A stretch of DNA of 64,000 nt, taken from Actinomadura rifamycini DSM 43936. GTDB lineage: Bacteria > Actinomycetota > Actinomycetes > Streptosporangiales > Streptosporangiaceae. This document shows positions 1 to 64,000 of the stretch, piece by piece. A model generated the notes under the pieces. The model was not told the DNA's origin and did not search any database. It worked only from the letters and a program-made list of their open reading frames with translations. The position numbers and the translations under genes are program-made. Each line of letters starts with the position of its first letter. Position 1 is the stretch's first letter. The stretch covers positions 248,001-312,000 of the forward strand of contig NZ_AULB01000009.1 of assembly GCF_000425065.1 (NCBI RefSeq), written 5' to 3'.

Positions 1-1352
1 TCGACGCCGATGCCCGCGTCCGCCGCCGCGGCCGCGGCGGCGCGCCCCCACCCGTCCCCGGCGGGGCCGTGGCCGAGCACGAAGCGGGTGCCGTACCGGT
101 GGATCGTGGACGTCCCGCCGGGCAGGACGACGTGCGGCGCGCGCCGCCCCGGCGTCCCGTCCGGCTCGGGGCCGAACACGACGTTCTCGTCCGGCTCCAG
201 GTCCGGGTCCGGGGGCGGGGCGTCGCCGCCGCCGACGAACCGGGGCCGGTCCCGCGACCGCAGCACGGCCTGCCGCATCGCGTGGTCGGCGGCGGGGCGG
301 CGCTCGGCGTCGTAGCCGTCCAGCAGCGCGGGGCCGGCGTCGCCGCGGGCGACGGCCGCGAGCCGCCAGGCGAGGGCGTGCGCGTCCTGCACCCCCACGT
401 TCGCGCCGAACGCGCCGGACGGCGGCATCACGTGCGCGGCGTCGCCGACGAGGAACGCGCGCCCGGCGGCGAACGCGTCCGCGACGCGGCCCGCCGACAC
501 CCACGGCAGGACCCCGTCGACGCGCACGGGCAGGTCCGGCACGCCGGCCGCCGCGCGGACGAGGGCGGCGCACTCGTCCGGTCCGGGGAGGGAGGCGTCG
601 TCGGCGTCGCGCAGGACGTGCAGCATCCACCGGTCGGTGTTGTTGACCGGCAGCAGCGCCGACCGGGTGCCGGTGCCCGTCGTGTAGCACATGATGAACC
701 GGCGGCCGTCCAGCGGCCCGGTCAGGTCGGCGGTGAAGGCGATGTTCACGAACCGGGCGAGGGCCCCGGGGCCGTGCGTCCCGATGCCGAGGCGCTCCCG
801 GATCCCGCCGCCCGCGCCGTCCGCGGCGACGAGGCGGTCGGCGGCCACCGCGGCGGTCCGCCCGGACGCCGTGTCGCGGACCGTCGCGACCACCCCGCCG
901 TCCGTCTCGGTGTGGCCGACGTACTCCGTCCCGAAGCGGTGGGCGGCGCCGAGCTCGACGGCCCGGTCGCGCAGCAGCGGCTCCAGCTCGTCCTGGTGGA
1001 CCATGCACCAGGACTCGGGGGACAGGCCGGCCGGGTCCCGGACGCCGCGGAAGTACGGCTCGGCCAGCTCGCCGAGCCGCCGCCCGGCCAGCGTCTCGAC
1101 CGCGACGATCCCGTGGTTGCCGGCCAGCGCGCGGGCCGACTCCGCGTCCCGGACGCGGTCGGCGATCCCGAGCAGCCGCAGCAGCTCCATCGTGCGGGGG
1201 TTCACCCCGCGCGCCCGGGGGTGCGGAGACGGCCCGGAGCGCCGCTCCACCAGCAGGGCGGGCACGCCGAGCCGGGCCAGGAAGGCCGACATGGCCAGCC
1301 CGACGAGACCGCCGCCGACGATCAGTACCGAGGTGCGTTCCTGCGCGTCCAT
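1..1352 (-). CDS. FAD-dependent aromatic hydroxylase (class A flavoprotein monooxygenase), C-terminus outside window
   Basis: About 450 residues are visible; the rest lies beyond the left edge. The FAD Rossmann motif GGGLVG is at residues 13-18, an ARGVNPRT segment follows, a DG-type motif lies near residue 170, and GDAAH is at 303-307 followed by GVQDAHALAWRL. This is the canonical layout of the RdmE/PgaE/TcmG-type hydroxylases that oxygenate aromatic polyketides using NAD(P)H and O2, and a C-terminal thioredoxin-like domain is just beginning at the edge. The ATG at 1352 has no Shine-Dalgarno and lies 7 nt after a predicted -10 box, so a leaderless mRNA is inferred. The exact substrate and hydroxylated carbon cannot be read from sequence. 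Confidence 0.9.
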   Translation of the reverse strand, partial: MDAQERTSVLIVGGGLVGLAMSAFLARLGVPALLVERRSGPSPHPRARGVNPRTMELLRLLGIADRVRDAESARALAGNHGIVAVETLAGRRLGELAEPYFRGVRDPAGLSPESWCMVHQDELEPLLRDRAVELGAAHRFGTEYVGHTETDGGVVATVRDTASGRTAAVAADRLVAADGAGGGIRERLGIGTHGPGALARFVNIAFTADLTGPLDGRRFIMCYTTGTGTRSALLPVNNTDRWMLHVLRDADDASLPGPDECAALVRAAAGVPDLPVRVDGVLPWVSAGRVADAFAAGRAFLVGDAAHVMPPSGAFGANVGVQDAHALAWRLAAVARGDAGPALLDGYDAERRPAADHAMRQAVLRSRDRPRFVGGGDAPPPDPDLEPDENVVFGPEPDGTPGRRAPHVVLPGGTSTIHRYGTRFVLGHGPAGDGWGRAAAAAAADAGIGV

Positions 1353-1359
1353 GCCGAGG

Positions 1360-1391
1360 ATGCTGGGCGGCGGGCCTCGACGCCCGGTCGA
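1360..1391 (-). promoter_or_regulatory. SARP-type promoter of the flavin hydroxylase at 1-1352
   Basis: Read on the minus strand, heptamers TCGACCG and TCGAGGC start 11 bp apart. Exactly 8 bp later comes a -10-like CAGCAT, and 7 nt after that the ATG. The 11-bp heptamer repeat 8 bp from the -10 box is the known binding layout of SARP activators such as DnrI and ActII-ORF4. Assignment to a SARP is inference because no regulator is in the window. Confidence 0.7.
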
Positions 1392-1413
1392 GGAACGATC
1401 GGCTCCGCCGTTC

Positions 1414-1445
1414 TCGACCGATCCTCGACCGCCCCGTGCGAGGAT
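1414..1445 (+). promoter_or_regulatory. SARP-type promoter of the small membrane protein gene
   Basis: Two copies of TCGACCG start at 1414 and 1425 (11 bp apart). Eight bp after the second is GAGGAT (1440-1445). The predicted transcript has a leader of about 26 nt that carries the GAGGAG Shine-Dalgarno used by the gene at 1479. Confidence 0.65.
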
Positions 1446-1478
1446 CGTCGTCCACCGACCGTGAGCCGAGGAGAGCAC

Positions 1479-1913
1479 ATGCGCGAGGCGGTACGCCTGT
1501 TCCCGTGGAAGATGTCCGCCCTGTGCGCGGCGGCCGTCACCGTGGGATGGCTGGTGCTGTCGCTGTCCGGCGGGGACTTCCGGGGGATCCTCGTGGCGAG
1601 CCCGCTCTGCATCGGGATCATGGTGTTCTTCCTGCTCGGCGGGCTGGTGATGGTGCTCCGCGAGGACGGCGGGAACACCGCCGCCCAGGACACGGTCCGC
1701 CGGCTCGCGCCCGTCCTCGCCATCGTCCCGGCGCTGCTGATCGCCGTGCTGGTGTTCGCCGCGCGCCGCGCGTGCGCGCTCGCCTGGGGGATGGACGAGA
1801 CCGCCGCGGGCTCCGCCGTGGACGGCGCGGCGCGCGGCGCGATCGGCTACGTCGTCCTCGTCGGGTCGGCGCTCGCCGCCCGGTACGACGCCCGCAAGAA
1901 GGCCCGCGGCTGA
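1479..1913 (+). CDS. Small integral membrane protein of unknown function
   Basis: A 144-residue protein with three clear hydrophobic segments (about 14-32, 36-58 and 75-93) and a weaker one near 115-131. The hydrophilic loop between the second and third segments contains REDGGN, and the tail is basic. I do not recognise a family. The ATG at 1479 was chosen because GAGGAG sits 8 nt upstream; the reading frame is open much further upstream but lacks a supported start. It is divergent from the flavin hydroxylase and shares the SARP-type control region, so a role in the polyketide pathway, perhaps export or membrane support, is possible but unproven. Confidence 0.7.
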   Translation: MREAVRLFPWKMSALCAAAVTVGWLVLSLSGGDFRGILVASPLCIGIMVFFLLGGLVMVLREDGGNTAAQDTVRRLAPVLAIVPALLIAVLVFAARRACALAWGMDETAAGSAVDGAARGAIGYVVLVGSALAARYDARKKARG

Positions 1914-1938
1914 CGTCCCCGCCCGCCGCCGGGCCCGG

Positions 1939-2862
1939 TCAGCCGGGCAGCTCGACGATGGCGGCGGCGTCCTGGTCGGCGCGGCCCGTCTCCGCCGCCG
2001 ACCGGTACCGGTCGGCGGCGCGGGCCGTCACCGGCATCGGCGTCCCGCCGCCCGCGCCGACGTCCAGCGCCAGCCGCAGGTCCTTGGCCATCAGCGCGGT
2101 GCGGAACGCGGCGGGCGCGTACTCGCGGGACCGCATGAACCCGGCGCGGAAGTCGAGGGTCGGGGCGCTGAAGCCGCTGCCGGTGAGCGCGTCGAGGAGC
2201 TCCGCGCGGGGCAGGCCCGCGCCCTCGGCCATCGTCACCGCCTCGGCCAGCGCGGCGACCTGCACGCCGAGCAGCACGTTGAACGCCAGCTTCAGCACGC
2301 ACGCGCTCCCGGTCGCGCCCAGGTGCCGGACCTCCCGGCCGAACGCGGCGAGGACGTCCCCGGCGGCCTCGGCGTCGGCCGGGTCGCCCGCCGTGAACAC
2401 CCGCAGCTTCCCGGCCCGGGCCATCAGCGGGTTCCCGACGACGCACGCCTCCACCCGGCGCACCCCGAGGGCGGCGAGGCGGTCCGCGGCGTCCCGCGAG
2501 TAGGCGGGCGACACGGTCGAGGTGTCCACGAGCAGCGCGCCGGGCCGCAGCCGCCCCACGAGCGCCCCGAACACGACCTCCTCGACCGCGGCCTCGTCGG
2601 CGAGGCTGACCACGACGACGGCCGCGCCGTCCACCGCGTCCCCGGCCGTCGCGGCGGCGGCGGCGCCCGCCGCCGTCAGCGGCTCCGCGCGGCTCGCCGT
2701 CCGGTTGTGGACCGTGAGCGGGAAGCCCGCCTCGAGCAGCGCGTGCGCCATCCCCGAGCCCATGCCGCCCAGCCCGACGAACGCCACCGCCCGCCGCTCC
2801 GCGCCCGTCCCCGCGCCCGTCTCGGTCGCCGCCCCCGTGCCGGTCTCCGTGTTCGCGTGCAT
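1939..2862 (-). CDS. NAD(P)-dependent oxidoreductase, 3-hydroxyisobutyrate/6-phosphogluconate dehydrogenase family
   Basis: A 307-residue protein with the beta-hydroxyacid dehydrogenase layout: an N-terminal Rossmann motif GLGGMGSGMA after a short Thr/Gly/Glu-rich extension, LLVDTSTVSP in the substrate region, and the catalytic-lysine region (LKLAFNVLLG) leading to the C-terminal helical domain. Members reduce or oxidise beta-hydroxy acids or, in some lineages, imines. The start at 2862 is supported by GAGGAGG; an open upstream extension without a supported start was not used. It is divergent from the flavoprotein at 2990 across a SARP-type region, which suggests tailoring of the polyketide or a precursor. 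Substrate unknown. Confidence 0.8.
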   Translation of the reverse strand: MHANTETGTGAATETGAGTGAERRAVAFVGLGGMGSGMAHALLEAGFPLTVHNRTASRAEPLTAAGAAAAATAGDAVDGAAVVVVSLADEAAVEEVVFGALVGRLRPGALLVDTSTVSPAYSRDAADRLAALGVRRVEACVVGNPLMARAGKLRVFTAGDPADAEAAGDVLAAFGREVRHLGATGSACVLKLAFNVLLGVQVAALAEAVTMAEGAGLPRAELLDALTGSGFSAPTLDFRAGFMRSREYAPAAFRTALMAKDLRLALDVGAGGGTPMPVTARAADRYRSAAETGRADQDAAAIVELPG

Positions 2863-2896
2863 CCCGCCGCCTCCTCGGTGTCGGTCTCCGGCGCCG

Positions 2897-2928
2897 ATGC
2901 TGGGCGGCGGGGCTTGAAGGCGGGTCGA
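2897..2928 (-). promoter_or_regulatory. SARP-type promoter of the NAD(P)-dependent oxidoreductase
   Basis: Minus-strand heptamers TCGACCC and TCAAGCC start 11 bp apart and are followed after 8 bp by CAGCAT. The -10 box and 8-bp spacer match those of the promoter at 1360-1391. The transcript would carry a short leader with GAGGAGG. Confidence 0.65.
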
Positions 2929-2950
2929 GGACCGCTCGCCCCAGCCGCCC

Positions 2951-2982
2951 TCGACCGGGTCTCGATCCGCCGTTCCTAGCGT
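2951..2982 (+). promoter_or_regulatory. SARP-type leaderless promoter of the 2990 operon
   Basis: TCGACCG (2951) and TCGATCC (2962) are 11 bp apart. Eight bp further is TAGCGT (2977-2982), and the ATG follows after 7 nt at 2990 with no Shine-Dalgarno. It would drive at least the flavoprotein, BNR-repeat protein, metallo-hydrolase and two glycosyltransferase genes up to 9253. Confidence 0.7.
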
Positions 2983-2989
2983 CCCGGGC

Positions 2990-4549
2990 ATGACCGACGC
3001 AGCGACCGCCGTGCTCATCGTGGGCGCGGGCCCCGCGGGCCTGACCGCCGCCCTGGAACTGACCCGGCGCGGGGTGCCGTGCCGCGTGGTGGACCGGACG
3101 CCCCGGCCGGCCGCCGCGACCGGCTGCTACATGCTGTGGCCCCGCACCCTGGGCGTCCTGCACCGGGCGGGCGCGCCGGTCGGCGAGCTGGCGCGGTCCG
3201 CCGTGACCCTGCGCCGCAAGGTGTTCCACCTCGGCGGGGAGTCCTTCGCGCACTCCATGGCCGACGAGGACGGCCGCTGGCCGCTGCCGCTGACCCTGCC
3301 GCAGCCGGTCACCGAGGACGTCCTGACCCGGGCGCTCGCCGCGCGCGGCGTCCCGGTGGAGCGCCCGGTGCTCGCCGCGTCCGTCCGCCAGGACGCGGAC
3401 GGCGCCGACGTCGAGCTCCGGCGCCCCGGCGGCGTCGAGCGGGTCCGCGTCCGGTGGGTCGTGCTCGCGCAGGGCGCGGCGGACGACGGGCTGCGCACCG
3501 CCCTCGGCTTCGGCTGGTCGGGCGAGGCGGTCCCCGGCGTCCGCATGTTCCACCTGGACGTCGACCTCGGCGGCGTCCTCCCGCTGCCGCCCGAGGAGGA
3601 GCACATCTTCCTCGCCGACCACCGCAACATCGGGTTCGTCCCGCTGCCGGACGGCCGCCACCGCCTCTTCACCATGGAGCCCGACCCCGACCCCGCCGAC
3701 TGGTCGGCGCCGGACTGGTCCGCGCTGGCCGACACGGTCCGCGCGGTCACCGGGATGACCGGCGATCCCCGGTACACGGGGCCGGTCTGGCGGTCCCGTC
3801 CCGCGCGCGGCCTCGCCGGGCGGTTCCGCTCCGGCCGCTGCTTCGTCGTCGGCGAGACCGCCAAGACCGTCCCCATGCCCGTGCACGGGTTCAACGGCGG
3901 CGTGCAGGACGCCCACGACCTCGCCTGGAAGCTCGCCGACGTCGAACGCGGCGTCACCGGCGAGGCGGTGCTCGACTCCTACGACCACGAGCGCCGCGCC
4001 GTCGCCCGCGCCACCATCGAGCACGCGTCCCGCATCCTCGCCTACGGCACCCACCCGGACGCCGAGGCGCTGCACGGCCCCCGCGTCCGCACCGCCACCC
4101 ACGACGTCCGCACCCAGCCGCCCGTCCGCTACCCGGCGGGGGAGCTGTGCCGCGACGCCGCCGACCTGCCCGGCCCCGCCGCCGGGGAGCGGCTCCCGGA
4201 CCCGCCCGTGCGCGGCCCGGACGGCGCCGGGGCGCCGCTGTCGGAGACGCTCGGCGCCGACTGGGCGCTCGTCGCGCTCACCGGGCTCGCCGGCCTGGAC
4301 GGCCCCGGCACCGACACCGTCCGGGTGCGCGCCCTCGCCGACGCCTACCCGGAGCTGCGGACCTGGCTGCTGACCCCCGGCGAGCCCCGCCCCGGCGAGA
4401 CCGCCGACCCGGACGGCGCCCTGCACCGCGCCGTCGACGCGGACGAACCCCGGCTGTACGTCGTCCGCCCGGACGGCCACATCGGGTTCCGCGGCCCGCT
4501 GCACGACCTGACCGCGCTGCGCGGCTACCTCGGCCGCGTCTTCGCCTGA
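2990..4549 (+). CDS. Divergent class A flavoprotein monooxygenase
   Basis: A 519-residue flavoprotein. The N-terminal FAD motif GAGPAG (12-17) and the RTP segment after the second strand are intact. The later fingerprints are changed: the usual DG motif reads AQGAADDGLR (160-169), the RAR/NPRT segment reads CYMLWPRT, and the GDAAH motif is GETAK (288-292). A C-terminal thioredoxin-like domain is present from about residue 400. Length and order match polyketide hydroxylases, so a tailoring oxygenase or Baeyer-Villiger-like role is possible. The altered NADPH/FAD motifs make an unusual reaction likely, though this is inference. First gene of a five-gene operon. Confidence 0.82.
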   Translation: MTDAATAVLIVGAGPAGLTAALELTRRGVPCRVVDRTPRPAAATGCYMLWPRTLGVLHRAGAPVGELARSAVTLRRKVFHLGGESFAHSMADEDGRWPLPLTLPQPVTEDVLTRALAARGVPVERPVLAASVRQDADGADVELRRPGGVERVRVRWVVLAQGAADDGLRTALGFGWSGEAVPGVRMFHLDVDLGGVLPLPPEEEHIFLADHRNIGFVPLPDGRHRLFTMEPDPDPADWSAPDWSALADTVRAVTGMTGDPRYTGPVWRSRPARGLAGRFRSGRCFVVGETAKTVPMPVHGFNGGVQDAHDLAWKLADVERGVTGEAVLDSYDHERRAVARATIEHASRILAYGTHPDAEALHGPRVRTATHDVRTQPPVRYPAGELCRDAADLPGPAAGERLPDPPVRGPDGAGAPLSETLGADWALVALTGLAGLDGPGTDTVRVRALADAYPELRTWLLTPGEPRPGETADPDGALHRAVDADEPRLYVVRPDGHIGFRGPLHDLTALRGYLGRVFA

Positions 4550-4588
4550 CCGCCCCGCCCCCCGCGCCCGAGAGCTAGGAGCCGCCCC

Positions 4589-6076
4589 GTGTCCCGAACC
4601 CGATCCCGCACCGGCCGCGCCGGTGCGGCCGCCACCGTCGCCGCCGCGCTGGCCGGGGCGCTCGTCGCCGCGCCGCCCGCGGCGGCCGCCGGCCCCGGGG
4701 GGTCGCCCGAGCGGCGCCTCGACGGGCCGAGCCCGTTCGCCGACTGCACCGCCGACGCGTCCCCCGGCGACACCTTCACCCTGCACGCCGAATCGGAGTC
4801 GCACCTCGCCGTCGACCCGCGCCGCCCGTGGCGGCGGGCCGTCGCCTACCGGCAGGACCTGTGGGCGAGCGGCAGCTCGCGCGGCATCGTCGTCGCGTCC
4901 ACCGCCGACGGCGGCCGCACCTGGCGGCGCACCGTGCTGCCCGGCGTCGGCGCCTGCGCGGGCGGCGCCAACGGCCGCGCCACCAACCCGTGGGTGGCGT
5001 TCGGGCCGAGCGGCGTCCTGTACGCGACGGTCAGCGCCACCGGGCAGGACGCGACGGGCGTCGTCGTCAGCCGGTCGTGGAACGGCGGCCGCACCTGGAG
5101 CGACCCCGTCACCCTCACGAACGACCCGCGCCCCCGCTACTTCAACGACAAGTCGACCGTCACCGTCGACCCCCGCGACCCGCGCCGCGTGTACGCCGTG
5201 TGGAACCGCCGGGACGTCGACGGCGGCACCCACGACCTGCTGCTGGCCGTCAGCGACGACGGCGGGCGCACGTTCGCCGAGCCGCGCTCGATCCACCGTC
5301 CGCAGACGCCCGGCGCGGGCACCTTCGGCGGGCAGGTCGTGGTGCTGCCCGACGGCCGCCTCGTCACGGTGTTCCTGGAGAACGAGCACCCGGTGGGCGG
5401 CGGCCCGCACCCCGGCGACCTGCCCGAACGGGTCCGGGTGCTGCGCTCGGCCGACCGCGGCGCGACGTGGAGCGCCCCCGTCACCGTCGCCGACGTCGAG
5501 ATGAACACGCCGATCCTGCCCGACCACCCGCCGTACGTCCCGATGATGGCGCCCGGCTCCGTCCCCGACATCGCCGTGGACGGCCGCACCGGCAAGGTCT
5601 ACGTCGTGTGGGGCGAGGCGGGGCTGTCGCGGAGCCTCAGCGCGGTCGGCCTGTCCGCGTCCGAGGACGGCGGCGCCACCTGGACGCCGCGCCGCAAGGC
5701 GAACCTCACGCCGGACTCGGACGAGTACGGCTCCGGGCAGGCGTTCCTGCCGCAGGTCGACGTCGCGGCGGACGGCACCGTCGGGGTCAGCTACTACGAC
5801 TTCCGCGGCAACACTCCCGAGGCGGGCGCGCCCGCCGCGGTGTGGCTCGCGACCTGCCGCGCCGGCGACTGCGCCGCCGCCGGGAAGTGGACCGAACGGC
5901 GGCTCGCCGCACCGGCCGACCTGGCCGCGGCGCCGTACTGGTTCGGCGGCCCCTACATCGGCACCTACACCGGGCTCGCGCACGCCGGACGCGGGTTCGT
6001 CGCCGCGCTCGTCACCGGCGGCGCCCCCGGCGACCCCACCCGCGTCGTCGTGACCCGGCCGCACCGGGCCCGCTGA
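4589..6076 (+). CDS. Secreted BNR/Asp-box repeat protein (sialidase-like beta-propeller)
   Basis: A 495-residue protein with a Sec signal peptide (basic start, hydrophobic core, cleavage probably after the Ala run near residue 35). Five Asp-box motifs of the form SxDGGxTW occur near residues 104, 163, 222, 287 and 358, the hallmark of six-bladed sialidase-type propellers. I could not place the full sialidase catalytic set (Arg triad, Tyr/Glu pair), so enzymatic sialidase activity is doubtful. The GTG at 4589 has AGGAG upstream and follows the flavoprotein by 39 nt in the same operon. A secreted propeller inside a polyketide operon is unusual; binding or hydrolysis of a glycosylated product is a guess. 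Confidence 0.8.
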   Translation: MSRTRSRTGRAGAAATVAAALAGALVAAPPAAAAGPGGSPERRLDGPSPFADCTADASPGDTFTLHAESESHLAVDPRRPWRRAVAYRQDLWASGSSRGIVVASTADGGRTWRRTVLPGVGACAGGANGRATNPWVAFGPSGVLYATVSATGQDATGVVVSRSWNGGRTWSDPVTLTNDPRPRYFNDKSTVTVDPRDPRRVYAVWNRRDVDGGTHDLLLAVSDDGGRTFAEPRSIHRPQTPGAGTFGGQVVVLPDGRLVTVFLENEHPVGGGPHPGDLPERVRVLRSADRGATWSAPVTVADVEMNTPILPDHPPYVPMMAPGSVPDIAVDGRTGKVYVVWGEAGLSRSLSAVGLSASEDGGATWTPRRKANLTPDSDEYGSGQAFLPQVDVAADGTVGVSYYDFRGNTPEAGAPAAVWLATCRAGDCAAAGKWTERRLAAPADLAAAPYWFGGPYIGTYTGLAHAGRGFVAALVTGGAPGDPTRVVVTRPHRAR

Positions 6077-6126
6077 CACCAGCACCGCACCTCGTCCGCG
6101 AGGAGCCGAATCCGCGAGGAGCCGAC

Positions 6127-6840
6127 ATGCGCCTGTACCTGTTTCGCACCGGGACGCTCGTGGCCACCGGGGCCCCGATCGCCTGCTACCTGATCCAGAC
6201 CGACGACGGCGTGAACGTCCTCGTCGACACCGGCTACCCCCGGGCGCGCGCCGGCCGGTACGCGCCCGGGTCCCCGGAGCCCATCCGCGTCGAGGCCGGC
6301 GAGGACGTCGTGTCCCGGCTGGCCGAGGTCGGGCTCGCGCCGCAGGACGTCCACATGGTCGTCTGCTCGCACCTGGACCCCGACCACGCCGGCAACCACG
6401 ACGCGTTCCCGGACGCCGAGTTCGTCATCCAGCGCGAGCACCACGAGCTGGCGCTGTCGGGGACGGTGCCCAGGCTGGAGATGACGCGCTCCGCCTGGGA
6501 CCGCCCGGAGCTGAAGTACCGCCGCGTCCAGGGCGACACCGAGCTGCTGGCCGGGATCGACCTGCTGGAGACGTCCGGGCACATCGCCGGTCACCAGTCG
6601 CTGCTGGTGCGGCTGCCCGACACCGGGCCCGTGCTGCTCGCGGTGGACGCGATCCCCGAGCGGGCCGCCCGCAACGCCGAGACCCGGCCGATGTACCCGT
6701 TCGACGTGGACGAGCCCGCGACCCGCGCCGCCACCGCGCGGCTGATGGACCTGGCCGAGGCGACGGGCGCGCTCGTGGTGCACGGGCACTGCGCCGAGCA
6801 GTGGCCCGAGCTGACGACCGGGCCCGCCTACTACTCCTAG
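6127..6840 (+). CDS. Metallo-beta-lactamase-fold hydrolase, N-acyl homoserine lactonase-like
   Basis: A 237-residue MBL-fold protein of the AttM/AiiA-like size class. The metal motif is HLDPDH at 82-87, so the second position is Asp where lactonases normally have His. Further likely ligands are His152 or His156, Asp174 and His219 or His221. Known relatives open lactone rings, and other MBL proteins in type II clusters (ActIV) cyclise or release polyketides, so either function is possible. It sits 50 nt after the BNR protein and 12 nt before a glycosyltransferase, which argues for a pathway role. Start ATG 6127. Confidence 0.8.
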   Translation: MRLYLFRTGTLVATGAPIACYLIQTDDGVNVLVDTGYPRARAGRYAPGSPEPIRVEAGEDVVSRLAEVGLAPQDVHMVVCSHLDPDHAGNHDAFPDAEFVIQREHHELALSGTVPRLEMTRSAWDRPELKYRRVQGDTELLAGIDLLETSGHIAGHQSLLVRLPDTGPVLLAVDAIPERAARNAETRPMYPFDVDEPATRAATARLMDLAEATGALVVHGHCAEQWPELTTGPAYYS

Positions 6841-6852
6841 AGGGGACGACAG

Positions 6853-8052
6853 ATGCGCGTACTGTTCGTGACGGTCCCGTGGCCGACGAACTTCCATGTC
6901 CTGGCGCCGCTCGCGTGGGCGCTGCGCGGCGCGGGCCACGAGGTGCGGATCGCGTCCGGTCCCGGGCTGACCGACGCCGTGGGCCGGTCCGGGCACCAGA
7001 TCGTCGAGTGCGGGCCGGACGGCGACGTCGCGCCGCTGTTCGCCGAGCGGGTCGGGCCGATGTACGACATCGACTGGAGCGACCGCGACCCGGCGGCGGC
7101 CGAGGCGGACGCGGAGGCGGTCGTCGGCGTCTTCGCCGGCATCGCCGACCGGATGGCGGACGACCTCGTGGCGTTCGCCCGGTCGTGGCGCCCCGACCTC
7201 GTCGTGCACGAGCCGACGGCCGCGGCGGGCGCGCTGGTCGCGGCGGTGCTCGGCGTCCCGTCCGTCCGGCACCTGTGGGGGCCGGACGTCACCGCGCCCG
7301 TCGAGCACCTGCACCGGCGGCTGCTCACCCCGCTGTGGGAGCGGTTCGGGCTGACCGAGGTGGACCTCGGCGGGGAGCTGACGCTCGACCCGGGCCCGGC
7401 GTCGCTGCGGGAGGCGGGCACGCCCGACCACCGGCCCGTCCGGTACGTCCCGTTCAACGGCCCCGGCGAGATCCCGCGCTGGCTCGACGCCCCGGCCGCC
7501 CGGCCCCGGGTGCTCGTCACCTGGGGCACCGCGATGTCCCGGATGGGCCGCCCCGACGCGTTCTGGCTGCGCGAGGCCGTCGCTTCGGTCGCGGCGGAGC
7601 TCGCCGGGGACGACCTGGAGGTGCTCGTCGCGCGCGCCGCGGACCAGGCGGAGCTGCTCGGCCCGGTCCCGGACGGGGTGCGGGAGCTGGAGCAGGTGCC
7701 GCTGCACGCGATCCTGCCGACCTGCGCGGCGGTCGTCCACCACGGCGGCAGCGGGAGCACGCTGGGCGCGGTCGCTGCGGGCGTGCCGCAGCTCGTCGTC
7801 GCGCTCTCGCCCGACCAGGTGCGCAACGCGCTGCGGATCGAGGCGAGCGGCGCCGGGCTGATGCTGCTGCCGCGCGACGGCGGCGCCGCGGCCGTCCGCG
7901 CCGGGACCGGGCCGCTGGTACGGCGGCTGCTGGCCGACCCGTCGTTCGGCGCGGCGGCGGCGCGGCTCCGCGCCGAGCTGGCCGCGCAGCCCGCCCCCTG
8001 GGAGATCGTCGCCGACCTGGAGCGGCTCGCGCAGCGGGCCGTGCCCGCCTGA
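6853..8052 (+). CDS. GT1-family (GT-B) glycosyltransferase 1
   Basis: A 399-residue antibiotic-type glycosyltransferase. The N-terminal acceptor domain starts with FVTVPWPTNFHVLAPLAWAL, and a TWGT segment opens the C-terminal donor domain. The nucleotide-sugar motif HHGGSGS is at 296-302, followed by GVPQLVVALSPDQVRNA. Relatives such as EryCIII, DesVII and AknS attach deoxysugars and often need a P450-like helper, which is not seen here. It is the most divergent of the four paralogues in this window (ELTLDPGP where the others have DLTVDP), so it may act at a different attachment point. It is 12 nt downstream of the metallo-hydrolase. Confidence 0.9.
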   Translation: MRVLFVTVPWPTNFHVLAPLAWALRGAGHEVRIASGPGLTDAVGRSGHQIVECGPDGDVAPLFAERVGPMYDIDWSDRDPAAAEADAEAVVGVFAGIADRMADDLVAFARSWRPDLVVHEPTAAAGALVAAVLGVPSVRHLWGPDVTAPVEHLHRRLLTPLWERFGLTEVDLGGELTLDPGPASLREAGTPDHRPVRYVPFNGPGEIPRWLDAPAARPRVLVTWGTAMSRMGRPDAFWLREAVASVAAELAGDDLEVLVARAADQAELLGPVPDGVRELEQVPLHAILPTCAAVVHHGGSGSTLGAVAAGVPQLVVALSPDQVRNALRIEASGAGLMLLPRDGGAAAVRAGTGPLVRRLLADPSFGAAAARLRAELAAQPAPWEIVADLERLAQRAVPA

Positions 8053-8065
8053 GGAGGACCCCGCC

Positions 8066-9253
8066 ATGCGCATCCTGTTCACCAGCTGGGCCTGGACCAC
8101 GCACTTCTACCCGATGGTCCCGCTCGCCTGGGCCGCCCGGGTCGCCGGGCACGACGTCCGCTTCGCGGCGCCGTCCGACCTGGTGCCGTCGATCACGGCG
8201 TCCGGGCTGCCCGCCGTCACCGCGGGGGAGGACTTCGACATCGTCGGGGACTTCCAGGAGCGGATCGTCACCGTGATGGACTACGAGAACGACCACGCGC
8301 GCGGCGAGGCCGAACTGGCCGAGCGGCACGCCGCGCGCAGCCGCGCCGTCATGGAGCACTACACCGCGATCGCCGCCGCGATGACGCCCGGCCTGCTCGA
8401 CTACGCCCGCGCGTGGCGCCCGGACGCGGTCGTGTACGACCCGCTCGCGTGGGCGGGCGTCCTGGTGGCGGACGACCTGGGCGTCCCGGCGGTGCGGAGC
8501 CTGTTCGGGCCCGACCTGTCGGCCGCGATCCGGCCCGAGCACACCGACGTCCTGGACCCGCTGCTGGAGTCGCTCGGGCTGGACCGGCCGGCGTCCACGC
8601 TCGGCGACCTGACCGTCGACCCGTGCCCGCCGTACGTCCAGATCGACGCGCCGGTGCGGCGGCAGCACATCCGGTTCGTGCCCTACAACGCGCTGCCGGT
8701 CGTCCCGCCGGCGGCGCACGAGCCCGGCCGGTCCGGGCGCCCCCGGGTCTGCCTGACCTGGGGGACCACCACCGACCGGATGGTGGGGGAGACGGCGTTC
8801 CTGCCGCCGAACGTGCTCGAGGCGATGCTGTCGCTGGACGCCGAGCTGGTCATCGCGATCGCGGCCCGCCAGGAGCACCTGCTGCCGGACCTGCCGCCGG
8901 AGGTGACGATCGCGAAGTCCGTCCCGCTGGACGTGCTGCTGCCCACCTGCGACCTGGTGGTGCAGCGCGGCGGCTCCGGGACGAGCCACACCGCCGCCCT
9001 GTACGGGGTGCCGCAGCTCATCCTCCCGCTGATGCCCGACACGCTCCTCACGGCGCGCACGTTCTGCTCGTCCGGCGCGGGCGTTTTCCTCCGCCCGGAC
9101 GAAGCCGACGCGGAAACAATTCGGGAAAACGCGGCGCGCATTCTTGAGCCCGATTCGTCGTTCCGCCGGCAGGCCCGCGCGCTCGCCGACGACATGGAGC
9201 GGCTGCCGCGCATGCCGGACGCGGTGCGGGCGCTGGAGGAACTGGCGGCCTGA
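8066..9253 (+). CDS. GT1-family (GT-B) glycosyltransferase 2
   Basis: A 395-residue paralogue of the other three glycosyltransferases. It carries the family start ILFTSWAWTTHFYPMVPLAW, LGDLTVDPCPP in the linker region, and TWGTTT at the start of the donor domain. In the donor-site motif it reads QRGGSGT (300-306), with Gln-Arg replacing the usual His-Gln or His-His, so the conserved histidine near the diphosphate is missing. GAGGAGG precedes the ATG by a few nucleotides. It is the last gene of the 2990 operon and is followed by a strong hairpin. The sugar donor cannot be read from sequence. Confidence 0.9.
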   Translation: MRILFTSWAWTTHFYPMVPLAWAARVAGHDVRFAAPSDLVPSITASGLPAVTAGEDFDIVGDFQERIVTVMDYENDHARGEAELAERHAARSRAVMEHYTAIAAAMTPGLLDYARAWRPDAVVYDPLAWAGVLVADDLGVPAVRSLFGPDLSAAIRPEHTDVLDPLLESLGLDRPASTLGDLTVDPCPPYVQIDAPVRRQHIRFVPYNALPVVPPAAHEPGRSGRPRVCLTWGTTTDRMVGETAFLPPNVLEAMLSLDAELVIAIAARQEHLLPDLPPEVTIAKSVPLDVLLPTCDLVVQRGGSGTSHTAALYGVPQLILPLMPDTLLTARTFCSSGAGVFLRPDEADAETIRENAARILEPDSSFRRQARALADDMERLPRMPDAVRALEELAA

Positions 9254-9265
9254 CGCGAGAGCGCT

Positions 9266-9295
9266 CGTCCCGCCCGGCCGCGGCCGGGCGGGACG
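9266..9295. terminator. GC-rich hairpin between convergent genes
   Basis: A perfect 13-bp inverted repeat (arms begin CGTCCCGCC) with a 4-nt loop lies between the convergent glycosyltransferase 2 and SDR genes. It has no T-run; it probably acts as a bidirectional terminator. Confidence 0.65.
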
Positions 9296-9315
9296 ACGTC
9301 ATGCGCGGGGTGATG

Positions 9316-10122
9316 TCATGCGCGGGGTTCGGCGAGCGCCCGCGCGGTACGGCGTCCCCAGGTGCTGTAGCGGCGCCGCCGGACGAGGGCGGGCGCGAGC
9401 CGGGCGAGCCGGGCGCGGGCCCGGTAGTCGAGCCCGGGAACGTGGACCGGGCGCCCGGCGGCCACCGCCGCCAGCCCCTCCCGGACCACGTCGTCGGCCT
9501 CCAGCACCCGGCCGATCCGCTTGCCCCGGTGCCCGGAGGCGTCGTGGACGCCAGTGCGGACGGCGCCCGGGCACAGCGCCGTCACGTGCACGCCCAGCCA
9601 GGTCACCTCGCCGTGCACCGACTCGCTGAACGCGACGAGGAACGCCTTGCTGGCCCCGTAGGCCGCGCCGCCGGGCGCGGGCGCGAACGCGCCGGTCGAG
9701 GCCACGTTCAGCACCCCGCCGCCGCCGCGCGCCGCCATCGGGCCGACCGCGGCGCGGGTCAGCCGCACCGCCGCCGTCACGTTCAGCGCGACGAGCGCGT
9801 CCAGCGCCGCCGGGTCCTGGTGCGGGAGCGGGCCGATGCCGCCGACGATCCCGGCGCAGTTCACCAGCAGGTCGACCGGGCGTGCGGGGTCGCCCAGCCG
9901 GGCCTCGACGGCGGCCAGCCCGGACGGGTCCGCCAGATCGGCCGGCAGGGGCTCGGCGGTGACGCCGTGCGCGGCGCAGAGCCCGTCCGCCAGCTCCGTC
10001 AGCGCGTCCGCGCGCCGCGCCACCAGGACCGGCGAGGTGCCGCCGGCGGCGAGCGCGCGGGCGAAGGCGGCGCCCAGCCCGCCCGACGCCCCGGTGATGA
10101 GTGCGGTCCTGTAGCGAGTCAC
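9316..10122 (-). CDS. Short-chain dehydrogenase/reductase (DltE-like)
   Basis: A 268-residue classical SDR: nucleotide motif TGASGGLG near the N-terminus, NCAG in the core, catalytic Ser in NVASTG and YGASK as the Tyr/Lys pair. The basic C-terminal tail (RARARLARLAPALVRRRRY) resembles membrane-associated SDRs of the DltE group. The GTG at 10122 has no Shine-Dalgarno and lies 7 nt after a TTATGT -10 box in a SARP-type promoter, which supports both this start and membership of the cluster. It may be a polyketide or deoxysugar ketoreductase; the substrate is not determined. Confidence 0.82.
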   Translation of the reverse strand: MTRYRTALITGASGGLGAAFARALAAGGTSPVLVARRADALTELADGLCAAHGVTAEPLPADLADPSGLAAVEARLGDPARPVDLLVNCAGIVGGIGPLPHQDPAALDALVALNVTAAVRLTRAAVGPMAARGGGGVLNVASTGAFAPAPGGAAYGASKAFLVAFSESVHGEVTWLGVHVTALCPGAVRTGVHDASGHRGKRIGRVLEADDVVREGLAAVAAGRPVHVPGLDYRARARLARLAPALVRRRRYSTWGRRTARALAEPRA

Positions 10123-10129
10123 CCGAGAA

Positions 10130-10161
10130 ACATAACCCCGGGAAATTCGAATCGTCCAGGA
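10130..10161 (-). promoter_or_regulatory. SARP-type leaderless promoter of the SDR gene
   Basis: Minus-strand heptamers TCCTGGA and TCGAATT start 11 bp apart. After 8 bp comes TTATGT, and after 7 nt the GTG start of the SDR. The spacing is identical to that at 1360-1391 and 2951-2982. Confidence 0.65.
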
Positions 10162-10181
10162 ATGCTTTTCTCCAATTGTCC

Positions 10182-10213
10182 TCTAGCCGTTTTCGAGCGG
10201 TGCGCGGAACGCT
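10182..10213 (+). promoter_or_regulatory. SARP-type promoter of the DUF1772 operon
   Basis: TCTAGCC (10182) and TCGAGCG (10193) are 11 bp apart. Eight bp later is AACGCT (10208-10213). A GTG at 10222 lies 8 nt beyond the -10 box and could be a leaderless start for the next gene. Confidence 0.65.
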
Positions 10214-10269
10214 GATCCGCGGTGCCGCCCGCAGAAGGCCGGGCGCCCTTTCCGCACGGGACGGTGACG

Positions 10270-10731
10270 ATGGTCGAGATTCTGCTGCCGGTGGCGCTGC
10301 TCGCCGGCGGCCTCGCCGCGGGAGCGCTGGTGCTGTCCGCGCTCGGCGGGGCGCCGATGCTGCTCGCGCTGCCCGCCGACAGCTACCTGCCGGTCCACAA
10401 GTTCCTCGTCACGCGGTTCGACCCGTTCATGCCGATCTGCCTGCTGGCGGCGCTGGTCTGCGACGCGCTGCTGGCGGCGGTCGGGGACGGCGGCGCGACC
10501 CGCGCCATGGCCGGGGCGGCCGTGCTCCTGTACGCCTCCGTGGTGGTCGTGTCGGTGACCAAGAACGTGCCGATCAACCGGTGGGTGGCGGGCCTGGACC
10601 CGGCCGCGCTGCCGGACGACTTCGACAGCATGGAACCCCGCGTCCGCTGGCGGAACTGGAACCTCGTCCGCACGGTCCTGGCGGTCCTCGGCCTCGCGGT
10701 GAACACGGCGCTCGTCGGGGTGCTGCTGTGA
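10270..10731 (+). CDS. DUF1772 (anthrone-oxygenase-like) membrane protein
   Basis: A 153-residue membrane protein with four hydrophobic segments and the family signature KNVPINRW followed by a conserved WxxWNLVRT stretch. DUF1772 members occur in aromatic polyketide clusters, where some act as cofactor-independent anthrone oxygenases. The ATG at 10270 starts directly at the first membrane segment and has a weak GGGACGG upstream. A GTG at 10222 in the same frame sits at the leaderless position of the SARP-type promoter and would add 16 residues, so the start is uncertain. It overlaps the next gene by 4 nt. Confidence 0.78.
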   Translation: MVEILLPVALLAGGLAAGALVLSALGGAPMLLALPADSYLPVHKFLVTRFDPFMPICLLAALVCDALLAAVGDGGATRAMAGAAVLLYASVVVVSVTKNVPINRWVAGLDPAALPDDFDSMEPRVRWRNWNLVRTVLAVLGLAVNTALVGVLL

Positions 10732-11075
10732 GCCGGGCGCGGGTGCTGGTCCACCACCGGGTCCCCGACGGCCGCCCGGACGCGGTCGAGACCGCCTACC
10801 GGTCCGCCGTCCGCGGCCTCGCGGGCGTCCCCGGGCTGCTGGGCACCGAGCTGCTGGACGTCCCGGGGGACCCCGCGGCGCGCGTCCTGCTCATGGACTG
10901 GACGAGCGCCGAGCACTACCGGGCCTGGGAGGAGCGGCACCGCGCGGCGGGGCACCCGTCGCCGCTGCGCCCGTTCCAGGACCGCGACCGCCCCGGCGGC
11001 CACCACCACCTGTTCGTCCTGGCGGCGGAGTACCCCGCCGCGCTGCCCGAAGACAAGGAGATCCCCATCCCATGA
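10728..11075 (+). CDS. Antibiotic biosynthesis monooxygenase (ABM)-fold protein 1
   Basis: A 115-residue dimeric alpha-beta barrel protein. It begins ARVLVHHRVPDGR, contains the family's GLLGTELL strand and ends with RPGGHHHLFVLA. ABM enzymes such as TcmH and ActVA-Orf6 oxidise anthrones or quinols without a cofactor. The GTG at 10728 overlaps the DUF1772 stop, and its own stop overlaps the next ATG, so the three genes are translationally coupled. It is clearly paralogous to the ABM protein at 18374-18787 (shared GLLGxEL core). Confidence 0.8.
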   Translation: MSRARVLVHHRVPDGRPDAVETAYRSAVRGLAGVPGLLGTELLDVPGDPAARVLLMDWTSAEHYRAWEERHRAAGHPSPLRPFQDRDRPGGHHHLFVLAAEYPAALPEDKEIPIP

Positions 11076-12091
11076 CCCGGACCTGGTTGACCACGGCGCG
11101 GGCGGCGGCACTGGCCGTGCTGCTCGCGGTCGCGGCGGTCGGAGCGGCGGCGCCCGCGCAGGCGGCGCCCGCCAAACCGTCCCGCCTCGGCCCGGCGCCC
11201 GTCCTCAACGTGCACGTGACGCCGGACGGCTTCGTCGTGCCCGGCCCGAACCCGCGGCCCGGCGGCCCGGTCACCTTCCGGGTGACCGCCGAGGGCGCCC
11301 ACGGCTACTGGTGGAACGTCTACAAGCTGCTGGACGGCGCGACGATCGACCAGTTCGTCACCTGGAACGCGGAGCGCGGCTCCGACGACCCCGAGGTGGC
11401 GCGCGCCGCGATGAAGAACCTCTACCGCTACGTCGAGTGGTCGGGCGGCGCGAAGGTGTACCCCGGCAAGCCGCTGGAGCTGACCCAGACGCTGACTCCT
11501 GGAACGTACTACTTCGGCTCGCTGGCCATCCCCGGCCCCCAGGGCGCCGCCCCCGAACCGGCCGCCGCGGACGGCGGCGTCTCCGCGCGGGTCGCGGCGC
11601 CCGCCCCGGACGCCCTGCCGGCCGCGAAGGCCGCCGTGCGGGCGCAGGAGCCGTCGGTCTTCGGCTGGCTCGACATCACCGACGAGTACCGGCCGGCCCG
11701 GCTGCCGCGGGTCGACGGCCTCGTCTACATGACCGAAATGGGCGGCCGCGACGTCATGATCGCCCCGCGCCGGCTGCCCGCGCGGGGCCGGGTGTGGGTG
11801 ATCAACCACACCCGGCAGCCGCAGGAGACCGTGTTCATGGACCTGCGGGACGGCGCGACGCACCGCGACGTCCGCGCGTACTTCGACGCCCAGCTGGACG
11901 GCCGCCCGCTGCCGCCGCGCCCGTTCGGCGACTCCATCGGCGGGATGCTCGCGCTGTCCCCGGACAAGCAGATCATCATGGGGTACGAGATGCCCGCGGA
12001 CACCTACGGGCTGTTCTCCTGGCTGCGCGACTCCGACACCCTCCTGGACGCCGCCGCGACCGGCATGACGAGCGTGATCGACCTGCGCTGA
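11072..12091 (+). CDS. Secreted protein of unknown function with an apparent internal duplication
   Basis: A 339-residue protein with a clear Sec signal peptide (about residues 1-32, ending AQAAPA). The mature part seems to contain two related halves: one has KLLDGATIDQFVTWN and later LTPGTYYFGS, the other has MDLRDGATHRDVRAYF and later MPADTYGLFS. The order (sheet-like strand, DGAT segment, long helix, PxTYxxF strand) repeats, which suggests tandem cupredoxin-like or immunoglobulin-like domains, but no copper ligands are obvious. It is coupled by an ATGA overlap to the ABM gene, so it is made together with pathway oxygenases. Function unknown. Confidence 0.7.
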   Translation: MTRTWLTTARAAALAVLLAVAAVGAAAPAQAAPAKPSRLGPAPVLNVHVTPDGFVVPGPNPRPGGPVTFRVTAEGAHGYWWNVYKLLDGATIDQFVTWNAERGSDDPEVARAAMKNLYRYVEWSGGAKVYPGKPLELTQTLTPGTYYFGSLAIPGPQGAAPEPAAADGGVSARVAAPAPDALPAAKAAVRAQEPSVFGWLDITDEYRPARLPRVDGLVYMTEMGGRDVMIAPRRLPARGRVWVINHTRQPQETVFMDLRDGATHRDVRAYFDAQLDGRPLPPRPFGDSIGGMLALSPDKQIIMGYEMPADTYGLFSWLRDSDTLLDAAATGMTSVIDLR

Positions 12092-12112
12092 CCGGCGCCC
12101 GGCGAGACGCCG

Positions 12113-12144
12113 AAGCGGCCGGCGGGACCTCCCGCCGGCCGCTT
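12113..12144. terminator. Bidirectional hairpin terminator
   Basis: A perfect 15-bp inverted repeat (arms start AAGCGGCCG) with a 2-nt loop lies between the convergent secreted-protein and glycosyltransferase 3 genes. Confidence 0.7.
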
Positions 12145-12161
12145 CCGCCGTTCCCGCGCCG

Positions 12162-13283
12162 TCAGACCAGGGCGAGGAGGCGGTCCACCGCCGTCGCCGG
12201 GGCGGGCTGCGCCGCGTTCTCCGCCCGCAGCGCCTCCGCGGCCGCCGCGTACCCGGGGCCGTCCAGCACCGCCGCCGCGGCGGCCCGGACCACGGCGGGC
12301 GACAGCTCCGCGAACGCGACGCCGCGCGCGGCGCCCGCCGCCTCGAGCCGCTCGGTGTTGAGCGGCTGGTCCCCGATCGACGGGATCGTCACCTGCGGGA
12401 CGCCCGCCGCGACCGCCGCCAGCGCCGTCCCCGGCCCGCCCTGGTGCACCACCAGCGAGCAGCCCGGCAGCAGCAGGCTCAGCGGCATGGACTCCACGAC
12501 CCGCACGCCGTCCGGGACCGGCTCCACCAGCTCCCGCTGCCCCTTCGCGATCGCCAGCACGACCTCCGCGTCCAGGTCCGCGACGCCCGCGAGGACGGCC
12601 CGCAGCGGGTCGAGGTGGCCGGCCGTCTTCGCGAAGGTCGTCCCCCACGTGACGCACACCCGGCGCCGCGCCGGCGGCTCCGCGAGCCACCCGGGGACCG
12701 TCTCCGGGCCGTTGTACGGGACGTGCCGGACGGCGTGCGCGTTCCCGGCGCCCGGTATCTGCAGGGTCGGCGGGCACGGGTCGACGGTGAGGTCGCCGTG
12801 CGGGCGCACGTCGGTGAGGCCCAGCCGCGCCCACACCGGGTCGAGCAGCTCCCGCTCGTCGGGGTGCCGCGCGTACGTGTAGTCCACCCCGTACAGGTGG
12901 CGGACGGCCGGGACGCCGAGCCGCGCCGCCGCGATGAGCCCGGCGTACGCGCGCGGTTCGTACACCACCGCGTCGCAGCGCCAGTCCTGTGCGAACCGGG
13001 TGACGCCGTCGGCCAGCCGCTCGCCGACCGTCGCGAACATCGTCACCGCGCGGGCCGACCGCGCCGCCGGGGCGTCGTCGACCGACGCGCCGCGCCAGAA
13101 CACGCCCGCGTCGACGTCCTCGCCGATCACCACCGGATGCAGCCCGGTGCCCGCGACGTACTCCGCGAAGGACGGCTGGCACGCCACCCGGACCTCGTGC
13201 CCGGCGGCGCGCAGCGCCCAGCCGAGCGGGACCATCGGCAGGTAGTGCGACGCGGTCGCCCACGTCGTCATCAGCACCCGCAT
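12162..13283 (-). CDS. GT1-family (GT-B) glycosyltransferase 3
   Basis: A 373-residue glycosyltransferase, slightly shorter than its paralogues. It begins VLMTTWATASHYLPMVPLGW, has HGDLTVDPCPP in the linker, TWGTTF at the donor domain, and HQGGPGT at about 280-286. The canonical histidine is present. It lies 7 nt downstream of a flavin hydroxylase gene and is expected to share that SARP-type promoter. It probably attaches one of the cluster's deoxysugars to the aglycone or a sugar chain; which sugar is unknown. Confidence 0.9.
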   Translation of the reverse strand: MRVLMTTWATASHYLPMVPLGWALRAAGHEVRVACQPSFAEYVAGTGLHPVVIGEDVDAGVFWRGASVDDAPAARSARAVTMFATVGERLADGVTRFAQDWRCDAVVYEPRAYAGLIAAARLGVPAVRHLYGVDYTYARHPDERELLDPVWARLGLTDVRPHGDLTVDPCPPTLQIPGAGNAHAVRHVPYNGPETVPGWLAEPPARRRVCVTWGTTFAKTAGHLDPLRAVLAGVADLDAEVVLAIAKGQRELVEPVPDGVRVVESMPLSLLLPGCSLVVHQGGPGTALAAVAAGVPQVTIPSIGDQPLNTERLEAAGAARGVAFAELSPAVVRAAAAAVLDGPGYAAAAEALRAENAAQPAPATAVDRLLALV

Positions 13284-13290
13284 CGCTTCC

Positions 13291-14832
13291 TCACCCCTCC
13301 ACCGGGACGGCGGGCAGGGCCCCGCCGTCGGTCGACCGCCAGGCCACGAACCCGTCCGGGCGCACCAGCACCGCGCCGTCCGGGGGCAGCCCGTGCCGGG
13401 CCGGGAACGTCCCGCCCGGGTCCTCCACGTCCACGCCCAGGACGAACGTCCGGACGTCCGGCCCGGCGCCCTTCGCCCAGTGCGCGCCCTCCGGGCCGGT
13501 GACCAGCGTGTGCTCCGGCCCGTACAGGTCGAGGCTGGACACCGGGCGGCCCGCCAGCTCCAGCGGGACGTGCGGCGCGCGGGTGCCCGGCTCGCCGGAC
13601 AGCTCCGCGGGCTCGACGGCCGCCGGGCCGCCGCCCGTCCCGTACCGGTAGCCGAAGACCACCGCCTCGTAGGAGGCGGTGCTCTCCGGGCGGCCCGGCA
13701 CGTCCCGCCCGGTCCGGACGTGCAGCTGGTGCAGGGCCTGCGCGAGCGTCAGCCACGCGACGGGCCGCCGCTCGGCGTCGTACCCGTCCAGCAGGGCGTC
13801 CGCCTCGCGCGCCGGTGCGCCGGCGGCCGCGGCGAGCCGCCACGCGAGGTTGTGCGCGTCCTGCACGCCGGTGCTGGCGCCGAGGGCGCCGCTCGGCGGC
13901 ATGACGTGCGCGGCGTCGCCGGCCAGCAGCACCCGGCCGGCCCGGAACCGGTCGGCGACCCGCGCCGCGATCTCGTAGCCGAGCACCGTCGTGCCGTCCG
14001 GGAGCTGCGGGACGAGCGCGACGGCCGCGTCCGGGAGCCCCGCCATCGCCCGGACCGCCGCGACGCACCGGGCCTCGTCGAAGTCGGCGAGGGACTCGCC
14101 GCGCTCGGGCCGGAACGGGATGCTGAGCACCCAGCCGTCCGCCGCGTCGTGCCGCAGCAGGACGGTGCCGGGGGCGGGGCGGTCCAGGTTCGCGATGTCG
14201 ATCCGCCGGCCCCGCAGGACGGGCTCCAGGTCGGCGCGGAACACGAACGTCGCGGTGTGGCCGAGCGCCCCGGGGCCGTCCGCCCCGACGCCGAGCGCGG
14301 CGCGGACCGGGCTGCGGTGCCCGTCCGCGCCGACGAGCCGGTCGGCGGCGACGCGGTACCCGCCGCCGTCGCCGGTCCGGACGGTCGCGACGACGCCGTC
14401 GCCGGTGTCGGTGAAACCGGTCAGCTCGTGCCCGAACCGGAGCACCGCGCCCAGGTCCGCCGCGCGGGCCGCGACGATCGCCTCGAGCCGGTCCTGCGAG
14501 ATGGTCGCCCACGCGCACGGCCCGATCCGCTCGTCCGCGGTCTCGGGTTCCAGCGGCACCCGCCGCAGCTCCGGTCCGGCGAGGGTCTCCGCGCGGACCA
14601 GCAGCGAGTCGCCGCCCAGCTCGTAGGTGCAGGCGGCGCGGATCGCCGGCTCGATCCCGAGCCGCCGGTACAGTTCGACGGTGCGCGGGTTCACCGCCCG
14701 CGCCCGGGGGTGCGCGAGCGCGTCCGTCCGGCGTTCCAGCAGCGTCACCGGCACGCCGTGCCAGGCCAGGAAGGCGGCGGCCGACAGGCCGGTCAGGCCG
14801 CCTCCCGCGATGAGAACCGAAGTCCGTTCCAT
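13291..14832 (-). CDS. FAD-dependent aromatic hydroxylase (class A flavoprotein monooxygenase)
   Basis: A complete 513-residue hydroxylase with canonical motifs: GGGLTG at 10-15, RARAVNPRTVEL, a DG motif (GADGHRSPVR) in the middle, GDAAHVMPPSGALGAS and VQDAHNLAWRL, then a thioredoxin-like C-terminal domain ending about residue 505. It is similar throughout to the hydroxylase at 1-1352, which suggests a duplication with specialised regiochemistry. The ATG at 14832 has GGGAGGGAG upstream. Expected role: NAD(P)H-dependent hydroxylation of an aromatic polyketide intermediate. Confidence 0.9.
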   Translation of the reverse strand: MERTSVLIAGGGLTGLSAAAFLAWHGVPVTLLERRTDALAHPRARAVNPRTVELYRRLGIEPAIRAACTYELGGDSLLVRAETLAGPELRRVPLEPETADERIGPCAWATISQDRLEAIVAARAADLGAVLRFGHELTGFTDTGDGVVATVRTGDGGGYRVAADRLVGADGHRSPVRAALGVGADGPGALGHTATFVFRADLEPVLRGRRIDIANLDRPAPGTVLLRHDAADGWVLSIPFRPERGESLADFDEARCVAAVRAMAGLPDAAVALVPQLPDGTTVLGYEIAARVADRFRAGRVLLAGDAAHVMPPSGALGASTGVQDAHNLAWRLAAAAGAPAREADALLDGYDAERRPVAWLTLAQALHQLHVRTGRDVPGRPESTASYEAVVFGYRYGTGGGPAAVEPAELSGEPGTRAPHVPLELAGRPVSSLDLYGPEHTLVTGPEGAHWAKGAGPDVRTFVLGVDVEDPGGTFPARHGLPPDGAVLVRPDGFVAWRSTDGGALPAVPVEG

Positions 14833-14876
14833 TCGCTCCCTCCCGTGCCGCGCCGCGGGCGGACGCGCGCGGCGGC

Positions 14877-14908
14877 AGTCTCACCGGCGCGGTTCGAGCC
14901 CGGCTGGA
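14877..14908 (-). promoter_or_regulatory. SARP-type promoter of the flavin hydroxylase/glycosyltransferase 3 pair
   Basis: Minus-strand heptamers TCCAGCC and TCGAACC start 11 bp apart, with GAGACT 8 bp downstream. The leader contains the GGGAGGGAG Shine-Dalgarno of the gene at 14832. Confidence 0.6.
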
Positions 14909-14931
14909 GCTTCGCTGGGTCCGCGCCGGCG

Positions 14932-14974
14932 TCCAGCCTCCTTCGAGCGGCCCGCGAACCGGGTCCGGCATGCT
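14932..14974 (+). promoter_or_regulatory. SARP-type promoter with three heptamers for the BCCP operon
   Basis: TCCAGCC (14932), TCGAGCG (14943) and GCGAACC (14954) lie at 11-bp intervals. CATGCT starts 8 bp after the third, and the ATG at 14983 follows after 8 nt without a good Shine-Dalgarno. Confidence 0.6.
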
Positions 14975-14982
14975 CGGGATCC

Positions 14983-15483
14983 ATGGATGGCGAAGAACCT
15001 CAGGACGTCGTCGAAACGTTGTGCCGCCGCTCGGCGGAGCTGCTGGCGAGCCTGCCCGGCCCGGTCCGGCGGCTCAGCCTCCAGAGCGGGGAGGCCCGGC
15101 TGGAGCTCGAGTGGCCCGAGCCGGCGGCCGCACCGGCCGCCGCGGCCGCCCCGGCGGCGGGGACGGGCGGCCCCGCGGCCGTCCCCGCCGCCGGGCCCGC
15201 CGCCGAACCCGAGGACGACCGGGACTACCTGCGCGCCCCGATGGTCGGCACCTTTTACCGGGCGCCCGCGCCGGGCGCCGACAGCTTCGTCGCCGAGGGC
15301 GACGTGGTCGCGGCGGGCAGCCAGATCGCGATCATCGAGGCGATGAAGCTGCTCAGCCCGGTCAACGCCGACCGGCCCGGACGCATCCTGGAGGTGCTGG
15401 TCGAGGACGGGGCCCCGGTCGAGTACGACCAGCCGCTGTTCGCGATCGCCGCCGAAGCGGACGAGGCCGGGAGGGCCGCGTGA
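14983..15483 (+). CDS. accB: Biotin carboxyl carrier protein of acetyl-CoA carboxylase
   Basis: A 166-residue AccB-type protein. A short N-terminal helical region is followed by an Ala/Pro-rich linker (about 50-80) and a C-terminal biotinyl domain with EAMKLL, where Lys122 is the expected biotinylation site. It would carry CO2 during malonyl-CoA formation, the extender unit for the polyketide. No biotin carboxylase or carboxyltransferase is in the window, so it must pair with subunits encoded elsewhere. First gene of an operon with glycosyltransferase 4 and the C-4 aminotransferase; its stop overlaps the next GTG. Confidence 0.88.
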   Translation: MDGEEPQDVVETLCRRSAELLASLPGPVRRLSLQSGEARLELEWPEPAAAPAAAAAPAAGTGGPAAVPAAGPAAEPEDDRDYLRAPMVGTFYRAPAPGADSFVAEGDVVAAGSQIAIIEAMKLLSPVNADRPGRILEVLVEDGAPVEYDQPLFAIAAEADEAGRAA

Positions 15484-16685
15484 ACCCGGGCGGGCCGCTG
15501 CGGGTCCTGTTCACCACCTGGGCGTGGCCGTCGCACTACTTCCCGATGGTGCCGCTGGCGTGGGCGTTCCGCGCCGCCGGGCACGAGGTGCTGGTCGCGA
15601 GCCAGCCCGCGCTCGCCGGGACGATCGCCCGGTCCGGGCACCCGGCCGTGGCGGTGGGGTCCGACCTCGACATCGTCGGCTACCACCGCACCGAGCACGC
15701 CGGGCTGCGGGTCACCCGCGACGCCGAGCCGCCGGCGGCCTGGAACGCGGCGAAGCGCACCCGCGTCCAGCAGGGGTTCGCGAAGTTCGCCGAGATCGCC
15801 GACCTGATGGCCGACGACCTGCTGGACGTGGCGCGCCGGTGGCGCCCGCACCTCGTGGTGCACGACCCGCTCACCTACGCGGGCCCGCTGGTCGCCGGGC
15901 TCGTCGGCGTGCCCGCCGTCCGGTCGCTGTTCGGGCCGGACTTCAACGTGGACATCGCCGACCTCGAGTCCGCCGCGGCGCAGCCGCTCGCCGACCGGTT
16001 CGGCGTGGACCGCATCGACCCGCTCGGCGACCTCACCGTCGACCCGGTGCCGGGCGCGCTGCAGTTCCCCGCGCCGCTGCGCCGCCTGCACGTCCGGTAC
16101 GTCCCGTACAGCGGGCAGCCGAACATGCCGGGCTGGGCGCTCGACCCGCCGGACCGCCCCCGCGTCCTGGTGAGCTGGGGCACCACCACCGCCAAGTTCA
16201 GCGCGGAGCACGCGGCCCGGCTGCCCGAGGTGGTCGCCGCGCTCGCCGGGCCGGACGCCGAGGTGGTGTTCGCGGTCACCCCCGACCAGCGGGCCCTCGT
16301 CCCGGACGTCCCGGACGGGGTCCGGCTCGTGGAGTCGGCGCCGCTGGACGCGCTGCTGCCGGGCTGCTCCGCCGTCGTCCACCAGGGCGGCGCCGGGACG
16401 ACGCTGACGGCGGCGCTGCACGGCGTCCCGCAGCTCGCGGTCGTGCAGACCCCCGACCAGGTGGTCAACGCGATCCCGCTGGAGAAGTCCGGGGCGGGCG
16501 CGTTCCTGGTCCCGGACGAGACGACCCCGGACGCGCTGCGCGACGGCGCCGCCCGGCTGCGCACCGATCCGTCGGCGGCCGCCGCGGCGCGGGGGCTGGC
16601 CGCCGAGATGCGGGGCCGGCCGTCCCCGGCCGCCGCCGTCCGGACGCTGGAACGGCTCGCGCACGGCGAAGGAGAGACGACGTGA
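15480..16685 (+). CDS. GT1-family (GT-B) glycosyltransferase 4
   Basis: A 401-residue glycosyltransferase starting at GTG 15480, which overlaps the BCCP stop. It has VLFTTWAWPSHYFPMVPLAW at the acceptor domain, LGDLTVDPVPG in the linker, SWGTTT opening the donor domain, and HQGGAGT at 301-307 with the canonical histidine. It is closest in layout to glycosyltransferases 2 and 3. Because its stop overlaps the start of the C-4 aminotransferase gene, it is the best candidate to transfer the amino sugar, although co-transcription alone does not prove this. Confidence 0.9.
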   Translation: MNPGGPLRVLFTTWAWPSHYFPMVPLAWAFRAAGHEVLVASQPALAGTIARSGHPAVAVGSDLDIVGYHRTEHAGLRVTRDAEPPAAWNAAKRTRVQQGFAKFAEIADLMADDLLDVARRWRPHLVVHDPLTYAGPLVAGLVGVPAVRSLFGPDFNVDIADLESAAAQPLADRFGVDRIDPLGDLTVDPVPGALQFPAPLRRLHVRYVPYSGQPNMPGWALDPPDRPRVLVSWGTTTAKFSAEHAARLPEVVAALAGPDAEVVFAVTPDQRALVPDVPDGVRLVESAPLDALLPGCSAVVHQGGAGTTLTAALHGVPQLAVVQTPDQVVNAIPLEKSGAGAFLVPDETTPDALRDGAARLRTDPSAAAAARGLAAEMRGRPSPAAAVRTLERLAHGEGETT

Positions 16686-17878
16686 AGCGCACCCTCTCGG
16701 ACCTCGCGGTCTTCGGCGGGGACCCCCTGTTCGGCGAGACCCTGCACACGGGGCGGCCGAACCTCGGCGACACCGCGGCGTTCCTGGACCGGGTCCGCGG
16801 CGTCCTGGACCGCCGGTGGCTCACCAACAACGGCCCGCTGGTGCTGGAGTTCGAGCGCCGGGTGGCGGCGCTGGCCGGGGTCGAGCACTGCGTCGCGATG
16901 TGCAACGCGACGATCGGCCTCCAGGTCGCCGTCCGGGCGCTGGGACTGACGGGCGAGGTCATCGTGCCGTCGTTCACCTACCCGGCGACGCCGCACGTCC
17001 TCGGCTGGACGGGCGCGACGCCGGTGCTGTGCGACGTCGACCCGGTCACCGGGAACCTGGACCCGGCCGCCGTGGAGCGCGCCGTCACGCCGCGGACGAC
17101 CGGCATCCTGGCCGTCCACGTGTGGGGGCGGCCGTGCTTCCCGCGCGAGCTGGAGGAGGTCGCGGCCCGGCACGGGCTGGCGCTGCTGTTCGACGCCGCG
17201 CACGCGTTCGGCGTCACCGCGGACGGCGTCCCGGTGGGCGGCTTCGGAGCCGCGGAGGTGTTCAGCTTCCACGCCACCAAGTTCGTCAACAGCGTCGAAG
17301 GCGGCGCGCTCGTGACGAACGACGCCGACCTGGCCGACCGGGCCCGGTCGCTGCGCAACTTCGGGTTCGCGGGCGAGGACGTCGCGGCGGTCGGCACCAA
17401 CGCCAAGATGAACGAGCTGTGCGCCGCGATGGGCCTCACCTCGCTGGACTCGCTCGACGGGCTGCTGCGCACCAACAGGGCCAACCACGCGGCGTACCGG
17501 GAGGGGCTGCGGGACGTGCCCGGGATGACCCTGCACGAGTACCCCGCCGACGTCCGGGCCAACCACCAGTTCGTCGTCGCGGAGGTGGACGAGCGGGCCT
17601 GCGTCGGCCGGGACGCCCTGATGCGGGTCCTCGAGGCGGAGAACGTCGTCACCCGGGCGCACTTCTCCCCGGGCTGCCACCGGATGGCGCCCTACAACGC
17701 GACCGCGGACCCGGCCGGCTTCCCGCACACCGAGGCGCTCGCGGCCCGGGTCATCACCCTGCCGACCGGCAACGCGGTCGGCGCGCCCGAGATCGGCGCG
17801 CTGTGCGGGCTGCTGGACTTCGTCGCCCGCAACGGCGCCGACGTCGCCCGCCGCATGGAGGAGCCCGTCCCGGCCTGA
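16682..17878 (+). CDS. NDP-4-keto-6-deoxyhexose C-4 aminotransferase (DegT/DnrJ/EryC1/StrS family)
   Basis: A 398-residue PLP enzyme. The start region (LHTGRPNLGDTAAFLDRV then RWLTNNGPLVLEFE) resembles DesI/VioA/SpnR-type sugar C-4 transaminases. The PLP lysine is Lys200 in SFHATKFVNSVEGG. It would convert a 4-keto-6-deoxyhexose nucleotide to the 4-amino sugar using glutamate. Together with the 3-dehydrase (20856) and N-methyltransferase (22277) it suggests a forosamine-like 4-dimethylamino sugar. The GTG at 16682 is preceded by GGAGAGA and overlaps the glycosyltransferase stop. C-4 rather than C-3 specificity is inferred from the N-terminal similarity. Confidence 0.85.
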   Translation: MKRTLSDLAVFGGDPLFGETLHTGRPNLGDTAAFLDRVRGVLDRRWLTNNGPLVLEFERRVAALAGVEHCVAMCNATIGLQVAVRALGLTGEVIVPSFTYPATPHVLGWTGATPVLCDVDPVTGNLDPAAVERAVTPRTTGILAVHVWGRPCFPRELEEVAARHGLALLFDAAHAFGVTADGVPVGGFGAAEVFSFHATKFVNSVEGGALVTNDADLADRARSLRNFGFAGEDVAAVGTNAKMNELCAAMGLTSLDSLDGLLRTNRANHAAYREGLRDVPGMTLHEYPADVRANHQFVVAEVDERACVGRDALMRVLEAENVVTRAHFSPGCHRMAPYNATADPAGFPHTEALAARVITLPTGNAVGAPEIGALCGLLDFVARNGADVARRMEEPVPA

Positions 17879-17926
17879 CGCCGGCCGCGGGCGGGAGCGA
17901 GCGGACGAGAGCGCGCGGACGAAAGG

Positions 17927-17957
17927 GAGGGGCCCGGCGACATTCGCCGGGCCCCTC
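17927..17957. terminator. Bidirectional hairpin terminator
   Basis: A perfect 14-bp inverted repeat (arms start GAGGGGCCC) with a 3-nt loop separates the convergent aminotransferase and SchA/CurD genes. A weaker outer pairing GGACGAA/TTCGTCC flanks it. Confidence 0.7.
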
Positions 17958-17979
17958 GCCCCGTTCGTCCGCCGGTCCG

Positions 17980-18399
17980 TCAGCCGTCCCCCGCGAACGC
18001 CTTCTCGCGGATCCGCTCGGCGATCTCGCCGGGCAGCTGGAACTGCTGGACCTCCGCCATCAGCGCCGTCTCGAAGTGCGCGACGAACCCCTCGGGCGTC
18101 GTGGTGTCGGTCGCCCGCGGCGTCGCCAGGTACGGCGCCAGCTCCGTCTCGATGAGGTGGACGCCCTCCTGGACGGACATGTGCCGGGCGACGTCCTCGA
18201 CCGTGCCGCCCTCGTAGTGGATGACGCGGATCATCAGGCCGCCCTGGATGAACAGCCCCGTGCCCAGCAGCATCCCGACCGGGGCGCCGTCCGCGTCGTG
18301 CAGGACGGGCGACTCCGGGCGGCGGAACCGGCTGAACACGTCCCGGATCTCCGCCTCGTGGCCCGGCTTGACGTCATACGTGATCGCCGCGTACGGCAT
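17980..18399 (-). CDS. SchA/CurD-like domain protein
   Basis: A 139-residue protein with the SchA/CurD signature: PYAAITYDVKPGHEAEI at the start, SPVLHDADGAPVGMLLGTGLFI in the middle, IRVIHYEGG, and a C-terminal APYLATPR followed by TTTPEGF. The family is restricted to type II polyketide clusters (whiE/sch spore pigments, curamycin and related pathways) and is thought to help cyclisation or oxygenation, but its chemistry is not settled. The ATG at 18399 lies inside the end of the upstream ABM gene (26-nt overlap), and it is the last gene of a six-gene operon. Confidence 0.82.
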   Translation of the reverse strand: MPYAAITYDVKPGHEAEIRDVFSRFRRPESPVLHDADGAPVGMLLGTGLFIQGGLMIRVIHYEGGTVEDVARHMSVQEGVHLIETELAPYLATPRATDTTTPEGFVAHFETALMAEVQQFQLPGEIAERIREKAFAGDG

Positions 18400-18783
18400 C
18401 GGCGGCCTCCCTTCCGCTCTCCGGCGCGCCTTCCCGCGCGCCCTCCCGGTCGCTTTCCCCGGCGCCCTCCCGGTCGTTTCTTCCGGCGCCCTCCCGGTCG
18501 ACGACCCGGCACAGCAGCGCCGGCGGGTCGTCCGGCGCCCGGTACTCCCGCAGCGACGCGGTGACCCGGTGCTGAGCGGCGTCGCGGGCCCACCGGTCGA
18601 ACGCGTCCGCGTCGGCCCACTCGCTCATCACGACCCGCTGGTCGCCGCACTCCCACAGCTCGTTGCCGAGCAGGCCGGGCGTGCCCGCCATCGCGCGGCT
18701 GATGCGGTGGTACTGCGCCGCCAGCTCGTCCGCCCGCTCGCCGGGCCGGTGCCAGACCAGCACCCGGACGCGCCCGGTCGCGG

Positions 18784-18787
<4 letters not shown>
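18374..18787 (-). CDS. Antibiotic biosynthesis monooxygenase (ABM)-fold protein 2 with repetitive tail
   Basis: A 137-residue protein. Residues 1-100 are an ABM domain (VRVLVWHRPGERADEL, GLLGNELWECGD, RVVMSEWADADAF) paralogous to the protein at 10728-11075. The last 35 or so residues are a charged low-complexity tail of DREGA repeats made by a 24-bp tandem repeat. The GTG at 18787 overlaps the ketoreductase stop. The domain probably oxidises an anthrone-type ring without a cofactor. The tail has no family counterpart that I know of and may be dispensable or may mediate complex formation. Confidence 0.78.
18440..18500. repeat. 24-bp tandem repeat, about 2.5 copies
   Basis: The segment GCCCTCCCGGTCG recurs at 18440, 18464 and 18488, exactly 24 bp apart. 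It lies inside the 3' end of ABM protein 2 and encodes its DREGA-rich tail, so copy-number changes stay in frame. Confidence 0.8.
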
Positions 18788-20278
<1,491 letters not shown>

Positions 20279-20334
20279 CGTCCTTCTCGATCTCCCTCGC
20301 AGTGGCCGGCCGGGTGCCCCGGCCGGGAGGCCGG

Positions 20335-20655
20335 TCAGCGCGCCGTCCAGCGGTAGAACGGCTCCGCCATGGCGTCCTTCGGCTCTTTCCAGTTCGGGTC
20401 GTAGGGGCGGATGTGCTCGGCCAGCCGCGTGTTGATGTCGCCGTACAGCGGGTGGCTCCGCGCCTTGTACAGCGACGGGGCGATGTCCTCGTCCGCCTCC
20501 ACGAGGTGGAAGTACAGGTCGTGGAACCGGAACAGGCTCCGCGCGGACACACCGATCATGTGCGGCAGGTCCGTGGCGTCGGAGTCGGCGAAGATCTTCG
20601 CGACGTCGTCGGCCCGGTCCGGTTCCATCCGGGCGACGATCAGTGTCCGGTGCAT
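20335..20655 (-). CDS. TcmI-family polyketide cyclase
   Basis: A 106-residue protein of the TcmI/ActVA-like dimeric alpha-beta barrel cyclases: HRTLIVARMEPDRADDVAKIF at the start, SARSLFRFHDLYFHLVE in the middle, and PNWKEPKDAMAEPFYRW near the end, a family hallmark. These enzymes close later rings of aromatic polyketides. The start at 20655 is supported by GAGGGAG. It heads the six-gene operon (cyclase, ACP, aromatase, ketoreductase, ABM, SchA/CurD) transcribed leftwards from a SARP-type promoter. Confidence 0.9.
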   Translation of the reverse strand: MHRTLIVARMEPDRADDVAKIFADSDATDLPHMIGVSARSLFRFHDLYFHLVEADEDIAPSLYKARSHPLYGDINTRLAEHIRPYDPNWKEPKDAMAEPFYRWTAR

Positions 20656-20671
20656 GCGCGCTCCCTCGTGT

Positions 20672-20710
20672 CGGCGGGCTCCATCGGCGGGCTCCATCGG
20701 CGGGCTCCGT
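20672..20710. repeat. Three tandem 13-bp repeats in the leader of the cyclase operon
   Basis: The unit CGGCGGGCTCCAT occurs three times head to tail (third copy with one change) between the predicted transcription start and the TcmI-type cyclase start. Confidence 0.8.
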
Positions 20711-20714
20711 CCCC

Positions 20715-20746
20715 AGGGCACCCGGCGGCGCTAGAGCCGCGCTCGA
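20715..20746 (-). promoter_or_regulatory. SARP-type promoter of the ACP/cyclase operon
   Basis: Minus-strand heptamers TCGAGCG and TCTAGCG start 11 bp apart, with TGCCCT 8 bp downstream. The leader of about 50 nt carries the triple 13-bp repeat and a GAGGGAG Shine-Dalgarno. Confidence 0.6.
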
Positions 20747-20779
20747 AGGCGACTGGTCGCGCCGCCCGGCGCGGGTCCT

Positions 20780-20822
20780 TCCAGCGCCGCCCTAGCCGCC
20801 TTCGAGGACGCGCCGCGACGAT
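20780..20822 (+). promoter_or_regulatory. SARP-type promoter with three heptamers for the 3-dehydrase gene
   Basis: TCCAGCG (20780), CCTAGCC (20791) and TCGAGGA (20802) are 11 bp apart. GACGAT follows after 8 bp, and 7 nt later an ATG (20830) opens a nine-codon ORF. Confidence 0.65.
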
Positions 20823-20829
20823 CGGTGGC

Positions 20830-20855
20830 ATGGCCGAAGCTGGAGGCACCACACG

Positions 20856-20859
<4 letters not shown>
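20830..20859 (+). CDS. Putative nine-residue leaderless leader peptide coupled to the 3-dehydrase
   Basis: The ATG at 20830 lies at the leaderless position of the SARP-type promoter and encodes MAEAGGTTR. Its TGA overlaps the ATG of the 3-dehydrase at 20856. The GGAGG used by the downstream gene lies inside this ORF, so translation of the mini-ORF could govern access to it. Whether it is translated is untested. Confidence 0.4.
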
Positions 20860-22175
<1,316 letters not shown>

Positions 22176-22215
22176 CCCGCGGTCTCCGCCGCCTCCCGGG
22201 GACGGGAGCGCCGCG

Positions 22216-22265
22216 CGAACGAGGACGGCCCCGCCGGGAGCTCCCGGCGGGGCCGTCCTCGTTCG
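22216..22265. terminator. 50-bp perfect palindrome between convergent genes
   Basis: Arms of 25 bp (starting CGAACGAGG) are perfectly complementary with no loop spacer. It lies between the 3-dehydrase and methyltransferase stops and probably serves as a bidirectional terminator. Confidence 0.75.
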
Positions 22266-22276
22266 CTGCCGCGGTG

Positions 22277-23002
22277 CTACTTGCGCACCCCCACGAACAG
22301 GCCGCACCCGAACGTCTCGTCCGGCTCCTGGAACTCGGCCTCGCAGCCCGCCGCCGTGAACGCGTCCAGGTACTGGTCGCGGGTGAACAGCGAGAGCACC
22401 TGCGTCTCGGTGAAGTGGCGCATGCCGTCCGGCCCGGCGAGCACCACGTGGATCTCCATGTTGACGTTGCAGTCGGTGCGCTCGTCCCGGGTGGTGCGCG
22501 ACACCCGGGAGATCGTGAGGTCGCCGTCCCGGACGACGCTGGTGGACACGTACCCCTCCAGGAAGTCCTCCGGGAAGTACCAGGGCTCCACCGCGACGAC
22601 GCCGCCGTGCTCGACGTGCCGCGCGATGCAGTCGAGCGCCTGGCCGAGCTGCTCGACCGTCCGCAGGTAGGCGATGGACGCGAACATCGAGATCGCCGCG
22701 TCGAACCGGCGGCCGAGGTCGAAGTCGCACATGTTGCCCGAGTGCAGCGGCAGGCCGTCGCCCAGCTTGCGGCGCGCCACCCCGAGCATCTGCCCCGTGT
22801 ACTCCAGGCCCTCGACCTCGGCGAACTCCTTGCGGAGGTGCACCAGGTGCTCCCCGGTGCCGCACGCCACGTCGAGCAGCGACCGCGCGTCCGGGCACCG
22901 CCGGCGCATCCGCTCGGAGACCGTCGCGGCCTCGTTCTCGTAGTTCTTGCCCCGGCCCCGGTAGATGAGGTCGTACACCTCGGCGAGATTCTGTTGGAAC
23001 AT
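22277..23002 (-). CDS. Aminosugar N-methyltransferase (DesVI/TylM1/SpnS type)
   Basis: A 241-residue SAM-dependent methyltransferase. It has the TylM1-like start AEVYDLIYRGRGKNYENEA, motif I LLDVACGTGEHL, ISMFASIAYL, VVAVEPWYFPEDFLEGYV and LFTRDQYLDAFTAAG, all features of NDP-aminohexose N,N-dimethyltransferases. It would methylate the 4-amino group installed by the aminotransferase. The frame is open further upstream, but the ATG at 23002 is 6 nt from a -10 box of a SARP-type promoter and fits the family start. It is convergent with the 3-dehydrase and is the last gene clearly belonging to the cluster. Confidence 0.88.
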   Translation of the reverse strand: MFQQNLAEVYDLIYRGRGKNYENEAATVSERMRRRCPDARSLLDVACGTGEHLVHLRKEFAEVEGLEYTGQMLGVARRKLGDGLPLHSGNMCDFDLGRRFDAAISMFASIAYLRTVEQLGQALDCIARHVEHGGVVAVEPWYFPEDFLEGYVSTSVVRDGDLTISRVSRTTRDERTDCNVNMEIHVVLAGPDGMRHFTETQVLSLFTRDQYLDAFTAAGCEAEFQEPDETFGCGLFVGVRK

Positions 23003-23008
23003 GCCCGC

Positions 23009-23051
23009 AGCGTCGCGCGCGGCCCTCACGGGGCGGTCGAGGAGCGTTAGA
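23009..23051 (-). promoter_or_regulatory. SARP-type leaderless promoter of the N-methyltransferase
   Basis: Minus-strand TCTAACG, TCGACCG and GTGAGGG start at 11-bp intervals. GACGCT follows after 8 bp and the ATG after 6 nt, with no Shine-Dalgarno. The first heptamer overlaps the stop codon of the response regulator gene. Confidence 0.6.
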
Positions 23052-23652
23052 GCCAGCCGTTGTCCTCGGCGATCCGGACCGCCTCGCTGCGGGTCTTCGC
23101 GCCCGTCTTGAGGATCGCCGACGACAGGTGGTTGCGGACGGTGCCCTTCGCCAGGTGCAGCCGCGCGGCGACGTCGGCGACCCGGGAGCCGTCGGCGGCG
23201 GCGCGCAGGACGTCGCGCTCGCGGTCGGTGAGGGGGGAGCGGCCCAGGCTGACGCTCGCGGACGCCAGCTTCGGATCGACCACGCGGTCGCCGGCGTGCA
23301 CCCGGCGGATCACCTCGGCGAGCCGGTCCGCGGGGGTGTCCTTCACGACGAAGCCGGTCGCGCCGCCGTCCAGCGCGCGCTGCAGGTAGCCGGGACGTCC
23401 GAACGTCGTGACGATCACGACGCGGCACCCGGGGTACGCGCGGGCGATGTCGGCGGCGAGGGCCAGGCCGTCCCGCCCGGGCATCTCGATGTCGAGCAGC
23501 GCCACGTCCGGCCGGTGGTCGCGGACCGCGGGCAGCACCGCGTCGCCCGTCCCGGCCTCGGCGACGACCTCCAGGTCGTCCTCCAGCGTCAGCAGCGCCG
23601 CCAGCGCGCCCCGGAACAGATGCTGGTCGTCGGCGAGCAGGACGCGGATCAT
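23047..23652 (-). CDS. LuxR-type (NarL family) response regulator
   Basis: A 201-residue regulator. The receiver domain has Asp8/Asp9, phospho-acceptor Asp54 in LLDIEMPG, Thr in VTTFG and Lys in VVKD. The C-terminal helix-turn-helix runs from PLTDRERDVLRAA to KTRSEAVRIAEDN. It overlaps the sensor kinase gene by 4 nt (ATGA), so the two form a system. It probably controls the adjacent ABC exporter operon in response to a membrane or drug signal, as in DesK/DesR- or LiaSR-type systems; the ligand is unknown. Confidence 0.92.
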   Translation of the reverse strand: MIRVLLADDQHLFRGALAALLTLEDDLEVVAEAGTGDAVLPAVRDHRPDVALLDIEMPGRDGLALAADIARAYPGCRVVIVTTFGRPGYLQRALDGGATGFVVKDTPADRLAEVIRRVHAGDRVVDPKLASASVSLGRSPLTDRERDVLRAAADGSRVADVAARLHLAKGTVRNHLSSAILKTGAKTRSEAVRIAEDNGWL

Positions 23653-24800
23653 GCCGGCACGTCCAGCGGTACGCGGGCCACCACCCGGAATCCTCCCTCC
23701 TCGCGGGGTCCGGCGGCGAGGGTCCCGCCGGCCCCGGTGACGCGTTCGGTGAGCCCCGCGAGCCCGTTCCCGGGCACCGCGGCGCCGTCGCGCGTCCCGA
23801 TGCCGTCGTCGGCGACCTCCAGCTCGGCGCAGCCCCCGACGCGGCGCAGCCGGACGGCGCAGTGCGCGCCGCCGCTGTGCCGGACGACGTTCGTCGCGGC
23901 CTCCCGCAGCACCCAGGCCAGCAGGGACGCGGCCGCGGGCGGCAGCTCCTCGCCGGGCCGTTCGACGGTGCAGGCGATGCCTCCGGCGGTGAGGACCTCG
24001 CGCACGCCCTCCAGTTCCTGGTGCAGCGACCGGGCCCGGTACCCGGCGACGGTCGCCCGGACGTCGTCGAGCGCGCGCCGCGCGACCTGCTCGATGGCGG
24101 TCATCTCGGCGGCGGCGCGCTCGGCGCCCCGCTCGGTGTCGCGCTCGACGAGCCTGCGGGCCAGCTCGCTCTTGACGGTGATGGCCGACAGCGTGTGCCC
24201 GAGGGTGTCGTGCAGGTCGCGGGCGAACCGCAGCCGCTCGCTCTCCACCGCGAGCCGCGCGATCTCGGCCCGGGCCGCCTGCAGCTCGGCGACGGTCTCC
24301 GCGAGCTGCACGAAGATTCGCACCGCGACCGCGATGATCGTCGCCTGGCCGAGGATCGCGACCAGCTCCGCGAGCGAGAACCCCACCGCCCAGGCCAGCA
24401 GCGGCTGCGAGCCGAGGACGAGGGCGCAGCCGAGCATGTACCCGCGCGCCCGGAGGCTGACGGCGAACGCCGCGAACAGGTAGTAGGGGTGGGCGATCAG
24501 CCAGTCCTGCGGGAGCTCGAACACCAGGCCGATCGAGACGACGACCAGGCAGGCCAGCGCCACCGGCGCCCGGTTCTGCCCGAAGCGGTCGACGGACGCC
24601 CACATCACCCGCAGGTAGAGCAGGGCGAACGCCGCGATGCCGGCCAGCGTGATCGCGACGTCGGCGGGGGAGTGGGCGCCCTCGAGGAAGACGATCGTGG
24701 GGAACACCAGGTAGACGAGGAACAGGGCGAACCAGATCCGCTTGGCCGCACCGGTCCGCCACCACGCGCCGTCCAGTGTCTGTCGGTCCACGGTCGTCAT
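23649..24800 (-). CDS. DesK-like sensor histidine kinase
   Basis: A 383-residue membrane kinase. Residues 20-165 contain about six hydrophobic segments with short loops, suggesting intramembrane sensing. A HisKA_3 dimerisation domain follows with phospho-acceptor His197 in RDLHDTLGHTLSAI, and then an HATPase domain (EAATNVVRHSGG, GIGTRDG, GNGLAGLTERV). It partners the response regulator that follows. It lies 4 nt downstream of the ABC permease gene, so exporter and sensor are probably co-transcribed. Confidence 0.92.
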   Translation of the reverse strand: MTTVDRQTLDGAWWRTGAAKRIWFALFLVYLVFPTIVFLEGAHSPADVAITLAGIAAFALLYLRVMWASVDRFGQNRAPVALACLVVVSIGLVFELPQDWLIAHPYYLFAAFAVSLRARGYMLGCALVLGSQPLLAWAVGFSLAELVAILGQATIIAVAVRIFVQLAETVAELQAARAEIARLAVESERLRFARDLHDTLGHTLSAITVKSELARRLVERDTERGAERAAAEMTAIEQVARRALDDVRATVAGYRARSLHQELEGVREVLTAGGIACTVERPGEELPPAAASLLAWVLREAATNVVRHSGGAHCAVRLRRVGGCAELEVADDGIGTRDGAAVPGNGLAGLTERVTGAGGTLAAGPREEGGFRVVARVPLDVPA

Positions 24801-24804
24801 GGTG

Positions 24805-25533
24805 TCATCCCGCGGCGGCGACCCGCTTGTACCGCCATGCCGCGATCGCGGCGAAAACGACCGTCCATGCCGCGAGCCCGCCGATCGCGGTCAGGTTGAC
24901 CGGCTCGCCGTCCACGACGTCCCACCCGAGCGACCCCGCGAAGTACGCCGGGGACGCCTCGGCGAACGGCCGCAGCCCCTCGGGGAACAGCGAGGTGGGC
25001 CACCACAGGCCGCCGAGGATCGCGAGCGCGAAGTAGAGGCCGACGGTGAGGCCCTGCGCGGCCTGCCCGGCGGCGAGGTAGCCGATCGTGACGCCGAGCA
25101 CCGCGAACGGCGTCGCGGCCAGCCACACCAGCACGATGATCTCGAGCCACTGCAGGGCGTCCAGCCGGACCTCGCCGACGAACGCGCCCGCCAGCAGCAC
25201 CAGGCCGAGCGCCAGCGGCACCACGAACAGCCCGGACAGCGTCTTGGCGATGACGTAGGCGCGGGTGGTCAGCGGCGTGATCGCGAGCTGCCGCGTCCAG
25301 CCGCTGTGCCGCTCGGTCGCGATGCTGCCCGCGGCGAGCAGCGCCATGCCGAGCGACCCGTAGGTCGCCATCGACACCATGACCGCCGCCGGGTCGGCGT
25401 TCGGGTCGTCGGCGCCGATGTCGAGGACCTTCACCAGCATCAGGTACATCCCGACCGGGAACGCGGCCAGGTACATCAGGAACTGCGGGCTGCGCAGCAG
25501 CCGGATCACTTCCAAACGCAGCAGGGCGCTCAC
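24805..25533 (-). CDS. ABC-2 type transporter permease
   Basis: A 242-residue permease with six hydrophobic segments: a first helix after LRLEVIRLLRSPQFLMYL, then ATERHSGWTRQLAITPLT between helices 2 and 3, a typical ABC-2 exporter motif, and LGGLWWPTSLFPEGLR before the last helix. The GTG at 25533 overlaps the ATPase stop. With the ATPase it would form an exporter of drugs or lipids. Self-resistance to the neighbouring polyketide is possible, but the operon lacks the SARP-type promoter of the cluster. Confidence 0.88.
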   Translation of the reverse strand: MSALLRLEVIRLLRSPQFLMYLAAFPVGMYLMLVKVLDIGADDPNADPAAVMVSMATYGSLGMALLAAGSIATERHSGWTRQLAITPLTTRAYVIAKTLSGLFVVPLALGLVLLAGAFVGEVRLDALQWLEIIVLVWLAATPFAVLGVTIGYLAAGQAAQGLTVGLYFALAILGGLWWPTSLFPEGLRPFAEASPAYFAGSLGWDVVDGEPVNLTAIGGLAAWTVVFAAIAAWRYKRVAAAG

Positions 25534-26426
25534 GACACCTTCTCCCCACGGGTCAGGGCGACGAACGCCGCCTCCAGGTCGACGCCGCCGACCTCGATGT
25601 CGCGGGCGTCGTCGTGCTTCGCCAGCAGCGCGCGCAGCGTCGCGTCGGCGTCGGTCGAGGTGATGTGCACCCGGGTGCCCTCGACGTCCAGGTCGGTGAC
25701 GCCCGGCAGCGCGGCCACCGCGGCCGCGTCGGGGGCGTCGAGGGTCACGTGGACGGCGCGGCCGGGGACCCGGTTCTTGATCTCGGTGCCGCTGCCCTCG
25801 GCGACGACCCGGCCCTCGGTGATCAGCGCGATCCGGTCGGCGTAGGCGTCGGCCTCGGCGAGGTAGTGGGTGGCGAACACGATGGTGCGGCCGTCCTCGG
25901 CGAGGCGGCGCAGCTCGTCCCAGAACGCCTGGCGGGACGCGACGTCCATGCCGACGGTGGGCTCGTCGAAGATCAGCAGTTCGGGGTCGCCGATGAGGGT
26001 GAGCGCGAAGCGGACGCGCTGCTTCTGGCCGCCGGACAGCTTGAGCACCCGCCGGTCCCGCTCCGCGGTGAGCCCGGCGCGCTCCAGCACCTCCTCCACG
26101 GGGCGCGGGGAGGGGTACCAGGAGGCGAAGGCGCGCAGCAGGTCGGCGATCGTCGCCTCGTCCACCAGTCCGTTGTCCTGGAGCATCGCGCCGACGCGCC
26201 CGGCCGCCAGCGCGGCCCGCGGCGGGCCGCCCAGCACCTCGAGGGTGCCGGCGTCCGGCCGGGTCAGGCCGAGGACGGTGTTCAGCGTCGTCGACTTGCC
26301 CGCTCCGTTGGGACCGAGGATCGCGACGACCCGGCCGCGCTCGATCTCCAGGTCTATTCCGTTGAGCGCCGTGACCGGGCCGTACGTCTTGCGTACGCCC
26401 GCCAGGCGGATCGCGAGGTCCGTCAT
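25530..26426 (-). CDS. ABC transporter ATP-binding protein
   Basis: A 298-residue ATPase of the drug/lipid exporter (DrrA/NodI-like) group. It has Walker A GPNGAGKST at 38-46, signature LSGGQKQR, Walker B LLIFDEPT followed by VGMDV, and the H-loop TH. A C-terminal extension of about 80 residues after the core is typical of DrrA-like subunits. It is the first gene of a four-gene operon with the permease, kinase and regulator. Confidence 0.92.
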   Translation of the reverse strand: MTDLAIRLAGVRKTYGPVTALNGIDLEIERGRVVAILGPNGAGKSTTLNTVLGLTRPDAGTLEVLGGPPRAALAAGRVGAMLQDNGLVDEATIADLLRAFASWYPSPRPVEEVLERAGLTAERDRRVLKLSGGQKQRVRFALTLIGDPELLIFDEPTVGMDVASRQAFWDELRRLAEDGRTIVFATHYLAEADAYADRIALITEGRVVAEGSGTEIKNRVPGRAVHVTLDAPDAAAVAALPGVTDLDVEGTRVHITSTDADATLRALLAKHDDARDIEVGGVDLEAAFVALTRGEKVS

Positions 26427-26456
26427 GGCACCAGCGTCCCGCCCGCGCGGTCCCGG

Positions 26457-26474
26457 TGACAGTGCGAAATGTCA
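26457..26474. promoter_or_regulatory. Inverted repeat upstream of the ABC exporter operon
   Basis: TGACA and TGTCA are separated by 8 bp, 30 bp upstream of the ATPase start and in the region divergent from the MFS gene. It may be an operator for the adjacent response regulator; support is weak. Confidence 0.3.
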
Positions 26475-26608
26475 TGGACCGCGGCGGCGCCGCACGATCA
26501 TTTTGCGAAAGCTCGAGATCCCGTCCGGCGGCGCCGGGAAGGCCGGGGGAGGACGTCCGGTGATCGGCATCGGCGCCGATCGGCGGGCCCGGCCGGGAGG
26601 GGACGAGC

Positions 26609-28051
26609 ATGCAGGGGTTCTCCGGCGCTCCGGGGCGCGAGGGGCCGCCGGCCGACGTCCCGCCCGCGGGGCTCCGCAAGATCTGGACGTGGGGGGCCCT
26701 CATCGCCCTCGGCGGCTTCCTGCTCGGGTTCGACACCGGGGTGATCTCCGGGGCGCTGCTGTTCATCCGGCCCGAGTTCGGCCTGAGCCCCGTCCAGCAG
26801 GGCGGCGTCGTCGGCGTGCTGGTGCTGGGCGCGCTGGCGGGCGCCCCGGCGTCCGGCCGCCTCGCCGACCGCTTCGGCCGCAGGCGGGCGCTCGAGGCGG
26901 AGGGCCTGGTGTTCCTGGCCGGGACGGTGATCGCCGTCTTCGCCCCCGGCTACGGGACGCTGCTGGCGGGACGGCTCGTCCTCGGGCTCGCGGTCGGGGC
27001 CGCGTCCGCGACCGTCCCCGTCTACCTGTCGGAGATCGCCCCGAAGGACCTCCGGGGCCGCCTGCTGACCCTCAACCAGCTGATGATCGCGCTCGGCGTC
27101 CTGGTCGCGTACCTGGTCGCCCTGGCGTTCTCCGGCTCCGGGGACTGGCGCGCGATGATCGCGGTCGGCGCGATCCCGGGGTTCGCGATGGTGGCCGCGG
27201 CGGTGCTCGTCCTGCCGGAGTCGGGCGTGTGGCTGCTCGAGCACGGGCGCCGCGACCGGGCCCGGGAGGTGATCGCCTCGGTCACCGGCCCGGCGTCCGC
27301 CGACCGCCTGATCGAGCGGTACGAGCGGCGGACGGGCGAGGAGGCGGCGCGGCGCGGGCCGGGGGAGACCGGGGCGCGGGCGCTGCGGGAGGCGCGCCTC
27401 CGCCCGGCGCTGGCGGTCGGGCTCGCGCTCGCGGCCCTGCAGCAGTTCGCGGGGATCAACACGGTCTTCTACTACGCGCCGACGATCATCGAGCGGACCG
27501 GGCTGACGGCGTCGCACGCGATCTCCTACGCGATCGCCATCGGGGTCGTCAACCTGCTGATGACGCTCGTGGCGGTCCGCGCCGTCGAGCGCGCCGGGCG
27601 GCGCCCGCTCATGCTGGGGTCGCTGGCCGTGATGACGGTGGCCATGGTCCTGCTCGGCCTGTCGTTCGCGGCGGACTGGCCGTCGGAGGTCGCGCTGGCG
27701 TTCATGGTCGTCTACATCGCCGGTTACGCGGCCGGGCTGGGGCCGGTGTTCTGGACGCTGATCGGCGAGATCTTCCCGGCGCGGGCGCGCGCGGCGGGCT
27801 CGGACGCCTCGGCGGCCGTCAACCGGGCGTCCAACGTCGCGGTGAGCCTGGCGTTCCTGCCCATCGCCGGCGCGATCGGCCAGGGCGGGACCTTCTGGAT
27901 CTTCGCGGCGGTCTCGCTGCTCGGGCTGCTGTTCGTCGTCCGCTGCGTCCCGGAGACCGAGCACCGCGACCCCGCGTCCATCGATGCAGACCTCCGGCGC
28001 CGCTTCGAGCGCCGCCCGCCGGACGCGGCCGCCGGCGGCCGTCCCGGCTGA
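26609..28051 (+). CDS. Sugar-porter family MFS transporter
   Basis: A 480-residue, 12-helix transporter with all the sugar-porter fingerprints: GRLADRFGRR between helices 2 and 3, PESGVWLLEHGR after helix 6, QQFAGINTVFYYAP in helix 7 and PETEHR after helix 12. It resembles proton-coupled xylose/glucose importers. The ATG at 26609 has GGGAGGGG upstream; the N-terminus is a 25-residue cytosolic tail. It is a single gene, divergent from the ABC operon, and the cargo is likely a hexose or pentose. Confidence 0.9.
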   Translation: MQGFSGAPGREGPPADVPPAGLRKIWTWGALIALGGFLLGFDTGVISGALLFIRPEFGLSPVQQGGVVGVLVLGALAGAPASGRLADRFGRRRALEAEGLVFLAGTVIAVFAPGYGTLLAGRLVLGLAVGAASATVPVYLSEIAPKDLRGRLLTLNQLMIALGVLVAYLVALAFSGSGDWRAMIAVGAIPGFAMVAAAVLVLPESGVWLLEHGRRDRAREVIASVTGPASADRLIERYERRTGEEAARRGPGETGARALREARLRPALAVGLALAALQQFAGINTVFYYAPTIIERTGLTASHAISYAIAIGVVNLLMTLVAVRAVERAGRRPLMLGSLAVMTVAMVLLGLSFAADWPSEVALAFMVVYIAGYAAGLGPVFWTLIGEIFPARARAAGSDASAAVNRASNVAVSLAFLPIAGAIGQGGTFWIFAAVSLLGLLFVVRCVPETEHRDPASIDADLRRRFERRPPDAAAGGRPG

Positions 28052-28102
28052 CCGCGTTCGCGGAACGCCTACGGGAGCCCGCGCAGGCGGCGCCGGGGGC
28101 CC

Positions 28103-28131
28103 TTGACCGCCTCTGGGGGTGATGCTAAGCA
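28103..28131 (+). promoter_or_regulatory. Sigma-70-type promoter of the molybdenum hydroxylase operon
   Basis: TTGACC (28103-28108) and TAAGCA (28126-28131) are separated by 17 bp. The -10 box is embedded in a dyad operator (28120-28145), which indicates repression. Confidence 0.6.
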
Positions 28132-28145
28132 TATGCTCAGCATCA
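28120..28145. promoter_or_regulatory. 26-bp dyad operator made of two ATGCTNAGCAT palindromes
   Basis: ATGCTAAGCAT (28122-28132) is directly followed by ATGCTCAGCAT (28133-28143), and the outer TGA/TCA extends the symmetry to 26 bp. It overlaps the -10 region. The TetR protein at 34198 is one candidate binder. Confidence 0.65.
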
Positions 28146-28188
28146 CTGAGCGAGAACGTCATTACCGGAACCGCTCGAGGAGGCCCGG

Positions 28189-28230
28189 ATGGCACACGTC
28201 CCACCCCGACCCCCCGGACCGGACCGGTGA
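28189..28230 (+). CDS. Thirteen-codon Pro-rich ORF ahead of the molybdenum hydroxylase large subunit
   Basis: The ATG at 28189 has a strong GAGGAGG 6 nt upstream and encodes MAHVPPRPPGPDR. Its TGA overlaps the GTG start of the large subunit, which itself has no Shine-Dalgarno. Either this is a coupled leader peptide, or a one-base sequencing change in the nearby C run has split off the true N-terminus. Confidence 0.4.
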   Translation: MAHVPPRPPGPDR

Positions 28231-30569
28231 CCGGAGCGCGGGCGGCCGCGGCGCGCTACGCGGGCGCCCGGGTGCCCCGGGTGGAGGATCCCCGGCTGCT
28301 CACCGGCCGCGGCACGTACGTCGACGACGTGGTGCGGCCCGGGATGCTGCACGCCTGCTTCGTCCGCAGCCCGCTCGCCCGCGCCCGCGTCCTCGGTGTC
28401 GACGCCGCCGAGGCGCTCGCGCTCGAGGGCGTCCACGCGGTGTTCACCGCGGCGGACCTCAACCCGGACGTCCGCGAGCAGTGGTACACGCTGATCGGCC
28501 GGGACGTCCCGGACACCCCGCGCCCGCCGCTGGCCGAGGGCGAGGTCCGCTTCGTCGGCGACCCGGTCGCCCTGGTCGTCGCCGCCGACCGCTACGTCGC
28601 CGAGGACGCCGCCGAGCTGGTGTCCGTGGACTACGGGCCGCTGCCGCCGGTCGCCGACTACGCCGCCGCGCGCGCGTCCGGCGAGCTCGTCCACGAGGGC
28701 TACCCCGGCAACGTCGCGGGCGAGCTCGGCGGCCCGCCCGCCGACGAGCTCGCCCCGGTCTTCGACGGCGCCGCGCTCGTGGTGCGCGAGACGATCCGCC
28801 AGCAGGCGTACGCGCAGGTGCCCATCGAGACGCGCGGGCTGGTCGCCGAGTGGTCCGCGCCGACGGGCGAGCTGACGATCTGGGCCGCGACGCAGTCGCC
28901 GCACGAGGTCCGCCTGTTCTGCTCGCGGCTGCTCGGGCTCCCGGAGCAGCGCGTCCGGGTGGTGATGCGCGACACCGGCGGCGGCTTCGGGCAGAAGGTC
29001 GTCCCGCAGCGCGAGGACATGTGCGTCATGCTGGCCGCCCGCAAGGTGCCCGGCGCGCTCAAGTGGATCGAGGACCGGCGGGAGAACCTCATGTCCGCCG
29101 GGCAGTCGCGGCACGAGCACGCCGACGCCCGGCTCGCCTTCGCCGCGGACGGGACGATCCTGGCGGCGGCCGTCGACCACGTGCAGGACGTCGGCGCGTA
29201 CCCGGTGCCGTGGCCGGTCGGCACGGCCGCGGCCGTCGGGATGTTCTTCCCCGGCCCCTACCGCGTCCCGCGCGCCGCCTGGACGTCGACGTCGGTGTTC
29301 TCCAACACCGTCGGGCGCAACGCCTACCGGGGCCCGTGGCAGCTCGAGTCGCTCGCCCGCGAGGTGCTGCTGGACGTCGCGGCCCGCCGGATGGGCCTCG
29401 ACCCCGCCGAGCTGCGCCGCCGGAACCTGCTGCGCCGGGACGAGCTGCCGTACACCAACCCCAACGGGATGCCGTACAGCGACATCACGCCGCTGGAGAC
29501 GTTCGAGCGGGCGCTGGAGGTCCTCGGCTACGAGGAGTTCCGCAAGGAACAGGAGCGGGCCCGCGCCGAGGGCCGGTACCTCGGCGTCGGCACCTGCACC
29601 TACGTCGAGCCGACCACGGCCGCGATGGCGCTGCACGCCACCGAGGGCGCGACGATCCGCATCGAGCCGTCCGGCAAGGTGAACGTCTACGTGTCCGGCG
29701 GGTCGAGCGGCAACAGCATCGAGACCACCGTCGTGCAGCTCACCGCGGACGCGCTGGGCGTGGACATCGCCGACGTCAGCACGATCCAGGGCGACACGGC
29801 GGTCACCCCGTTCGGCGGCGGCGCGGCGGGCAGCCGGTCGGGGTCGATGACCGCGGGCGCCGTCGGCGAGACGGCGGCCGTGCTGCGGGAGCGGATCACC
29901 GCGATCGCCGCGCACCGGCTCGAGGCCGCGCGGGGCGACGTCGAGCTGGCCGGCGGACGGGCGCGGGTGCGCGGCGTCCCCGGCGCGGAGGTGTCCCTGG
30001 CGGAGATCGCCGAGCTGGCCTACTTCCAGCCTGACGCGCTGCCGCCCGGCGTCCCGCCGGGACTGGAGCACAGCGGCCGGTACCACCCCGGCACACCGGT
30101 GATCTTCGCGAACGCGACGCACGTGTGCACCTGCGAGGTGGACGTCGTGACGGGGGCGGTGACGCTGCTGCGCTACATCGTCGGCGAGGACTGCGGCCCG
30201 ATGATCAACCCGAACGTCGTCGAGGGCCAGATCGCGGGCGGCGTCGTCCAGGGCATCGGCGGCGCCCTGTACGAGAACCTCGCCTACGACGGCGACGGCA
30301 ACCCCGTCGCGACCACGTTCATGGACTACCTCCTCCCCACGGCGGGCGACGTGCCCGCCATCGAGTACGGGCACGTCGAGACCCCCGCCGCGGGGCCCGG
30401 CGGCTACAAGGGCGTCGGCGAGGGCGGCGCGATCGGCGCGCCCCCGGCGGTGGTGAACGCGGTGGCCGACGCCCTCGCCCCGTTCGGCGCGGAGATCACC
30501 CGCCTCCCGCTCACCCCGGAGTCGATCGCGGCGCTGGTGCGCGCCGCGGACGGGACGGTGCCGCGATGA
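28227..30569 (+). CDS. Molybdenum hydroxylase large subunit (xanthine dehydrogenase/CoxL family)
   Basis: A 780-residue Mo-cofactor subunit: RVPRVEDPRLLTGRGTYVDD at the start, GGGFGQK in the first molybdopterin-binding domain, AYRGPWQLES, and the catalytic glutamate at about 732 in GVGEGGAIG. The CO-dehydrogenase-specific Cys loop is absent, so it is an aromatic/aldehyde-type hydroxylase rather than CO dehydrogenase. The GTG at 28227 is the first in-frame start after the Pro-rich mini-ORF. It overlaps the FAD subunit by 4 nt. The substrate is unknown; the linked P450 and SDR suggest degradation of a hydrophobic ring compound. Confidence 0.9.
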   Translation: MTGARAAAARYAGARVPRVEDPRLLTGRGTYVDDVVRPGMLHACFVRSPLARARVLGVDAAEALALEGVHAVFTAADLNPDVREQWYTLIGRDVPDTPRPPLAEGEVRFVGDPVALVVAADRYVAEDAAELVSVDYGPLPPVADYAAARASGELVHEGYPGNVAGELGGPPADELAPVFDGAALVVRETIRQQAYAQVPIETRGLVAEWSAPTGELTIWAATQSPHEVRLFCSRLLGLPEQRVRVVMRDTGGGFGQKVVPQREDMCVMLAARKVPGALKWIEDRRENLMSAGQSRHEHADARLAFAADGTILAAAVDHVQDVGAYPVPWPVGTAAAVGMFFPGPYRVPRAAWTSTSVFSNTVGRNAYRGPWQLESLAREVLLDVAARRMGLDPAELRRRNLLRRDELPYTNPNGMPYSDITPLETFERALEVLGYEEFRKEQERARAEGRYLGVGTCTYVEPTTAAMALHATEGATIRIEPSGKVNVYVSGGSSGNSIETTVVQLTADALGVDIADVSTIQGDTAVTPFGGGAAGSRSGSMTAGAVGETAAVLRERITAIAAHRLEAARGDVELAGGRARVRGVPGAEVSLAEIAELAYFQPDALPPGVPPGLEHSGRYHPGTPVIFANATHVCTCEVDVVTGAVTLLRYIVGEDCGPMINPNVVEGQIAGGVVQGIGGALYENLAYDGDGNPVATTFMDYLLPTAGDVPAIEYGHVETPAAGPGGYKGVGEGGAIGAPPAVVNAVADALAPFGAEITRLPLTPESIAALVRAADGTVPR

Positions 30570-31459
30570 AGCCCGCCGCGTTCGACCACCACGCCCCCGC
30601 CGACGTCGGCGAGGCCGTCGCGATGCTGGCGGACCTCGGCGAGGACGCGAAGGTCATCGCCGGCGGGCAGAGCCTCGTCCCGATGCTCGCGCTGCGCCTG
30701 GCGGTCCCCGAGCACCTGGTCGACCTGCGCCGGACGGCCGGGCTGCGCGGCGTCGCGGAGCACGGCCCGGCCGACGGGCGCGACGGCGTCCTGCGGGTCG
30801 GGGCCTGCACCACGCAGACCGCGATCGAGCGGTCCGCCGAGGCGGCCCGCGCCGTGCCGCTGCTCGCCCGCGCGACCCCGCTGATCGGGCACTTCCAGAT
30901 CCGCAACCGCGGCACCGTCGGCGGGTCGCTGGCCCACGCCGACGCCGCCGCCGAGTACCCGGCGGTCGCCCTGGCGCTCGGCGCCCTGCTGCACGCCAGG
31001 TCGCCGCGCGGCGCGCGGACCGTCCCCGCCGACCGGTTCTTCACCGGCATGTGGACGACGGACCTCGCGGACGACGAGCTGCTGACGGCCGTCGACTTCC
31101 CCGTGTGGCGGGGCCGCCGCGGCTTCGCGATCGAGGAGTTCGCCCGCCGCGGCGGCGACTTCGCCATCGCGGGCGCGGCCGTCGCCGTCGAGCTCGACGC
31201 CGCCGACCGGGTCCGGCGCTGCGGCATCGGCCTGTTCGGCCTCGGCGCGACGCCGCTGCGCGCCGCCGCGGCGGAGGAGGCCGCGACCGGCACCGCCGTC
31301 GCCGACGTCACCGCCGACGAGGTGGGGCGCGCCGCCGTGGCCGGGCTGGACGCGGTCCCGGCCGACCTGCACGCGTCCGCCGACCACCGCAGACACGTCG
31401 GGGCCGCCGTGACGGCGCGCGCCTGGCGACGAGCCGTCCGGGAGGCCGCGCATGCCTGA
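30566..31459 (+). CDS. Molybdenum hydroxylase FAD-binding medium subunit (CoxM family)
   Basis: A 297-residue subunit with the two FAD pyrophosphate motifs AGGQSLVPML (near 33-42) and TVGGSLAHADAAAEYP (near 114-129), and the CoxM C-terminal domain (ADVTADEVG to the Tyr-free tail RAWRRAV). It transfers electrons from the iron-sulfur subunit to the final acceptor. Start ATG 30566 overlaps the large-subunit stop, and the stop overlaps the small-subunit start by 8 nt, so all three are co-translated. Confidence 0.92.
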   Translation: MKPAAFDHHAPADVGEAVAMLADLGEDAKVIAGGQSLVPMLALRLAVPEHLVDLRRTAGLRGVAEHGPADGRDGVLRVGACTTQTAIERSAEAARAVPLLARATPLIGHFQIRNRGTVGGSLAHADAAAEYPAVALALGALLHARSPRGARTVPADRFFTGMWTTDLADDELLTAVDFPVWRGRRGFAIEEFARRGGDFAIAGAAVAVELDAADRVRRCGIGLFGLGATPLRAAAAEEAATGTAVADVTADEVGRAAVAGLDAVPADLHASADHRRHVGAAVTARAWRRAVREAAHA

Positions 31460-31991
31460 CGCCGACATCCGGGTGCGGGTCAACGGCGTGCCCCGCCGCG
31501 CGACCGTCCCGCCCCGCCTCACCCTGGCCGACTTCCTGCGGGAACGCTGCGGCCTCACCGGGACGCACCTGGGCTGCGAGCACGGCGTGTGCGGCGCCTG
31601 CACGGTCCTGCTGGACGGCGAGGCCGTGCGGGCCTGCCTGGTGTTCGCCGTCCAGGCCGACGACGCGGACGTCACGACCGTCGAGGGCGTCGCCGCGCCG
31701 GACGGCGCGCTGTCGCCCGTCCAGGAGGCGTTCCGCGACGAGCACGGGCTGCAGTGCGGGTTCTGCACGCCCGGGTTCGTCGTGTCGGTGACCGCGTTCC
31801 TGCGCGACAACCCCGACCCGACCGACGAGCAGATCCGCGAGGCCCTGTCCGGCAACCTGTGCCGCTGCACCGGCTACCAGGGCATCCTCAGGGCCGTCCG
31901 GACGGCGGCGCGGACGGCCCCCGCCGGCCCGCACGCCGACCCGCACGCCGGCCCGGATGCCGACCCGTCCGCCGCCGGCGCGTCGGGCTGA
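31452..31991 (+). CDS. Molybdenum hydroxylase [2Fe-2S] small subunit (CoxS family)
   Basis: A 179-residue subunit with two iron-sulfur clusters: a plant-type one (GCEHGVCGACTVLLDG and a later Cys in RACLVF) and the four-helix one (CGFCTPGF and CRCTGYQGI). It shuttles electrons from the Mo site to FAD. A 20-residue Ala/Asp/His/Pro-rich tail (repeated DPHAGPDAD-like units) is extra to the family. It is the third gene of the coxLMS-like block, followed 38 nt later by an SDR gene. Confidence 0.93.
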   Translation: MPDADIRVRVNGVPRRATVPPRLTLADFLRERCGLTGTHLGCEHGVCGACTVLLDGEAVRACLVFAVQADDADVTTVEGVAAPDGALSPVQEAFRDEHGLQCGFCTPGFVVSVTAFLRDNPDPTDEQIREALSGNLCRCTGYQGILRAVRTAARTAPAGPHADPHAGPDADPSAAGASG

Positions 31992-32029
31992 ACCTCCGCC
32001 GCCCCTTCCGAAGAGAGAAGAGGACCCCC

Positions 32030-32866
32030 ATGCCCGGACGAGTCGAAGGCAAGGTCGCTTTCATCACCGGCGCCGCGCGCGGCCAGGGGCGCGGCCACGC
32101 CGTGCGCCTCGCGCAGGAGGGCGCCGACATCATCGCCGTCGACGTCTGCGAGCAGATCGACACCGTCCCGATCCCCATGTCCACCCCCGAGGACCTCGCC
32201 GAGACGGTCGCCCTGGTCGAGGCGACCGGACGCAAGATCGCCGCCACGCGGGCGGACGTGCGCGACTTCGACGCGCTGAAGGCCGCGGTGGACGACGGCG
32301 TCGCCCGCTTCGGCCGGCTCGACATCGTCGTCGCGAACGCCGGGCTCGCCGCCTCCGGCGACGAGATCCACAAGATGGACGCGAAGCTCTGGCGCGACTC
32401 GATCGACGTCAACCTCACCGGCGTCTGGCACACCGGCAAGGCCGCGATCCCGCACGTCATCGACGGCGAGCGGGGCGGCTCCATCGTCCTGACCAGCTCC
32501 GTCGGCGGGCTCAAGGCCCACCCGAACATCGCGAACTACGTCGCCGCCAAGCACGGCGTCGTGGGCCTGATGCGCTCGATGGCGGTGGAGCTCGCGCAGT
32601 ACGGCATCCGCGTCAACTCCGTCCACCCCACGCAGGTGAACACGCCGATGCTGATGAACGACCTGACCTACCGGATGTTCCGCCCCGACCTGGAGAACCC
32701 CACCCGGGAGGACATGGCGCCGATCTCGCAGATGATGAACGCGCTGCCCGTCCCGTGGGTGGAGGCCGAGGACATCAGCAACGCGGTCCTCTTCCTGGCC
32801 TCCGACGAGAGCCGCTACATCACCGGGGTGCCGCTGCCGATCGACGCGGGCTCGATGCTCAAGTGA
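32030..32866 (+). CDS. SDR oxidoreductase of the mycofactocin-coupled type
   Basis: A 278-residue SDR with the mycofactocin-subfamily start GRVEGKVAFITGAARGQGR, an insertion after the second strand (CEQIDTVPIPMSTPEDL), NAG core, TSSVGG and YVAAKHG. Enzymes of this group hold NAD tightly and pass electrons to the peptide cofactor mycofactocin, usually oxidising alcohols. No mft genes lie in the window. Start ATG 32030 is preceded by AGAGGA. Placed between a molybdenum hydroxylase and a P450, it probably oxidises an alcohol formed in the same pathway. Confidence 0.88.
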   Translation: MPGRVEGKVAFITGAARGQGRGHAVRLAQEGADIIAVDVCEQIDTVPIPMSTPEDLAETVALVEATGRKIAATRADVRDFDALKAAVDDGVARFGRLDIVVANAGLAASGDEIHKMDAKLWRDSIDVNLTGVWHTGKAAIPHVIDGERGGSIVLTSSVGGLKAHPNIANYVAAKHGVVGLMRSMAVELAQYGIRVNSVHPTQVNTPMLMNDLTYRMFRPDLENPTREDMAPISQMMNALPVPWVEAEDISNAVLFLASDESRYITGVPLPIDAGSMLK

Positions 32867-32910
32867 CCGGACGCGCGCCGCTCACGTCCACCGACACGCG
32901 AGGAGGGCAC

Positions 32911-34104
32911 GTGCACACGGACGAGCCGCTCTACTGGGACCCCTACGACACCAGGTTCACCCGCGACCCCTACCCCACCTACCGGCGGCTCCGGGAGGAG
33001 GCGCCGCTGTACTACAACGAGAAGCACGACTTCTACGCGGTCAGCCGGTACGACGACATCGAGCGCGGCCTGCCCGACTGGCGGACGTTCTCCTCGGCGC
33101 GCGGCGGCATCCTGGAGATGGTCAAGTCCGGCATCGAGATGCCGCCCGGCACCCTCATCTTCGAGGACCCCGAGATCCACGACGTCCACCGCCGCCTCCT
33201 CGTCCGCGTGTTCACCCCGCGCAGCATCGCCGAGCTGGAGCCGCGGGTGCGCGACTACTGCGTCCGCACCCTCGACCCGCTCGTCGGCGCGTCGGAGTTC
33301 GACCTGATCCGCGAGGTCGGCGCGGAGCTGCCGATGCGGGTGATCGGGATGCTGCTGGGCATCCCGGAGGCCGACCAGGAGGCCATCCGCGACTCCGCCG
33401 ACGCGAGCCTGCGCACCGAGGCCGGCGGGCAGATGGACCTCCAGGACATGGCGATCATGAGCAGCGAGCTGTTCCGCGACTACATCGAATGGCGCGCGAA
33501 GCACCCGTCCGACGACCTCATGACCCGCCTGCTGACCACCGAGTTCGAGGACGAGGACGGACGGACCCGCACGCTCACCCACGACGAGGCCCTCACCTAC
33601 ACCACGGTCGTCGCGGGGGCGGGCAACGAGACCACGGGGCGGCTCATCGGCTGGCTCGGCTCGGTGCTCGCCCGGCACCCCGACCAGCGGGAGGCGCTCG
33701 TGGACGACCCGGCGCTGATCCCCGGCGCGATCGAGGAGGTGCTGCGGTACGAGCCGCCCGGGCCGTTCATCGCCCGGTACGTCACGAAGGACGTGGAGTA
33801 CCACGGACGGACGGTGCCGGAGGGCAGCGCGATGATGTTCATCGTCGCCGCCGCCAACCGCGACCCGGGCCGGTATCCCGACCCCGACCGGTTCGACGTC
33901 CGCCGCAAGGTGGGCCAGCAGCTGACGTTCGGCCTCGGCGTCCACTACTGCCTGGGCGCCGCCCTCGCCCGGCTCGAGGGCCGGGTGGCGCTGGAGGAGA
34001 TCCTCCGGCGCTTCCCGCGCTGGGACGTGGACTGGGACGGCGCCCGGCTGGCGCAGACCTCGACCGTCCGGGGCTGGGAGACCCTGCCGCTCGTCATCGG
34101 GTGA
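32911..34104 (+). CDS. Cytochrome P450
   Basis: A 397-residue bacterial class I P450: I-helix AGAGNETT (235-242), K-helix EVLRYE (ExxR), and the heme loop FGLGVHYCLG with Cys347 as the iron ligand. The start GTG 32911 follows GGAGGG. The C-terminal half resembles the CYP125/CYP142/CYP124-like enzymes that oxidise sterols and terpenoids, but substrate assignment is inference. It needs a ferredoxin and reductase, neither encoded nearby. Last gene of the coxLMS-SDR-P450 operon, 44 nt after the SDR. Confidence 0.93.
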   Translation: MHTDEPLYWDPYDTRFTRDPYPTYRRLREEAPLYYNEKHDFYAVSRYDDIERGLPDWRTFSSARGGILEMVKSGIEMPPGTLIFEDPEIHDVHRRLLVRVFTPRSIAELEPRVRDYCVRTLDPLVGASEFDLIREVGAELPMRVIGMLLGIPEADQEAIRDSADASLRTEAGGQMDLQDMAIMSSELFRDYIEWRAKHPSDDLMTRLLTTEFEDEDGRTRTLTHDEALTYTTVVAGAGNETTGRLIGWLGSVLARHPDQREALVDDPALIPGAIEEVLRYEPPGPFIARYVTKDVEYHGRTVPEGSAMMFIVAAANRDPGRYPDPDRFDVRRKVGQQLTFGLGVHYCLGAALARLEGRVALEEILRRFPRWDVDWDGARLAQTSTVRGWETLPLVIG

Positions 34105-34121
34105 GGGCGCGCCGCCGGACT

Positions 34122-34163
34122 CCCGCCCCGGCGCGCACGGTCCGCGCCGCGCGCCGGGGCGGG
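34122..34163. terminator. GC-rich hairpin between the convergent P450 and TetR genes
   Basis: A 14-bp perfect inverted repeat (arms start CCCGCCCCGG) with a 14-nt loop. No T-run; probably bidirectional. Confidence 0.6.
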
Positions 34164-34197
34164 CCGGAGACGGGCCGGTGACGGGCCGGGACGGACG

Positions 34198-34824
34198 CTA
34201 GGACGCCCGGGACGCCCCGGGCGCCCCGGCGCCCGCGCCGGCGAGGAGCCCCGGGACGATCCAGCGGCGCGCGAACGCGCGCGGATCGGCGCGCGCGGCC
34301 TCGGGCACCGCGAGGAAGGAGAACAGCAGCCGCATGAAGAACTCGGCGAGGCCGTCGAGGTCGGCGGAGCCGTAGCCGAGGGCCGCCCAGTCGATCCGCA
34401 GCCGGAGGAGGAACGCCTTCATCTCGGCCAGCGCGGCCTCGGAGAGGATGTCGGACCCGAGGCTGGCCGTGTGCCCGCTGGTGAGCTGCATCCCGACGTA
34501 CGACTCGCGGGGGAGCCGTTCCACGGCGCGGGCGAACAGCTCGACGACGATCGCGGCCGGGTCGGTGAGGTGGGCCAGCTCCGCCGCGATCCGCGCCTCG
34601 AACTCGTCCGCCGCGGCCAGCCCGGCCGCCTTCATCAGCTCCTCGATGTTGCGGTAGTACCGGTACACGGTCGCGCGCGTGACGCCGAGCTCCTCGGCGA
34701 CCTGGGTGAAGCCGACCTTGCGCGCGCCGTACCGGTCCACGCACCGGATCATCGCCTCGATGATCCGCCGCCGGGCCTCGTCGTCGTCCCGGGGAGGGTC
34801 GCCCCGCCAGCCGTGCGTGCGCAT
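34198..34824 (-). CDS. TetR-family transcriptional regulator
   Basis: A 208-residue TetR protein. The helix-turn-helix is VGFTQVAEELGVTRATVYRYYRNIEELM (about residues 38-65), followed by a ligand-binding domain with FARAVERLPRESYVG and AEFFMRLLFSFL. The ATG at 34824 has GGGGGAG upstream; an upstream extension in the same frame was rejected because it lacks a start signal. It lies between the P450 operon (convergent) and the mce operon, so either could be its target. The dyads at 28120 and 44229 are candidate sites, but neither is shown to bind it. Confidence 0.9.
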   Translation of the reverse strand: MRTHGWRGDPPRDDDEARRRIIEAMIRCVDRYGARKVGFTQVAEELGVTRATVYRYYRNIEELMKAAGLAAADEFEARIAAELAHLTDPAAIVVELFARAVERLPRESYVGMQLTSGHTASLGSDILSEAALAEMKAFLLRLRIDWAALGYGSADLDGLAEFFMRLLFSFLAVPEAARADPRAFARRWIVPGLLAGAGAGAPGASRAS

Positions 34825-34886
34825 GCGTGGGCTCCCCCTTGAGCACTGGGTCGATCGGGTCCGTTGGAACGCTACACGCCCCGCGG

Positions 34887-35831
34887 CTAGGGCCGTCCCG
34901 TGGACGGGAGCCCGCCCGGCAGCCCGGAGCCCGCCGACCCGTCCGCGCCCTGCTCGCCTTCCGCGCCTTCCGCGCCGTCCCCGCCGGGCAGCGGCTCGCC
35001 GTTCTCGTCCGTGACGGACTCCGCCCCGGGGCTGAGCAGCGTGATGTTGCCCGCCAGCCACCGGCCCGACGCGTGCTCCATGCTGAGCGCGACCGTGGCC
35101 CCGTTGTTGCTCTGCACGGTCTCGGCCGTGGTCACCTTGGTGTTGATGACGACCAGCACGTTCGCGGCGCCGTCCTCGATCTCGCCGGGGTAGATCCCGT
35201 GGATGCGGGCCTCGGAACTGACCTTGTTCTTCGTGAAGTAGCTCGTGAGGCTCGCGGCGGTGGGCCGGATCGCGTCCGCGGCCTTCTCGGTGAGCAGCGG
35301 GTACTTCGCCGCGAACGACTCGTCCATCCGCCGGTGGTCCCAGTTGAAGAAGGTGTCCGCGACCTTGCCCGCCGCGCTCGCCAGGTCCCGGCGCAGTTCC
35401 GCCTCGCGCGCCAGTTCGCTCTTGTCCTGCCAGACGACGCCGAGGGCGGCGCTCACCGCGACGAGCGCGGCCGCCGGGACGATGCGCAGCGCGAGCCGGA
35501 CGCGCGGCCCGCGGGCGCGCGCGCCGCTCCCGGCGTCCGCGGGCTTCGCGGCGCCCTTCGCGGGTCCGTCTCCGTTCCCGCCCTCGTCGCCGTCCTTGCC
35601 GGCGTCCTCACCGCCGCCCTTGCCGAACGACGCGGCGAGGATCGCGGGCGGGACCTTCGGCGGCCGCCGCCCGTCGAGCCCGGGGACGGTCCGCCGCCGG
35701 GGCCGCGCGGCGCCGCCGTCCCGCTCGTCCCCGTCTCGCGCGCTCCCGTCCCGCCCGCTCCCGTTCCGTCCGCTCTCGTCGGCCGGGCCGAGCGTCAGCC
35801 CGTACTCGTAGACCGCGGTCTCGCCCTTCAT
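34887..35831 (-). CDS. Mce-associated membrane protein (Mas)
   Basis: A 314-residue protein. The first 110 residues are a cytosolic, charged low-complexity region (RDGSARDGDERDGG and similar). A single membrane helix (about 113-131, ALRIVPAAALVAVSAALGVVW) follows, and then a periplasmic SnoaL/NTF2-like domain (TFFNWDHRRMDESF, AAASLTSYFTKNKVSSEARIHGIY). The extreme C-terminus is Gly/Glu-rich. Mas proteins stabilise Mce complexes in actinobacteria. Start ATG 35831 has GGAGGAGGAG and overlaps the MceF stop. Last gene of the mce operon. Confidence 0.8.
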   Translation of the reverse strand: MKGETAVYEYGLTLGPADESGRNGSGRDGSARDGDERDGGAARPRRRTVPGLDGRRPPKVPPAILAASFGKGGGEDAGKDGDEGGNGDGPAKGAAKPADAGSGARARGPRVRLALRIVPAAALVAVSAALGVVWQDKSELAREAELRRDLASAAGKVADTFFNWDHRRMDESFAAKYPLLTEKAADAIRPTAASLTSYFTKNKVSSEARIHGIYPGEIEDGAANVLVVINTKVTTAETVQSNNGATVALSMEHASGRWLAGNITLLSPGAESVTDENGEPLPGGDGAEGAEGEQGADGSAGSGLPGGLPSTGRP

Positions 35832-37126
35832 CGGCTTCTCCTCCTCCAGGACGGGCGCCGGGCCGCCCCGAGCATGCCCAGGGCGACGCGCAGCAGGATC
35901 AGGCCGGCCACGGCCGGCGGCAGGTAGACGGGCCACGGCGTGCCGTCGTCGCGGCCCGCATCGGTTCCGTGGCCCGCCGGAACCGCGGTCCGCGCCGCCG
36001 TGGCGGGTCCGGTGTCCGCGCCGGTGCCGGTGCCGGGCGCCGCCGAGGCTTCGGGCTTCGGCGGCTTGTGCGCCGCGGGCGGGTCGACGCCCGCGCAGGA
36101 CGGGACGGGCGGGATGCCGGGCAGCGGCGCGAGGTTCCGGTACTCGACCGCGCCCTCGACCGGCCCGGGCGTGATCACGAAGTTGATGTTGAGGTTCGGC
36201 TGGCCGCCGACGAACGTGACGGCGCCCCGCATCGCCTCCGCGAGCCGCGGCGACCACGCCAGCCCCTCGGCGAGGGCGGCGACGTTGCCGTCCGACAGGG
36301 CGGTCGGCAGCGCGTTGCCCAAGGCGCCGAGCGCGCACCGCGCGGCGGGCTCGGACGCGCGCAGCAGTGCGGCGACCTTCGCCGCCAGATCGGGGGACCC
36401 GTCGCGGATGCGGGCGAGGTCCGCCTCGACGTCGGCGAGGGCGGAGGTGAGGCCGGCGGTCGCGGACACGCCCGCCGCCAGCTCGCCGCGCTTCGCCGCG
36501 AGCGTGCGGGTCAGCGCGCTCAGGTCGCCGATCAGGCCGTCCAGGACGCGGGTGTCCTCGGCGAACGTGCCGGCGAGGCGGGCGGCGCCGTCGACGGTCG
36601 CGCGGAGCGTGCCGCCGCGGCCCTCGAGGCCGTCCGCCAGCTCCCGGGTGACGATCCGGAGGTTCCGCGCGTCGAGCCCGTCGACGGCGTCGGTCACGGC
36701 CTCGAACAGGTCGCCGTAGGTGCGGGTGACGCTCGTCCGGGACAGCGGGATGACGGTGCCGGGACGCATCGGCGGCGCGTCCAGCCGGCCCCGCGCGGGC
36801 GCGAGGTCCACGTACGGTTCGCCGATCGCGGACTTGAGGCCGGCCGCGGCCGTGGCGCCGCGCGGCACCCGCTCGCCCTTCTCGATGGTGAGGTCGACCG
36901 CCACCGCCCCCCGCTCCAGCCGCACGGCCCCGATCTTCCCGACCGCCACGCCGAGGTAGGTGACGTCGAAGCCGGGCTGGAGCCCCGGCGACCGCTCGAA
37001 CCGGGCGGTGATCCGGTAGGGGCGCGCGAACGGGTCGAACTCGAGCACGTTGCGCACCGCCCACACCGACAGGACGACCGCGAGGAGCGCGAAGACCGCC
37101 AGGTTGAGGCGGACGCGGCGGGTCAC
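35828..37126 (-). CDS. mceF: MCE-family protein, sixth position (MceF)
   Basis: A 432-residue protein: one N-terminal membrane helix (about 8-28), an MCE/MlaD domain (YRITARFERSPGLQPGFDVTYLGVAVGKI, about 38-120) and a long helical region that would form part of the lipid-shuttling tunnel. Uniquely among the six it ends with a second predicted membrane segment (PVYLPPAVAGLILLRVALGML) after a Pro/Ala/Thr-rich linker. Start GTG 37126 overlaps the MceE stop. Expected substrate: lipids or sterols taken up through the envelope. Confidence 0.85.
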   Translation of the reverse strand: MTRRVRLNLAVFALLAVVLSVWAVRNVLEFDPFARPYRITARFERSPGLQPGFDVTYLGVAVGKIGAVRLERGAVAVDLTIEKGERVPRGATAAAGLKSAIGEPYVDLAPARGRLDAPPMRPGTVIPLSRTSVTRTYGDLFEAVTDAVDGLDARNLRIVTRELADGLEGRGGTLRATVDGAARLAGTFAEDTRVLDGLIGDLSALTRTLAAKRGELAAGVSATAGLTSALADVEADLARIRDGSPDLAAKVAALLRASEPAARCALGALGNALPTALSDGNVAALAEGLAWSPRLAEAMRGAVTFVGGQPNLNINFVITPGPVEGAVEYRNLAPLPGIPPVPSCAGVDPPAAHKPPKPEASAAPGTGTGADTGPATAARTAVPAGHGTDAGRDDGTPWPVYLPPAVAGLILLRVALGMLGAARRPSWRRRSR

Positions 37127-38142
37127 GGCCGGGGTCCCAGCATGTCGACGAGCCCGGCGAGCGTCGACGGCGCCGCGGCGCCCGCGCCGGTCGCCGACCC
37201 GTCGAAGTTGATCACCGTGTAGACGAGGAGCTGCCCGTTGTAGACCTGCCGGGGCATGCGTTCGACGAACTCCTGGAGGCGGGTGATCAGCGTGCCGAGC
37301 CGCGTCCGGTCGTCCGCCAGGACCTGGAAGGTCGGGCCGAGCCGCTCCACCAGGTTCCGCAGCTCGTCGGTGTACCCGATCAGGACGGTGTCGTTGACGG
37401 TCTTCGCCGTGTCGGAGAGCGAGCGGACGGCGGCGAGGAGCCGCTCGCGGTCGCCGGCGAGCACCCGGGTGGCGTCGGCGAGGCGTCCCGGCAGCCGGTC
37501 CAGCGACTCCTCCCGGGCGGCCAGCCGCTCGCCCAGCTCGGCCAGGTCGTCGACGGCGCGGGCGAGCTCCCCGCGGTGCCGCTCGAACGTCGCCAGCAGC
37601 GTCGCGGCGTCCCCGACCATGGCGTTCATCGCCGGGCCGCGCCCGGCGAGGGCGGTGGCGGCGGTGTCGACGATCCCGGGGGCGTCGCCCGCGGCGAGCG
37701 CCCCGACCAGCGGGGCGGCGCCGCCGACGACGTCCTCGAACCCGGGGGCGGTGCCGGCCGACGCGACCCGGGCGCCGTCCGGCAGGAAGGGGCCCCGGTC
37801 CAGCCGGCCCCGCGGCGGCCGCAGCTGGACGTAGTTCTCGCCGAGCAGGGACGTCACCGTGATCTTCGCGGTCGTCCCGGCGGGGACCTCCACCCCGTCC
37901 CTGATCGACATGGTGACGCGGGCGCGGTAGCCGGCGGTGCCGCCGCCCACCAGGGCGATGCCGGAGACCGACCCCACCTCCACGTCCGCGATCTTGACGG
38001 CGTGCCCGGCGACGAGGTTCTGGACGTCCGCGAACTCGCCGGTCAGGGTGAGCGGGCCCGCGGTGGCGGAGAGCGTCTGCAGGGAGCATCCGGACAGGCT
38101 TCCGGTGAGCACGAGCACCCCGGCGAACAGGAGGTATCTCAC
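37123..38142 (-). CDS. mceE: MCE-family lipoprotein, fifth position (MceE)
   Basis: A 339-residue protein with a type II signal peptide whose lipobox is LSGC (Cys near residue 19). An MCE/MlaD domain follows (LTLTGEFADVQNLVAGHAVKIADVEVG), and then a helical tunnel region. In Mce operons the fifth protein is usually the lipid-anchored one, which agrees. Start GTG 38142 has AGGAG upstream; the gene follows mceD by 8 nt and overlaps mceF. Confidence 0.87.
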   Translation of the reverse strand: MRYLLFAGVLVLTGSLSGCSLQTLSATAGPLTLTGEFADVQNLVAGHAVKIADVEVGSVSGIALVGGGTAGYRARVTMSIRDGVEVPAGTTAKITVTSLLGENYVQLRPPRGRLDRGPFLPDGARVASAGTAPGFEDVVGGAAPLVGALAAGDAPGIVDTAATALAGRGPAMNAMVGDAATLLATFERHRGELARAVDDLAELGERLAAREESLDRLPGRLADATRVLAGDRERLLAAVRSLSDTAKTVNDTVLIGYTDELRNLVERLGPTFQVLADDRTRLGTLITRLQEFVERMPRQVYNGQLLVYTVINFDGSATGAGAAAPSTLAGLVDMLGPRP

Positions 38143-38150
38143 GGCGGCTC

Positions 38151-39188
38151 CTACTGGCAGTTGGAGTAGGGAGGGGGGAGCGGGCACGGCACGTTCTCGT
38201 TGATGTCGGGTTCGCGGAGGATCGCGGCCAGGTAGGAGCGCGCGAAGTTGTCGAGCGTGACCCGGAGGGTGATCGACCGCTTCTCCGGGTCGTAGGCGTT
38301 GACGAACTGGAAGCCGGTGCCGGGCAGCGACCGCAGGAGCTGCCCGAGCCGGTCGGCGTTCCCCTCGATCATCAGCGCGACCTGCGCGAGCCTCGCCAGG
38401 TCGCCGGGCAGGGTGTTCCGGTACTCGTCGATGAGCTCCTCGCCGCGTTCGACGAGGTCGGCGATCTCCCGCACCAGCGTGCGGATGCTCCGCCGCTCGG
38501 CCGCCAGCGTCGTGGACGCCCGGGAGAAGTGGTCGACCAGCGCGCCGAGGGTCCGCTCCCGGCCCCGGACGACCCCGGCGAGCCGGTTCAGGTTGCGCGC
38601 GATCTCCAGCAGCCGCTCGTCCTGCCCGGCGAGGTCGTCCATGAGCCGCCCGGCCTCCTGGAACGCCTGGTTGAAGGCGGTCCCGTTGCCGTCCATGCTC
38701 GCGGCGGCGGCGCCCAGCGCCGCGTCGGCCTTCGCCGGGTCGACGCCGTCGAGCAGCCGGCCGAACGACTGGAGCGCCTCGTTCACCTCCACCGGCACGC
38801 GCGTCCGGTCGGTGCGCAGGACGGCGCCGTCGGCGAGCCGCGGCATGCCGGGACGCCACGCGGGCGCGAACGTCAGCGTCCGCTCGCCGATCAGGCTCAG
38901 CGGGACGATCGCCGCGTTCGCCGCCGCGGGCAGCGGCACGTCCTCGTCGATCTCCGCGACCACCCGGACCCGGCCGCCGACGGGCTCGACCGAGACGACC
39001 GTGCCGACGTCGATGCCCATCACCTGGACCTGCGAACCGGGATAGAACGACACGGCCCGGACGAAGAAGGCGGTGACGCGGTAGGTCTCCGCGGCGAAGG
39101 GGCCGATCGGGACGCCGCACCCGCCGAGGACGAGGACGAGCGCGGCCGCGAGCGCCGCGGCCGGGGAGCGTCGGTCGCGCGCCGTCAT
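38151..39188 (-). CDS. mceD: MCE-family protein, fourth position, with lipobox (MceD)
   Basis: A 345-residue MCE protein. The N-terminus (AAALAAALVLVLGGCG) is a lipoprotein signal with lipobox LGGC, which is less usual for the fourth Mce protein. The MCE domain (YRVTAFFVRAVSFYPGSQVQVMGIDVGTVV) and helical C-terminal part follow, ending in a CPLPPPYSNCQ tail with two cysteines. Start ATG 39188 overlaps the mceC stop by 4 nt. Confidence 0.86.
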   Translation of the reverse strand: MTARDRRSPAAALAAALVLVLGGCGVPIGPFAAETYRVTAFFVRAVSFYPGSQVQVMGIDVGTVVSVEPVGGRVRVVAEIDEDVPLPAAANAAIVPLSLIGERTLTFAPAWRPGMPRLADGAVLRTDRTRVPVEVNEALQSFGRLLDGVDPAKADAALGAAAASMDGNGTAFNQAFQEAGRLMDDLAGQDERLLEIARNLNRLAGVVRGRERTLGALVDHFSRASTTLAAERRSIRTLVREIADLVERGEELIDEYRNTLPGDLARLAQVALMIEGNADRLGQLLRSLPGTGFQFVNAYDPEKRSITLRVTLDNFARSYLAAILREPDINENVPCPLPPPYSNCQ

Positions 39189-40261
39189 TCGACCTGTCCC
39201 GTCGGTACGAGGGGGTAGTTCGGCGGGTTGAAGTTCGGCTGCGGGCCGACCACGCCTGGCTGGACCGGGCCGAAGCCGACGAAGCCGCCCTCCATCCACC
39301 GGCCCTCGCGGCTGCCGCTGGTGCTCATGCCGAAGAAGGCGGGGCCGAACCAGGCGAGGGCGGTGTTCAGGGACGGCAGGTTCTCGCCCGTCATCGTCTC
39401 CATGGCGAGGTGGAAGTCGTCGAGCACCGTCTCCAGCTGCTTCCGGTGCTTCGTGAGCACCTCGTCGAGGCTCCGCACGACCCTGCTCCCGGAGCCGAGC
39501 GCCGAGGCCAGCTCGTCCCGCCGGTCCGCGAGTTCGCCGAGGAGCGCCTCGCCGTACCGCAGCAGCCGCGCGAGCTGCTCGTCCTTCGCCGCCAGGGCCC
39601 CGGTGAGCTTCTCCCCGCCGGCGATGACCGCGCTGATCTCGGGCCACGACTCGTTCAACCCGGCGGCGACCTTCCGCAGGTCGGCGAGCATCTCCGCCGT
39701 CTTCTCCCGGGACGGGAGCTCGACCTTCGCGGCCTCCGTCAGCAGCTTGTCGATCGCCTTCGCGTCGAGCCGTCCCGCCGTCTCCGCCGCCGAGCCGAGC
39801 GCGGTGCTCAGCGAGTAGGGGACGCTCGTGCGTTCCAGCGGGATCCGCCGCTCGCCTTCCGGCCGGGACTCGAGGTACGGCGCGACGACCGGTCCCGAGA
39901 GCCGCAGGAAGTGGCCGCCGAGCAGGTTCGACAGCCGGATGTCGGCGTGCATCCGCGGTCCCAGCTCGACGCCGGACTCGACGTTCCAGGAGACGACCAC
40001 GCGGCCGCGGCCGAAATCGGGGGCGATGCCGGTGACCTCGCCGATCCGCACCCCGGCTAGCCGCACCTCGGCGCCCTCCTTGATGCCGCCCGCCCCGGCG
40101 AACACGCCGCTGACCGTGTAGCCGCCGCGCAGCAGCCCGAGCGTCCCGTACGCGTAGGTCGCGACCACCAGGACGGCCAGCACCGGGACCGTCACCAGCG
40201 CGAGCCGCACCGGATCGCGGTCGCGGAACGACCGGGCGAGCGGGTTCGCGCGCCGGCTCAT
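39185..40261 (-). CDS. mceC: MCE-family protein, third position (MceC)
   Basis: A 358-residue protein with an N-terminal basic stretch, one membrane helix (about 18-43), an MCE domain beginning YTVSGVFAGAGGIKEGAEVRLAGVRIGEV and a long amphipathic helical region. The C-terminal tail is Asn/Pro-rich (PQPNFNPPNYPLVP), a feature common in third-position Mce proteins. It overlaps both neighbours by 4 nt. Confidence 0.87.
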   Translation of the reverse strand: MSRRANPLARSFRDRDPVRLALVTVPVLAVLVVATYAYGTLGLLRGGYTVSGVFAGAGGIKEGAEVRLAGVRIGEVTGIAPDFGRGRVVVSWNVESGVELGPRMHADIRLSNLLGGHFLRLSGPVVAPYLESRPEGERRIPLERTSVPYSLSTALGSAAETAGRLDAKAIDKLLTEAAKVELPSREKTAEMLADLRKVAAGLNESWPEISAVIAGGEKLTGALAAKDEQLARLLRYGEALLGELADRRDELASALGSGSRVVRSLDEVLTKHRKQLETVLDDFHLAMETMTGENLPSLNTALAWFGPAFFGMSTSGSREGRWMEGGFVGFGPVQPGVVGPQPNFNPPNYPLVPTGQVE

Positions 40262-41427
40262 CCCCGGCCTCCCGTCCGGCCGGCCCCCGGCCCGCCGGTC
40301 TGCCCGCCGGTCTGGTCGCCGAGGAAGAGGATCTGGACCATCGCCCGGAAGACCCGCTGCTGGTCGGGCGTCAGCCGCGCCTCCTCGGCGCTCACCGCCG
40401 GGTCCGGGCCCCGGCCCGTCCCGGCGGCCGGAGGCGGCGGCAGCCGCATCGGGAACGGGCACGTCTCGGCGTAGACGACGTTCATGCACAGGGCGTTGCC
40501 GCGGAGGAACTTGCCCCCGGACATGAGGGTCAGCAGCGCCTGCAGCGCGGACGGCAGCGCCTTGATCATCCGGTCGAGGTCGTCCATCCGGCTGTGCGCG
40601 ACCTCCATCAGCTCCGACGTCCCGTCCACCAGCCGCCCGAGCCGCGGCGCGGCGTCGCCGAGCACCTCGTCGAGCCCCGCGGCCAGGCCCTCCAGCCGGA
40701 CGGCCGCGTCCCCGATCGCGGCGCGGTTCTGCGCGAACGCCCGGGTGAGGCTCGTCAGGTTGTCGATGGTCTGCCCGATCTGCCGGTCCCGGGCGGCCAG
40801 CGCGTCGGTGACCGTCCGGTAGTCGGCGAGCATCTGCTGGACGGTCCCCGTCCGGGAGCTGAGCATCCGGAGGAGCGACGCCAGGTTCGCGGTCATCTGC
40901 CGGATCTCGTCCTGGTTGCCTTCGAGCGCGACCGCGAACGACCGGAGGATCGCGTTGACCTGCTTCGGGTCGATGCCGCCGAGCAGCGGCGCCAGGTCGT
41001 TGACGAGCGCGCCGAGGTCCGCCGCGGAGCGCGTGCGGGTCAGCGTCCGGCCGTCCGCCAGCATGACGGGGCTGGACCCGGTCTCCAGGTAGACCTCGCG
41101 GTTGCCGATGAGGTCCCGCCAGCGGACGACCGCCGCGGAGTCCTCCGGGAGCCGCAGCGACGCGCGGACCTCCATCCCGACCACCGCGCGGCCCTTCACC
41201 ACCTCGACCGACTCGACCCGGCCGACCTTCGTGCCCGCGACCTTGACCGGGTCGCCCGGCCGCAGCCCGCTGACGTCGTCGAACCGGGCCCGCAGCGCCA
41301 TCCCGGAGCCGAGGTCCGTGCCCGCGATCCGGAACGCCAGGTAGACGGTGAGCAGGGTGGTGACGACGCCGAACACCAGGAACCCGCGCGCGGCCCGGCC
41401 GTCCGGGAGCGCCCTGCGCCGCGCCAT
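40258..41427 (-). CDS. mceB: MCE-family protein, second position (MceB)
   Basis: A 389-residue protein: membrane helix at about 14-34, MCE domain (ALRARFDDVSGLRPGDPVKVAGTKVGRVESV), VYLETG strand, then a helical tunnel segment. The C-terminal 60 residues are Gly/Thr-rich after CPFPMRLPPPPA. Start ATG 41427 shares one nucleotide with the mceA stop (TGATG), so the two are translationally coupled. Confidence 0.88.
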   Translation of the reverse strand: MARRRALPDGRAARGFLVFGVVTTLLTVYLAFRIAGTDLGSGMALRARFDDVSGLRPGDPVKVAGTKVGRVESVEVVKGRAVVGMEVRASLRLPEDSAAVVRWRDLIGNREVYLETGSSPVMLADGRTLTRTRSAADLGALVNDLAPLLGGIDPKQVNAILRSFAVALEGNQDEIRQMTANLASLLRMLSSRTGTVQQMLADYRTVTDALAARDRQIGQTIDNLTSLTRAFAQNRAAIGDAAVRLEGLAAGLDEVLGDAAPRLGRLVDGTSELMEVAHSRMDDLDRMIKALPSALQALLTLMSGGKFLRGNALCMNVVYAETCPFPMRLPPPPAAGTGRGPDPAVSAEEARLTPDQQRVFRAMVQILFLGDQTGGQTGGPGAGRTGGRG

Positions 41428-42494
41428 CAGTCGCCCTCCCGTCCGGCGGCGCGCGGGTCCTCGGGGATCGCCGGTTCGACCGGCCCGCAGATGCCCGGCA
41501 GCGTCTCGCAGAGCAGGGTGCTGGACTCGACGTGCACGGTCACCCGCGAGAGCAGGGTGCCGTGCGGGCCCGGGATGTTCGCGATGCCCGCGAGCTGGGT
41601 CAGGATGGAGCCGCTGCTGCTGATCAGGTCGGGGAAGACGCCGCGTTCGCGGTACAAGACGCCGACCGCCGGATCGGCCGCCCCGATGATCCGGCCGGGC
41701 GCCCCCGGGTCGGCGGCGAGGATCCGCTCGACGGTCCGCGCCGACTCGTCGAGGCCGGTGAGCAGCCGGCGGAACTCCTCCGGTTCGCCGGTGACGGCCG
41801 GCAGCACCGTGTCCAGGTCGGCGGCGATCCCGCCGATCTCCTCGCCGTGCTCGGCGGCCGTCGCGGCGAGCGCCCCGCCGTCCGCGATGACCGCGCCGAG
41901 GTCGTCCGCGCGGCGCGCGGTGACGCCGAGGAGCGCCGCCGAGTCGTCGATCAGGCCGCCCAGCGTCCCGCCCCGGCCGCCGAGGCCGCCGCCGAGCGCC
42001 GCGGTGATCGTGGCGACGTCCCGCGGGCCGAGCGCCTCGAGCAGGTCGACGGCGGGCGCCGCGACGTCCGTGAGCTCCCGCGGGTCGGTCGTCCGCGCGA
42101 TCGTCCCGCCGTCCGCGAGGAACGGGCCCGTCGCCTCGTCCCGTCCCGGCCGCAGGTCGACGTACTTCGGCCCGAACGCCGACAGCGGGACGATCGCGGC
42201 CTCCGCGGCGACCGGGACGCGGACTCCCGGGTCGACGCGGAGCGTCACCAGCGCGCGGCCCGCGCCGGTGAGGCGGATCGACGCGACCCGCCCCACGGTG
42301 ACGCCGCGGATCCGGACGTCGGAGTGGTCGGTCAGGCCCTCGCCGGCGCGGCCGAACGAGGCGCGCAGATGGATCGACCCCGGATGCGTGTCGCGCGCGG
42401 CCAGGACGGACGCCGCGAGGCAGGCCGCGAGGACGGCCGCCCCGAGGGCGCCGAACCGGAGCCGGGAGCGCGGTGTCAGGTCGACGGTCTTCAT
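41427..42494 (-). CDS. mceA: MCE-family protein, first position (MceA)
   Basis: A 355-residue protein with a membrane helix (about 16-33), an MCE domain (IHLRASFGRAGEGLTDHSDVRIRGVTVGRV), GPKYVDLRPG, and a helical C-terminal part ending in an acidic tail after CETLPGICGP, a Cys pair typical of Mce proteins. It overlaps yrbEB by 4 nt. With MceB-F it would form the hexameric substrate tunnel of the importer. The shared ATPase (MceG/Mkl) is usually unlinked and is not in the window. Confidence 0.87.
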   Translation of the reverse strand: MKTVDLTPRSRLRFGALGAAVLAACLAASVLAARDTHPGSIHLRASFGRAGEGLTDHSDVRIRGVTVGRVASIRLTGAGRALVTLRVDPGVRVPVAAEAAIVPLSAFGPKYVDLRPGRDEATGPFLADGGTIARTTDPRELTDVAAPAVDLLEALGPRDVATITAALGGGLGGRGGTLGGLIDDSAALLGVTARRADDLGAVIADGGALAATAAEHGEEIGGIAADLDTVLPAVTGEPEEFRRLLTGLDESARTVERILAADPGAPGRIIGAADPAVGVLYRERGVFPDLISSSGSILTQLAGIANIPGPHGTLLSRVTVHVESSTLLCETLPGICGPVEPAIPEDPRAAGREGD

Positions 42495-43342
42495 CCCGTG
42501 AGGCTCACTGTTCCGCCGTCGCCCCAGAAGATGTAGGACAGCAGCAGGTTGGCCATGATGATCGTCACCATGGACTCGCGGATGGCCTGCCCGGTCGCCA
42601 GGCCGACGCCGACCGGGCCGCCGGCGGCGTTGTAGCCGCGGTAGCAGTGGACGAGCACGATGATCACCGTGAACACGACCACCTTGACGACGCTGTACAG
42701 CACGTCGATCGGCGGCAGGTAGAGGTGGAAGTAGTAGTCGTAGATCCCCGGCGAGATGCCGAAGAAGTGGATCGAGATCAGCCGGGTGGCGAAGAAGCTG
42801 GCGAACAGCGCCAGCAGGTACAGCGGCACCAGCGTGATCAGCGCGGCCGCGAGCCGGGTGCAGACCAGGTGGGCCAGCGAGTTGACGCCCATGACCTCCA
42901 GGGCGTCGATCTCCTCGGAGATCCGCATCGCGCCCAGTTCGGCGGTGAACGAGCCGCCGAGCTGGAAGATCAGCGCGACCCCGGCGATGATCGGGGTCAC
43001 CTCGCGCACGTTGGCGTAGCTGGCGATGATCCCGGCGAGCGACTCGACGCCGACCCGCTGCAGCCCCGGGATGGCCTGGAGGCCGACCGTGGTGCCGGTG
43101 AAGAACGACATGAAGAAGATCACCACGACCATGCCGAGGCCGAGGACGACCGCGCCGACCCCGGCGCTGATGTCGCTGACCTGCGCGATGACCGTCTTCC
43201 GGTGCCGGCCGCGCGCGATGTCGGCGACCAGGTGGTGCAGCACCCTGCCGCAGAACACGACGAACTCGGCGAACTCCGGCGCCTGCCGCGGGCGGGCGCG
43301 GCGCAGGACGACGGCGGCGCGGTGCGGGACGAGGGCGGTCAT
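42491..43342 (-). CDS. yrbEB: MlaE/YrbE-family ABC permease B of the Mce importer
   Basis: A 283-residue permease with about five membrane segments and the MlaE signature EIDALEVMGVNSLAHLVCTRLAAA (roughly residues 140-165), preceded by GGSFTAELGAMRISE. It forms the inner-membrane translocation channel with YrbEA. The ATG at 43342 abuts yrbEA (one-nucleotide overlap). Confidence 0.92.
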   Translation of the reverse strand: MTALVPHRAAVVLRRARPRQAPEFAEFVVFCGRVLHHLVADIARGRHRKTVIAQVSDISAGVGAVVLGLGMVVVIFFMSFFTGTTVGLQAIPGLQRVGVESLAGIIASYANVREVTPIIAGVALIFQLGGSFTAELGAMRISEEIDALEVMGVNSLAHLVCTRLAAALITLVPLYLLALFASFFATRLISIHFFGISPGIYDYYFHLYLPPIDVLYSVVKVVVFTVIIVLVHCYRGYNAAGGPVGVGLATGQAIRESMVTIIMANLLLSYIFWGDGGTVSLTG

Positions 43343-44169
43343 CAGATCCTCGGGGGGAAGAGGCCGTACGCCAGGGTGGAGATCACGTAGTTGGCCGCGA
43401 AGACGAGCATCGCGGCGATGACGGCCGCGCGGTTGACCGCGCGGCCGACGCCGCTGGCGCCGTACCCGCAGGTCATGCCCTTCCAGCAGGCCACCGCCGC
43501 GGCGATGAAGCCGAACACCCACGCCTTGAACAGGGTGATCAGCAGGTCGGAGAGCCGCAGCAGCGACGTCGCCTCGCCGAAGTACGAGCCGGGCGTCACC
43601 CCGCCCCGCACGACGTTGAAGAAGAACCCGCCGGCGACGCCCGCCAGGATGATCAGCGAGCAGAGCATCACGCCGACCGTGCTGGCCGCCCACAGCCGGG
43701 GCGTCACCAGCCGGTGGACGGGGTTGATGCCCAGGACCTCCATGGCGTCCAGCTCGTCGCGGATCCGCCGGGAGCCGATGTCGGAGGTGATGGCCGACCC
43801 GGCGGCCCCCGAGATCAGCAGGGCCGCCGCCATGGGCGCCACCTGCGTCACCAGCGCCTGCACGACGGTGGCGCCGGTGCCCGACTCCGCCCCGATCTGC
43901 CGGACGATCTGGCCGACCTGCAGCGCGATGGTGCCGCCGAGCGGCAGCGCGATCAGCATCACCGGGAGCGTCGTGACGCGGGCGACGAACCAGCACTGCT
44001 CGACGAACTCGGCGCCCCAGCGGCGGACGTCCCACGTCTTGCGGAAGCCCTCGAGGGTGATGGCGAGCAGGACGCCGGTCTGCTCCAGTGCGCCGAGGGG
44101 CCGGCCCCGGCGCGCGCGAAGGCGGGCGGTCACCATGAGAAACAGTCGCTCCTCTGTTGAGATCGACAT
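43342..44169 (-). CDS. yrbEA: MlaE/YrbE-family ABC permease A of the Mce importer
   Basis: A 275-residue MlaE permease with ISGAAGSAITSDIGSRRIRDELDAMEVLGINPVHRLVTPRLWAA, the family's conserved cytoplasmic loop, and about five membrane helices. The start is uncertain: the ATG at 44169 has only a weak CGAGA upstream, while an ATG at 44136 or GTG at 44133 would be served at a long spacing by GAGGAG inside the first codons. First gene of a nine-gene operon (yrbEAB, mceABCDEF, mas) whose promoter lies at 44232-44261. Confidence 0.9.
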   Translation of the reverse strand: MSISTEERLFLMVTARLRARRGRPLGALEQTGVLLAITLEGFRKTWDVRRWGAEFVEQCWFVARVTTLPVMLIALPLGGTIALQVGQIVRQIGAESGTGATVVQALVTQVAPMAAALLISGAAGSAITSDIGSRRIRDELDAMEVLGINPVHRLVTPRLWAASTVGVMLCSLIILAGVAGGFFFNVVRGGVTPGSYFGEATSLLRLSDLLITLFKAWVFGFIAAAVACWKGMTCGYGASGVGRAVNRAAVIAAMLVFAANYVISTLAYGLFPPRI

Positions 44170-44228
44170 TCTCGTTTTGGTGCAAGTCGTTCGCGGATAC
44201 TTGATGTGTGATTTTCAACGCAGAGAGC

Positions 44229-44261
44229 GACAGTACACTCTGGCGCGAGTAGTACTGTCAA
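44229..44261 (-). promoter_or_regulatory. Promoter and overlapping dyad operator of the mce operon
   Basis: On the minus strand TTGACA (44261-44256) and TGTACT (44237-44232) are 18 bp apart. An inverted repeat with 8-bp arms GACAGTAC/GTACTGTC (44229-44236 and 44252-44259, 15-bp spacer) covers both boxes, which indicates a repressor site. Confidence 0.6.
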
Positions 44262-44285
44262 GGGGCGCCGCGGAAGTCGGCGCCG

Positions 44286-44321
44286 AAAAAAGCCACCGCC
44301 CGGCCGGCGGCCGGGCGGTGG
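44286..44321 (-). terminator. Intrinsic terminator of the 2-oxoacid dehydrogenase operon
   Basis: A 13-bp perfect hairpin (arms start CCACCGCCC, 3-nt loop) is followed on the minus strand, after GC, by six T residues. It is one of the few classical T-tailed terminators in this GC-rich window. Confidence 0.8.
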
Positions 44322-44465
44322 GGGGTCGGCGAGGGCGACGCGGGACGCGGCCGGCGGCGCCGGGACGGGTCGCCCCCGGTAGTGGTCGGCTCAGTTCACC
44401 GGCGACGCCGGGGATCCGGCGCCCGGCCGGGGCGGCCGGCGGCCCTCGGCGCAGCCGCGGGGTCC

Positions 44466-44515
44466 GGCTCACGTCCGGGCCGCGCCGCGGGCGCGCCGCG
44501 GCCCGGACGTGAGCC
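44466..44515. terminator. Large hairpin downstream of the E2 gene
   Basis: A 19-bp perfect inverted repeat (arms start GGCTCACGTCC) with a 12-nt GC loop, about 110 nt past the E2 stop. No T-run; it may protect the 3' end or assist termination. Confidence 0.5.
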
Positions 44516-44622
44516 TTCCAGAAGCCCGCGGACCAGCGCCCGCGTGACGTGCCACATGAACCGCATCGCGCCCCCCGATCATGATCGCAATGAGAACGAT
44601 CATGGCGCGGCCGTTCATTCCG

Positions 44623-45981
44623 TCAGACGTCGGCGAGCAGGACCGCCGGGTTCTCGACGAGGTCGGCGACGTGGCGCAGGAATCCGCCAGCGGCGCCGCC
44701 GTCGCAGACCCGGTGGTCGAAGGTCAGGGACAGCTGCGCCACCCGGCGCGGCACCACCGCGTCGCCGACCACCCAGGGGCGCCGGGCGACGCGGCCGACG
44801 CCCAGCAGCCCGGCCTCCGGATGGTTGATGATCGGGGTGGAGCCGTCGACGCCGAACACCCCGTAGTTGTTGAGGGTGAACGTGCCGCCGGTGAGGTCGC
44901 CGGGCGGCAGCCGCCCGTCCCGCGCGAGGCCGGTGAGCCGGGTCAGCTCGGCGGCGAGCCCCGCCGTCGTCAGCAGGTGCGCGTCCCGGACGACGGGCAC
45001 GACGAGCCCCCGGTCGGTCTGCGCGGCGAACCCGAGGTGGACGTGCCCGTGCCGGACGATCTCGCCGCGCTCCCCGTCGACCGACGCGTTCAGCTCGGGG
45101 AAGCGCCGCAGTCCGTCCACGCAGATGCGGGCCAGCAGCGCCAGCAGCCCGATGCCGAGGTCGGGCCGCGCCTCCCGCAGCGCGTCCCGCGCCGCGAGCA
45201 GCCCGGTGGCGTCGGCGTCCACCCAGGTGGTGGCGTCCGGGATCTCCCGGCGGCTGCGGGCCGTCCGGTCGGCGACCGTCCGGCGCAGCCCGCGCAGCGG
45301 GATCCGCTCCGCCGCGAACCCGCCCGCGGCGACGGGCGGCGCCGACGCGGACGGTGCGGGCGGCGCGGGCGCGGACGGTGCGGACGCGGACGGTGCGGGC
45401 GCGGCCGCCCGGGCGGCGACGGCCCGGTCGACGTCGCGGCGCAGGATCACCCCGCGCGGCCCGGTCGGGCGGACGTCCGCGAGGTCGACGCCGTGCTCGC
45501 GGGCGATCCGGCGGACGAGCGGGGAAATCACGCGGGGCGCGTGCCGCTCGGGCGGCGCGGCGGGCGCGTCCCGGGCGTCGCGCCGGGCGCCCCGGCGGCG
45601 CCCGCCCTTCCGGGCCGTGCGGCCGGTGCCGTAGCCGATCAGGACGTTGCCGGAACCGGCCCGCTCCTCCTCCCGGTAGCGGGCCGCGTCCGGGGACTCG
45701 CCCGGGGACCCGCCGGCGTCGCCGGGCGCGTCCGCGCCGACCTCGATGAGGGGTTCGCCGACCGCGAGCACGGCGCCCGCCTCGGCGTGCAGGCGGAGCA
45801 CGGTCCCGGCGTAGGGCACCGGCACCTCCACGACTGCCTTGGCCGTCTCCACCTCCACCACGACCTGGTCGATCGCGACCGTGTCGCCGGCCGCGACCTT
45901 CCAGTCGACGATCTCGGCCTCGGTCAGCCCCTCGCCGAGGTCGGGCAGCCGGAACACCCGGCCCGTCGCGGTCGCCGTCAC
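44623..45981 (-). CDS. Dihydrolipoamide acyltransferase (E2) of a branched-chain-type 2-oxoacid dehydrogenase
   Basis: A 452-residue E2. One lipoyl domain is at the N-terminus (FRLPDLGEGLTEAEIVDW; lipoyl lysine in VETAKAVVEVP). A long flexible linker follows, then a peripheral-subunit binding domain (ISPLVRRIAREHGVDLADV), an Ala/Pro/Ser linker, and the catalytic core with DHRVCDGG near the C-terminus. It transfers the acyl group from E1 to CoA. The GTG at 45981 overlaps the E1-beta stop. No E3 gene is adjacent, so the housekeeping lipoamide dehydrogenase probably serves it. Confidence 0.92.
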   Translation of the reverse strand: MTATATGRVFRLPDLGEGLTEAEIVDWKVAAGDTVAIDQVVVEVETAKAVVEVPVPYAGTVLRLHAEAGAVLAVGEPLIEVGADAPGDAGGSPGESPDAARYREEERAGSGNVLIGYGTGRTARKGGRRRGARRDARDAPAAPPERHAPRVISPLVRRIAREHGVDLADVRPTGPRGVILRRDVDRAVAARAAAPAPSASAPSAPAPPAPSASAPPVAAGGFAAERIPLRGLRRTVADRTARSRREIPDATTWVDADATGLLAARDALREARPDLGIGLLALLARICVDGLRRFPELNASVDGERGEIVRHGHVHLGFAAQTDRGLVVPVVRDAHLLTTAGLAAELTRLTGLARDGRLPPGDLTGGTFTLNNYGVFGVDGSTPIINHPEAGLLGVGRVARRPWVVGDAVVPRRVAQLSLTFDHRVCDGGAAGGFLRHVADLVENPAVLLADV

Positions 45982-46994
45982 GACGCCTCCCGCGCGAGGT
46001 GGAGAAGGTCCGGCTCGTCGCCGAACTGCAGCCGGTCGACCGCGTCGAGGATCCGGTCGACGTCGGGCAGGTGCGCGTGCTCCAGGTGCGGCGGCGGGTA
46101 GGGGATGTCGAAGCCGGTGACGCGCAGCACGGGCGCGGCCAGCGAGTGGAAGCAGCGCTCCTGCACGCGCGCCGCGATCTCCGCGCCGACCCCCGCGAAC
46201 CCCTGCGCCTCCTGGACGACCACGCAGCGGCCCGTCCGGCGGACGGACGCCACGACGGTGTCGTCGTCGAACGGGACGATCGTCCGCAGGTCGACCACCT
46301 CGAGGTCGATGCCGTCGCGGGCAGCGGCCTCGGCGGCCTGCAGCGCCACCGGGACGGTCGGCCCGTAGGCGACGAGCGTCGCGTCGGCCCCCGCGCGCCG
46401 CACCGCCGCCCGTCCGAACCCGGCGGGGCGCCGGGCGGCGGCGGACGTCTCGTCCTTGGCCCAGTACAGCCGCTTGGGCTCCATGAAGACGACCGGGTCG
46501 GGGTCGGCGATCGCGTCGCGCAGCAGCCAGTAGGCGTCGTCGGGGGTCGCGGGGGTGACGACCTTGAGGCCGGGGGTGTGCGCGTAGTACGCCTCGCTGG
46601 AGTCGCAGTGGTGCTCGACGCCGCCGATGCCCCCCGCGTAGGGGATGCGGATCACGATCGGCAGCGACAGCAGGCCGCGGGTGCGGTTGCGGGTCTTGGC
46701 CACGTGCGAGGCGATCTGCTCGAACGCCGGGTAGGCGAACGCGTCGAACTGCATCTCCACGACCGGGCGGAACCCGCCCATCGCCATCCCGACGGCCAGG
46801 CCGACGATGCCGGCCTCGGCGAGCGGGGTGTCGAAGCACCGGTCGTCGCCGAACTCGGCGGTCAGCCCGTCGGTGATGCGGAAGACACCGCCCAGCGGGC
46901 CGACGTCCTCGCCGAAGACGAGCACCCGCTCGTCCTCGCGCAGCGCGTCCCGCAGGGCCGTGTTCAGCGCCTGCGCCATCGTCAACGCGGTCAT
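45978..46994 (-). CDS. 2-oxoacid dehydrogenase E1 component, beta subunit
   Basis: A 338-residue transketolase-like subunit with GEDVGPLGGVFRITDGL, the TPP-binding glutamate region (FDTPLAEAGIVGLAVGMA), and MEPKRLYW, a motif characteristic of branched-chain (BkdB-type) enzymes. It completes the TPP active site with the alpha subunit. It lies 1 nt downstream of the E1-alpha stop. The likely substrates are branched-chain 2-oxoacids, giving acyl-CoA starters or degradation products. Confidence 0.93.
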   Translation of the reverse strand: MTALTMAQALNTALRDALREDERVLVFGEDVGPLGGVFRITDGLTAEFGDDRCFDTPLAEAGIVGLAVGMAMGGFRPVVEMQFDAFAYPAFEQIASHVAKTRNRTRGLLSLPIVIRIPYAGGIGGVEHHCDSSEAYYAHTPGLKVVTPATPDDAYWLLRDAIADPDPVVFMEPKRLYWAKDETSAAARRPAGFGRAAVRRAGADATLVAYGPTVPVALQAAEAAARDGIDLEVVDLRTIVPFDDDTVVASVRRTGRCVVVQEAQGFAGVGAEIAARVQERCFHSLAAPVLRVTGFDIPYPPPHLEHAHLPDVDRILDAVDRLQFGDEPDLLHLAREAS

Positions 46995-46995
46995 G

Positions 46996-48102
46996 TCACT
47001 GCTCCTCGGCGGCGAGTTCGGACGCCAGCAGGTCGCGCTGCTCGCGCAGCTGCGGGGTGGGCTCGGCGAAGACGTGGTCGAACAGCTCCAGCGGGTTCGC
47101 CCGGGGGTCGGCGTTCATCCGGTCGCGCAGGCGCGCGGCGAACTCCTCGGCGGCCTCGTCCGCGGCGGCGACGTCTCCGGGGGCGAGGAGGCCGCGGCCG
47201 CGCAGGTGGGCCTCCAGCCGGGCGAGCGGATCGGCGGCCGCCCACCGCTCGACCTCCTCGGCCGTCCGGTACCGGGTGGCGTCGTCGGCGTTGGTGTGGG
47301 CGTCCATCCGGTAGGTGTGGGCCTCCACGAGGAACGGGCCGCCGCCCGCCCGCGCGTCGGCCACGGCCGCGTCCAGGACGGCGAGGACGGCGACGAGGTC
47401 GTTGCCGTCCACCTGCTCGGACCGGACGCCGTAGCCGACGCCCTTGTACGCGAGCGCGGGCGCCGCCGTCTGCTTCGCCAGCGGCACCGAGATGGCGTAC
47501 TTGTTGTTCTGCACGAAGAACACGACGGGGGCGTTCATGACGGCCGCGTAGTTGAGGGCCTCGTGGAAGTCGCCCTCGCTGGTGCCGCCGTCGCCGACGA
47601 ACGCCATCACGACGCCGCCCCCGCCCTTGCGGCGCAGCGCGTCGGCCAGCCCGACCGCGTGGACGGTCTGCGTCGCCAGCGGCGTGCACTGCGGGGCGAC
47701 CCGGACGGCGGCCGGGTCGTAGCCGCAGTGCCAGTCGCCGCGCAGCAGCGTGAGCACCTCGACGGGGTCCAGGCCGCGGGCGACCAGCGCCATCGAGTCG
47801 CGGTAGGTGGGGAAGAGCCAGTCGTCGCCGCGCAGCGCGAGGACGCCGCCGATCTGGCACGCCTCCTGGCCGCGGCTGGACGGGTAGACGGCGAGCCGCC
47901 CCTGCTTGGTGAGCGCGGTCGCCTGGGCGTCGAAGCGGCGGCCCAGGACCATGCGGCGGTACGCCTCCAGCAGCCGCCCGCCCTCCGGCGCGGTGTAGCC
48001 CGCGGGCGGCTCGGCGGCCGTGCCGTCCTCGGCGACGAAGCGGACCGGGACGGGTGAGGGAAGCAGCCGGTCGGCCCCCGGTGGATGTGCGGCCACGGTC
48101 AT
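46996..48102 (-). CDS. 2-oxoacid dehydrogenase E1 component, alpha subunit
   Basis: A 368-residue TPP-dependent subunit with the thiamine motif GDGGTSEGDFHEALNYAAVMN and NNKYAIS. Upstream are YRRMVLGRRFDAQATALTKQGRL and YPSSRGQEACQIG, and the phosphorylation-loop segment TYRMDAHTNADDATRYR follows, all typical of the branched-chain enzyme. The ATG at 48102 has GGGAG 8 nt upstream; the open frame reaches 48120 but lacks a better start. First gene of the E1-alpha, E1-beta, E2 operon, divergent from an Lrp regulator. Confidence 0.93.
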   Translation of the reverse strand: MTVAAHPPGADRLLPSPVPVRFVAEDGTAAEPPAGYTAPEGGRLLEAYRRMVLGRRFDAQATALTKQGRLAVYPSSRGQEACQIGGVLALRGDDWLFPTYRDSMALVARGLDPVEVLTLLRGDWHCGYDPAAVRVAPQCTPLATQTVHAVGLADALRRKGGGGVVMAFVGDGGTSEGDFHEALNYAAVMNAPVVFFVQNNKYAISVPLAKQTAAPALAYKGVGYGVRSEQVDGNDLVAVLAVLDAAVADARAGGGPFLVEAHTYRMDAHTNADDATRYRTAEEVERWAAADPLARLEAHLRGRGLLAPGDVAAADEAAEEFAARLRDRMNADPRANPLELFDHVFAEPTPQLREQRDLLASELAAEEQ

Positions 48103-48121
48103 GGGGTCGCTCCCTTTCACT

Positions 48122-48144
48122 GGACGCTTTTAAGGAGAGCGTCC
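48122..48144. promoter_or_regulatory. Inverted repeat in the control region between the dehydrogenase operon and lrp
   Basis: GGACGCT and AGCGTCC are separated by 9 bp, 20 bp upstream of the E1-alpha start. It is a plausible operator for the divergent Lrp/AsnC protein; untested. Confidence 0.35.
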
Positions 48145-48221
48145 GCCGTGTCGACCATCTGTTCAATACTTCGGGCACAATGAGCGACAAGTAAGTACTT
48201 GCGGGACGTATGGAGGGCCGA

Positions 48222-48734
48222 ATGTCCAGCGACGAGGGTGGTGCGGGCGGTGCGCCGGGACGAATGGCCGGCGGCCCGCTGGACGCGGTGGACCGCGCGA
48301 TCATCGCGGAGCTGCTGCGCGACGGGCGGATGTCGGTGCGGGCCCTGGCGGAGCGCGTCCACATCTCCCGCGCGAACGCGTACGCGCGGCTGACCCGGCT
48401 GACCGACGACGGGGTCATCACCGGGTTCACGGTGGAACTCGCCCCGCACAAGGCGGGCCTGGGCACCAGCGCCTACGTGTCGGTCACCATCGAGCAGAAC
48501 TCCTGGCGGGAGCTGTCGGCCCGGCTGCGGGAGGTCCCGTACGTCGAGCACTTCGCGATGGTCGGCGGCGACTACGACGTCCTCGTGCTGGTGCGGGCGC
48601 CGGACAACGCGGCGCTGCGGCACGTGGTGCTGGAGTGCATCCAGGACATCCCGGGCGTCCGCGCCACCCGCACCTGGCTGGTGTTCGACGAGGCCCGCGG
48701 CCGCGGCGCCGGCTGGGGCGCGGACGGCGGCTGA
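48222..48734 (+). CDS. Lrp/AsnC-family regulator, probably of the 2-oxoacid dehydrogenase operon
   Basis: A 170-residue regulator. An N-terminal helix-turn-helix (LDAVDRAIIAELLRDGRMSVRALAERVHISRANAYARL) is followed by a RAM ligand-binding domain (TIEQNSWRELSARL, VGGDYDVLVLVRAPD, GVRATRTWLVFDE). The ATG at 48222 is preferred over 48210 because GGAGGG lies 6 nt before it. Divergent placement from the E1/E2 genes matches the BkdR arrangement, in which the regulator senses branched-chain amino acids. Short Gly-rich tails occur at both ends. Confidence 0.92.
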   Translation: MSSDEGGAGGAPGRMAGGPLDAVDRAIIAELLRDGRMSVRALAERVHISRANAYARLTRLTDDGVITGFTVELAPHKAGLGTSAYVSVTIEQNSWRELSARLREVPYVEHFAMVGGDYDVLVLVRAPDNAALRHVVLECIQDIPGVRATRTWLVFDEARGRGAGWGADGG

Positions 48735-48767
48735 CGGCCGTCCCGCGGGCGGCCGGAGGGCACGGCT

Positions 48768-48801
48768 CCGCCCCGGCGCCGGGGATCCGGCGCCGGGGCG
48801 G
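48768..48801. terminator. Hairpin between convergent lrp and paaZ
   Basis: A 13-bp perfect inverted repeat (arms start CCGCCCCGG) with loop GGGGATCC. The same loop sequence occurs in the smaller hairpin at 44404-44423. Confidence 0.7.
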
Positions 48802-48808
48802 GCGGGGG

Positions 48809-50857
48809 TCACTCGGAGGACTGCGGCCAGGTCTTGGCGACGAGCGTGAGCACGTCGTAGGTCGCGACCGGCTCGCCGTCCCGGTTCGCCACGACGGCGT
48901 CCCAGCGGACCTCGCCGTAGTCGGCGCCGGTGCGCGGCGTGATCTGCTTGACGGTCAGCGTCACCGCGATCGAGTCGCCCGCCTTGACCGGGGTGAGGAA
49001 GCGCAGCCCGTCCACGCCGAAGTTCGCCAGGACCGGCCCGGGCGCCGGGTCGACGAACAGCCCGGCGGCGAGCGACACCACGAGGTACCCGTGGGCGACG
49101 ATGCCGCCGAACAGCGGGTTGCGGGCGGCGGCCTCCGGATCGGTGTGCGCGTAGAACGTGTCGCCGGTGAACTCCGCGAAGTGGGCGATGTCGTCGAGCG
49201 ACACCGTGCGCGGCGCGGAGGCGATGGTGTCGCCGATCCGCAGGTCGGCCAGCGATTTGCGGAACGGGTGGACGCCGGACCCGGTGCGCTCGGCGCCGGT
49301 CGTCCACGTGCCGGTGACCGCGGTGAGCAGGTCGGGCGACGCCTGCACGGCGGTGCGCTGCATGTGGCCGAGGACGCCCCGGATCCCGCCGAGCTCCTCG
49401 CCGCCGCCCGCGCGTCCCGGCCCGCCGTGGACGAGCGCGGGCAGCGGCGACCCGTGCCCGGTGGACTCCTTCGCGTCGTCGCGGTCCAGCACGAGGACCC
49501 GCCCGTGCCACGGCGCCAGGCCGCGGACGACCGTGCGCGCGACGTCGGGGTCGTGCGTGACGACGGACGCGGCGAGGCTGCCGCGGCCCCGCGCGGCCAG
49601 CTCGACCGCCGCGTCGACGCCGTCGTAGGTCAGCACGGTGCTCACCGGCCCGAACGGCTCCACGTCGTGCGGCTCCGCGGCGCCCGGACGCGCGCGCAGC
49701 AGCACCGGCGTCATGAACGCGCCGCGCTCGGGGTCGCCGTCGAGCAGCGGGCCCGCGCCCGCCGGGTCCCCGGCGACCACCTCGGCCGCCGCCCGCAGCG
49801 CTTCGACGGCCTTGCGGACCTCGGCGCGCTGCGCGAGGCTCGCCAGCGCGCCCATCCGGACGTCGGCGTTGCGCGGATCCCCGACGGTGATCTCCGCGAG
49901 CCGGGCGGCGAGCGCCTCGATGACGGGCTCGGCCATCGGCTCGGGCACCAGCACCCGGCGGATGGCGGTGCACTTCTGCCCCGCCTTGACGGTCATCTCG
50001 GTGACGACGCCCTTGACGAACAGGTCGAACTCCGGATCGTCCGGGCGGACGTCCGGCCCGAGGATCGAGCAGTTGAGGGAGTCGGCCTCGACGCCGAGCC
50101 GGACGCCGCCGTCCAGCACGTTCGGGTGGCGGCGCAGGATGCCGGCGGTGTGCGCGGAGCCGGTGAAGGCGACCGAGTCCTGGACGGTGAGCCGGTCGAG
50201 CAGCCCGTCGGGGCTCCCCGCGAGGAGCTGCAGCGCGCCCTCCGGCAGGATGCCCGACCCGATGATCTGCCGGACGGCGAGCTCGGTGACGTACGCGGTC
50301 TGGCCCGCGGGCTTGACGATCGACGGCAGCCCGGCGAGGAACGCGGGGGCGAGCTTCTCGAGCATGCCCCAGACCGGGAAGTTGAACGCGTTGATCTGCA
50401 CGGCGACGCCCGGACGGGACGCGTACACGTGCCGCCCCACGAACGTCCCGCCCCGGCCGAGGCGCTCCAGGCCGCCGTCCAGGACGATCGTGTCGTTCGG
50501 CAGCTCGCGCACGCCCTTGCTCGCGTAGCCGAACAGCGTGCCGATGCCGCCGTCGACGTCGACGGCGGTGTCCCGGGAGGTCGCGCCGGTCCGCACCGAC
50601 AGCGCGTACAGCTCCTCCTTGCGCTCGGTCAGGTGCTTGGCGAGCGCCTTCAGCAGGCCGGCTCGCTCGTGGAACGTCAGCGCGCGCAGCGCCGGCCCGC
50701 CGGTCCCGCGGGCGTACCGGACCATCTCCGCGACGTCCGGGCCGCGCCGCGCCAGCCGCGCGACCTCCTCGCCGGTCGCGGCGTCGAGCAGCGGTTCACC
50801 CTCGCCGTCCGCGCGGAACCAGCGTCCGGCGGCGTAGCTCTCCAGCAGTCGACTCAC
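48809..50857 (-). CDS. paaZ: Bifunctional oxepin-CoA hydrolase / 3-oxo-5,6-dehydrosuberyl-CoA semialdehyde dehydrogenase
   Basis: A 682-residue fusion. Residues 1-520 are an aldehyde dehydrogenase with NAFNFPVWGMLEK, catalytic Glu in LGVEADSLN and catalytic Cys in GQKCTAIRRV. Residues 540-682 are a MaoC-like (R)-hydratase domain (FAEFTGDTFYAHTDPEAA, NPLFGGIVAHGYLV) that opens the oxepin-CoA ring. This two-domain order is diagnostic for PaaZ of the phenylacetate pathway. Start GTG 50857 with AGGAG. It is divergent from paaA and shares the operator at 50922-50943. Confidence 0.94.
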   Translation of the reverse strand: MSRLLESYAAGRWFRADGEGEPLLDAATGEEVARLARRGPDVAEMVRYARGTGGPALRALTFHERAGLLKALAKHLTERKEELYALSVRTGATSRDTAVDVDGGIGTLFGYASKGVRELPNDTIVLDGGLERLGRGGTFVGRHVYASRPGVAVQINAFNFPVWGMLEKLAPAFLAGLPSIVKPAGQTAYVTELAVRQIIGSGILPEGALQLLAGSPDGLLDRLTVQDSVAFTGSAHTAGILRRHPNVLDGGVRLGVEADSLNCSILGPDVRPDDPEFDLFVKGVVTEMTVKAGQKCTAIRRVLVPEPMAEPVIEALAARLAEITVGDPRNADVRMGALASLAQRAEVRKAVEALRAAAEVVAGDPAGAGPLLDGDPERGAFMTPVLLRARPGAAEPHDVEPFGPVSTVLTYDGVDAAVELAARGRGSLAASVVTHDPDVARTVVRGLAPWHGRVLVLDRDDAKESTGHGSPLPALVHGGPGRAGGGEELGGIRGVLGHMQRTAVQASPDLLTAVTGTWTTGAERTGSGVHPFRKSLADLRIGDTIASAPRTVSLDDIAHFAEFTGDTFYAHTDPEAAARNPLFGGIVAHGYLVVSLAAGLFVDPAPGPVLANFGVDGLRFLTPVKAGDSIAVTLTVKQITPRTGADYGEVRWDAVVANRDGEPVATYDVLTLVAKTWPQSSE

Positions 50858-50921
50858 GCCTGTCTCCTCTCCGAGGCGGGCCCGCACCCCTCTTGCGCCG
50901 AGCGGCGGTCTCGTGTCACGT

Positions 50922-50943
50922 TATTACTGATCGAACGGTAAGT
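50922..50943. promoter_or_regulatory. PaaR-like operator between paaZ and paaA
   Basis: The right half CGAACGGTAAGT fits the half-site CGNNCGGTNAGT described for the TetR-type PaaR of Corynebacterium. The left half is imperfect. It lies 20 bp upstream of paaA and is 65 bp from paaZ. The TetR gene at 54802 is the likely source of the repressor. Confidence 0.5.
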
Positions 50944-50962
50944 AAATACGCCGGGAGGACCA

Positions 50963-51925
50963 GTGACGACACGGGCGGAGCCGGACGCGGCGCTCCGGGC
51001 GGCGTTCGACGCGACGATCGGGCGGGGCGACCGCATCGAGCCCCGCGACTGGATGCCGGACGCCTACCGCAGGACGCTCGTCCGGCAGATCGCCCAGCAC
51101 GCGCACTCGGAGATCATCGGCATGCAGCCCGAGGGCGCCTGGATCGGGCGGGCGCCGTCCCTGCGCCGCAAGGCGATCCTGCTGGCCAAGGTGCAGGACG
51201 AGGCCGGGCACGGGCTGTACCTGTACTCGGCCTGCGAGACCCTCGGCGTGTCCCGCGCCGAGCTCACGGACCTGCTGCTGGCGGGGAAGCAGAAGTACTC
51301 GTCGATCTTCAACTACCCGACCCCGTCCTACGCCGACGTCGGGACGATCGGGTGGCTCGTCGACGGCGCCGCGATCTGCAACCAGGTGCCGCTGTGCCGG
51401 ACGTCCTACGGCCCCTACGGGCGCGCGATGATCCGCATCTGCAAGGAGGAGTCGTTCCACCAGCGGCAGGGCTACGAGCTGCTGATGACGATGATGCGCG
51501 GGACGGACGAGCAGCGCGCCATGGTGCAGGAGTCGGTGGACCGGTTCTGGTGGCCGTCGCTGATGATGTTCGGCCCGCCGGACGCGGAGTCGCCCAACAG
51601 CGCGCGGTCGATGGCGTGGGGGGTCAAACGCAACTCCAACGACGAGCTGCGGCAGAAGTTCGTGGACATGACCGTCCCGCAGGCCGAGGCGCTCGGCGTC
51701 ACCCTGCCCGACCCGGAGCTGCGCTGGAACCCCGAGCGCGGCCACTACGACTTCGGCGAGCCCGACTGGGACGAGTTCGCGGCCGTCCTGCGCGGCGACG
51801 GGCCGTGCAACGCGCAGCGCATGGCCCACCGGCGCGCCGCCCACGAGGACGGCGCGTGGGTGCGGGAGGCGGCGACCGCGTTCGCGGAGCGGTCCGCCGA
51901 GGACGCGAGAGAGGGGGCGCGATGA
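50963..51925 (+). CDS. paaA: Phenylacetyl-CoA epoxidase, catalytic subunit
   Basis: A 320-residue di-iron oxygenase subunit. The carboxylate/histidine ligands are visible in the helices [13 protein letters not shown] and [11 protein letters not shown], and [19 protein letters not shown] is the PaaA signature. It epoxidises the ring of phenylacetyl-CoA. The GTG at 50963 follows GGGAGGAC. First gene of paaABCDE, whose members overlap or lie within 15 nt of one another. Confidence 0.96.
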
Positions 51926-52215
51926 GCGCCGACCGGCGGGAATGGCCGCTCTACGAGGTGTTCGTGCGCGGCAAGCGCGGCCTCAACCACGTCCACGTCG
52001 GCTCGCTGCACGCCCCGGACGACGTGCTGGCCCTGCGCCACGCGCGCGACGTCTACACGCGGCGCAACGAGGGCGTCAGCATCTGGGTCGTGCGCGCCGA
52101 CGCCGTCACGGCGTCCAGCCCGGACGAGAAGGACCCGCTGTTCGCCCCGAACGGCGACAAGGTCTACCGGCATCCCACGTTCTACGACATCCCCGGCGAC
52201 GTGCCGCACATGTGA
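51922..52215 (+). CDS. paaB: Phenylacetyl-CoA epoxidase subunit PaaB
   Basis: A 97-residue protein with the PaaB pattern [50 protein letters not shown] (key segments around residues 8-57) and a tail [18 protein letters not shown]. It bridges PaaAC dimers in the epoxidase complex. The ATG overlaps the paaA stop by 4 nt. Confidence 0.95.
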
Positions 52216-52228
52216 GGGCGGACCGACC

Positions 52229-53161
52229 ATGAACGACGACCAGACGACCGGCGGGCCGGGCGGCGTCTTCGCCGGCCTCGTCGAGGCCGACGACGACGCG
52301 TCGCAGTGGGCCTTCGGCACCGGCTTCGAGGACCCGCTCGCCGGCGTCGACACGACCGTCCCCGACGGCGCCGACCCGGCGGCCCTCGCCGCGTACTGCC
52401 TCATGCTCGGCGACGACGCGCTCATCATGTCGCAGCGGCTGGCGGAGTGGTGCAGCCGCGCCCCCGACCTGGAAGAGGACATCGCGCTCGCGAACATGGC
52501 CCTCGACCTGCTCGGCCAGGCGCGCCTGCTGCTGTCGCGTGCCGCCGCCGCCGACCCGTCCGTCGTCCCGGCGCTCCCGGCGGGCTCGCCCGTCCCGGCG
52601 GAGGACGCGCTCGCGTTCTTCCGCGACGCCGGGGACTTCCGCAACGTGCGGCTCGCCGAGGTCCCGAACGGCGACTTCGCGCACGTCGTCGTCCGCCTCC
52701 TGCTGTTCGCCACGGCCCGCCTCGCGCTGCTCGAGCGGCTCCGCGCGAGCCGGGACGGCGTCCTCGCCGCCGTCGCGGCGAAGGGCGCCAAGGAGGTCGC
52801 CTACCACCGCGACTGGGCGGGCCGCTGGTTCCTCACCCTCGCGCGGGGCACCGCCGAGTCGCGCCGCAGGCTGGTCGCGGCGCTCGGCGGGCTGTGGCCG
52901 CTCCTGCCCGAGCTGTTCGCGCCCCACCCCGTCGAGACGTCCCTCGCGGCGTCCGGAGCCGGCGTCGACCCCGCGTCGGTGCGCGCGGCGGCGGACGCCG
53001 TCCTCGCGCAGGTCCTCGCGGTGAGCGGCGTCGAGCGTCCGGACGACGCCCCCGCGCCCGGCGGGACGCCCGGCCGCGACGGCGACCACACCGCCGCGCT
53101 CGGCCCGCTGCTCGCCGAGATGCAGGAGGTCGCGCGCGCCCACCCGACGGGGGTCTGGTGA
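52229..53161 (+). CDS. paaC: Phenylacetyl-CoA epoxidase structural subunit PaaC
   Basis: A 310-residue ferritin-like protein: LGDDALIMSQRLAEWCSRAPDLEEDIALANMALDLLGQARLLL and HRDWAGRWFLTLARGTAESRRR mark it as PaaC, the non-catalytic scaffold partner of PaaA. The Ala-rich C-terminal part carries a Pro/Gly insert (APAPGGTPGRDGD). It ends with a 4-nt overlap with paaD. Confidence 0.94.
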   Translation: MNDDQTTGGPGGVFAGLVEADDDASQWAFGTGFEDPLAGVDTTVPDGADPAALAAYCLMLGDDALIMSQRLAEWCSRAPDLEEDIALANMALDLLGQARLLLSRAAAADPSVVPALPAGSPVPAEDALAFFRDAGDFRNVRLAEVPNGDFAHVVVRLLLFATARLALLERLRASRDGVLAAVAAKGAKEVAYHRDWAGRWFLTLARGTAESRRRLVAALGGLWPLLPELFAPHPVETSLAASGAGVDPASVRAAADAVLAQVLAVSGVERPDDAPAPGGTPGRDGDHTAALGPLLAEMQEVARAHPTGVW

Positions 53162-53670
53162 ACGCCCGCGACCGCGCCGCCGCGGCCGCCGCCGGGGTGC
53201 GGGACCCGGAGATGCCGATGCTCACCCTCGCCGACCTCGGCGTCCTGCGCGGCGTCGAGGTGGTCCCGGACGGGCGGGGCGGGGAGACCGTCGTCGCCTC
53301 GATCACCCCCACCTACACCGGCTGCCCCGCCATGGCGACGATGCGCGACGACCTCGTCCACCGGCTGAACGACGCCGGCTTCCCCCGCGTCGAGGTGCGC
53401 GTCGTCCTCGACCCGCCCTGGTCCAGCGACTGGATCTCCGAGCGCGGCCGGGCCGCGCTGCGGGAGGCCGGGCTGTCCCCGCCCGGCCCCGCCCGCCGCG
53501 CGTCCGGTCCCGTGGCGCTCACGCTCGGGCCGCCCCGGCGCGCGCCCGCCTGCCCGCGCTGCGGCTCGGCGGCCACCCGGCCGACCTCGGAGTTCGGCTC
53601 GACCGCCTGCAAGGCCCTCTACCGCTGCACCGACTGCCTCGAGCCCTTCGAGCACGTCAAGGAGATCTGA
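53158..53670 (+). CDS. paaD: PaaD, iron-sulfur assembly-type factor for the epoxidase
   Basis: A 170-residue protein with a DUF59/MIP18-like N-terminal domain (VRDPEMPMLTLADLGVLR, PTYTGCPAM, DPPWSSDWISERGRAAL). It has a C-terminal zinc/iron-sulfur ribbon with CPRC and CTDC and an extra Cys in STACKALYRC. It matures or repairs the metal centres of the complex. Start GTG 53158 overlaps the paaC stop. Confidence 0.94.
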   Translation: MNARDRAAAAAAGVRDPEMPMLTLADLGVLRGVEVVPDGRGGETVVASITPTYTGCPAMATMRDDLVHRLNDAGFPRVEVRVVLDPPWSSDWISERGRAALREAGLSPPGPARRASGPVALTLGPPRRAPACPRCGSAATRPTSEFGSTACKALYRCTDCLEPFEHVKEI

Positions 53671-53671
53671 G

Positions 53672-54754
53672 ATGCCCGCCACCGCGCCCGCGCCCGCCCG
53701 GGCGGCCGTCTTCCACCCGCTGGCCGTCGCGGCGGTGGACCGCCTGTGCGAGGACGCCGTGGCGATCACCTTCGACGTGCCGGCGGAGCTGCGCGACGTC
53801 TACGACTTCCGGGCCGGGCAGTCGCTCACCCTGCGCCGCGTCGTGGACGGCCGGGAGCACCGCCGGACGTACTCGATCTGCGCGCCCGCCGGCGCGGCCC
53901 CGCGCATCGGGGTCCGCGAGATCCCCGACGGGCTGTTCTCGTCCTGGCTCGTGCACGACGTGGCGCCCGGCACGCGCATCGAGGTGGGGCCGCCGACCGG
54001 GTCCTGGCGCGCCGACCCCGCGACGGGGGAGCGGCACCTGTGCGTCGCCGCCGGGTCCGGCATCACCCCGCTGCTGTCGGTCGCCTCGACCGTCCTGGCC
54101 CACCCGTCCGCGCAGGTGTCGCTGGTCTACGGCAACCGGACGAGCCGCACCGTGATGTTCGCCGAGGAGCTCGGCGACCTGAAGAACCGGTACGGGCCCC
54201 GGCTCCAGCTCGTCCACGTGCTGTCCCGCGAACCCCGCGACGCCGAGCTGTTCTCCGGACGGCTCGACCGCGACCGGCTGCACCGCCTGCTCACTGACGT
54301 CGCCCCCGCCGAGGTGTTCGACCACGTGTGGCTCTGCGGGCCGCACCCGATGGTCGAGGACGCCCGCGCCGTCCTCGCCGGCCTCGGCGTCCCGCCCGAC
54401 CGCGTGCACGTCGAGCTGTTCTACGTGGACGCGCCCCCGCCCGAGCCCCGCCGGGCCGCCGGGGCGCCGTCCGGGGCGACGACCGAGCTGACCACGGTCC
54501 TCGACGGGCTGCGCACCACCTCGACCGTCTCCCGCGAGACGACGATCCTCGAGGGCGCCCAGGCGACCCGCGCCGACCTGCCGTTCGCCTGCAAGGGCGG
54601 CGTCTGCGGGACGTGCCGCGCCGTCGTCCGCGAGGGCGAGGCCGACATGCGCCGCAACCACGCGCTCGAGCCGGCCGAGGTCGACGCCGGTTTCGTCCTC
54701 ACCTGCCAGACGTTCCCGGTGGGCGGGCGCGTGACCGTCGACTACGACGCCTGA
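53672..54754 (+). CDS. paaE: Phenylacetyl-CoA epoxidase reductase
   Basis: A 360-residue flavoprotein reductase. The N-terminal FNR-type domain has RRTYSICAP for FAD and GSGITPLLSVAST for NADPH. The C-terminal plant-type ferredoxin domain has its cysteines in CKGGVCGTCRAV and LTCQTFP. It delivers electrons from NADPH to PaaA. It starts 1 nt after the paaD stop. Confidence 0.95.
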   Translation: MPATAPAPARAAVFHPLAVAAVDRLCEDAVAITFDVPAELRDVYDFRAGQSLTLRRVVDGREHRRTYSICAPAGAAPRIGVREIPDGLFSSWLVHDVAPGTRIEVGPPTGSWRADPATGERHLCVAAGSGITPLLSVASTVLAHPSAQVSLVYGNRTSRTVMFAEELGDLKNRYGPRLQLVHVLSREPRDAELFSGRLDRDRLHRLLTDVAPAEVFDHVWLCGPHPMVEDARAVLAGLGVPPDRVHVELFYVDAPPPEPRRAAGAPSGATTELTTVLDGLRTTSTVSRETTILEGAQATRADLPFACKGGVCGTCRAVVREGEADMRRNHALEPAEVDAGFVLTCQTFPVGGRVTVDYDA

Positions 54755-54792
54755 CCGCGGGCCCGGACGCCCGACCGCGGACCCGGACGCCC
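54753..54792. repeat. 20-bp tandem duplication after paaE
   Basis: Two adjacent 20-bp units beginning GACCGCGG differ at one base and overlap the paaE stop. A third partial copy follows. They lie between the convergent paaE and TetR genes. Confidence 0.75.
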
Positions 54793-54801
54793 GACCGCCG
54801 C

Positions 54802-55440
54802 CTACGGCGTCCGGCCGCCGCGCGGCCGGAGGCCGTCGAAGGCGATCGTGGTGATCGCGTCCGCGACCGTCGCCGGGTCGTACGCGCCGTCCGCGCGGTA
54901 CCACTCGACCAGCGAGTTCACCATGCCGAACAGCAGCCGGCTCACCAGCGGCGGCGGCAGGTCGGCGCGCAGGGCGCCCTCGGCGGCGGCGTCCGCGACG
55001 AGCGCGGCGAGCCGCTCGTCCAGCCGGCGCCGCCGGTCGAGCGCCGCCAGCTCGACGCCGCTGTTGCCCCGCACCCGCAGCAGCAGCGTGACGGACGGCT
55101 GGTGCGCGACCAGCACCTCGACGCTGTGCCGGACGACCTCGCGCAGCCGCTCGTACGCCGTCCGCCCGGCCCGCTCCTCCGCCGCCGCGGTGACCACGGC
55201 CGTCAGCTCGTCGAGGGCGTCGTCCAGGGCCTGCCCGAGGAGCTGCTCCTTGCCGGTGACGTGGTGGTAGATCGCCGGTTTGGTGAGCCCCAGCTCCCTG
55301 GCCAGGTCGCCCATGCTCGTGGCGTCGTACCCCTTGCGGTTGAACAGCTCCACCGCGGTGCGCAGGATCGCCGCCTGGTCGTATCCGGGACGCCCGCGCC
55401 GGCGGCGCGGCGCCGTTCCGTCGGGCCCGGTCGTCGTCAT
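54802..55440 (-). CDS. TetR-family regulator, likely PaaR
   Basis: A 212-residue TetR protein with a basic N-terminus, the helix-turn-helix DATSMGDLARELGLTKPAIYHHVTGKEQLL (about 38-67), and a TetR_C-type domain (AYERLREVVRHSVEVLVAHQPSVTLLLRVRGNSG). It is convergent with the paa operon, as PaaR repressors of actinobacteria often are, and would sense phenylacetyl-CoA. The direct evidence for this identity is only the location and the PaaR-like site at 50922. Confidence 0.85.
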   Translation of the reverse strand: MTTTGPDGTAPRRRRGRPGYDQAAILRTAVELFNRKGYDATSMGDLARELGLTKPAIYHHVTGKEQLLGQALDDALDELTAVVTAAAEERAGRTAYERLREVVRHSVEVLVAHQPSVTLLLRVRGNSGVELAALDRRRRLDERLAALVADAAAEGALRADLPPPLVSRLLFGMVNSLVEWYRADGAYDPATVADAITTIAFDGLRPRGGRTP

Positions 55441-55492
55441 CCGTGCAGCATATGACCTGTCCCGGACGCCCCATCATTCGATACCGATACGA

Positions 55493-55515
55493 GATTCTCC
55501 CGGAATCTGAGAATC
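55493..55515. promoter_or_regulatory. Inverted repeat upstream of the M16-like gene
   Basis: GATTCTC and GAGAATC are separated by 9 bp in the low-GC stretch between the TetR gene and the M16-like gene. Possible operator; binder unknown. Confidence 0.35.
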
Positions 55516-55548
55516 GTACGCTTTCGCCTCCGGAAAAAGGGAGGCCGA

Positions 55549-58023
55549 GTGGAAGTCGTGCGCACCGAAATCGATGGGGTGCCCGTGTTCTGGACCGGGG
55601 GAGGGACCGGCGGCGACGAATACCGGGCCGCCCTGGTGTTCCGGGTGGGACGGGCCGACGAGACCCTCGCGCGCGGCGGTCTGACCCATCTCGTCGAGCA
55701 TCTGGCGCTGCACGCCGTCGGCGAGACGGAATACCACTACAACGGCGCCGTGGACACGAACACCACCATGTTCGTCACCCACGGTGAGGCCGGGAAAGTG
55801 GCGGCGTTTCTGACGTCGCTCTGCGATTCGCTGCGCGAACTGCCCGTGGACCGGCTCGACGCGGAGAAGAAGATTCTGCGCACGGAGGCCGAAAGCCGCG
55901 ACACCGGGCTCGCCGGGCAGATGCTGCTGTGGCGCTACGGCGCCGCCACCTACGGCCTGCCCGCGTACGACGAGCACGGCCTGGCCGCCCACACGGCCGA
56001 GGACGTCCAGGCGTGGGCGGCGCACTGGTTCACCAGGCAGAACGCCGCGCTCGCCATCGTCGGGGGGCCGCCGCCCGACGGGCTGGCGCTGCGCCTCCCC
56101 GACGGGGAGCGGCGGCCCCTTCCCGCACCGTCCAGCGCCCTCCCGTACACGCCCGCCTACTTCACGGCGAACGTCAAGGGCGTCGCGCTGAACGGCGTCG
56201 TGCCGCGCACGATCGCGGGCACCCTCTACGCCGGCGTCCTGAGGCGCCGCCTCCACCGCGTGCTGCGCCGCGACGGCGCGCTCAGCTACACCACCGACGT
56301 CGACTACGCGCCCCGCGACGGCGACACCGCGCACATCACCGCGTTCGCGGACGGGCTCGCCGAGGTGCGCCCGGAACTGGCGGAGCGGTTCCTCGCCGAG
56401 TTCGACCGCATGGCCGCCGAGCCCGTCGGCGCGGACGAGCTCGCCGAGGTCGCGGACGCGGCCCGCACCCGCGCCGCGTCCGACGACGGCCGCGCCGCGC
56501 GGGCCGTCGCGCACAGCGTGGACGAACTGCTCGGGCACCGGTCCCAGACCGTCGAGCAGTACCTCGCCGACCTGGACGCGGTCAAGCCGCAGGACCTCCA
56601 GGACGTCGGCCGCGCCGTCCTGGCCGGCGCCCTGCTGATGCTGCCGCACGAGCAGGAGCCGGGCGACGCCCGGTTCCGGCCCGCCCCGACCGCCTCGACG
56701 ATCGCGGTCGACGGCCGCGTCCACACCCGTCCCGACGAGCCGCGGCTGAGCCTCGTCGTCGGCCGGGAGGGCGTGACGTCCCTGACGGGCCCCGAACTGC
56801 GCACCGTCCGCCACGACGCGTGCGCCGCGGTGCTGGCCTGGCCGGACGGCCTGCGGGTGCTCATCGGCCTGGACGGCCTCACCGTCGCCGTCGAGCCGAA
56901 CCTGTGGGCGGACGGCGCGGGCATCGTCGCCGAGATCGACCGGCACGCGCCCGCCGGCGCGGTCGTGCGGATGCCCGCGCGTCCCGCCGAGCACGTGCCC
57001 GAGCGTCCGGAGGCCGCCCCCGCGCCCGAGGAGGACCCGCTCGCGGCGGAACCGCCGCTGACCCGGGCCGTGGCGGCCGTCCGCGGCCTGCGGGGCCGGA
57101 TCGGGTCGAAGCCGGGCCCCGCCTGGGACGACGCCGCGCTGGCGGCGGCGCTGCCCGCCGTCCGGGGCGGGGACCTGCGCCCCGGCCTGGACCTGCTGGC
57201 CCGCAGCCGCGACGACGCCGAGGCGCGCTCGCTGTACGTGGAGAACCTCACCGACGCGGCGCTCGGCCGCGGCGCGGACCTCGCGCGGCTCGCCGCCGAC
57301 GCCCCCGGCGACCCGGACGTGCAGCTGTGGCTCGGCGCCGTCCGCGTCGGCGAGGCGTGGAAGGCGCGCACCGGGTACCGGGCCGAGTACGTCACGCGGG
57401 AGCGGTTCGCCCGGTTCTGGCGGCTGCTCGCCCTCGCCGGGGGACCGCTGCAGAAGGCGGCCGAGCTGCTGCCGGCCGACCCGGTGCCCTGGGACCACCT
57501 CCAGCGGTACGGCAACGGCCTGCAGCTCGAGCGGCACGAGCTCGACCGGATGTGGGACGAGCTCAAGGCGCGGCACCCGTCCCTGTACGCCGGGCATGTC
57601 ACCCGCGTGCAGATCCTGTGCGCGAAGTGGAAGGGCTCGGACGCCGAGGTGCTCGGGTTCGCGGAGCGGACCGTCGCCGACGCCGAGCCCGGGGACCCGG
57701 TCACCGCCGTGCTGACGACCGCGCACATGGAGGTCGCGCCGGACGAGAGCTGGGAGATGCTCGACGCCTACATGGCCCGGCCGGAGGTGCACGCCGCCGT
57801 GGTCGGCGCGGCCGACCGCTGGCTCGCCGCGCACCGGCCGCACCCCCGCGATCTGGAGGCCCACCACTTCTTCGGTGCCGCGTTCTTCCGCGCGGGCGAC
57901 CGCGAGCGGGCCCGCCGCCACCTGTCCCGGGTCGGCCGCACCGCACCGCCCCTGCGCGCCTGGGGGTACGCGCCCGATCCGGACCGGCTGCTGGCGCGGG
58001 CCCGCCGCGAGGTGGGCGCCTGA
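55549..58023 (+). CDS. M16-type zinc peptidase-like domain fused to a long helical (TPR-like) region
   Basis: An 824-residue protein. Residues 1-400 resemble the two repeats of M16 (pitrilysin/insulinase) proteases: the inverted zinc motif HLVEH at 47-51, a likely third ligand Glu113 in EKKILRTEAE, and a second domain with LRRDGALSYTTDVDYAPRDG. A middle part (about 410-480) is beta-rich and acidic. Residues 500-824 form an Ala/Leu/Arg-rich helical region (PVPWDHLQRYGNGLQ, HPSLYAGHVTRVQILCAKWKGSDAEVL, FFGAAFFRAGDRERARRHL) reminiscent of TPR folds. No signal peptide, so cytosolic. Start GTG 55549 with AGGGAGG. It is a single gene; function unknown, perhaps peptide processing. Confidence 0.75.
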   Translation: MEVVRTEIDGVPVFWTGGGTGGDEYRAALVFRVGRADETLARGGLTHLVEHLALHAVGETEYHYNGAVDTNTTMFVTHGEAGKVAAFLTSLCDSLRELPVDRLDAEKKILRTEAESRDTGLAGQMLLWRYGAATYGLPAYDEHGLAAHTAEDVQAWAAHWFTRQNAALAIVGGPPPDGLALRLPDGERRPLPAPSSALPYTPAYFTANVKGVALNGVVPRTIAGTLYAGVLRRRLHRVLRRDGALSYTTDVDYAPRDGDTAHITAFADGLAEVRPELAERFLAEFDRMAAEPVGADELAEVADAARTRAASDDGRAARAVAHSVDELLGHRSQTVEQYLADLDAVKPQDLQDVGRAVLAGALLMLPHEQEPGDARFRPAPTASTIAVDGRVHTRPDEPRLSLVVGREGVTSLTGPELRTVRHDACAAVLAWPDGLRVLIGLDGLTVAVEPNLWADGAGIVAEIDRHAPAGAVVRMPARPAEHVPERPEAAPAPEEDPLAAEPPLTRAVAAVRGLRGRIGSKPGPAWDDAALAAALPAVRGGDLRPGLDLLARSRDDAEARSLYVENLTDAALGRGADLARLAADAPGDPDVQLWLGAVRVGEAWKARTGYRAEYVTRERFARFWRLLALAGGPLQKAAELLPADPVPWDHLQRYGNGLQLERHELDRMWDELKARHPSLYAGHVTRVQILCAKWKGSDAEVLGFAERTVADAEPGDPVTAVLTTAHMEVAPDESWEMLDAYMARPEVHAAVVGAADRWLAAHRPHPRDLEAHHFFGAAFFRAGDRERARRHLSRVGRTAPPLRAWGYAPDPDRLLARARREVGA

Positions 58024-58047
58024 CCCGCGAGCCCGAGGACGCCCGAC

Positions 58048-58091
58048 AAGCGCCCGTCCGCACGCCGATCAGCGCGTGCGGGCGGGCGCTT
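58048..58091. terminator. Hairpin after the M16-like gene
   Basis: An 18-bp inverted repeat (arms start AAGCGCCCG, one G-T pairing) with an 8-nt loop, 25 nt past the stop codon. Confidence 0.65.
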
Positions 58092-58148
58092 CGCGCTGGT
58101 CGGAGCGACGTTCGTCGGTAAAAACCCGGTTACTTCCCTCTTTCCGGC

Positions 58149-58177
58149 TTGACCGTAATGAGCAAACAGCAGATACA
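58149..58177 (+). promoter_or_regulatory. Promoter of the IclR/peptide-use operon
   Basis: TTGACC (58149-58154) and GATACA (58172-58177) are 17 bp apart, about 17 bp before the dyad at 58194-58219. Confidence 0.45.
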
Positions 58178-58193
58178 GTGCGCCTCAGAAATA

Positions 58194-58219
58194 GCAACGC
58201 TGTTGCGATAAACGCAACA
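58194..58219. promoter_or_regulatory. Overlapping dyads, probable IclR operator
   Basis: GCAAC-GTTGC (3-bp spacer, 58194-58206) overlaps TGTTGCG-CGCAACA (5-bp spacer, 58201-58219). The site lies directly upstream of the IclR gene and downstream of the promoter, as expected for autoregulation. Confidence 0.6.
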
Positions 58220-58224
58220 GAGAG

Positions 58225-59007
58225 GTGGTCGCGTTGGGCGAGCCGGGACGCGGTACGGCGAAGACCCTCGATCGGGGGCTGCTGGTGCTGCTGGCCTTCC
58301 AGCATCGGACGGAGTGGGGGGTCAGCGAGCTGGCCAGGGAACTGGGGCTCGACAAGGCGGTCGCGCACCGGCTGCTGACCACGCTCGCGCACCGCGGGTT
58401 CGTGCTCGCCGACCCCGACACCCGGCGGTACCGGCTCGGCGTCGCGGTCGGCGTGCTCGCCCGGGCGGCGGAGCGGGGCGGCGCGCTGGAGGCCGCGGCC
58501 CGGCCGCTGCTCACCGCGCTGGCCCGCGAGCTGGGCGAGAGCGCCGTCCTCAACGTTCCGCACGGCGCCGGGTACCGGACGGCGCTGGCGGTCGACGCCG
58601 CCGGGCCCATGCGGTACTCGGCGATCGTGGGGGAGACGCTCCCGGCCCACGGCGGGGCCGCCGGGCACGCCATCTTCGCGTTCTACCCGGACGACGACGT
58701 CCGGCGGCTGCTGGGCGCGGGACCGCTGGAGCGGTTCAGCGACACCACGGTCACCGACCCGAACGGGCTCCGCGCGCTGTACGCGCGGGTCCGCCGGGAC
58801 CGGGTCTCGATCTCGCACGGCGAGTACGACCTCAACGTCACCTCGGTCGCGGCGCCGGTGTTCGCCGCCGGGGAGGTCGTCGGCTCGCTGGTCGTGATCG
58901 GCCCGCACCACAACGTCACGGAGAAGATCGACACCACCATCGCGAGGGTGCGCGGGGCGGCCGAGTCGCTGACCCGCCTGCTCGACGGCGGCGGGGCCGA
59001 AGAGTAG
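58225..59007 (+). CDS. IclR-family transcriptional regulator
   Basis: About 260 residues. The winged helix-turn-helix (TLDRGLLVLLAFQHRTEWGVSELARELGLDKAVAHRLLTTLAHRGFV) is followed by an IclR effector domain (RYSAIVGETLPAHGGAAGHAIFAF, SHGEYDLNVTSVAAPVF, VIGPHHNVTEKI). The start is uncertain: GTG 58225 has no usable Shine-Dalgarno, while TTG 58234 has GAGAGG 8 nt upstream. It leads an operon with a transporter and two peptidases and probably senses a peptide or amino-acid derivative. Confidence 0.9.
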   Translation: MVALGEPGRGTAKTLDRGLLVLLAFQHRTEWGVSELARELGLDKAVAHRLLTTLAHRGFVLADPDTRRYRLGVAVGVLARAAERGGALEAAARPLLTALARELGESAVLNVPHGAGYRTALAVDAAGPMRYSAIVGETLPAHGGAAGHAIFAFYPDDDVRRLLGAGPLERFSDTTVTDPNGLRALYARVRRDRVSISHGEYDLNVTSVAAPVFAAGEVVGSLVVIGPHHNVTEKIDTTIARVRGAAESLTRLLDGGGAEE

Positions 59008-59021
59008 CGAGGAAGAGTCCT

Positions 59022-60686
59022 GTGACCATGCGATCGCTGAAGGGGGCGGCCCTGCACGGGCCGGAGGCGCACCCCCGCGCGCACGAGCCGGTCGTCCTGA
59101 TCCTCACCATCGTGCTGTCGGTGCTCGGCGCGCTGATCGGCCTGCACCTGGTGACCACGCTCGGCATCTCGGCCAACACCTCGGTCATCGGGGCGCTGAT
59201 CGCGATGCTCGTGGGGCGGATCCCGGCGCGGAAGCTGCGGGAGATGCGGTCGGTGCACCGGCAGAACCTGGTGCAGAGCGCCATCTCCGGCGCCACGTTC
59301 GCCGCCGCGAACTCGCTGCTGGTGCCGATCGGCGTCCCGTTCGTCCTCGGCCGCCCCGACCTGGTGTGGCCGATGCTGCTGGGCGCCGGGATCGGCCTGT
59401 TCGTCGACTCCCTGGTGCTGTACCGGGTGTTCGACTCGAAGCTGTTCCCGGCCCGCTCCACCTGGCCGCCCGGCGTCGCGGCGGCGGAGACGATCGTCGC
59501 CGGGGACGAGGGCGGCCGCAAAGCCGTCGTGCTGGGCATCGGCGGGCTCGTGGGCTTCCTCGGCTCGTTCGTCAAGGTCGCCGGCAACGCGCTGCCGTTC
59601 TCGGCGGCGGGCGTCGCGCTGATCGGCAACATCTGGGCGCTCGGCATGTTCGGCGTCGGGCTGGGCGTGAACCAGTACGGCCAGGAATGGTTCGACATCG
59701 ACCTCAACGAGATGTACATCCCGCACGGCTTCATGGTCGGCGCCGGGCTCGTCGCCCTCCTGCAGGCCGTGATCCTGCTCGTCCGCAGGCAGCAGGACGG
59801 GGACGAGGACGAGGACGGGGACGGCCGGACGGCCGTCGGCGCGCGGACCGGCGAGGCCATGCAGACCACGGTGGACGAGAACGGGCTGCGGCGGGCGCTC
59901 ACCCAGGGGTACGTCCTGTTCGTGCTCGGTGCGCTGGCGGTCGCGCTGACCGGCGGGATCCTCGGCGAGCTGTCGGTGGTCGAGCTGGTCGGCTGGTGCC
60001 TGCTGGCGGGGTTCGCCGCGCTGGTGCACCAGCTGATCGTCGGCCTGGCCGCGATGCACTCGGGCTGGTTCCCGGCGTTCGCGGTCACGCTGATCTTCAT
60101 GGTGCTGGGCCTGGTCATCGGGATCCCGACCGTGCCGCTGGCGCTGTTCGTCGCCTACATCGCCGCGACCGGCCCCGCGTTCGCCGACATGGGCTACGAC
60201 CTGAAGGCGGGCTGGATCCTGCGGCAGGGCGGCACCCCGTACCGGCTCGTGGAGCGGGCCGGGCGCAAGCAGCAGTACATCGCGCAGCTCGTCGGCTTCG
60301 GCGTCGCGCTCGCGGTGGTCGCGGTGACCTGGAGGTCCTACTTCGAGGGCGGTGAGATCCCGCCGGTGTCGAAGGTGTACGCCGACACCGTCGCGGGCGG
60401 CCTCACCGACACCTCCACGCTCACCAACATCCTGATCTGGGCGGTCCCCGGGGCGCTCATCCAGTTCATCGGCGGACCGGAGCGGCAGATGGGCGTGCTG
60501 CTGGCCACCGGACTGCTGATCCTCACCCCGTACGCCTGCTGGTTCGTGCTCGGCGCACTGGCCTTCAGGATCATCTGGGCCCGGGTGCGCGGACCCGAGG
60601 CCGCGAGCGGCGAGCTGAACCTGATCGGTTCGGGTCTGATCGCCGGAAGCTCGCTCACCGATGTCAGCCGCGTAGTGAAGGGATAA
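59022..60686 (+). CDS. OPT-family oligopeptide transporter
   Basis: A 554-residue membrane protein with about 14 hydrophobic segments: ISANTSVIGALIAMLVG, AAANSLLVPIGVPFVLG, TWPPGVAAAETIVAGDEGG, GNIWALGMFGVGLG, SGWFPAFAVTLIF and QFIGGPERQMGVLLATGLL. A charged Asp/Glu loop (DGDEDEDGDG) sits in the middle. OPT carriers move small peptides or metal-chelate peptides with protons. The GTG at 59022 follows GAGGAAG; an ATG at 59028 is an alternative. It is 14 nt after the IclR gene and 8 nt before the aminopeptidase. Confidence 0.85.
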   Translation: MTMRSLKGAALHGPEAHPRAHEPVVLILTIVLSVLGALIGLHLVTTLGISANTSVIGALIAMLVGRIPARKLREMRSVHRQNLVQSAISGATFAAANSLLVPIGVPFVLGRPDLVWPMLLGAGIGLFVDSLVLYRVFDSKLFPARSTWPPGVAAAETIVAGDEGGRKAVVLGIGGLVGFLGSFVKVAGNALPFSAAGVALIGNIWALGMFGVGLGVNQYGQEWFDIDLNEMYIPHGFMVGAGLVALLQAVILLVRRQQDGDEDEDGDGRTAVGARTGEAMQTTVDENGLRRALTQGYVLFVLGALAVALTGGILGELSVVELVGWCLLAGFAALVHQLIVGLAAMHSGWFPAFAVTLIFMVLGLVIGIPTVPLALFVAYIAATGPAFADMGYDLKAGWILRQGGTPYRLVERAGRKQQYIAQLVGFGVALAVVAVTWRSYFEGGEIPPVSKVYADTVAGGLTDTSTLTNILIWAVPGALIQFIGGPERQMGVLLATGLLILTPYACWFVLGALAFRIIWARVRGPEAASGELNLIGSGLIAGSSLTDVSRVVKG

Positions 60687-60694
60687 GGCGCACA

Positions 60695-61786
60695 GTGGAA
60701 GTGACCAGCCGGATCGAGTCCCGGCCCGAGTACCTGTCGTACGAGGCCGCGCTCGGCGCCCGCAAGCTCGTCGAGGAGATCATGCTCGTCAAGCCGGGCG
60801 AGGACGTGGTGATCACCGCCGACAGCTCCACCGACGCGCGGGTCGTGGACGTCACCGCGCAGGCCGTCGCGGCGGCCGGGGCGACGCCGACCGTCGTGTG
60901 GTACCCGACGCGGCCGTCCTCGGCGATGGAGCCGCCCGGCCCCGTCGCGGGCGCGGTCGCCCGGTCGCAGGTGTGGATCGAGTACGCGCTGGCGTACATC
61001 ATGCACTCGGACGCCTTCCGCGCGGCGATGGCGCAGGGGACCCGCTACGCGAACCTGACCGGCATGGACGTCCAGATGCTCGTCGACACCGTGGCCCGGG
61101 TGGACTTCCAGGGCACGATCGACCTCGGCAAGGCGCTGGTGGGCCTGCTGGAGAAGGCCGACGAGGTGCGGATCACCACCCCGGCGGGCACCGACCTGCG
61201 GGCCCGCAACGGCGGCCGGCCGATCAACCTGCGCGGCAAGCCCGCCGAGAAGCCGGGCGAGACCGTCATGCTGGCCGGGCAGATCTCCTGGAACCCTCTC
61301 GAGGAGACCCAGGAGGGCGTGCTGGTGTTCGACGGCGCCGTGTGGCCGCCGAACGACCTGGGGCTGATCCGCTCGCCCATCCGGATGGAGGTCGAGGAGG
61401 GCACGGTGACCTCGATCGAGGGCGAGGGCACCGACGCGACGGTCTTCCGCCGCTGGATGGAGGACCAGGCGGCGTCCGCGGACGACCCGGAGGTCGGCCG
61501 CAACATGTACCGGATCGCGCACTGGTCGCTCGGGTTCAACCCCGGCGTGACCAAGCCGACCGGCCGGATCGTGGAGGACGAGCGCATCTTCGGCTGCGTC
61601 GAGCTCGGCCTCGGCACGAAGGGCGCCTGGATCGGCGGCGACCCGTTCCTCGCCCCCGCGCACACCGACGGCAGCCTGCTCAACCCGTCCATCTACCTGG
61701 ACGGCGAGGCGATCGAGATCGAGGGCCGCTACGTGCACCCCGACCTCGTCGAGATCTGCCGCCGCCTCGGGATCCCGGGGTACTGA
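60695..61786 (+). CDS. M29-like aminopeptidase
   Basis: A 363-residue protein of the thermophilic (M29) aminopeptidase superfamily, which also includes 2,5-dihydroxypyridine dioxygenase. Probable metal-binding positions lie in the C-terminal part (RIAHWSLGFNPGVT, ELGLGTKGAWIGG and APAHTDGSLLNPSIYLDG). In an operon with an OPT carrier and an iminopeptidase, hydrolysis of imported peptides is the simplest reading; ring cleavage by an NicX-like activity is an alternative. GTG 60695. It overlaps the next gene by one nucleotide. Confidence 0.78.
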   Translation: MEVTSRIESRPEYLSYEAALGARKLVEEIMLVKPGEDVVITADSSTDARVVDVTAQAVAAAGATPTVVWYPTRPSSAMEPPGPVAGAVARSQVWIEYALAYIMHSDAFRAAMAQGTRYANLTGMDVQMLVDTVARVDFQGTIDLGKALVGLLEKADEVRITTPAGTDLRARNGGRPINLRGKPAEKPGETVMLAGQISWNPLEETQEGVLVFDGAVWPPNDLGLIRSPIRMEVEEGTVTSIEGEGTDATVFRRWMEDQAASADDPEVGRNMYRIAHWSLGFNPGVTKPTGRIVEDERIFGCVELGLGTKGAWIGGDPFLAPAHTDGSLLNPSIYLDGEAIEIEGRYVHPDLVEICRRLGIPGY

Positions 61787-63075
61787 TGATCACCGGAACG
61801 TTCCGGCAGCGGGGGCTGGTCTGCACCGACCACGTCGTCGAGGTCCCGCTCGACCACGACCGCCCGGACGGCCCGCGCATCGAGGTGTACGCGCGCGAGG
61901 TGGTCGCGGCCGCCAAGGCCGGCGCCGACCTGCCCCGGCTGCTGTTCCTGCAGGGCGGCCCCGGCGGCAAGGCGGTGCGGCCCGCGTCCAAGAGCGGCTT
62001 CGTCGGGCGGGCGCTGGACGACCACCGCGTCGTGCTGCTCGACCAGCGCGGCACCGGCCGCTCCGCGCCCGTGAACCGGCGCACCCTCGCCCGCGTCGGC
62101 GGCCCGGCCGAGCAGGCCGCGTACCTCGCGCACTTCCGCGCCGACGCGATCGTCCGGGACGCCGAGGTCCTGCGCCGGGAGCTCAACGGCGGGCGCCCGT
62201 GGACGACGCTCGGGCAGAGCTACGGCGGCTTCATCACGCTGGCGTACCTGTCGCTGGCGCCCGAGGGGCTGCGGCGGTCGTTCGTCACGGGCGGGCTGCC
62301 CACGCTCACCGGCACGGCCGACGACGTCTACCGGCTCACGTTCGACCGGACGCTGGAGAAGAACGAGGAGTACTTCGCCCGCCACCCCGGCGACCGGGAG
62401 CTGTGCGCCCGCATCGCCGAGCACCTGCGGACGCGCGACGTGCGGATGCCCACGGGGGAGCGGCTGTCGCCGCGCCGCTTCCAGGGTTTGGGCCTCGGGC
62501 TCGGCACCCGGGCGGGCTTCGACTCGCTGCACTTCCTCCTGGAGGAGGCGTTCGTGGAGGGCCCGGAGGGTCCCGAGCTGTCGGACACTTTCCTCGCGGG
62601 CGTGCACGACGCGACGAGCCTGGCCGCCCGTCCGCTCTACGCGCTGTTCCAGGAGCTGATCTACGCGCAGGGGCGGGCGACCAACTGGGCCGCCGAGCGC
62701 GTCTACCGGCAGCGTCCGGAGTTCGACCTGGACGGCGGCGCGCCGTTCGCCTTCACGGGCGAGACGTACTACCCGTTCCACTTCGCCGAGGACCCGGCGC
62801 TCGTGCCGCTGCGCGAGACGGCGGAGCTGCTGGCGGCGAAGGACGACTGGCCGCACCTGTACGACGCGGGCCGGCTCGCCCGCAACGAGGTGCCCGTCTA
62901 CGCGGCGATCTACCACGACGACATGTTCGTCCCGCGCGAGTTCTCCCTGGAGACGGCGCGCGCGGTGCGCGGGCTGCGGCCGTGGATCACCAACGAGTAC
63001 GAGCACGACGGGCTGAAGGAGGGCACCGCCGTCCTCGACCGCCTGCTCGGCATGGCCGAGGAGGACGGCGTCTAG
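61786..63075 (+). CDS. S33 family prolyl iminopeptidase-like alpha/beta hydrolase
   Basis: A 429-residue alpha/beta hydrolase. The oxyanion segment LFLQGGPGGKA, LLDQRGTGRS and the nucleophile elbow GQSYGGF match proline iminopeptidases of the Xanthomonas/Streptomyces type. A large helical cap (about 210-330) selects substrates, and a late DDMFVP and EHDG supply the likely Asp and His. It releases N-terminal proline or hydrophobic residues. The ATG at 61786 overlaps the aminopeptidase stop (TGATG). Last gene of the operon; a hairpin follows. Confidence 0.87.
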   Translation: MITGTFRQRGLVCTDHVVEVPLDHDRPDGPRIEVYAREVVAAAKAGADLPRLLFLQGGPGGKAVRPASKSGFVGRALDDHRVVLLDQRGTGRSAPVNRRTLARVGGPAEQAAYLAHFRADAIVRDAEVLRRELNGGRPWTTLGQSYGGFITLAYLSLAPEGLRRSFVTGGLPTLTGTADDVYRLTFDRTLEKNEEYFARHPGDRELCARIAEHLRTRDVRMPTGERLSPRRFQGLGLGLGTRAGFDSLHFLLEEAFVEGPEGPELSDTFLAGVHDATSLAARPLYALFQELIYAQGRATNWAAERVYRQRPEFDLDGGAPFAFTGETYYPFHFAEDPALVPLRETAELLAAKDDWPHLYDAGRLARNEVPVYAAIYHDDMFVPREFSLETARAVRGLRPWITNEYEHDGLKEGTAVLDRLLGMAEEDGV

Positions 63076-63094
63076 GATCGGGCGATCGTGTCGG

Positions 63095-63120
63095 GGGAGG
63101 CGGCCGCACGGCCGCCTCCC
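63095..63120 (+). terminator. Terminator of the peptide-use operon
   Basis: A 12-bp perfect hairpin (arms GGGAGGCGGCCG/CGGCCGCCTCCC) with a 2-nt loop, 20 nt past the stop, followed by TTCG. Confidence 0.7.
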
Positions 63121-63172
63121 TTCGCCGTCCGCGGGGGCGGCGAAGGCCGGGGCGAGCGGGCCGTTGCTCTTT

Positions 63173-63189
63173 ATGGCACCGAGTGCCAT
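63173..63189. promoter_or_regulatory. Perfect dyad upstream of the last SDR gene
   Basis: ATGGCAC and GTGCCAT are separated by 3 bp about 100 bp before the SDR start. It is a likely operator; the binding protein is not known. Confidence 0.45.
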
Positions 63190-63290
63190 CATGCTCGTAC
63201 CGCTTATCGGCCCGGCCTTCCGCCGGTGCGCGACCTGTCCCTTCGGCCGTACGCCGCGCGTCGCCGGGCCGCCCGACCTGGAGGTTTCGC

Positions 63291-64000
63291 ATGGGACGTT
63301 TGACGGGCAAGGTCGCCTTCATCACCGGTGCCGCGCGCGGGCAGGGACGGGCGGAGGCCGTCCGGCTCGCCGCCGAGGGCGCCGACGTCATCGCGATCGA
63401 CCTCGTGGAGTCGGCCAGCCCGTACGTCCGCTACGAGCCCGCCACGCAGGCGGAACTGGACGAGACGGTGAAGCTCGTCGAGGAGCTGGGCCGCCGGATC
63501 GTCGCGCGCAAGGCCGACGTCCGCGACCTGCCCGCGCTGGAGGCGGCCGTCCGGGACGGCGTCGCCGAGCTGGGCCGCCTCGACATCGTGGTCGCCAACG
63601 CGGGCATCGTGAACTACGGCCGCACCTGGGAGATCACCGAGGAGCAGTGGCAGGACCTCATCGACGTCAACCTCACCGGCGTGTGGAAGACGGTCAAGGC
63701 GACGGTGCCGGTGCTCATCGAGCAGGGGCAGGGCGGCTCGATCATCATCACCAGCTCGGTGGCGGGCTCGAAGGGGCTGCCGTTCCTCGCCCACTACGCC
63801 AGCTCCAAGCACGGCGTCGTCGGCCTCGCGAAGGTGCTGGCCAACGAGCTGGGCGAGCACGACATCCGCGTCAACACGATCCACCCGCACGGCGTCGCCA
63901 CCGGCATGAACGACGGCTCGATGAAGGACTACCTCGAGCAGTCGCCCATGCTCGGCCCCATCTACATGCCGGCGCTGCCCTACCAGGTGGTCCAGCCCGA
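63291..64000 (+). CDS. SDR oxidoreductase of the mycofactocin-coupled type (3' end outside window)
   Basis: The first 236 residues are visible. The start GRLTGKVAFITGAARGQGR, the insertion after strand 2 (VESASPYVRYEPATQAEL), VVANAGI, SSVAGSKG and YASSKHG match the same subfamily as the SDR at 32030. Such enzymes use non-exchangeable NAD and mycofactocin. The ATG at 63291 has GGAGG. It is downstream of a promoter region with a 17-bp dyad and is probably independent of the peptide-use operon. Confidence 0.88.
   Translation, partial: MGRLTGKVAFITGAARGQGRAEAVRLAAEGADVIAIDLVESASPYVRYEPATQAELDETVKLVEELGRRIVARKADVRDLPALEAAVRDGVAELGRLDIVVANAGIVNYGRTWEITEEQWQDLIDVNLTGVWKTVKATVPVLIEQGQGGSIIITSSVAGSKGLPFLAHYASSKHGVVGLAKVLANELGEHDIRVNTIHPHGVATGMNDGSMKDYLEQSPMLGPIYMPALPYQVVQP

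Follow-up and report, generated by a model that had tools for sequence, protein, structure and literature searches.

The window, that is, the whole 64,000-nucleotide stretch of DNA analysed here, comes from an Actinomadura-like genome and falls in a type II polyketide cluster; its genes, predicted with a home-made caller, are named below by their start positions (Table 1). The presumed 2990 operon consists of the FAD monooxygenase, an Asp-box (BNR) propeller protein, an MBL-fold hydrolase and two glycosyltransferase genes. The 10270 operon ends with the secreted-looking 11072, and its ABM gene overlaps both 10270 and 11072 by 4 nt. A sequence-only reading had joined two secreted proteins, a small membrane protein, a DUF1772 membrane protein and an MBL hydrolase into one SARP-controlled set finishing, holding or detoxifying the product outside the cell. 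Its descriptions of the individual proteins agree with their sequences, secretion being predicted, and the SARP-type sites in general were borne out, but the five genes do not form one set; what emerged instead is a pair, the BNR protein and 11072.

Table 1. Genes and SARP-type repeats discussed in the text, in window coordinates.
Feature	Position	Strand	Remarks
SARP-type repeats before 1479	1377..1428		two exact TCGA-N7-TCGA (at 1377, 1414)
Small membrane-like protein	1479..1913	+	three membrane-like segments (home-made score)
SARP-type repeat before 2990	2951..2965		exact, one copy
FAD monooxygenase, lead gene of presumed operon	2990..4549	+	PF01494
Asp-box (BNR) beta-propeller protein, secreted-looking, 495 aa	4589..6076	+	PF13088, PF02012
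MBL-fold hydrolase near AHL lactonases	6127..6840	+	PF00753
Two EryCIII-type glycosyltransferases, presumed 2990 operon	6853..9253	+	PF21036 + PF06722; TIGR04516 under cut-off
SARP-type repeat before 10270	10182..10196		one mismatch (TCTAG..TCGAG)
Anthrone oxygenase-family membrane protein (formerly DUF1772)	10270..10731	+	PF08592
ABM-family protein	10728..11075	+	PF03992
Secreted-looking protein, 339 aa, without Pfam family	11072..12091	+	second domain modelled cupredoxin-like, without copper ligands
Glycosyltransferase	12162..13283	-	closest relative recurs in all 12 other clusters
ABC transporter pair	24805-26426		encoded in window

Profile scores of 48.8 bits for PF13088 (cut-off 31.4) and 29.4 bits for PF02012 (cut-off 27) identify the 4589 product as an Asp-box (BNR) protein. 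Its matches to sialidases are weak, and solved sialidases align over short stretches only. The hallmark of GH33 sialidases is a catalytic arginine triad with Asp, Glu and Tyr at known places. BNR proteins from the clusters form one clade (support 92/97), within which eight polar residues, including R98, N206, E264 and Q389, are invariant; these are not invariant in outgroup relatives. Both 4589 and 11072 begin with signal-like, alanine-rich N-termini, and their export is predicted from N-terminal sequence alone; our home-made signal score flags both proteins, but also plainly cytosolic enzymes (e.g., KSa) and, weakly, the MBL protein.

For 11072, no Pfam family was matched at E 0.001, and 11 members of its group yielded chance-level matches only at E up to 1, with no match to a Cu-oxidase domain. 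A single-sequence model (pLDDT 41) was discarded; with an AF2 model built from 8 sequences (pLDDT 80, pTM 0.76), all 50 Foldseek matches listed were laccases, other multicopper oxidases or copper nitrite reductases, at TM-scores of ~0.16-0.28. Its second domain (213-339), aligned on small cupredoxins with VIA-align, reached a middling best Z of 7.9 (rmsd 2.1, 90 aligned, 4hcf). The fold is modelled as cupredoxin-like, at low TM-scores and mainly for the second domain. Type 1 copper is held by His, Cys, His and Met. The window protein has no Cys after residue 35, and no His or Cys is invariant across the 11 full-length cluster members of its group; we read the invariant S316 as lying near the expected Cys position. 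A copper redox role was rejected on this absence of copper ligands. A sequence relationship to laccases was likewise dropped, as a profile comparison with five cluster laccases came back empty, and internal duplication does not hold as a general claim, the two halves being alike clearly beyond shuffles in just 2 of 11 members (G287 and G215), neither of them the window protein. Cluster relatives of 11072 form one clade (support 100/99); those of G221 and G225 were called as fragments only (225 and 222 aa), and the G225 match is weak (E 1.6e-17).

SARP sites are described as heptamer direct repeats with a 4-bp spacer before the promoter (PMC6510168). Exact TCGA-N7-TCGA occurs 10 times in 89 kb, and nine of these matches are intergenic, though intergenic DNA makes up 5.5% of positions; shuffling the intergenic DNA 300 times gave a mean of 0.15 matches and a maximum of 2. 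The SARP-type sites in this cluster are real, and two regulators encoded upstream of the window carry BTAD and Trans_reg_C domains. Judged by their repeats, 1479 and 2990 (exact) and 10270 (one mismatch) would belong to the SARP regulon; the mismatched variant also precedes the 10270 relative in one other cluster, that of G224. The claim that all five genes stand under SARP-type promoters applies to 1479 as written and to 10270 with the mismatch, but in the window neither BNR nor MBL has its own repeat. With upstream gaps of 39 and 50 nt, respectively, these two would be read together with 2990.

Twelve other clusters were picked because they carry an 11072 relative, giving a family of 13 with the window cluster; given this selection, only BNR, laccase and other genes count as independent observations. 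A BNR relative was present in the cluster in 12/12 of these genomes (in G269 on another small contig carrying cluster genes), and neither gene occurs in 10 control clusters matched for KSa similarity (77-80% identity). The BNR and 11072 genes are paired in this cluster family. Whole-genome searches of nine of the ten controls listed no match for 11072 (E <= 1e-10) or BNR (E <= 1e-60), so the absence of the pair does not depend on stretch length; the remaining control, G290, has one distant 11072 relative ~166 kb from its own KSa. Over the 12 clusters, the distances of each protein track those of KSa (r 0.84 and 0.87; 0/5000 permutations). KSa itself was matched at E <= 1e-200 in 77 of 341 family genomes, 65 of which lie outside the 13, and one of the 13 (G225) falls below that threshold; KSa similarity alone is, on these matches, no predictor of the pair. 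Gene order around BNR and 11072 varies while both genes are retained. Both proteins also have distant relatives in other settings than such clusters; of 10 genomes with other 11072 matches five were inspected, at 20 kb.

Two further gene families accompany the pair. Glycosyltransferase genes are found no farther than 40 kb from KSa in 13/13 clusters vs 4/10 controls (G026, G304, G305 and G290), and within 20 kb in 10/13 vs 1/10; the G269 count was made on an 18-kb contig whose best KSa match is weak, and contig ends still shorten the stretches of G307, G305, G223 and G263. With shorter control stretches (28.8-40 kb) only one control in ten had a glycosyltransferase, and a clean link between pair and glycosylation was weakened once the stretches were extended. 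Because four controls with a glycosyltransferase lack the pair, glycosylation alone does not predict it. In 9/13 clusters a laccase gene (PF07731) and the 11072 relative are no more than 40 kb apart, against 0.49 expected (P ~3e-11, an approximate value that takes match counts as gene counts at a fixed 40 kb), and six of these nine laccases have twin-arginine-like starts. Actinomadura rupiterrae and Sphaerisporangium fuscum are among the relatives with a laccase. PF07731 has no match on contig C6 of the window genome, and laccase is also absent from the clusters of G224, G287 and G225.

We propose, as a tentative reading that falls somewhat short of probable, that the BNR protein and the cupredoxin-like 11072 are the exported pair of one glycosyltransferase-bearing type II polyketide cluster family and handle the product outside the membrane. 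The constancy of the pair suggests a stage outside the cell at which these aromatic polyketides are completed, guided or held; that the pair acts on the product, and in what manner, we infer. Under SARP control the pair would be produced at the same time as the pathway, and would meet the product once it is outside the cytoplasm. Since the copper ligands are absent, 11072 would most likely have no redox chemistry of its own and would bind or orient the aromatic product non-catalytically, while the propeller would most likely recognise or trim a sugar on it. In clusters with a laccase nearby the pair would steer the coupling reaction of that enzyme, and in the window cluster, which lacks a laccase, it would hold the product or finish it. 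A more specific version, which we regard as unlikely, is a bacterial counterpart of dirigent-type control, in which an exported copper-dead cupredoxin-like protein and an Asp-box propeller capture glycosylated aromatic polyketides outside the cell and set their oxidative coupling or final maturation, the two being constant throughout this type II cluster family.

The original grouping, in which all five proteins act together outside the membrane, is highly improbable. All five do belong to transcription units that have a SARP-type site, one such site being mismatched, and comparison supports a shared, cluster-bound role for BNR and 11072, which the relatives keep and the controls lack, with a laccase gene near the 11072 relative in 9/13 clusters. 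The other three genes, however, are distributed differently: the anthrone oxygenase is found in 9/10 controls, that is, in clusters without the pair, the MBL protein is patchy (5/12 relatives), and the 1479 protein recurs in 1/12 (G224, directly before the BNR gene). On these grounds we reject the five-gene set as a single unit; 1479, which has no family match, in addition lies outside the 4589-12091 span over which the set was drawn. Family assignments also speak against the anthrone oxygenase and MBL proteins as extracytoplasmic maturation proteins. Anthrone_oxy, the present name of DUF1772, scored 49.6 bits against a cut-off of 27.3 in 10270, making it by family a tailoring enzyme, and ABM scored 32.6 bits (cut-off 23.1) in the overlapping gene. 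An AiiA-type AHL lactonase carries the metal motif HxHxDH. The MBL protein scored 128.4 bits on that profile, below the curated cut-off of 375, and HxDxDH replaces the motif in 6/6 MBL proteins compared, other metal positions seeming, by eye, to be kept.

Among explanations that concern the pair itself, prodrug activation, where the product would receive a protective sugar from a glycosyltransferase inside the cell and lose it outside to the BNR protein acting as a glycosidase, with 11072 as helper or secondary, is rather unlikely. It draws on the Asp-box family and weak sialidase matches of BNR, its eight clade-specific polar residues, the glycosyltransferase in every cluster of the family and the standing of secreted activation as an established strategy (PMC9854587), but BNR has no full-length glycosidase match, glycosyltransferases also occur in pair-less controls, and both the laccase neighbourhood and the constant partner 11072 are left unexplained. 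Somewhat more doubtful still is self-protection by sequestration, with 11072, perhaps together with BNR, binding the finished product outside in the manner of enediyne apoproteins; sequestration and apoproteins are both named in PMC9854587, and a protein predicted to be beta-rich, devoid of redox ligands and secreted-looking, behind a SARP-type site, may suit that task, though the ABC transporter pair could account for efflux. That the two are general envelope proteins caught by SARP operons, hitch-hikers with no role in the product, we consider improbable: both families have members elsewhere, and contig 15 of the window genome itself carries a distant 11072 relative, but the presence of BNR in all relatives and no control, distances congruent with KSa and the retention of both genes despite varying gene order argue against this reading.

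In the usual picture, type II polyketide pathways finish in the cell, their last steps being tailoring, glycosylation and export. That a secreted-looking pair is kept through one type II cluster family points to an extracellular stage that has been overlooked; a pair that steers coupling would give a bacterial means of forming biaryls selectively, and one that activates or holds the product would be a self-protection device. Hibarimicin is a glycosylated dimeric polyketide, and its class was considered as a possible product; the literature search for it gave citations of the compound only. Passages of a review of Actinomadura metabolites (PMC10951976) suggested no product match. Among the matches listed, in titles and abstract openings and with subscription papers outside the scope, we found no report of a BNR/11072-type pairing in type II polyketide clusters.

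The proposed exported pair can be set beside several known systems. BNR shares Asp boxes and a secreted look with GH33 sialidases and other Asp-box propellers, but only short stretches align, and 11072 shares a predicted fold with two-domain laccases and cupredoxins, but has no copper ligands and no detectable sequence relation to the five cluster laccases. The fungal laccase-fasciclin coupling of PigF2/PigG2, as presented in PMC13207265, likewise combines a laccase gene with an accessory non-laccase gene in an aromatic polyketide cluster, an arrangement seen here in the laccase-bearing majority of the family; here, however, the setting is actinobacterial, the accessory candidates are an Asp-box propeller and the cupredoxin-like 11072, which lacks copper ligands, no fasciclin domain was matched in 4589 or 11072, and the window cluster has no laccase. 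In the viriditoxin pathway (VdtB/VdtD, PMC6600887) an enzyme-fold protein without its catalytic residue is proposed to steer laccase coupling, much as we suggest for 11072, though VdtD is a serine-hydrolase relative whose effect was shown by disruption, whereas our candidates are known from sequence. NapU (PMC9854587) is an oxidoreductase of shown activity, in contrast to 11072, which lacks copper ligands; yet the temporal-spatial shielding by NapU, in which a cluster-encoded secreted protein finishes the product outside, resembles what the BNR and 11072 pair may do for the aromatic polyketides of this cluster family.

The Asp-box (BNR) beta-propeller protein 4589 and the secreted-looking protein 11072 form a well-supported co-inherited pair that is very probably bound to its type II polyketide cluster. 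Among the 341 family genomes searched, 23 have an 11072 relative at E <= 1e-10, and 13 of these (Actinomadura rifamycini included) carry theirs in type II polyketide clusters; because these 13 clusters were picked out by the 11072 relative, the BNR protein constitutes the independent observation. BNR matches at E <= 1e-60 occur in 29 of the same 341 genomes; the best match lies inside the same cluster as the 11072 relative in 13/13 cases (in G269 on a separate small contig also bearing cluster genes), and no genome outside the 13 has one better than 1e-67. The non-cluster BNR copies inspected (G267 C16, G231 C34 twice, G189) have different gene surroundings. The 13 cluster members fall on one side of a branch in both the 11072-family tree (44 rows; support 100/99) and the BNR-family tree (23 rows; support 92/97, 88% of 200 bootstrap trees), and across 12 clusters pairwise distances in the 11072 and BNR families follow those of the ketosynthase KSa (r 0.84 and 0.87, respectively; 0/5000 permutations). 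The 11072 relatives of G221 and G225 were called as fragments only, the G225 match being weak. At L151 (G269 C248, a draft contig), the BNR relative has in-frame stop codons and was called as two pieces.

KSa is widespread (matches at E <= 1e-200 in 77/341 genomes), and ten control clusters outside the 13 were drawn from its better hits (KSa identity 77-80%). Neither the BNR protein nor the 11072 protein occurs in any of the ten. All 13 clusters with the pair have a glycosyltransferase within 40 kb of KSa, versus 4/10 controls, a control count that stood at 1/10 on first, shorter stretches and in which G307, G305, G223, and G263 are shortened by contig ends. The pair is therefore tied to one cluster branch that always holds glycosyltransferases, and a glycosyltransferase alone is insufficient to bring the pair. 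We consider it likely that both proteins work on the product extracellularly and propose, as a tentative best guess for the whole, that 11072 would bind or steer the product and the propeller would deal with a sugar. The extended control made us slightly less inclined both to this proposal and to an unlikely alternative, in which 4589 is a glycosidase. The protein scores above the cut-offs of both BNR and BNR_2, and its sialidase matches are weak. In the BNR cluster clade, 21 invariant polar or aromatic positions are retained in outgroup relatives too, and eight invariant positions, including R98, N206, E264, and Q389, are not kept there. The extended control also slightly raised the standing of a very unlikely explanation, that 4589 and 11072 are hitch-hikers.

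The sequence-only reading had tentatively joined 4589 and 11072 with the small membrane-like protein 1479, the DUF1772 protein 10270, and the MBL hydrolase 6127 in one extracytoplasmic set, which did not hold up, as the last three are distributed unlike the pair. Gene 10270 scores above the cut-off for anthrone oxygenases, a family described as the former DUF1772 (PMC11002830); at least one gene of this family is present in 9/10 control clusters, so it belongs to the chemistry that this ketosynthase group has in common. The MBL protein (6127-6840) matches AHL lactonases under their cut-off, and its relatives occur in five of the 12 other clusters; all six cluster MBL proteins compared carry HxDxDH, with Asp where the usual motif has its second His. 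A 1479 relative was found in one of the 12, G224, directly before the BNR gene.

The proposed membership of all five genes in a SARP-type regulon fared better. SARP targets have been described as TCGAGXX heptamers spaced by 4 bp (PMC6510168). Exact TCGA-N7-TCGA matches number ten in 89 kb, nine of them intergenic, where intergenic DNA makes up 5.5% of positions; all nine fall within the cluster part. Across 300 shuffled versions of the intergenic DNA, matches averaged 0.15 and never exceeded 2. Exact repeats precede 1479 and the FAD monooxygenase gene 2990, downstream of which short gaps separate 4589, 6127, and the glycosyltransferase genes 6853 and 8066. Upstream of 10270 there is a one-mismatch repeat only, whose TCTAG variant also precedes the 10270 relative in G224; in that genome the BNR gene is preceded by an exact site of its own. 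Repeat positions, gaps, and overlaps thus uphold the regulon claim to the extent that sequence allows, with 4589 and 6127 apparently bound to it through the operon and 11072 through two 4-nt overlaps, its own with the ABM gene 10728-11075 and that gene's with 10270.

The surrounding type II polyketide cluster starts upstream of the window (C6:248001-312000). A DesI-like aminotransferase (16682-17878, under its cut-off), an RfbH-like enzyme (20856-22175, above its cut-off), and a methyltransferase (22277-23002) would be consistent with a 4-amino tetradeoxy sugar, for example forosamine.

Features of the cluster around the BNR-11072 pair (the names KSa and KSb for the two ketosynthases are our own)
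Feature	Position	Location	Basis
Ketosynthase matches	C6:238419 and C6:239732	upstream of window	
Two regulators with BTAD domains		upstream part of cluster	
NDP-hexose 2,3-dehydratase		upstream part of cluster	
P450 and dTDP-glucose dehydratase		upstream part of cluster	
Carboxylase subunits and second anthrone-oxygenase-like gene		upstream part of cluster	mutual similarity and inspection by eye
Glycosyltransferases	6853, 8066, 12162, 15480	window	
Biotin-carrier-like protein		inside window	
ACP and polyketide-cyclase protein		inside window	
ABC transporter pair	24805-26426	window	
Aminosugar-type enzymes and methyltransferase		inside window	

No Pfam family was found for 11072, nor for its relatives beyond chance-level hits. 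An AlphaFold2 model built with seven relatives from named genomes (pLDDT 80, pTM 0.76) gave 300 listed Foldseek matches at E <= 0.001, with laccases and copper nitrite reductases at the top (best E 4.7e-8); TM-scores are low (about 0.16-0.28) and rmsd high (16-20) because the two domains fail to superpose jointly. VIA-align matched the second domain, with the first barely covered, to small cupredoxins (for 4hcf, rmsd 2.1 over 90 residues and Z 7.9, a value that the tool's note rates as middling). There is no Cys beyond residue 35 and no invariant His or Cys among 11 full-length cluster members, and 11072 is therefore not expected to hold type 1 copper. The seven named loci from the family search belong to Actinomadura (five), Sphaerisporangium, and Rhizohabitans (one each). 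At L067, L070, L071, and L074, the 11072 relative adjoins a glycosyltransferase and a PIG-L-like deacetylase gene (Pfam support in L071, judged by eye in the other three), hinting at an amino sugar. Distant relatives (28-29% identity) at L078 (G115) and L081 (G097) have modular type I polyketide synthase genes about 5 kb away, and an O-methyltransferase gene stands next to the L078 relative; the family may also serve other polyketides.

No sequence relation was detected between 11072 and five laccases from these clusters. PF07731 matches occur in 12/13 genomes, and in 9/13 the 11072 relative has at least one such laccase gene within 40 kb, versus 0.49 expected (P about 3e-11); in six of these nine clusters a simple pattern finds a twin-arginine-like start on one copy. 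The window's cluster and those of G224, G287, and G225 have no laccase gene. Fungal precedents in which a laccase is accompanied by an accessory protein of another kind are PigF2/PigG2 (PMC13207265) and VdtB/VdtD (PMC6600887), and secreted finishing enzymes and sequestration both have precedent (PMC9854587).
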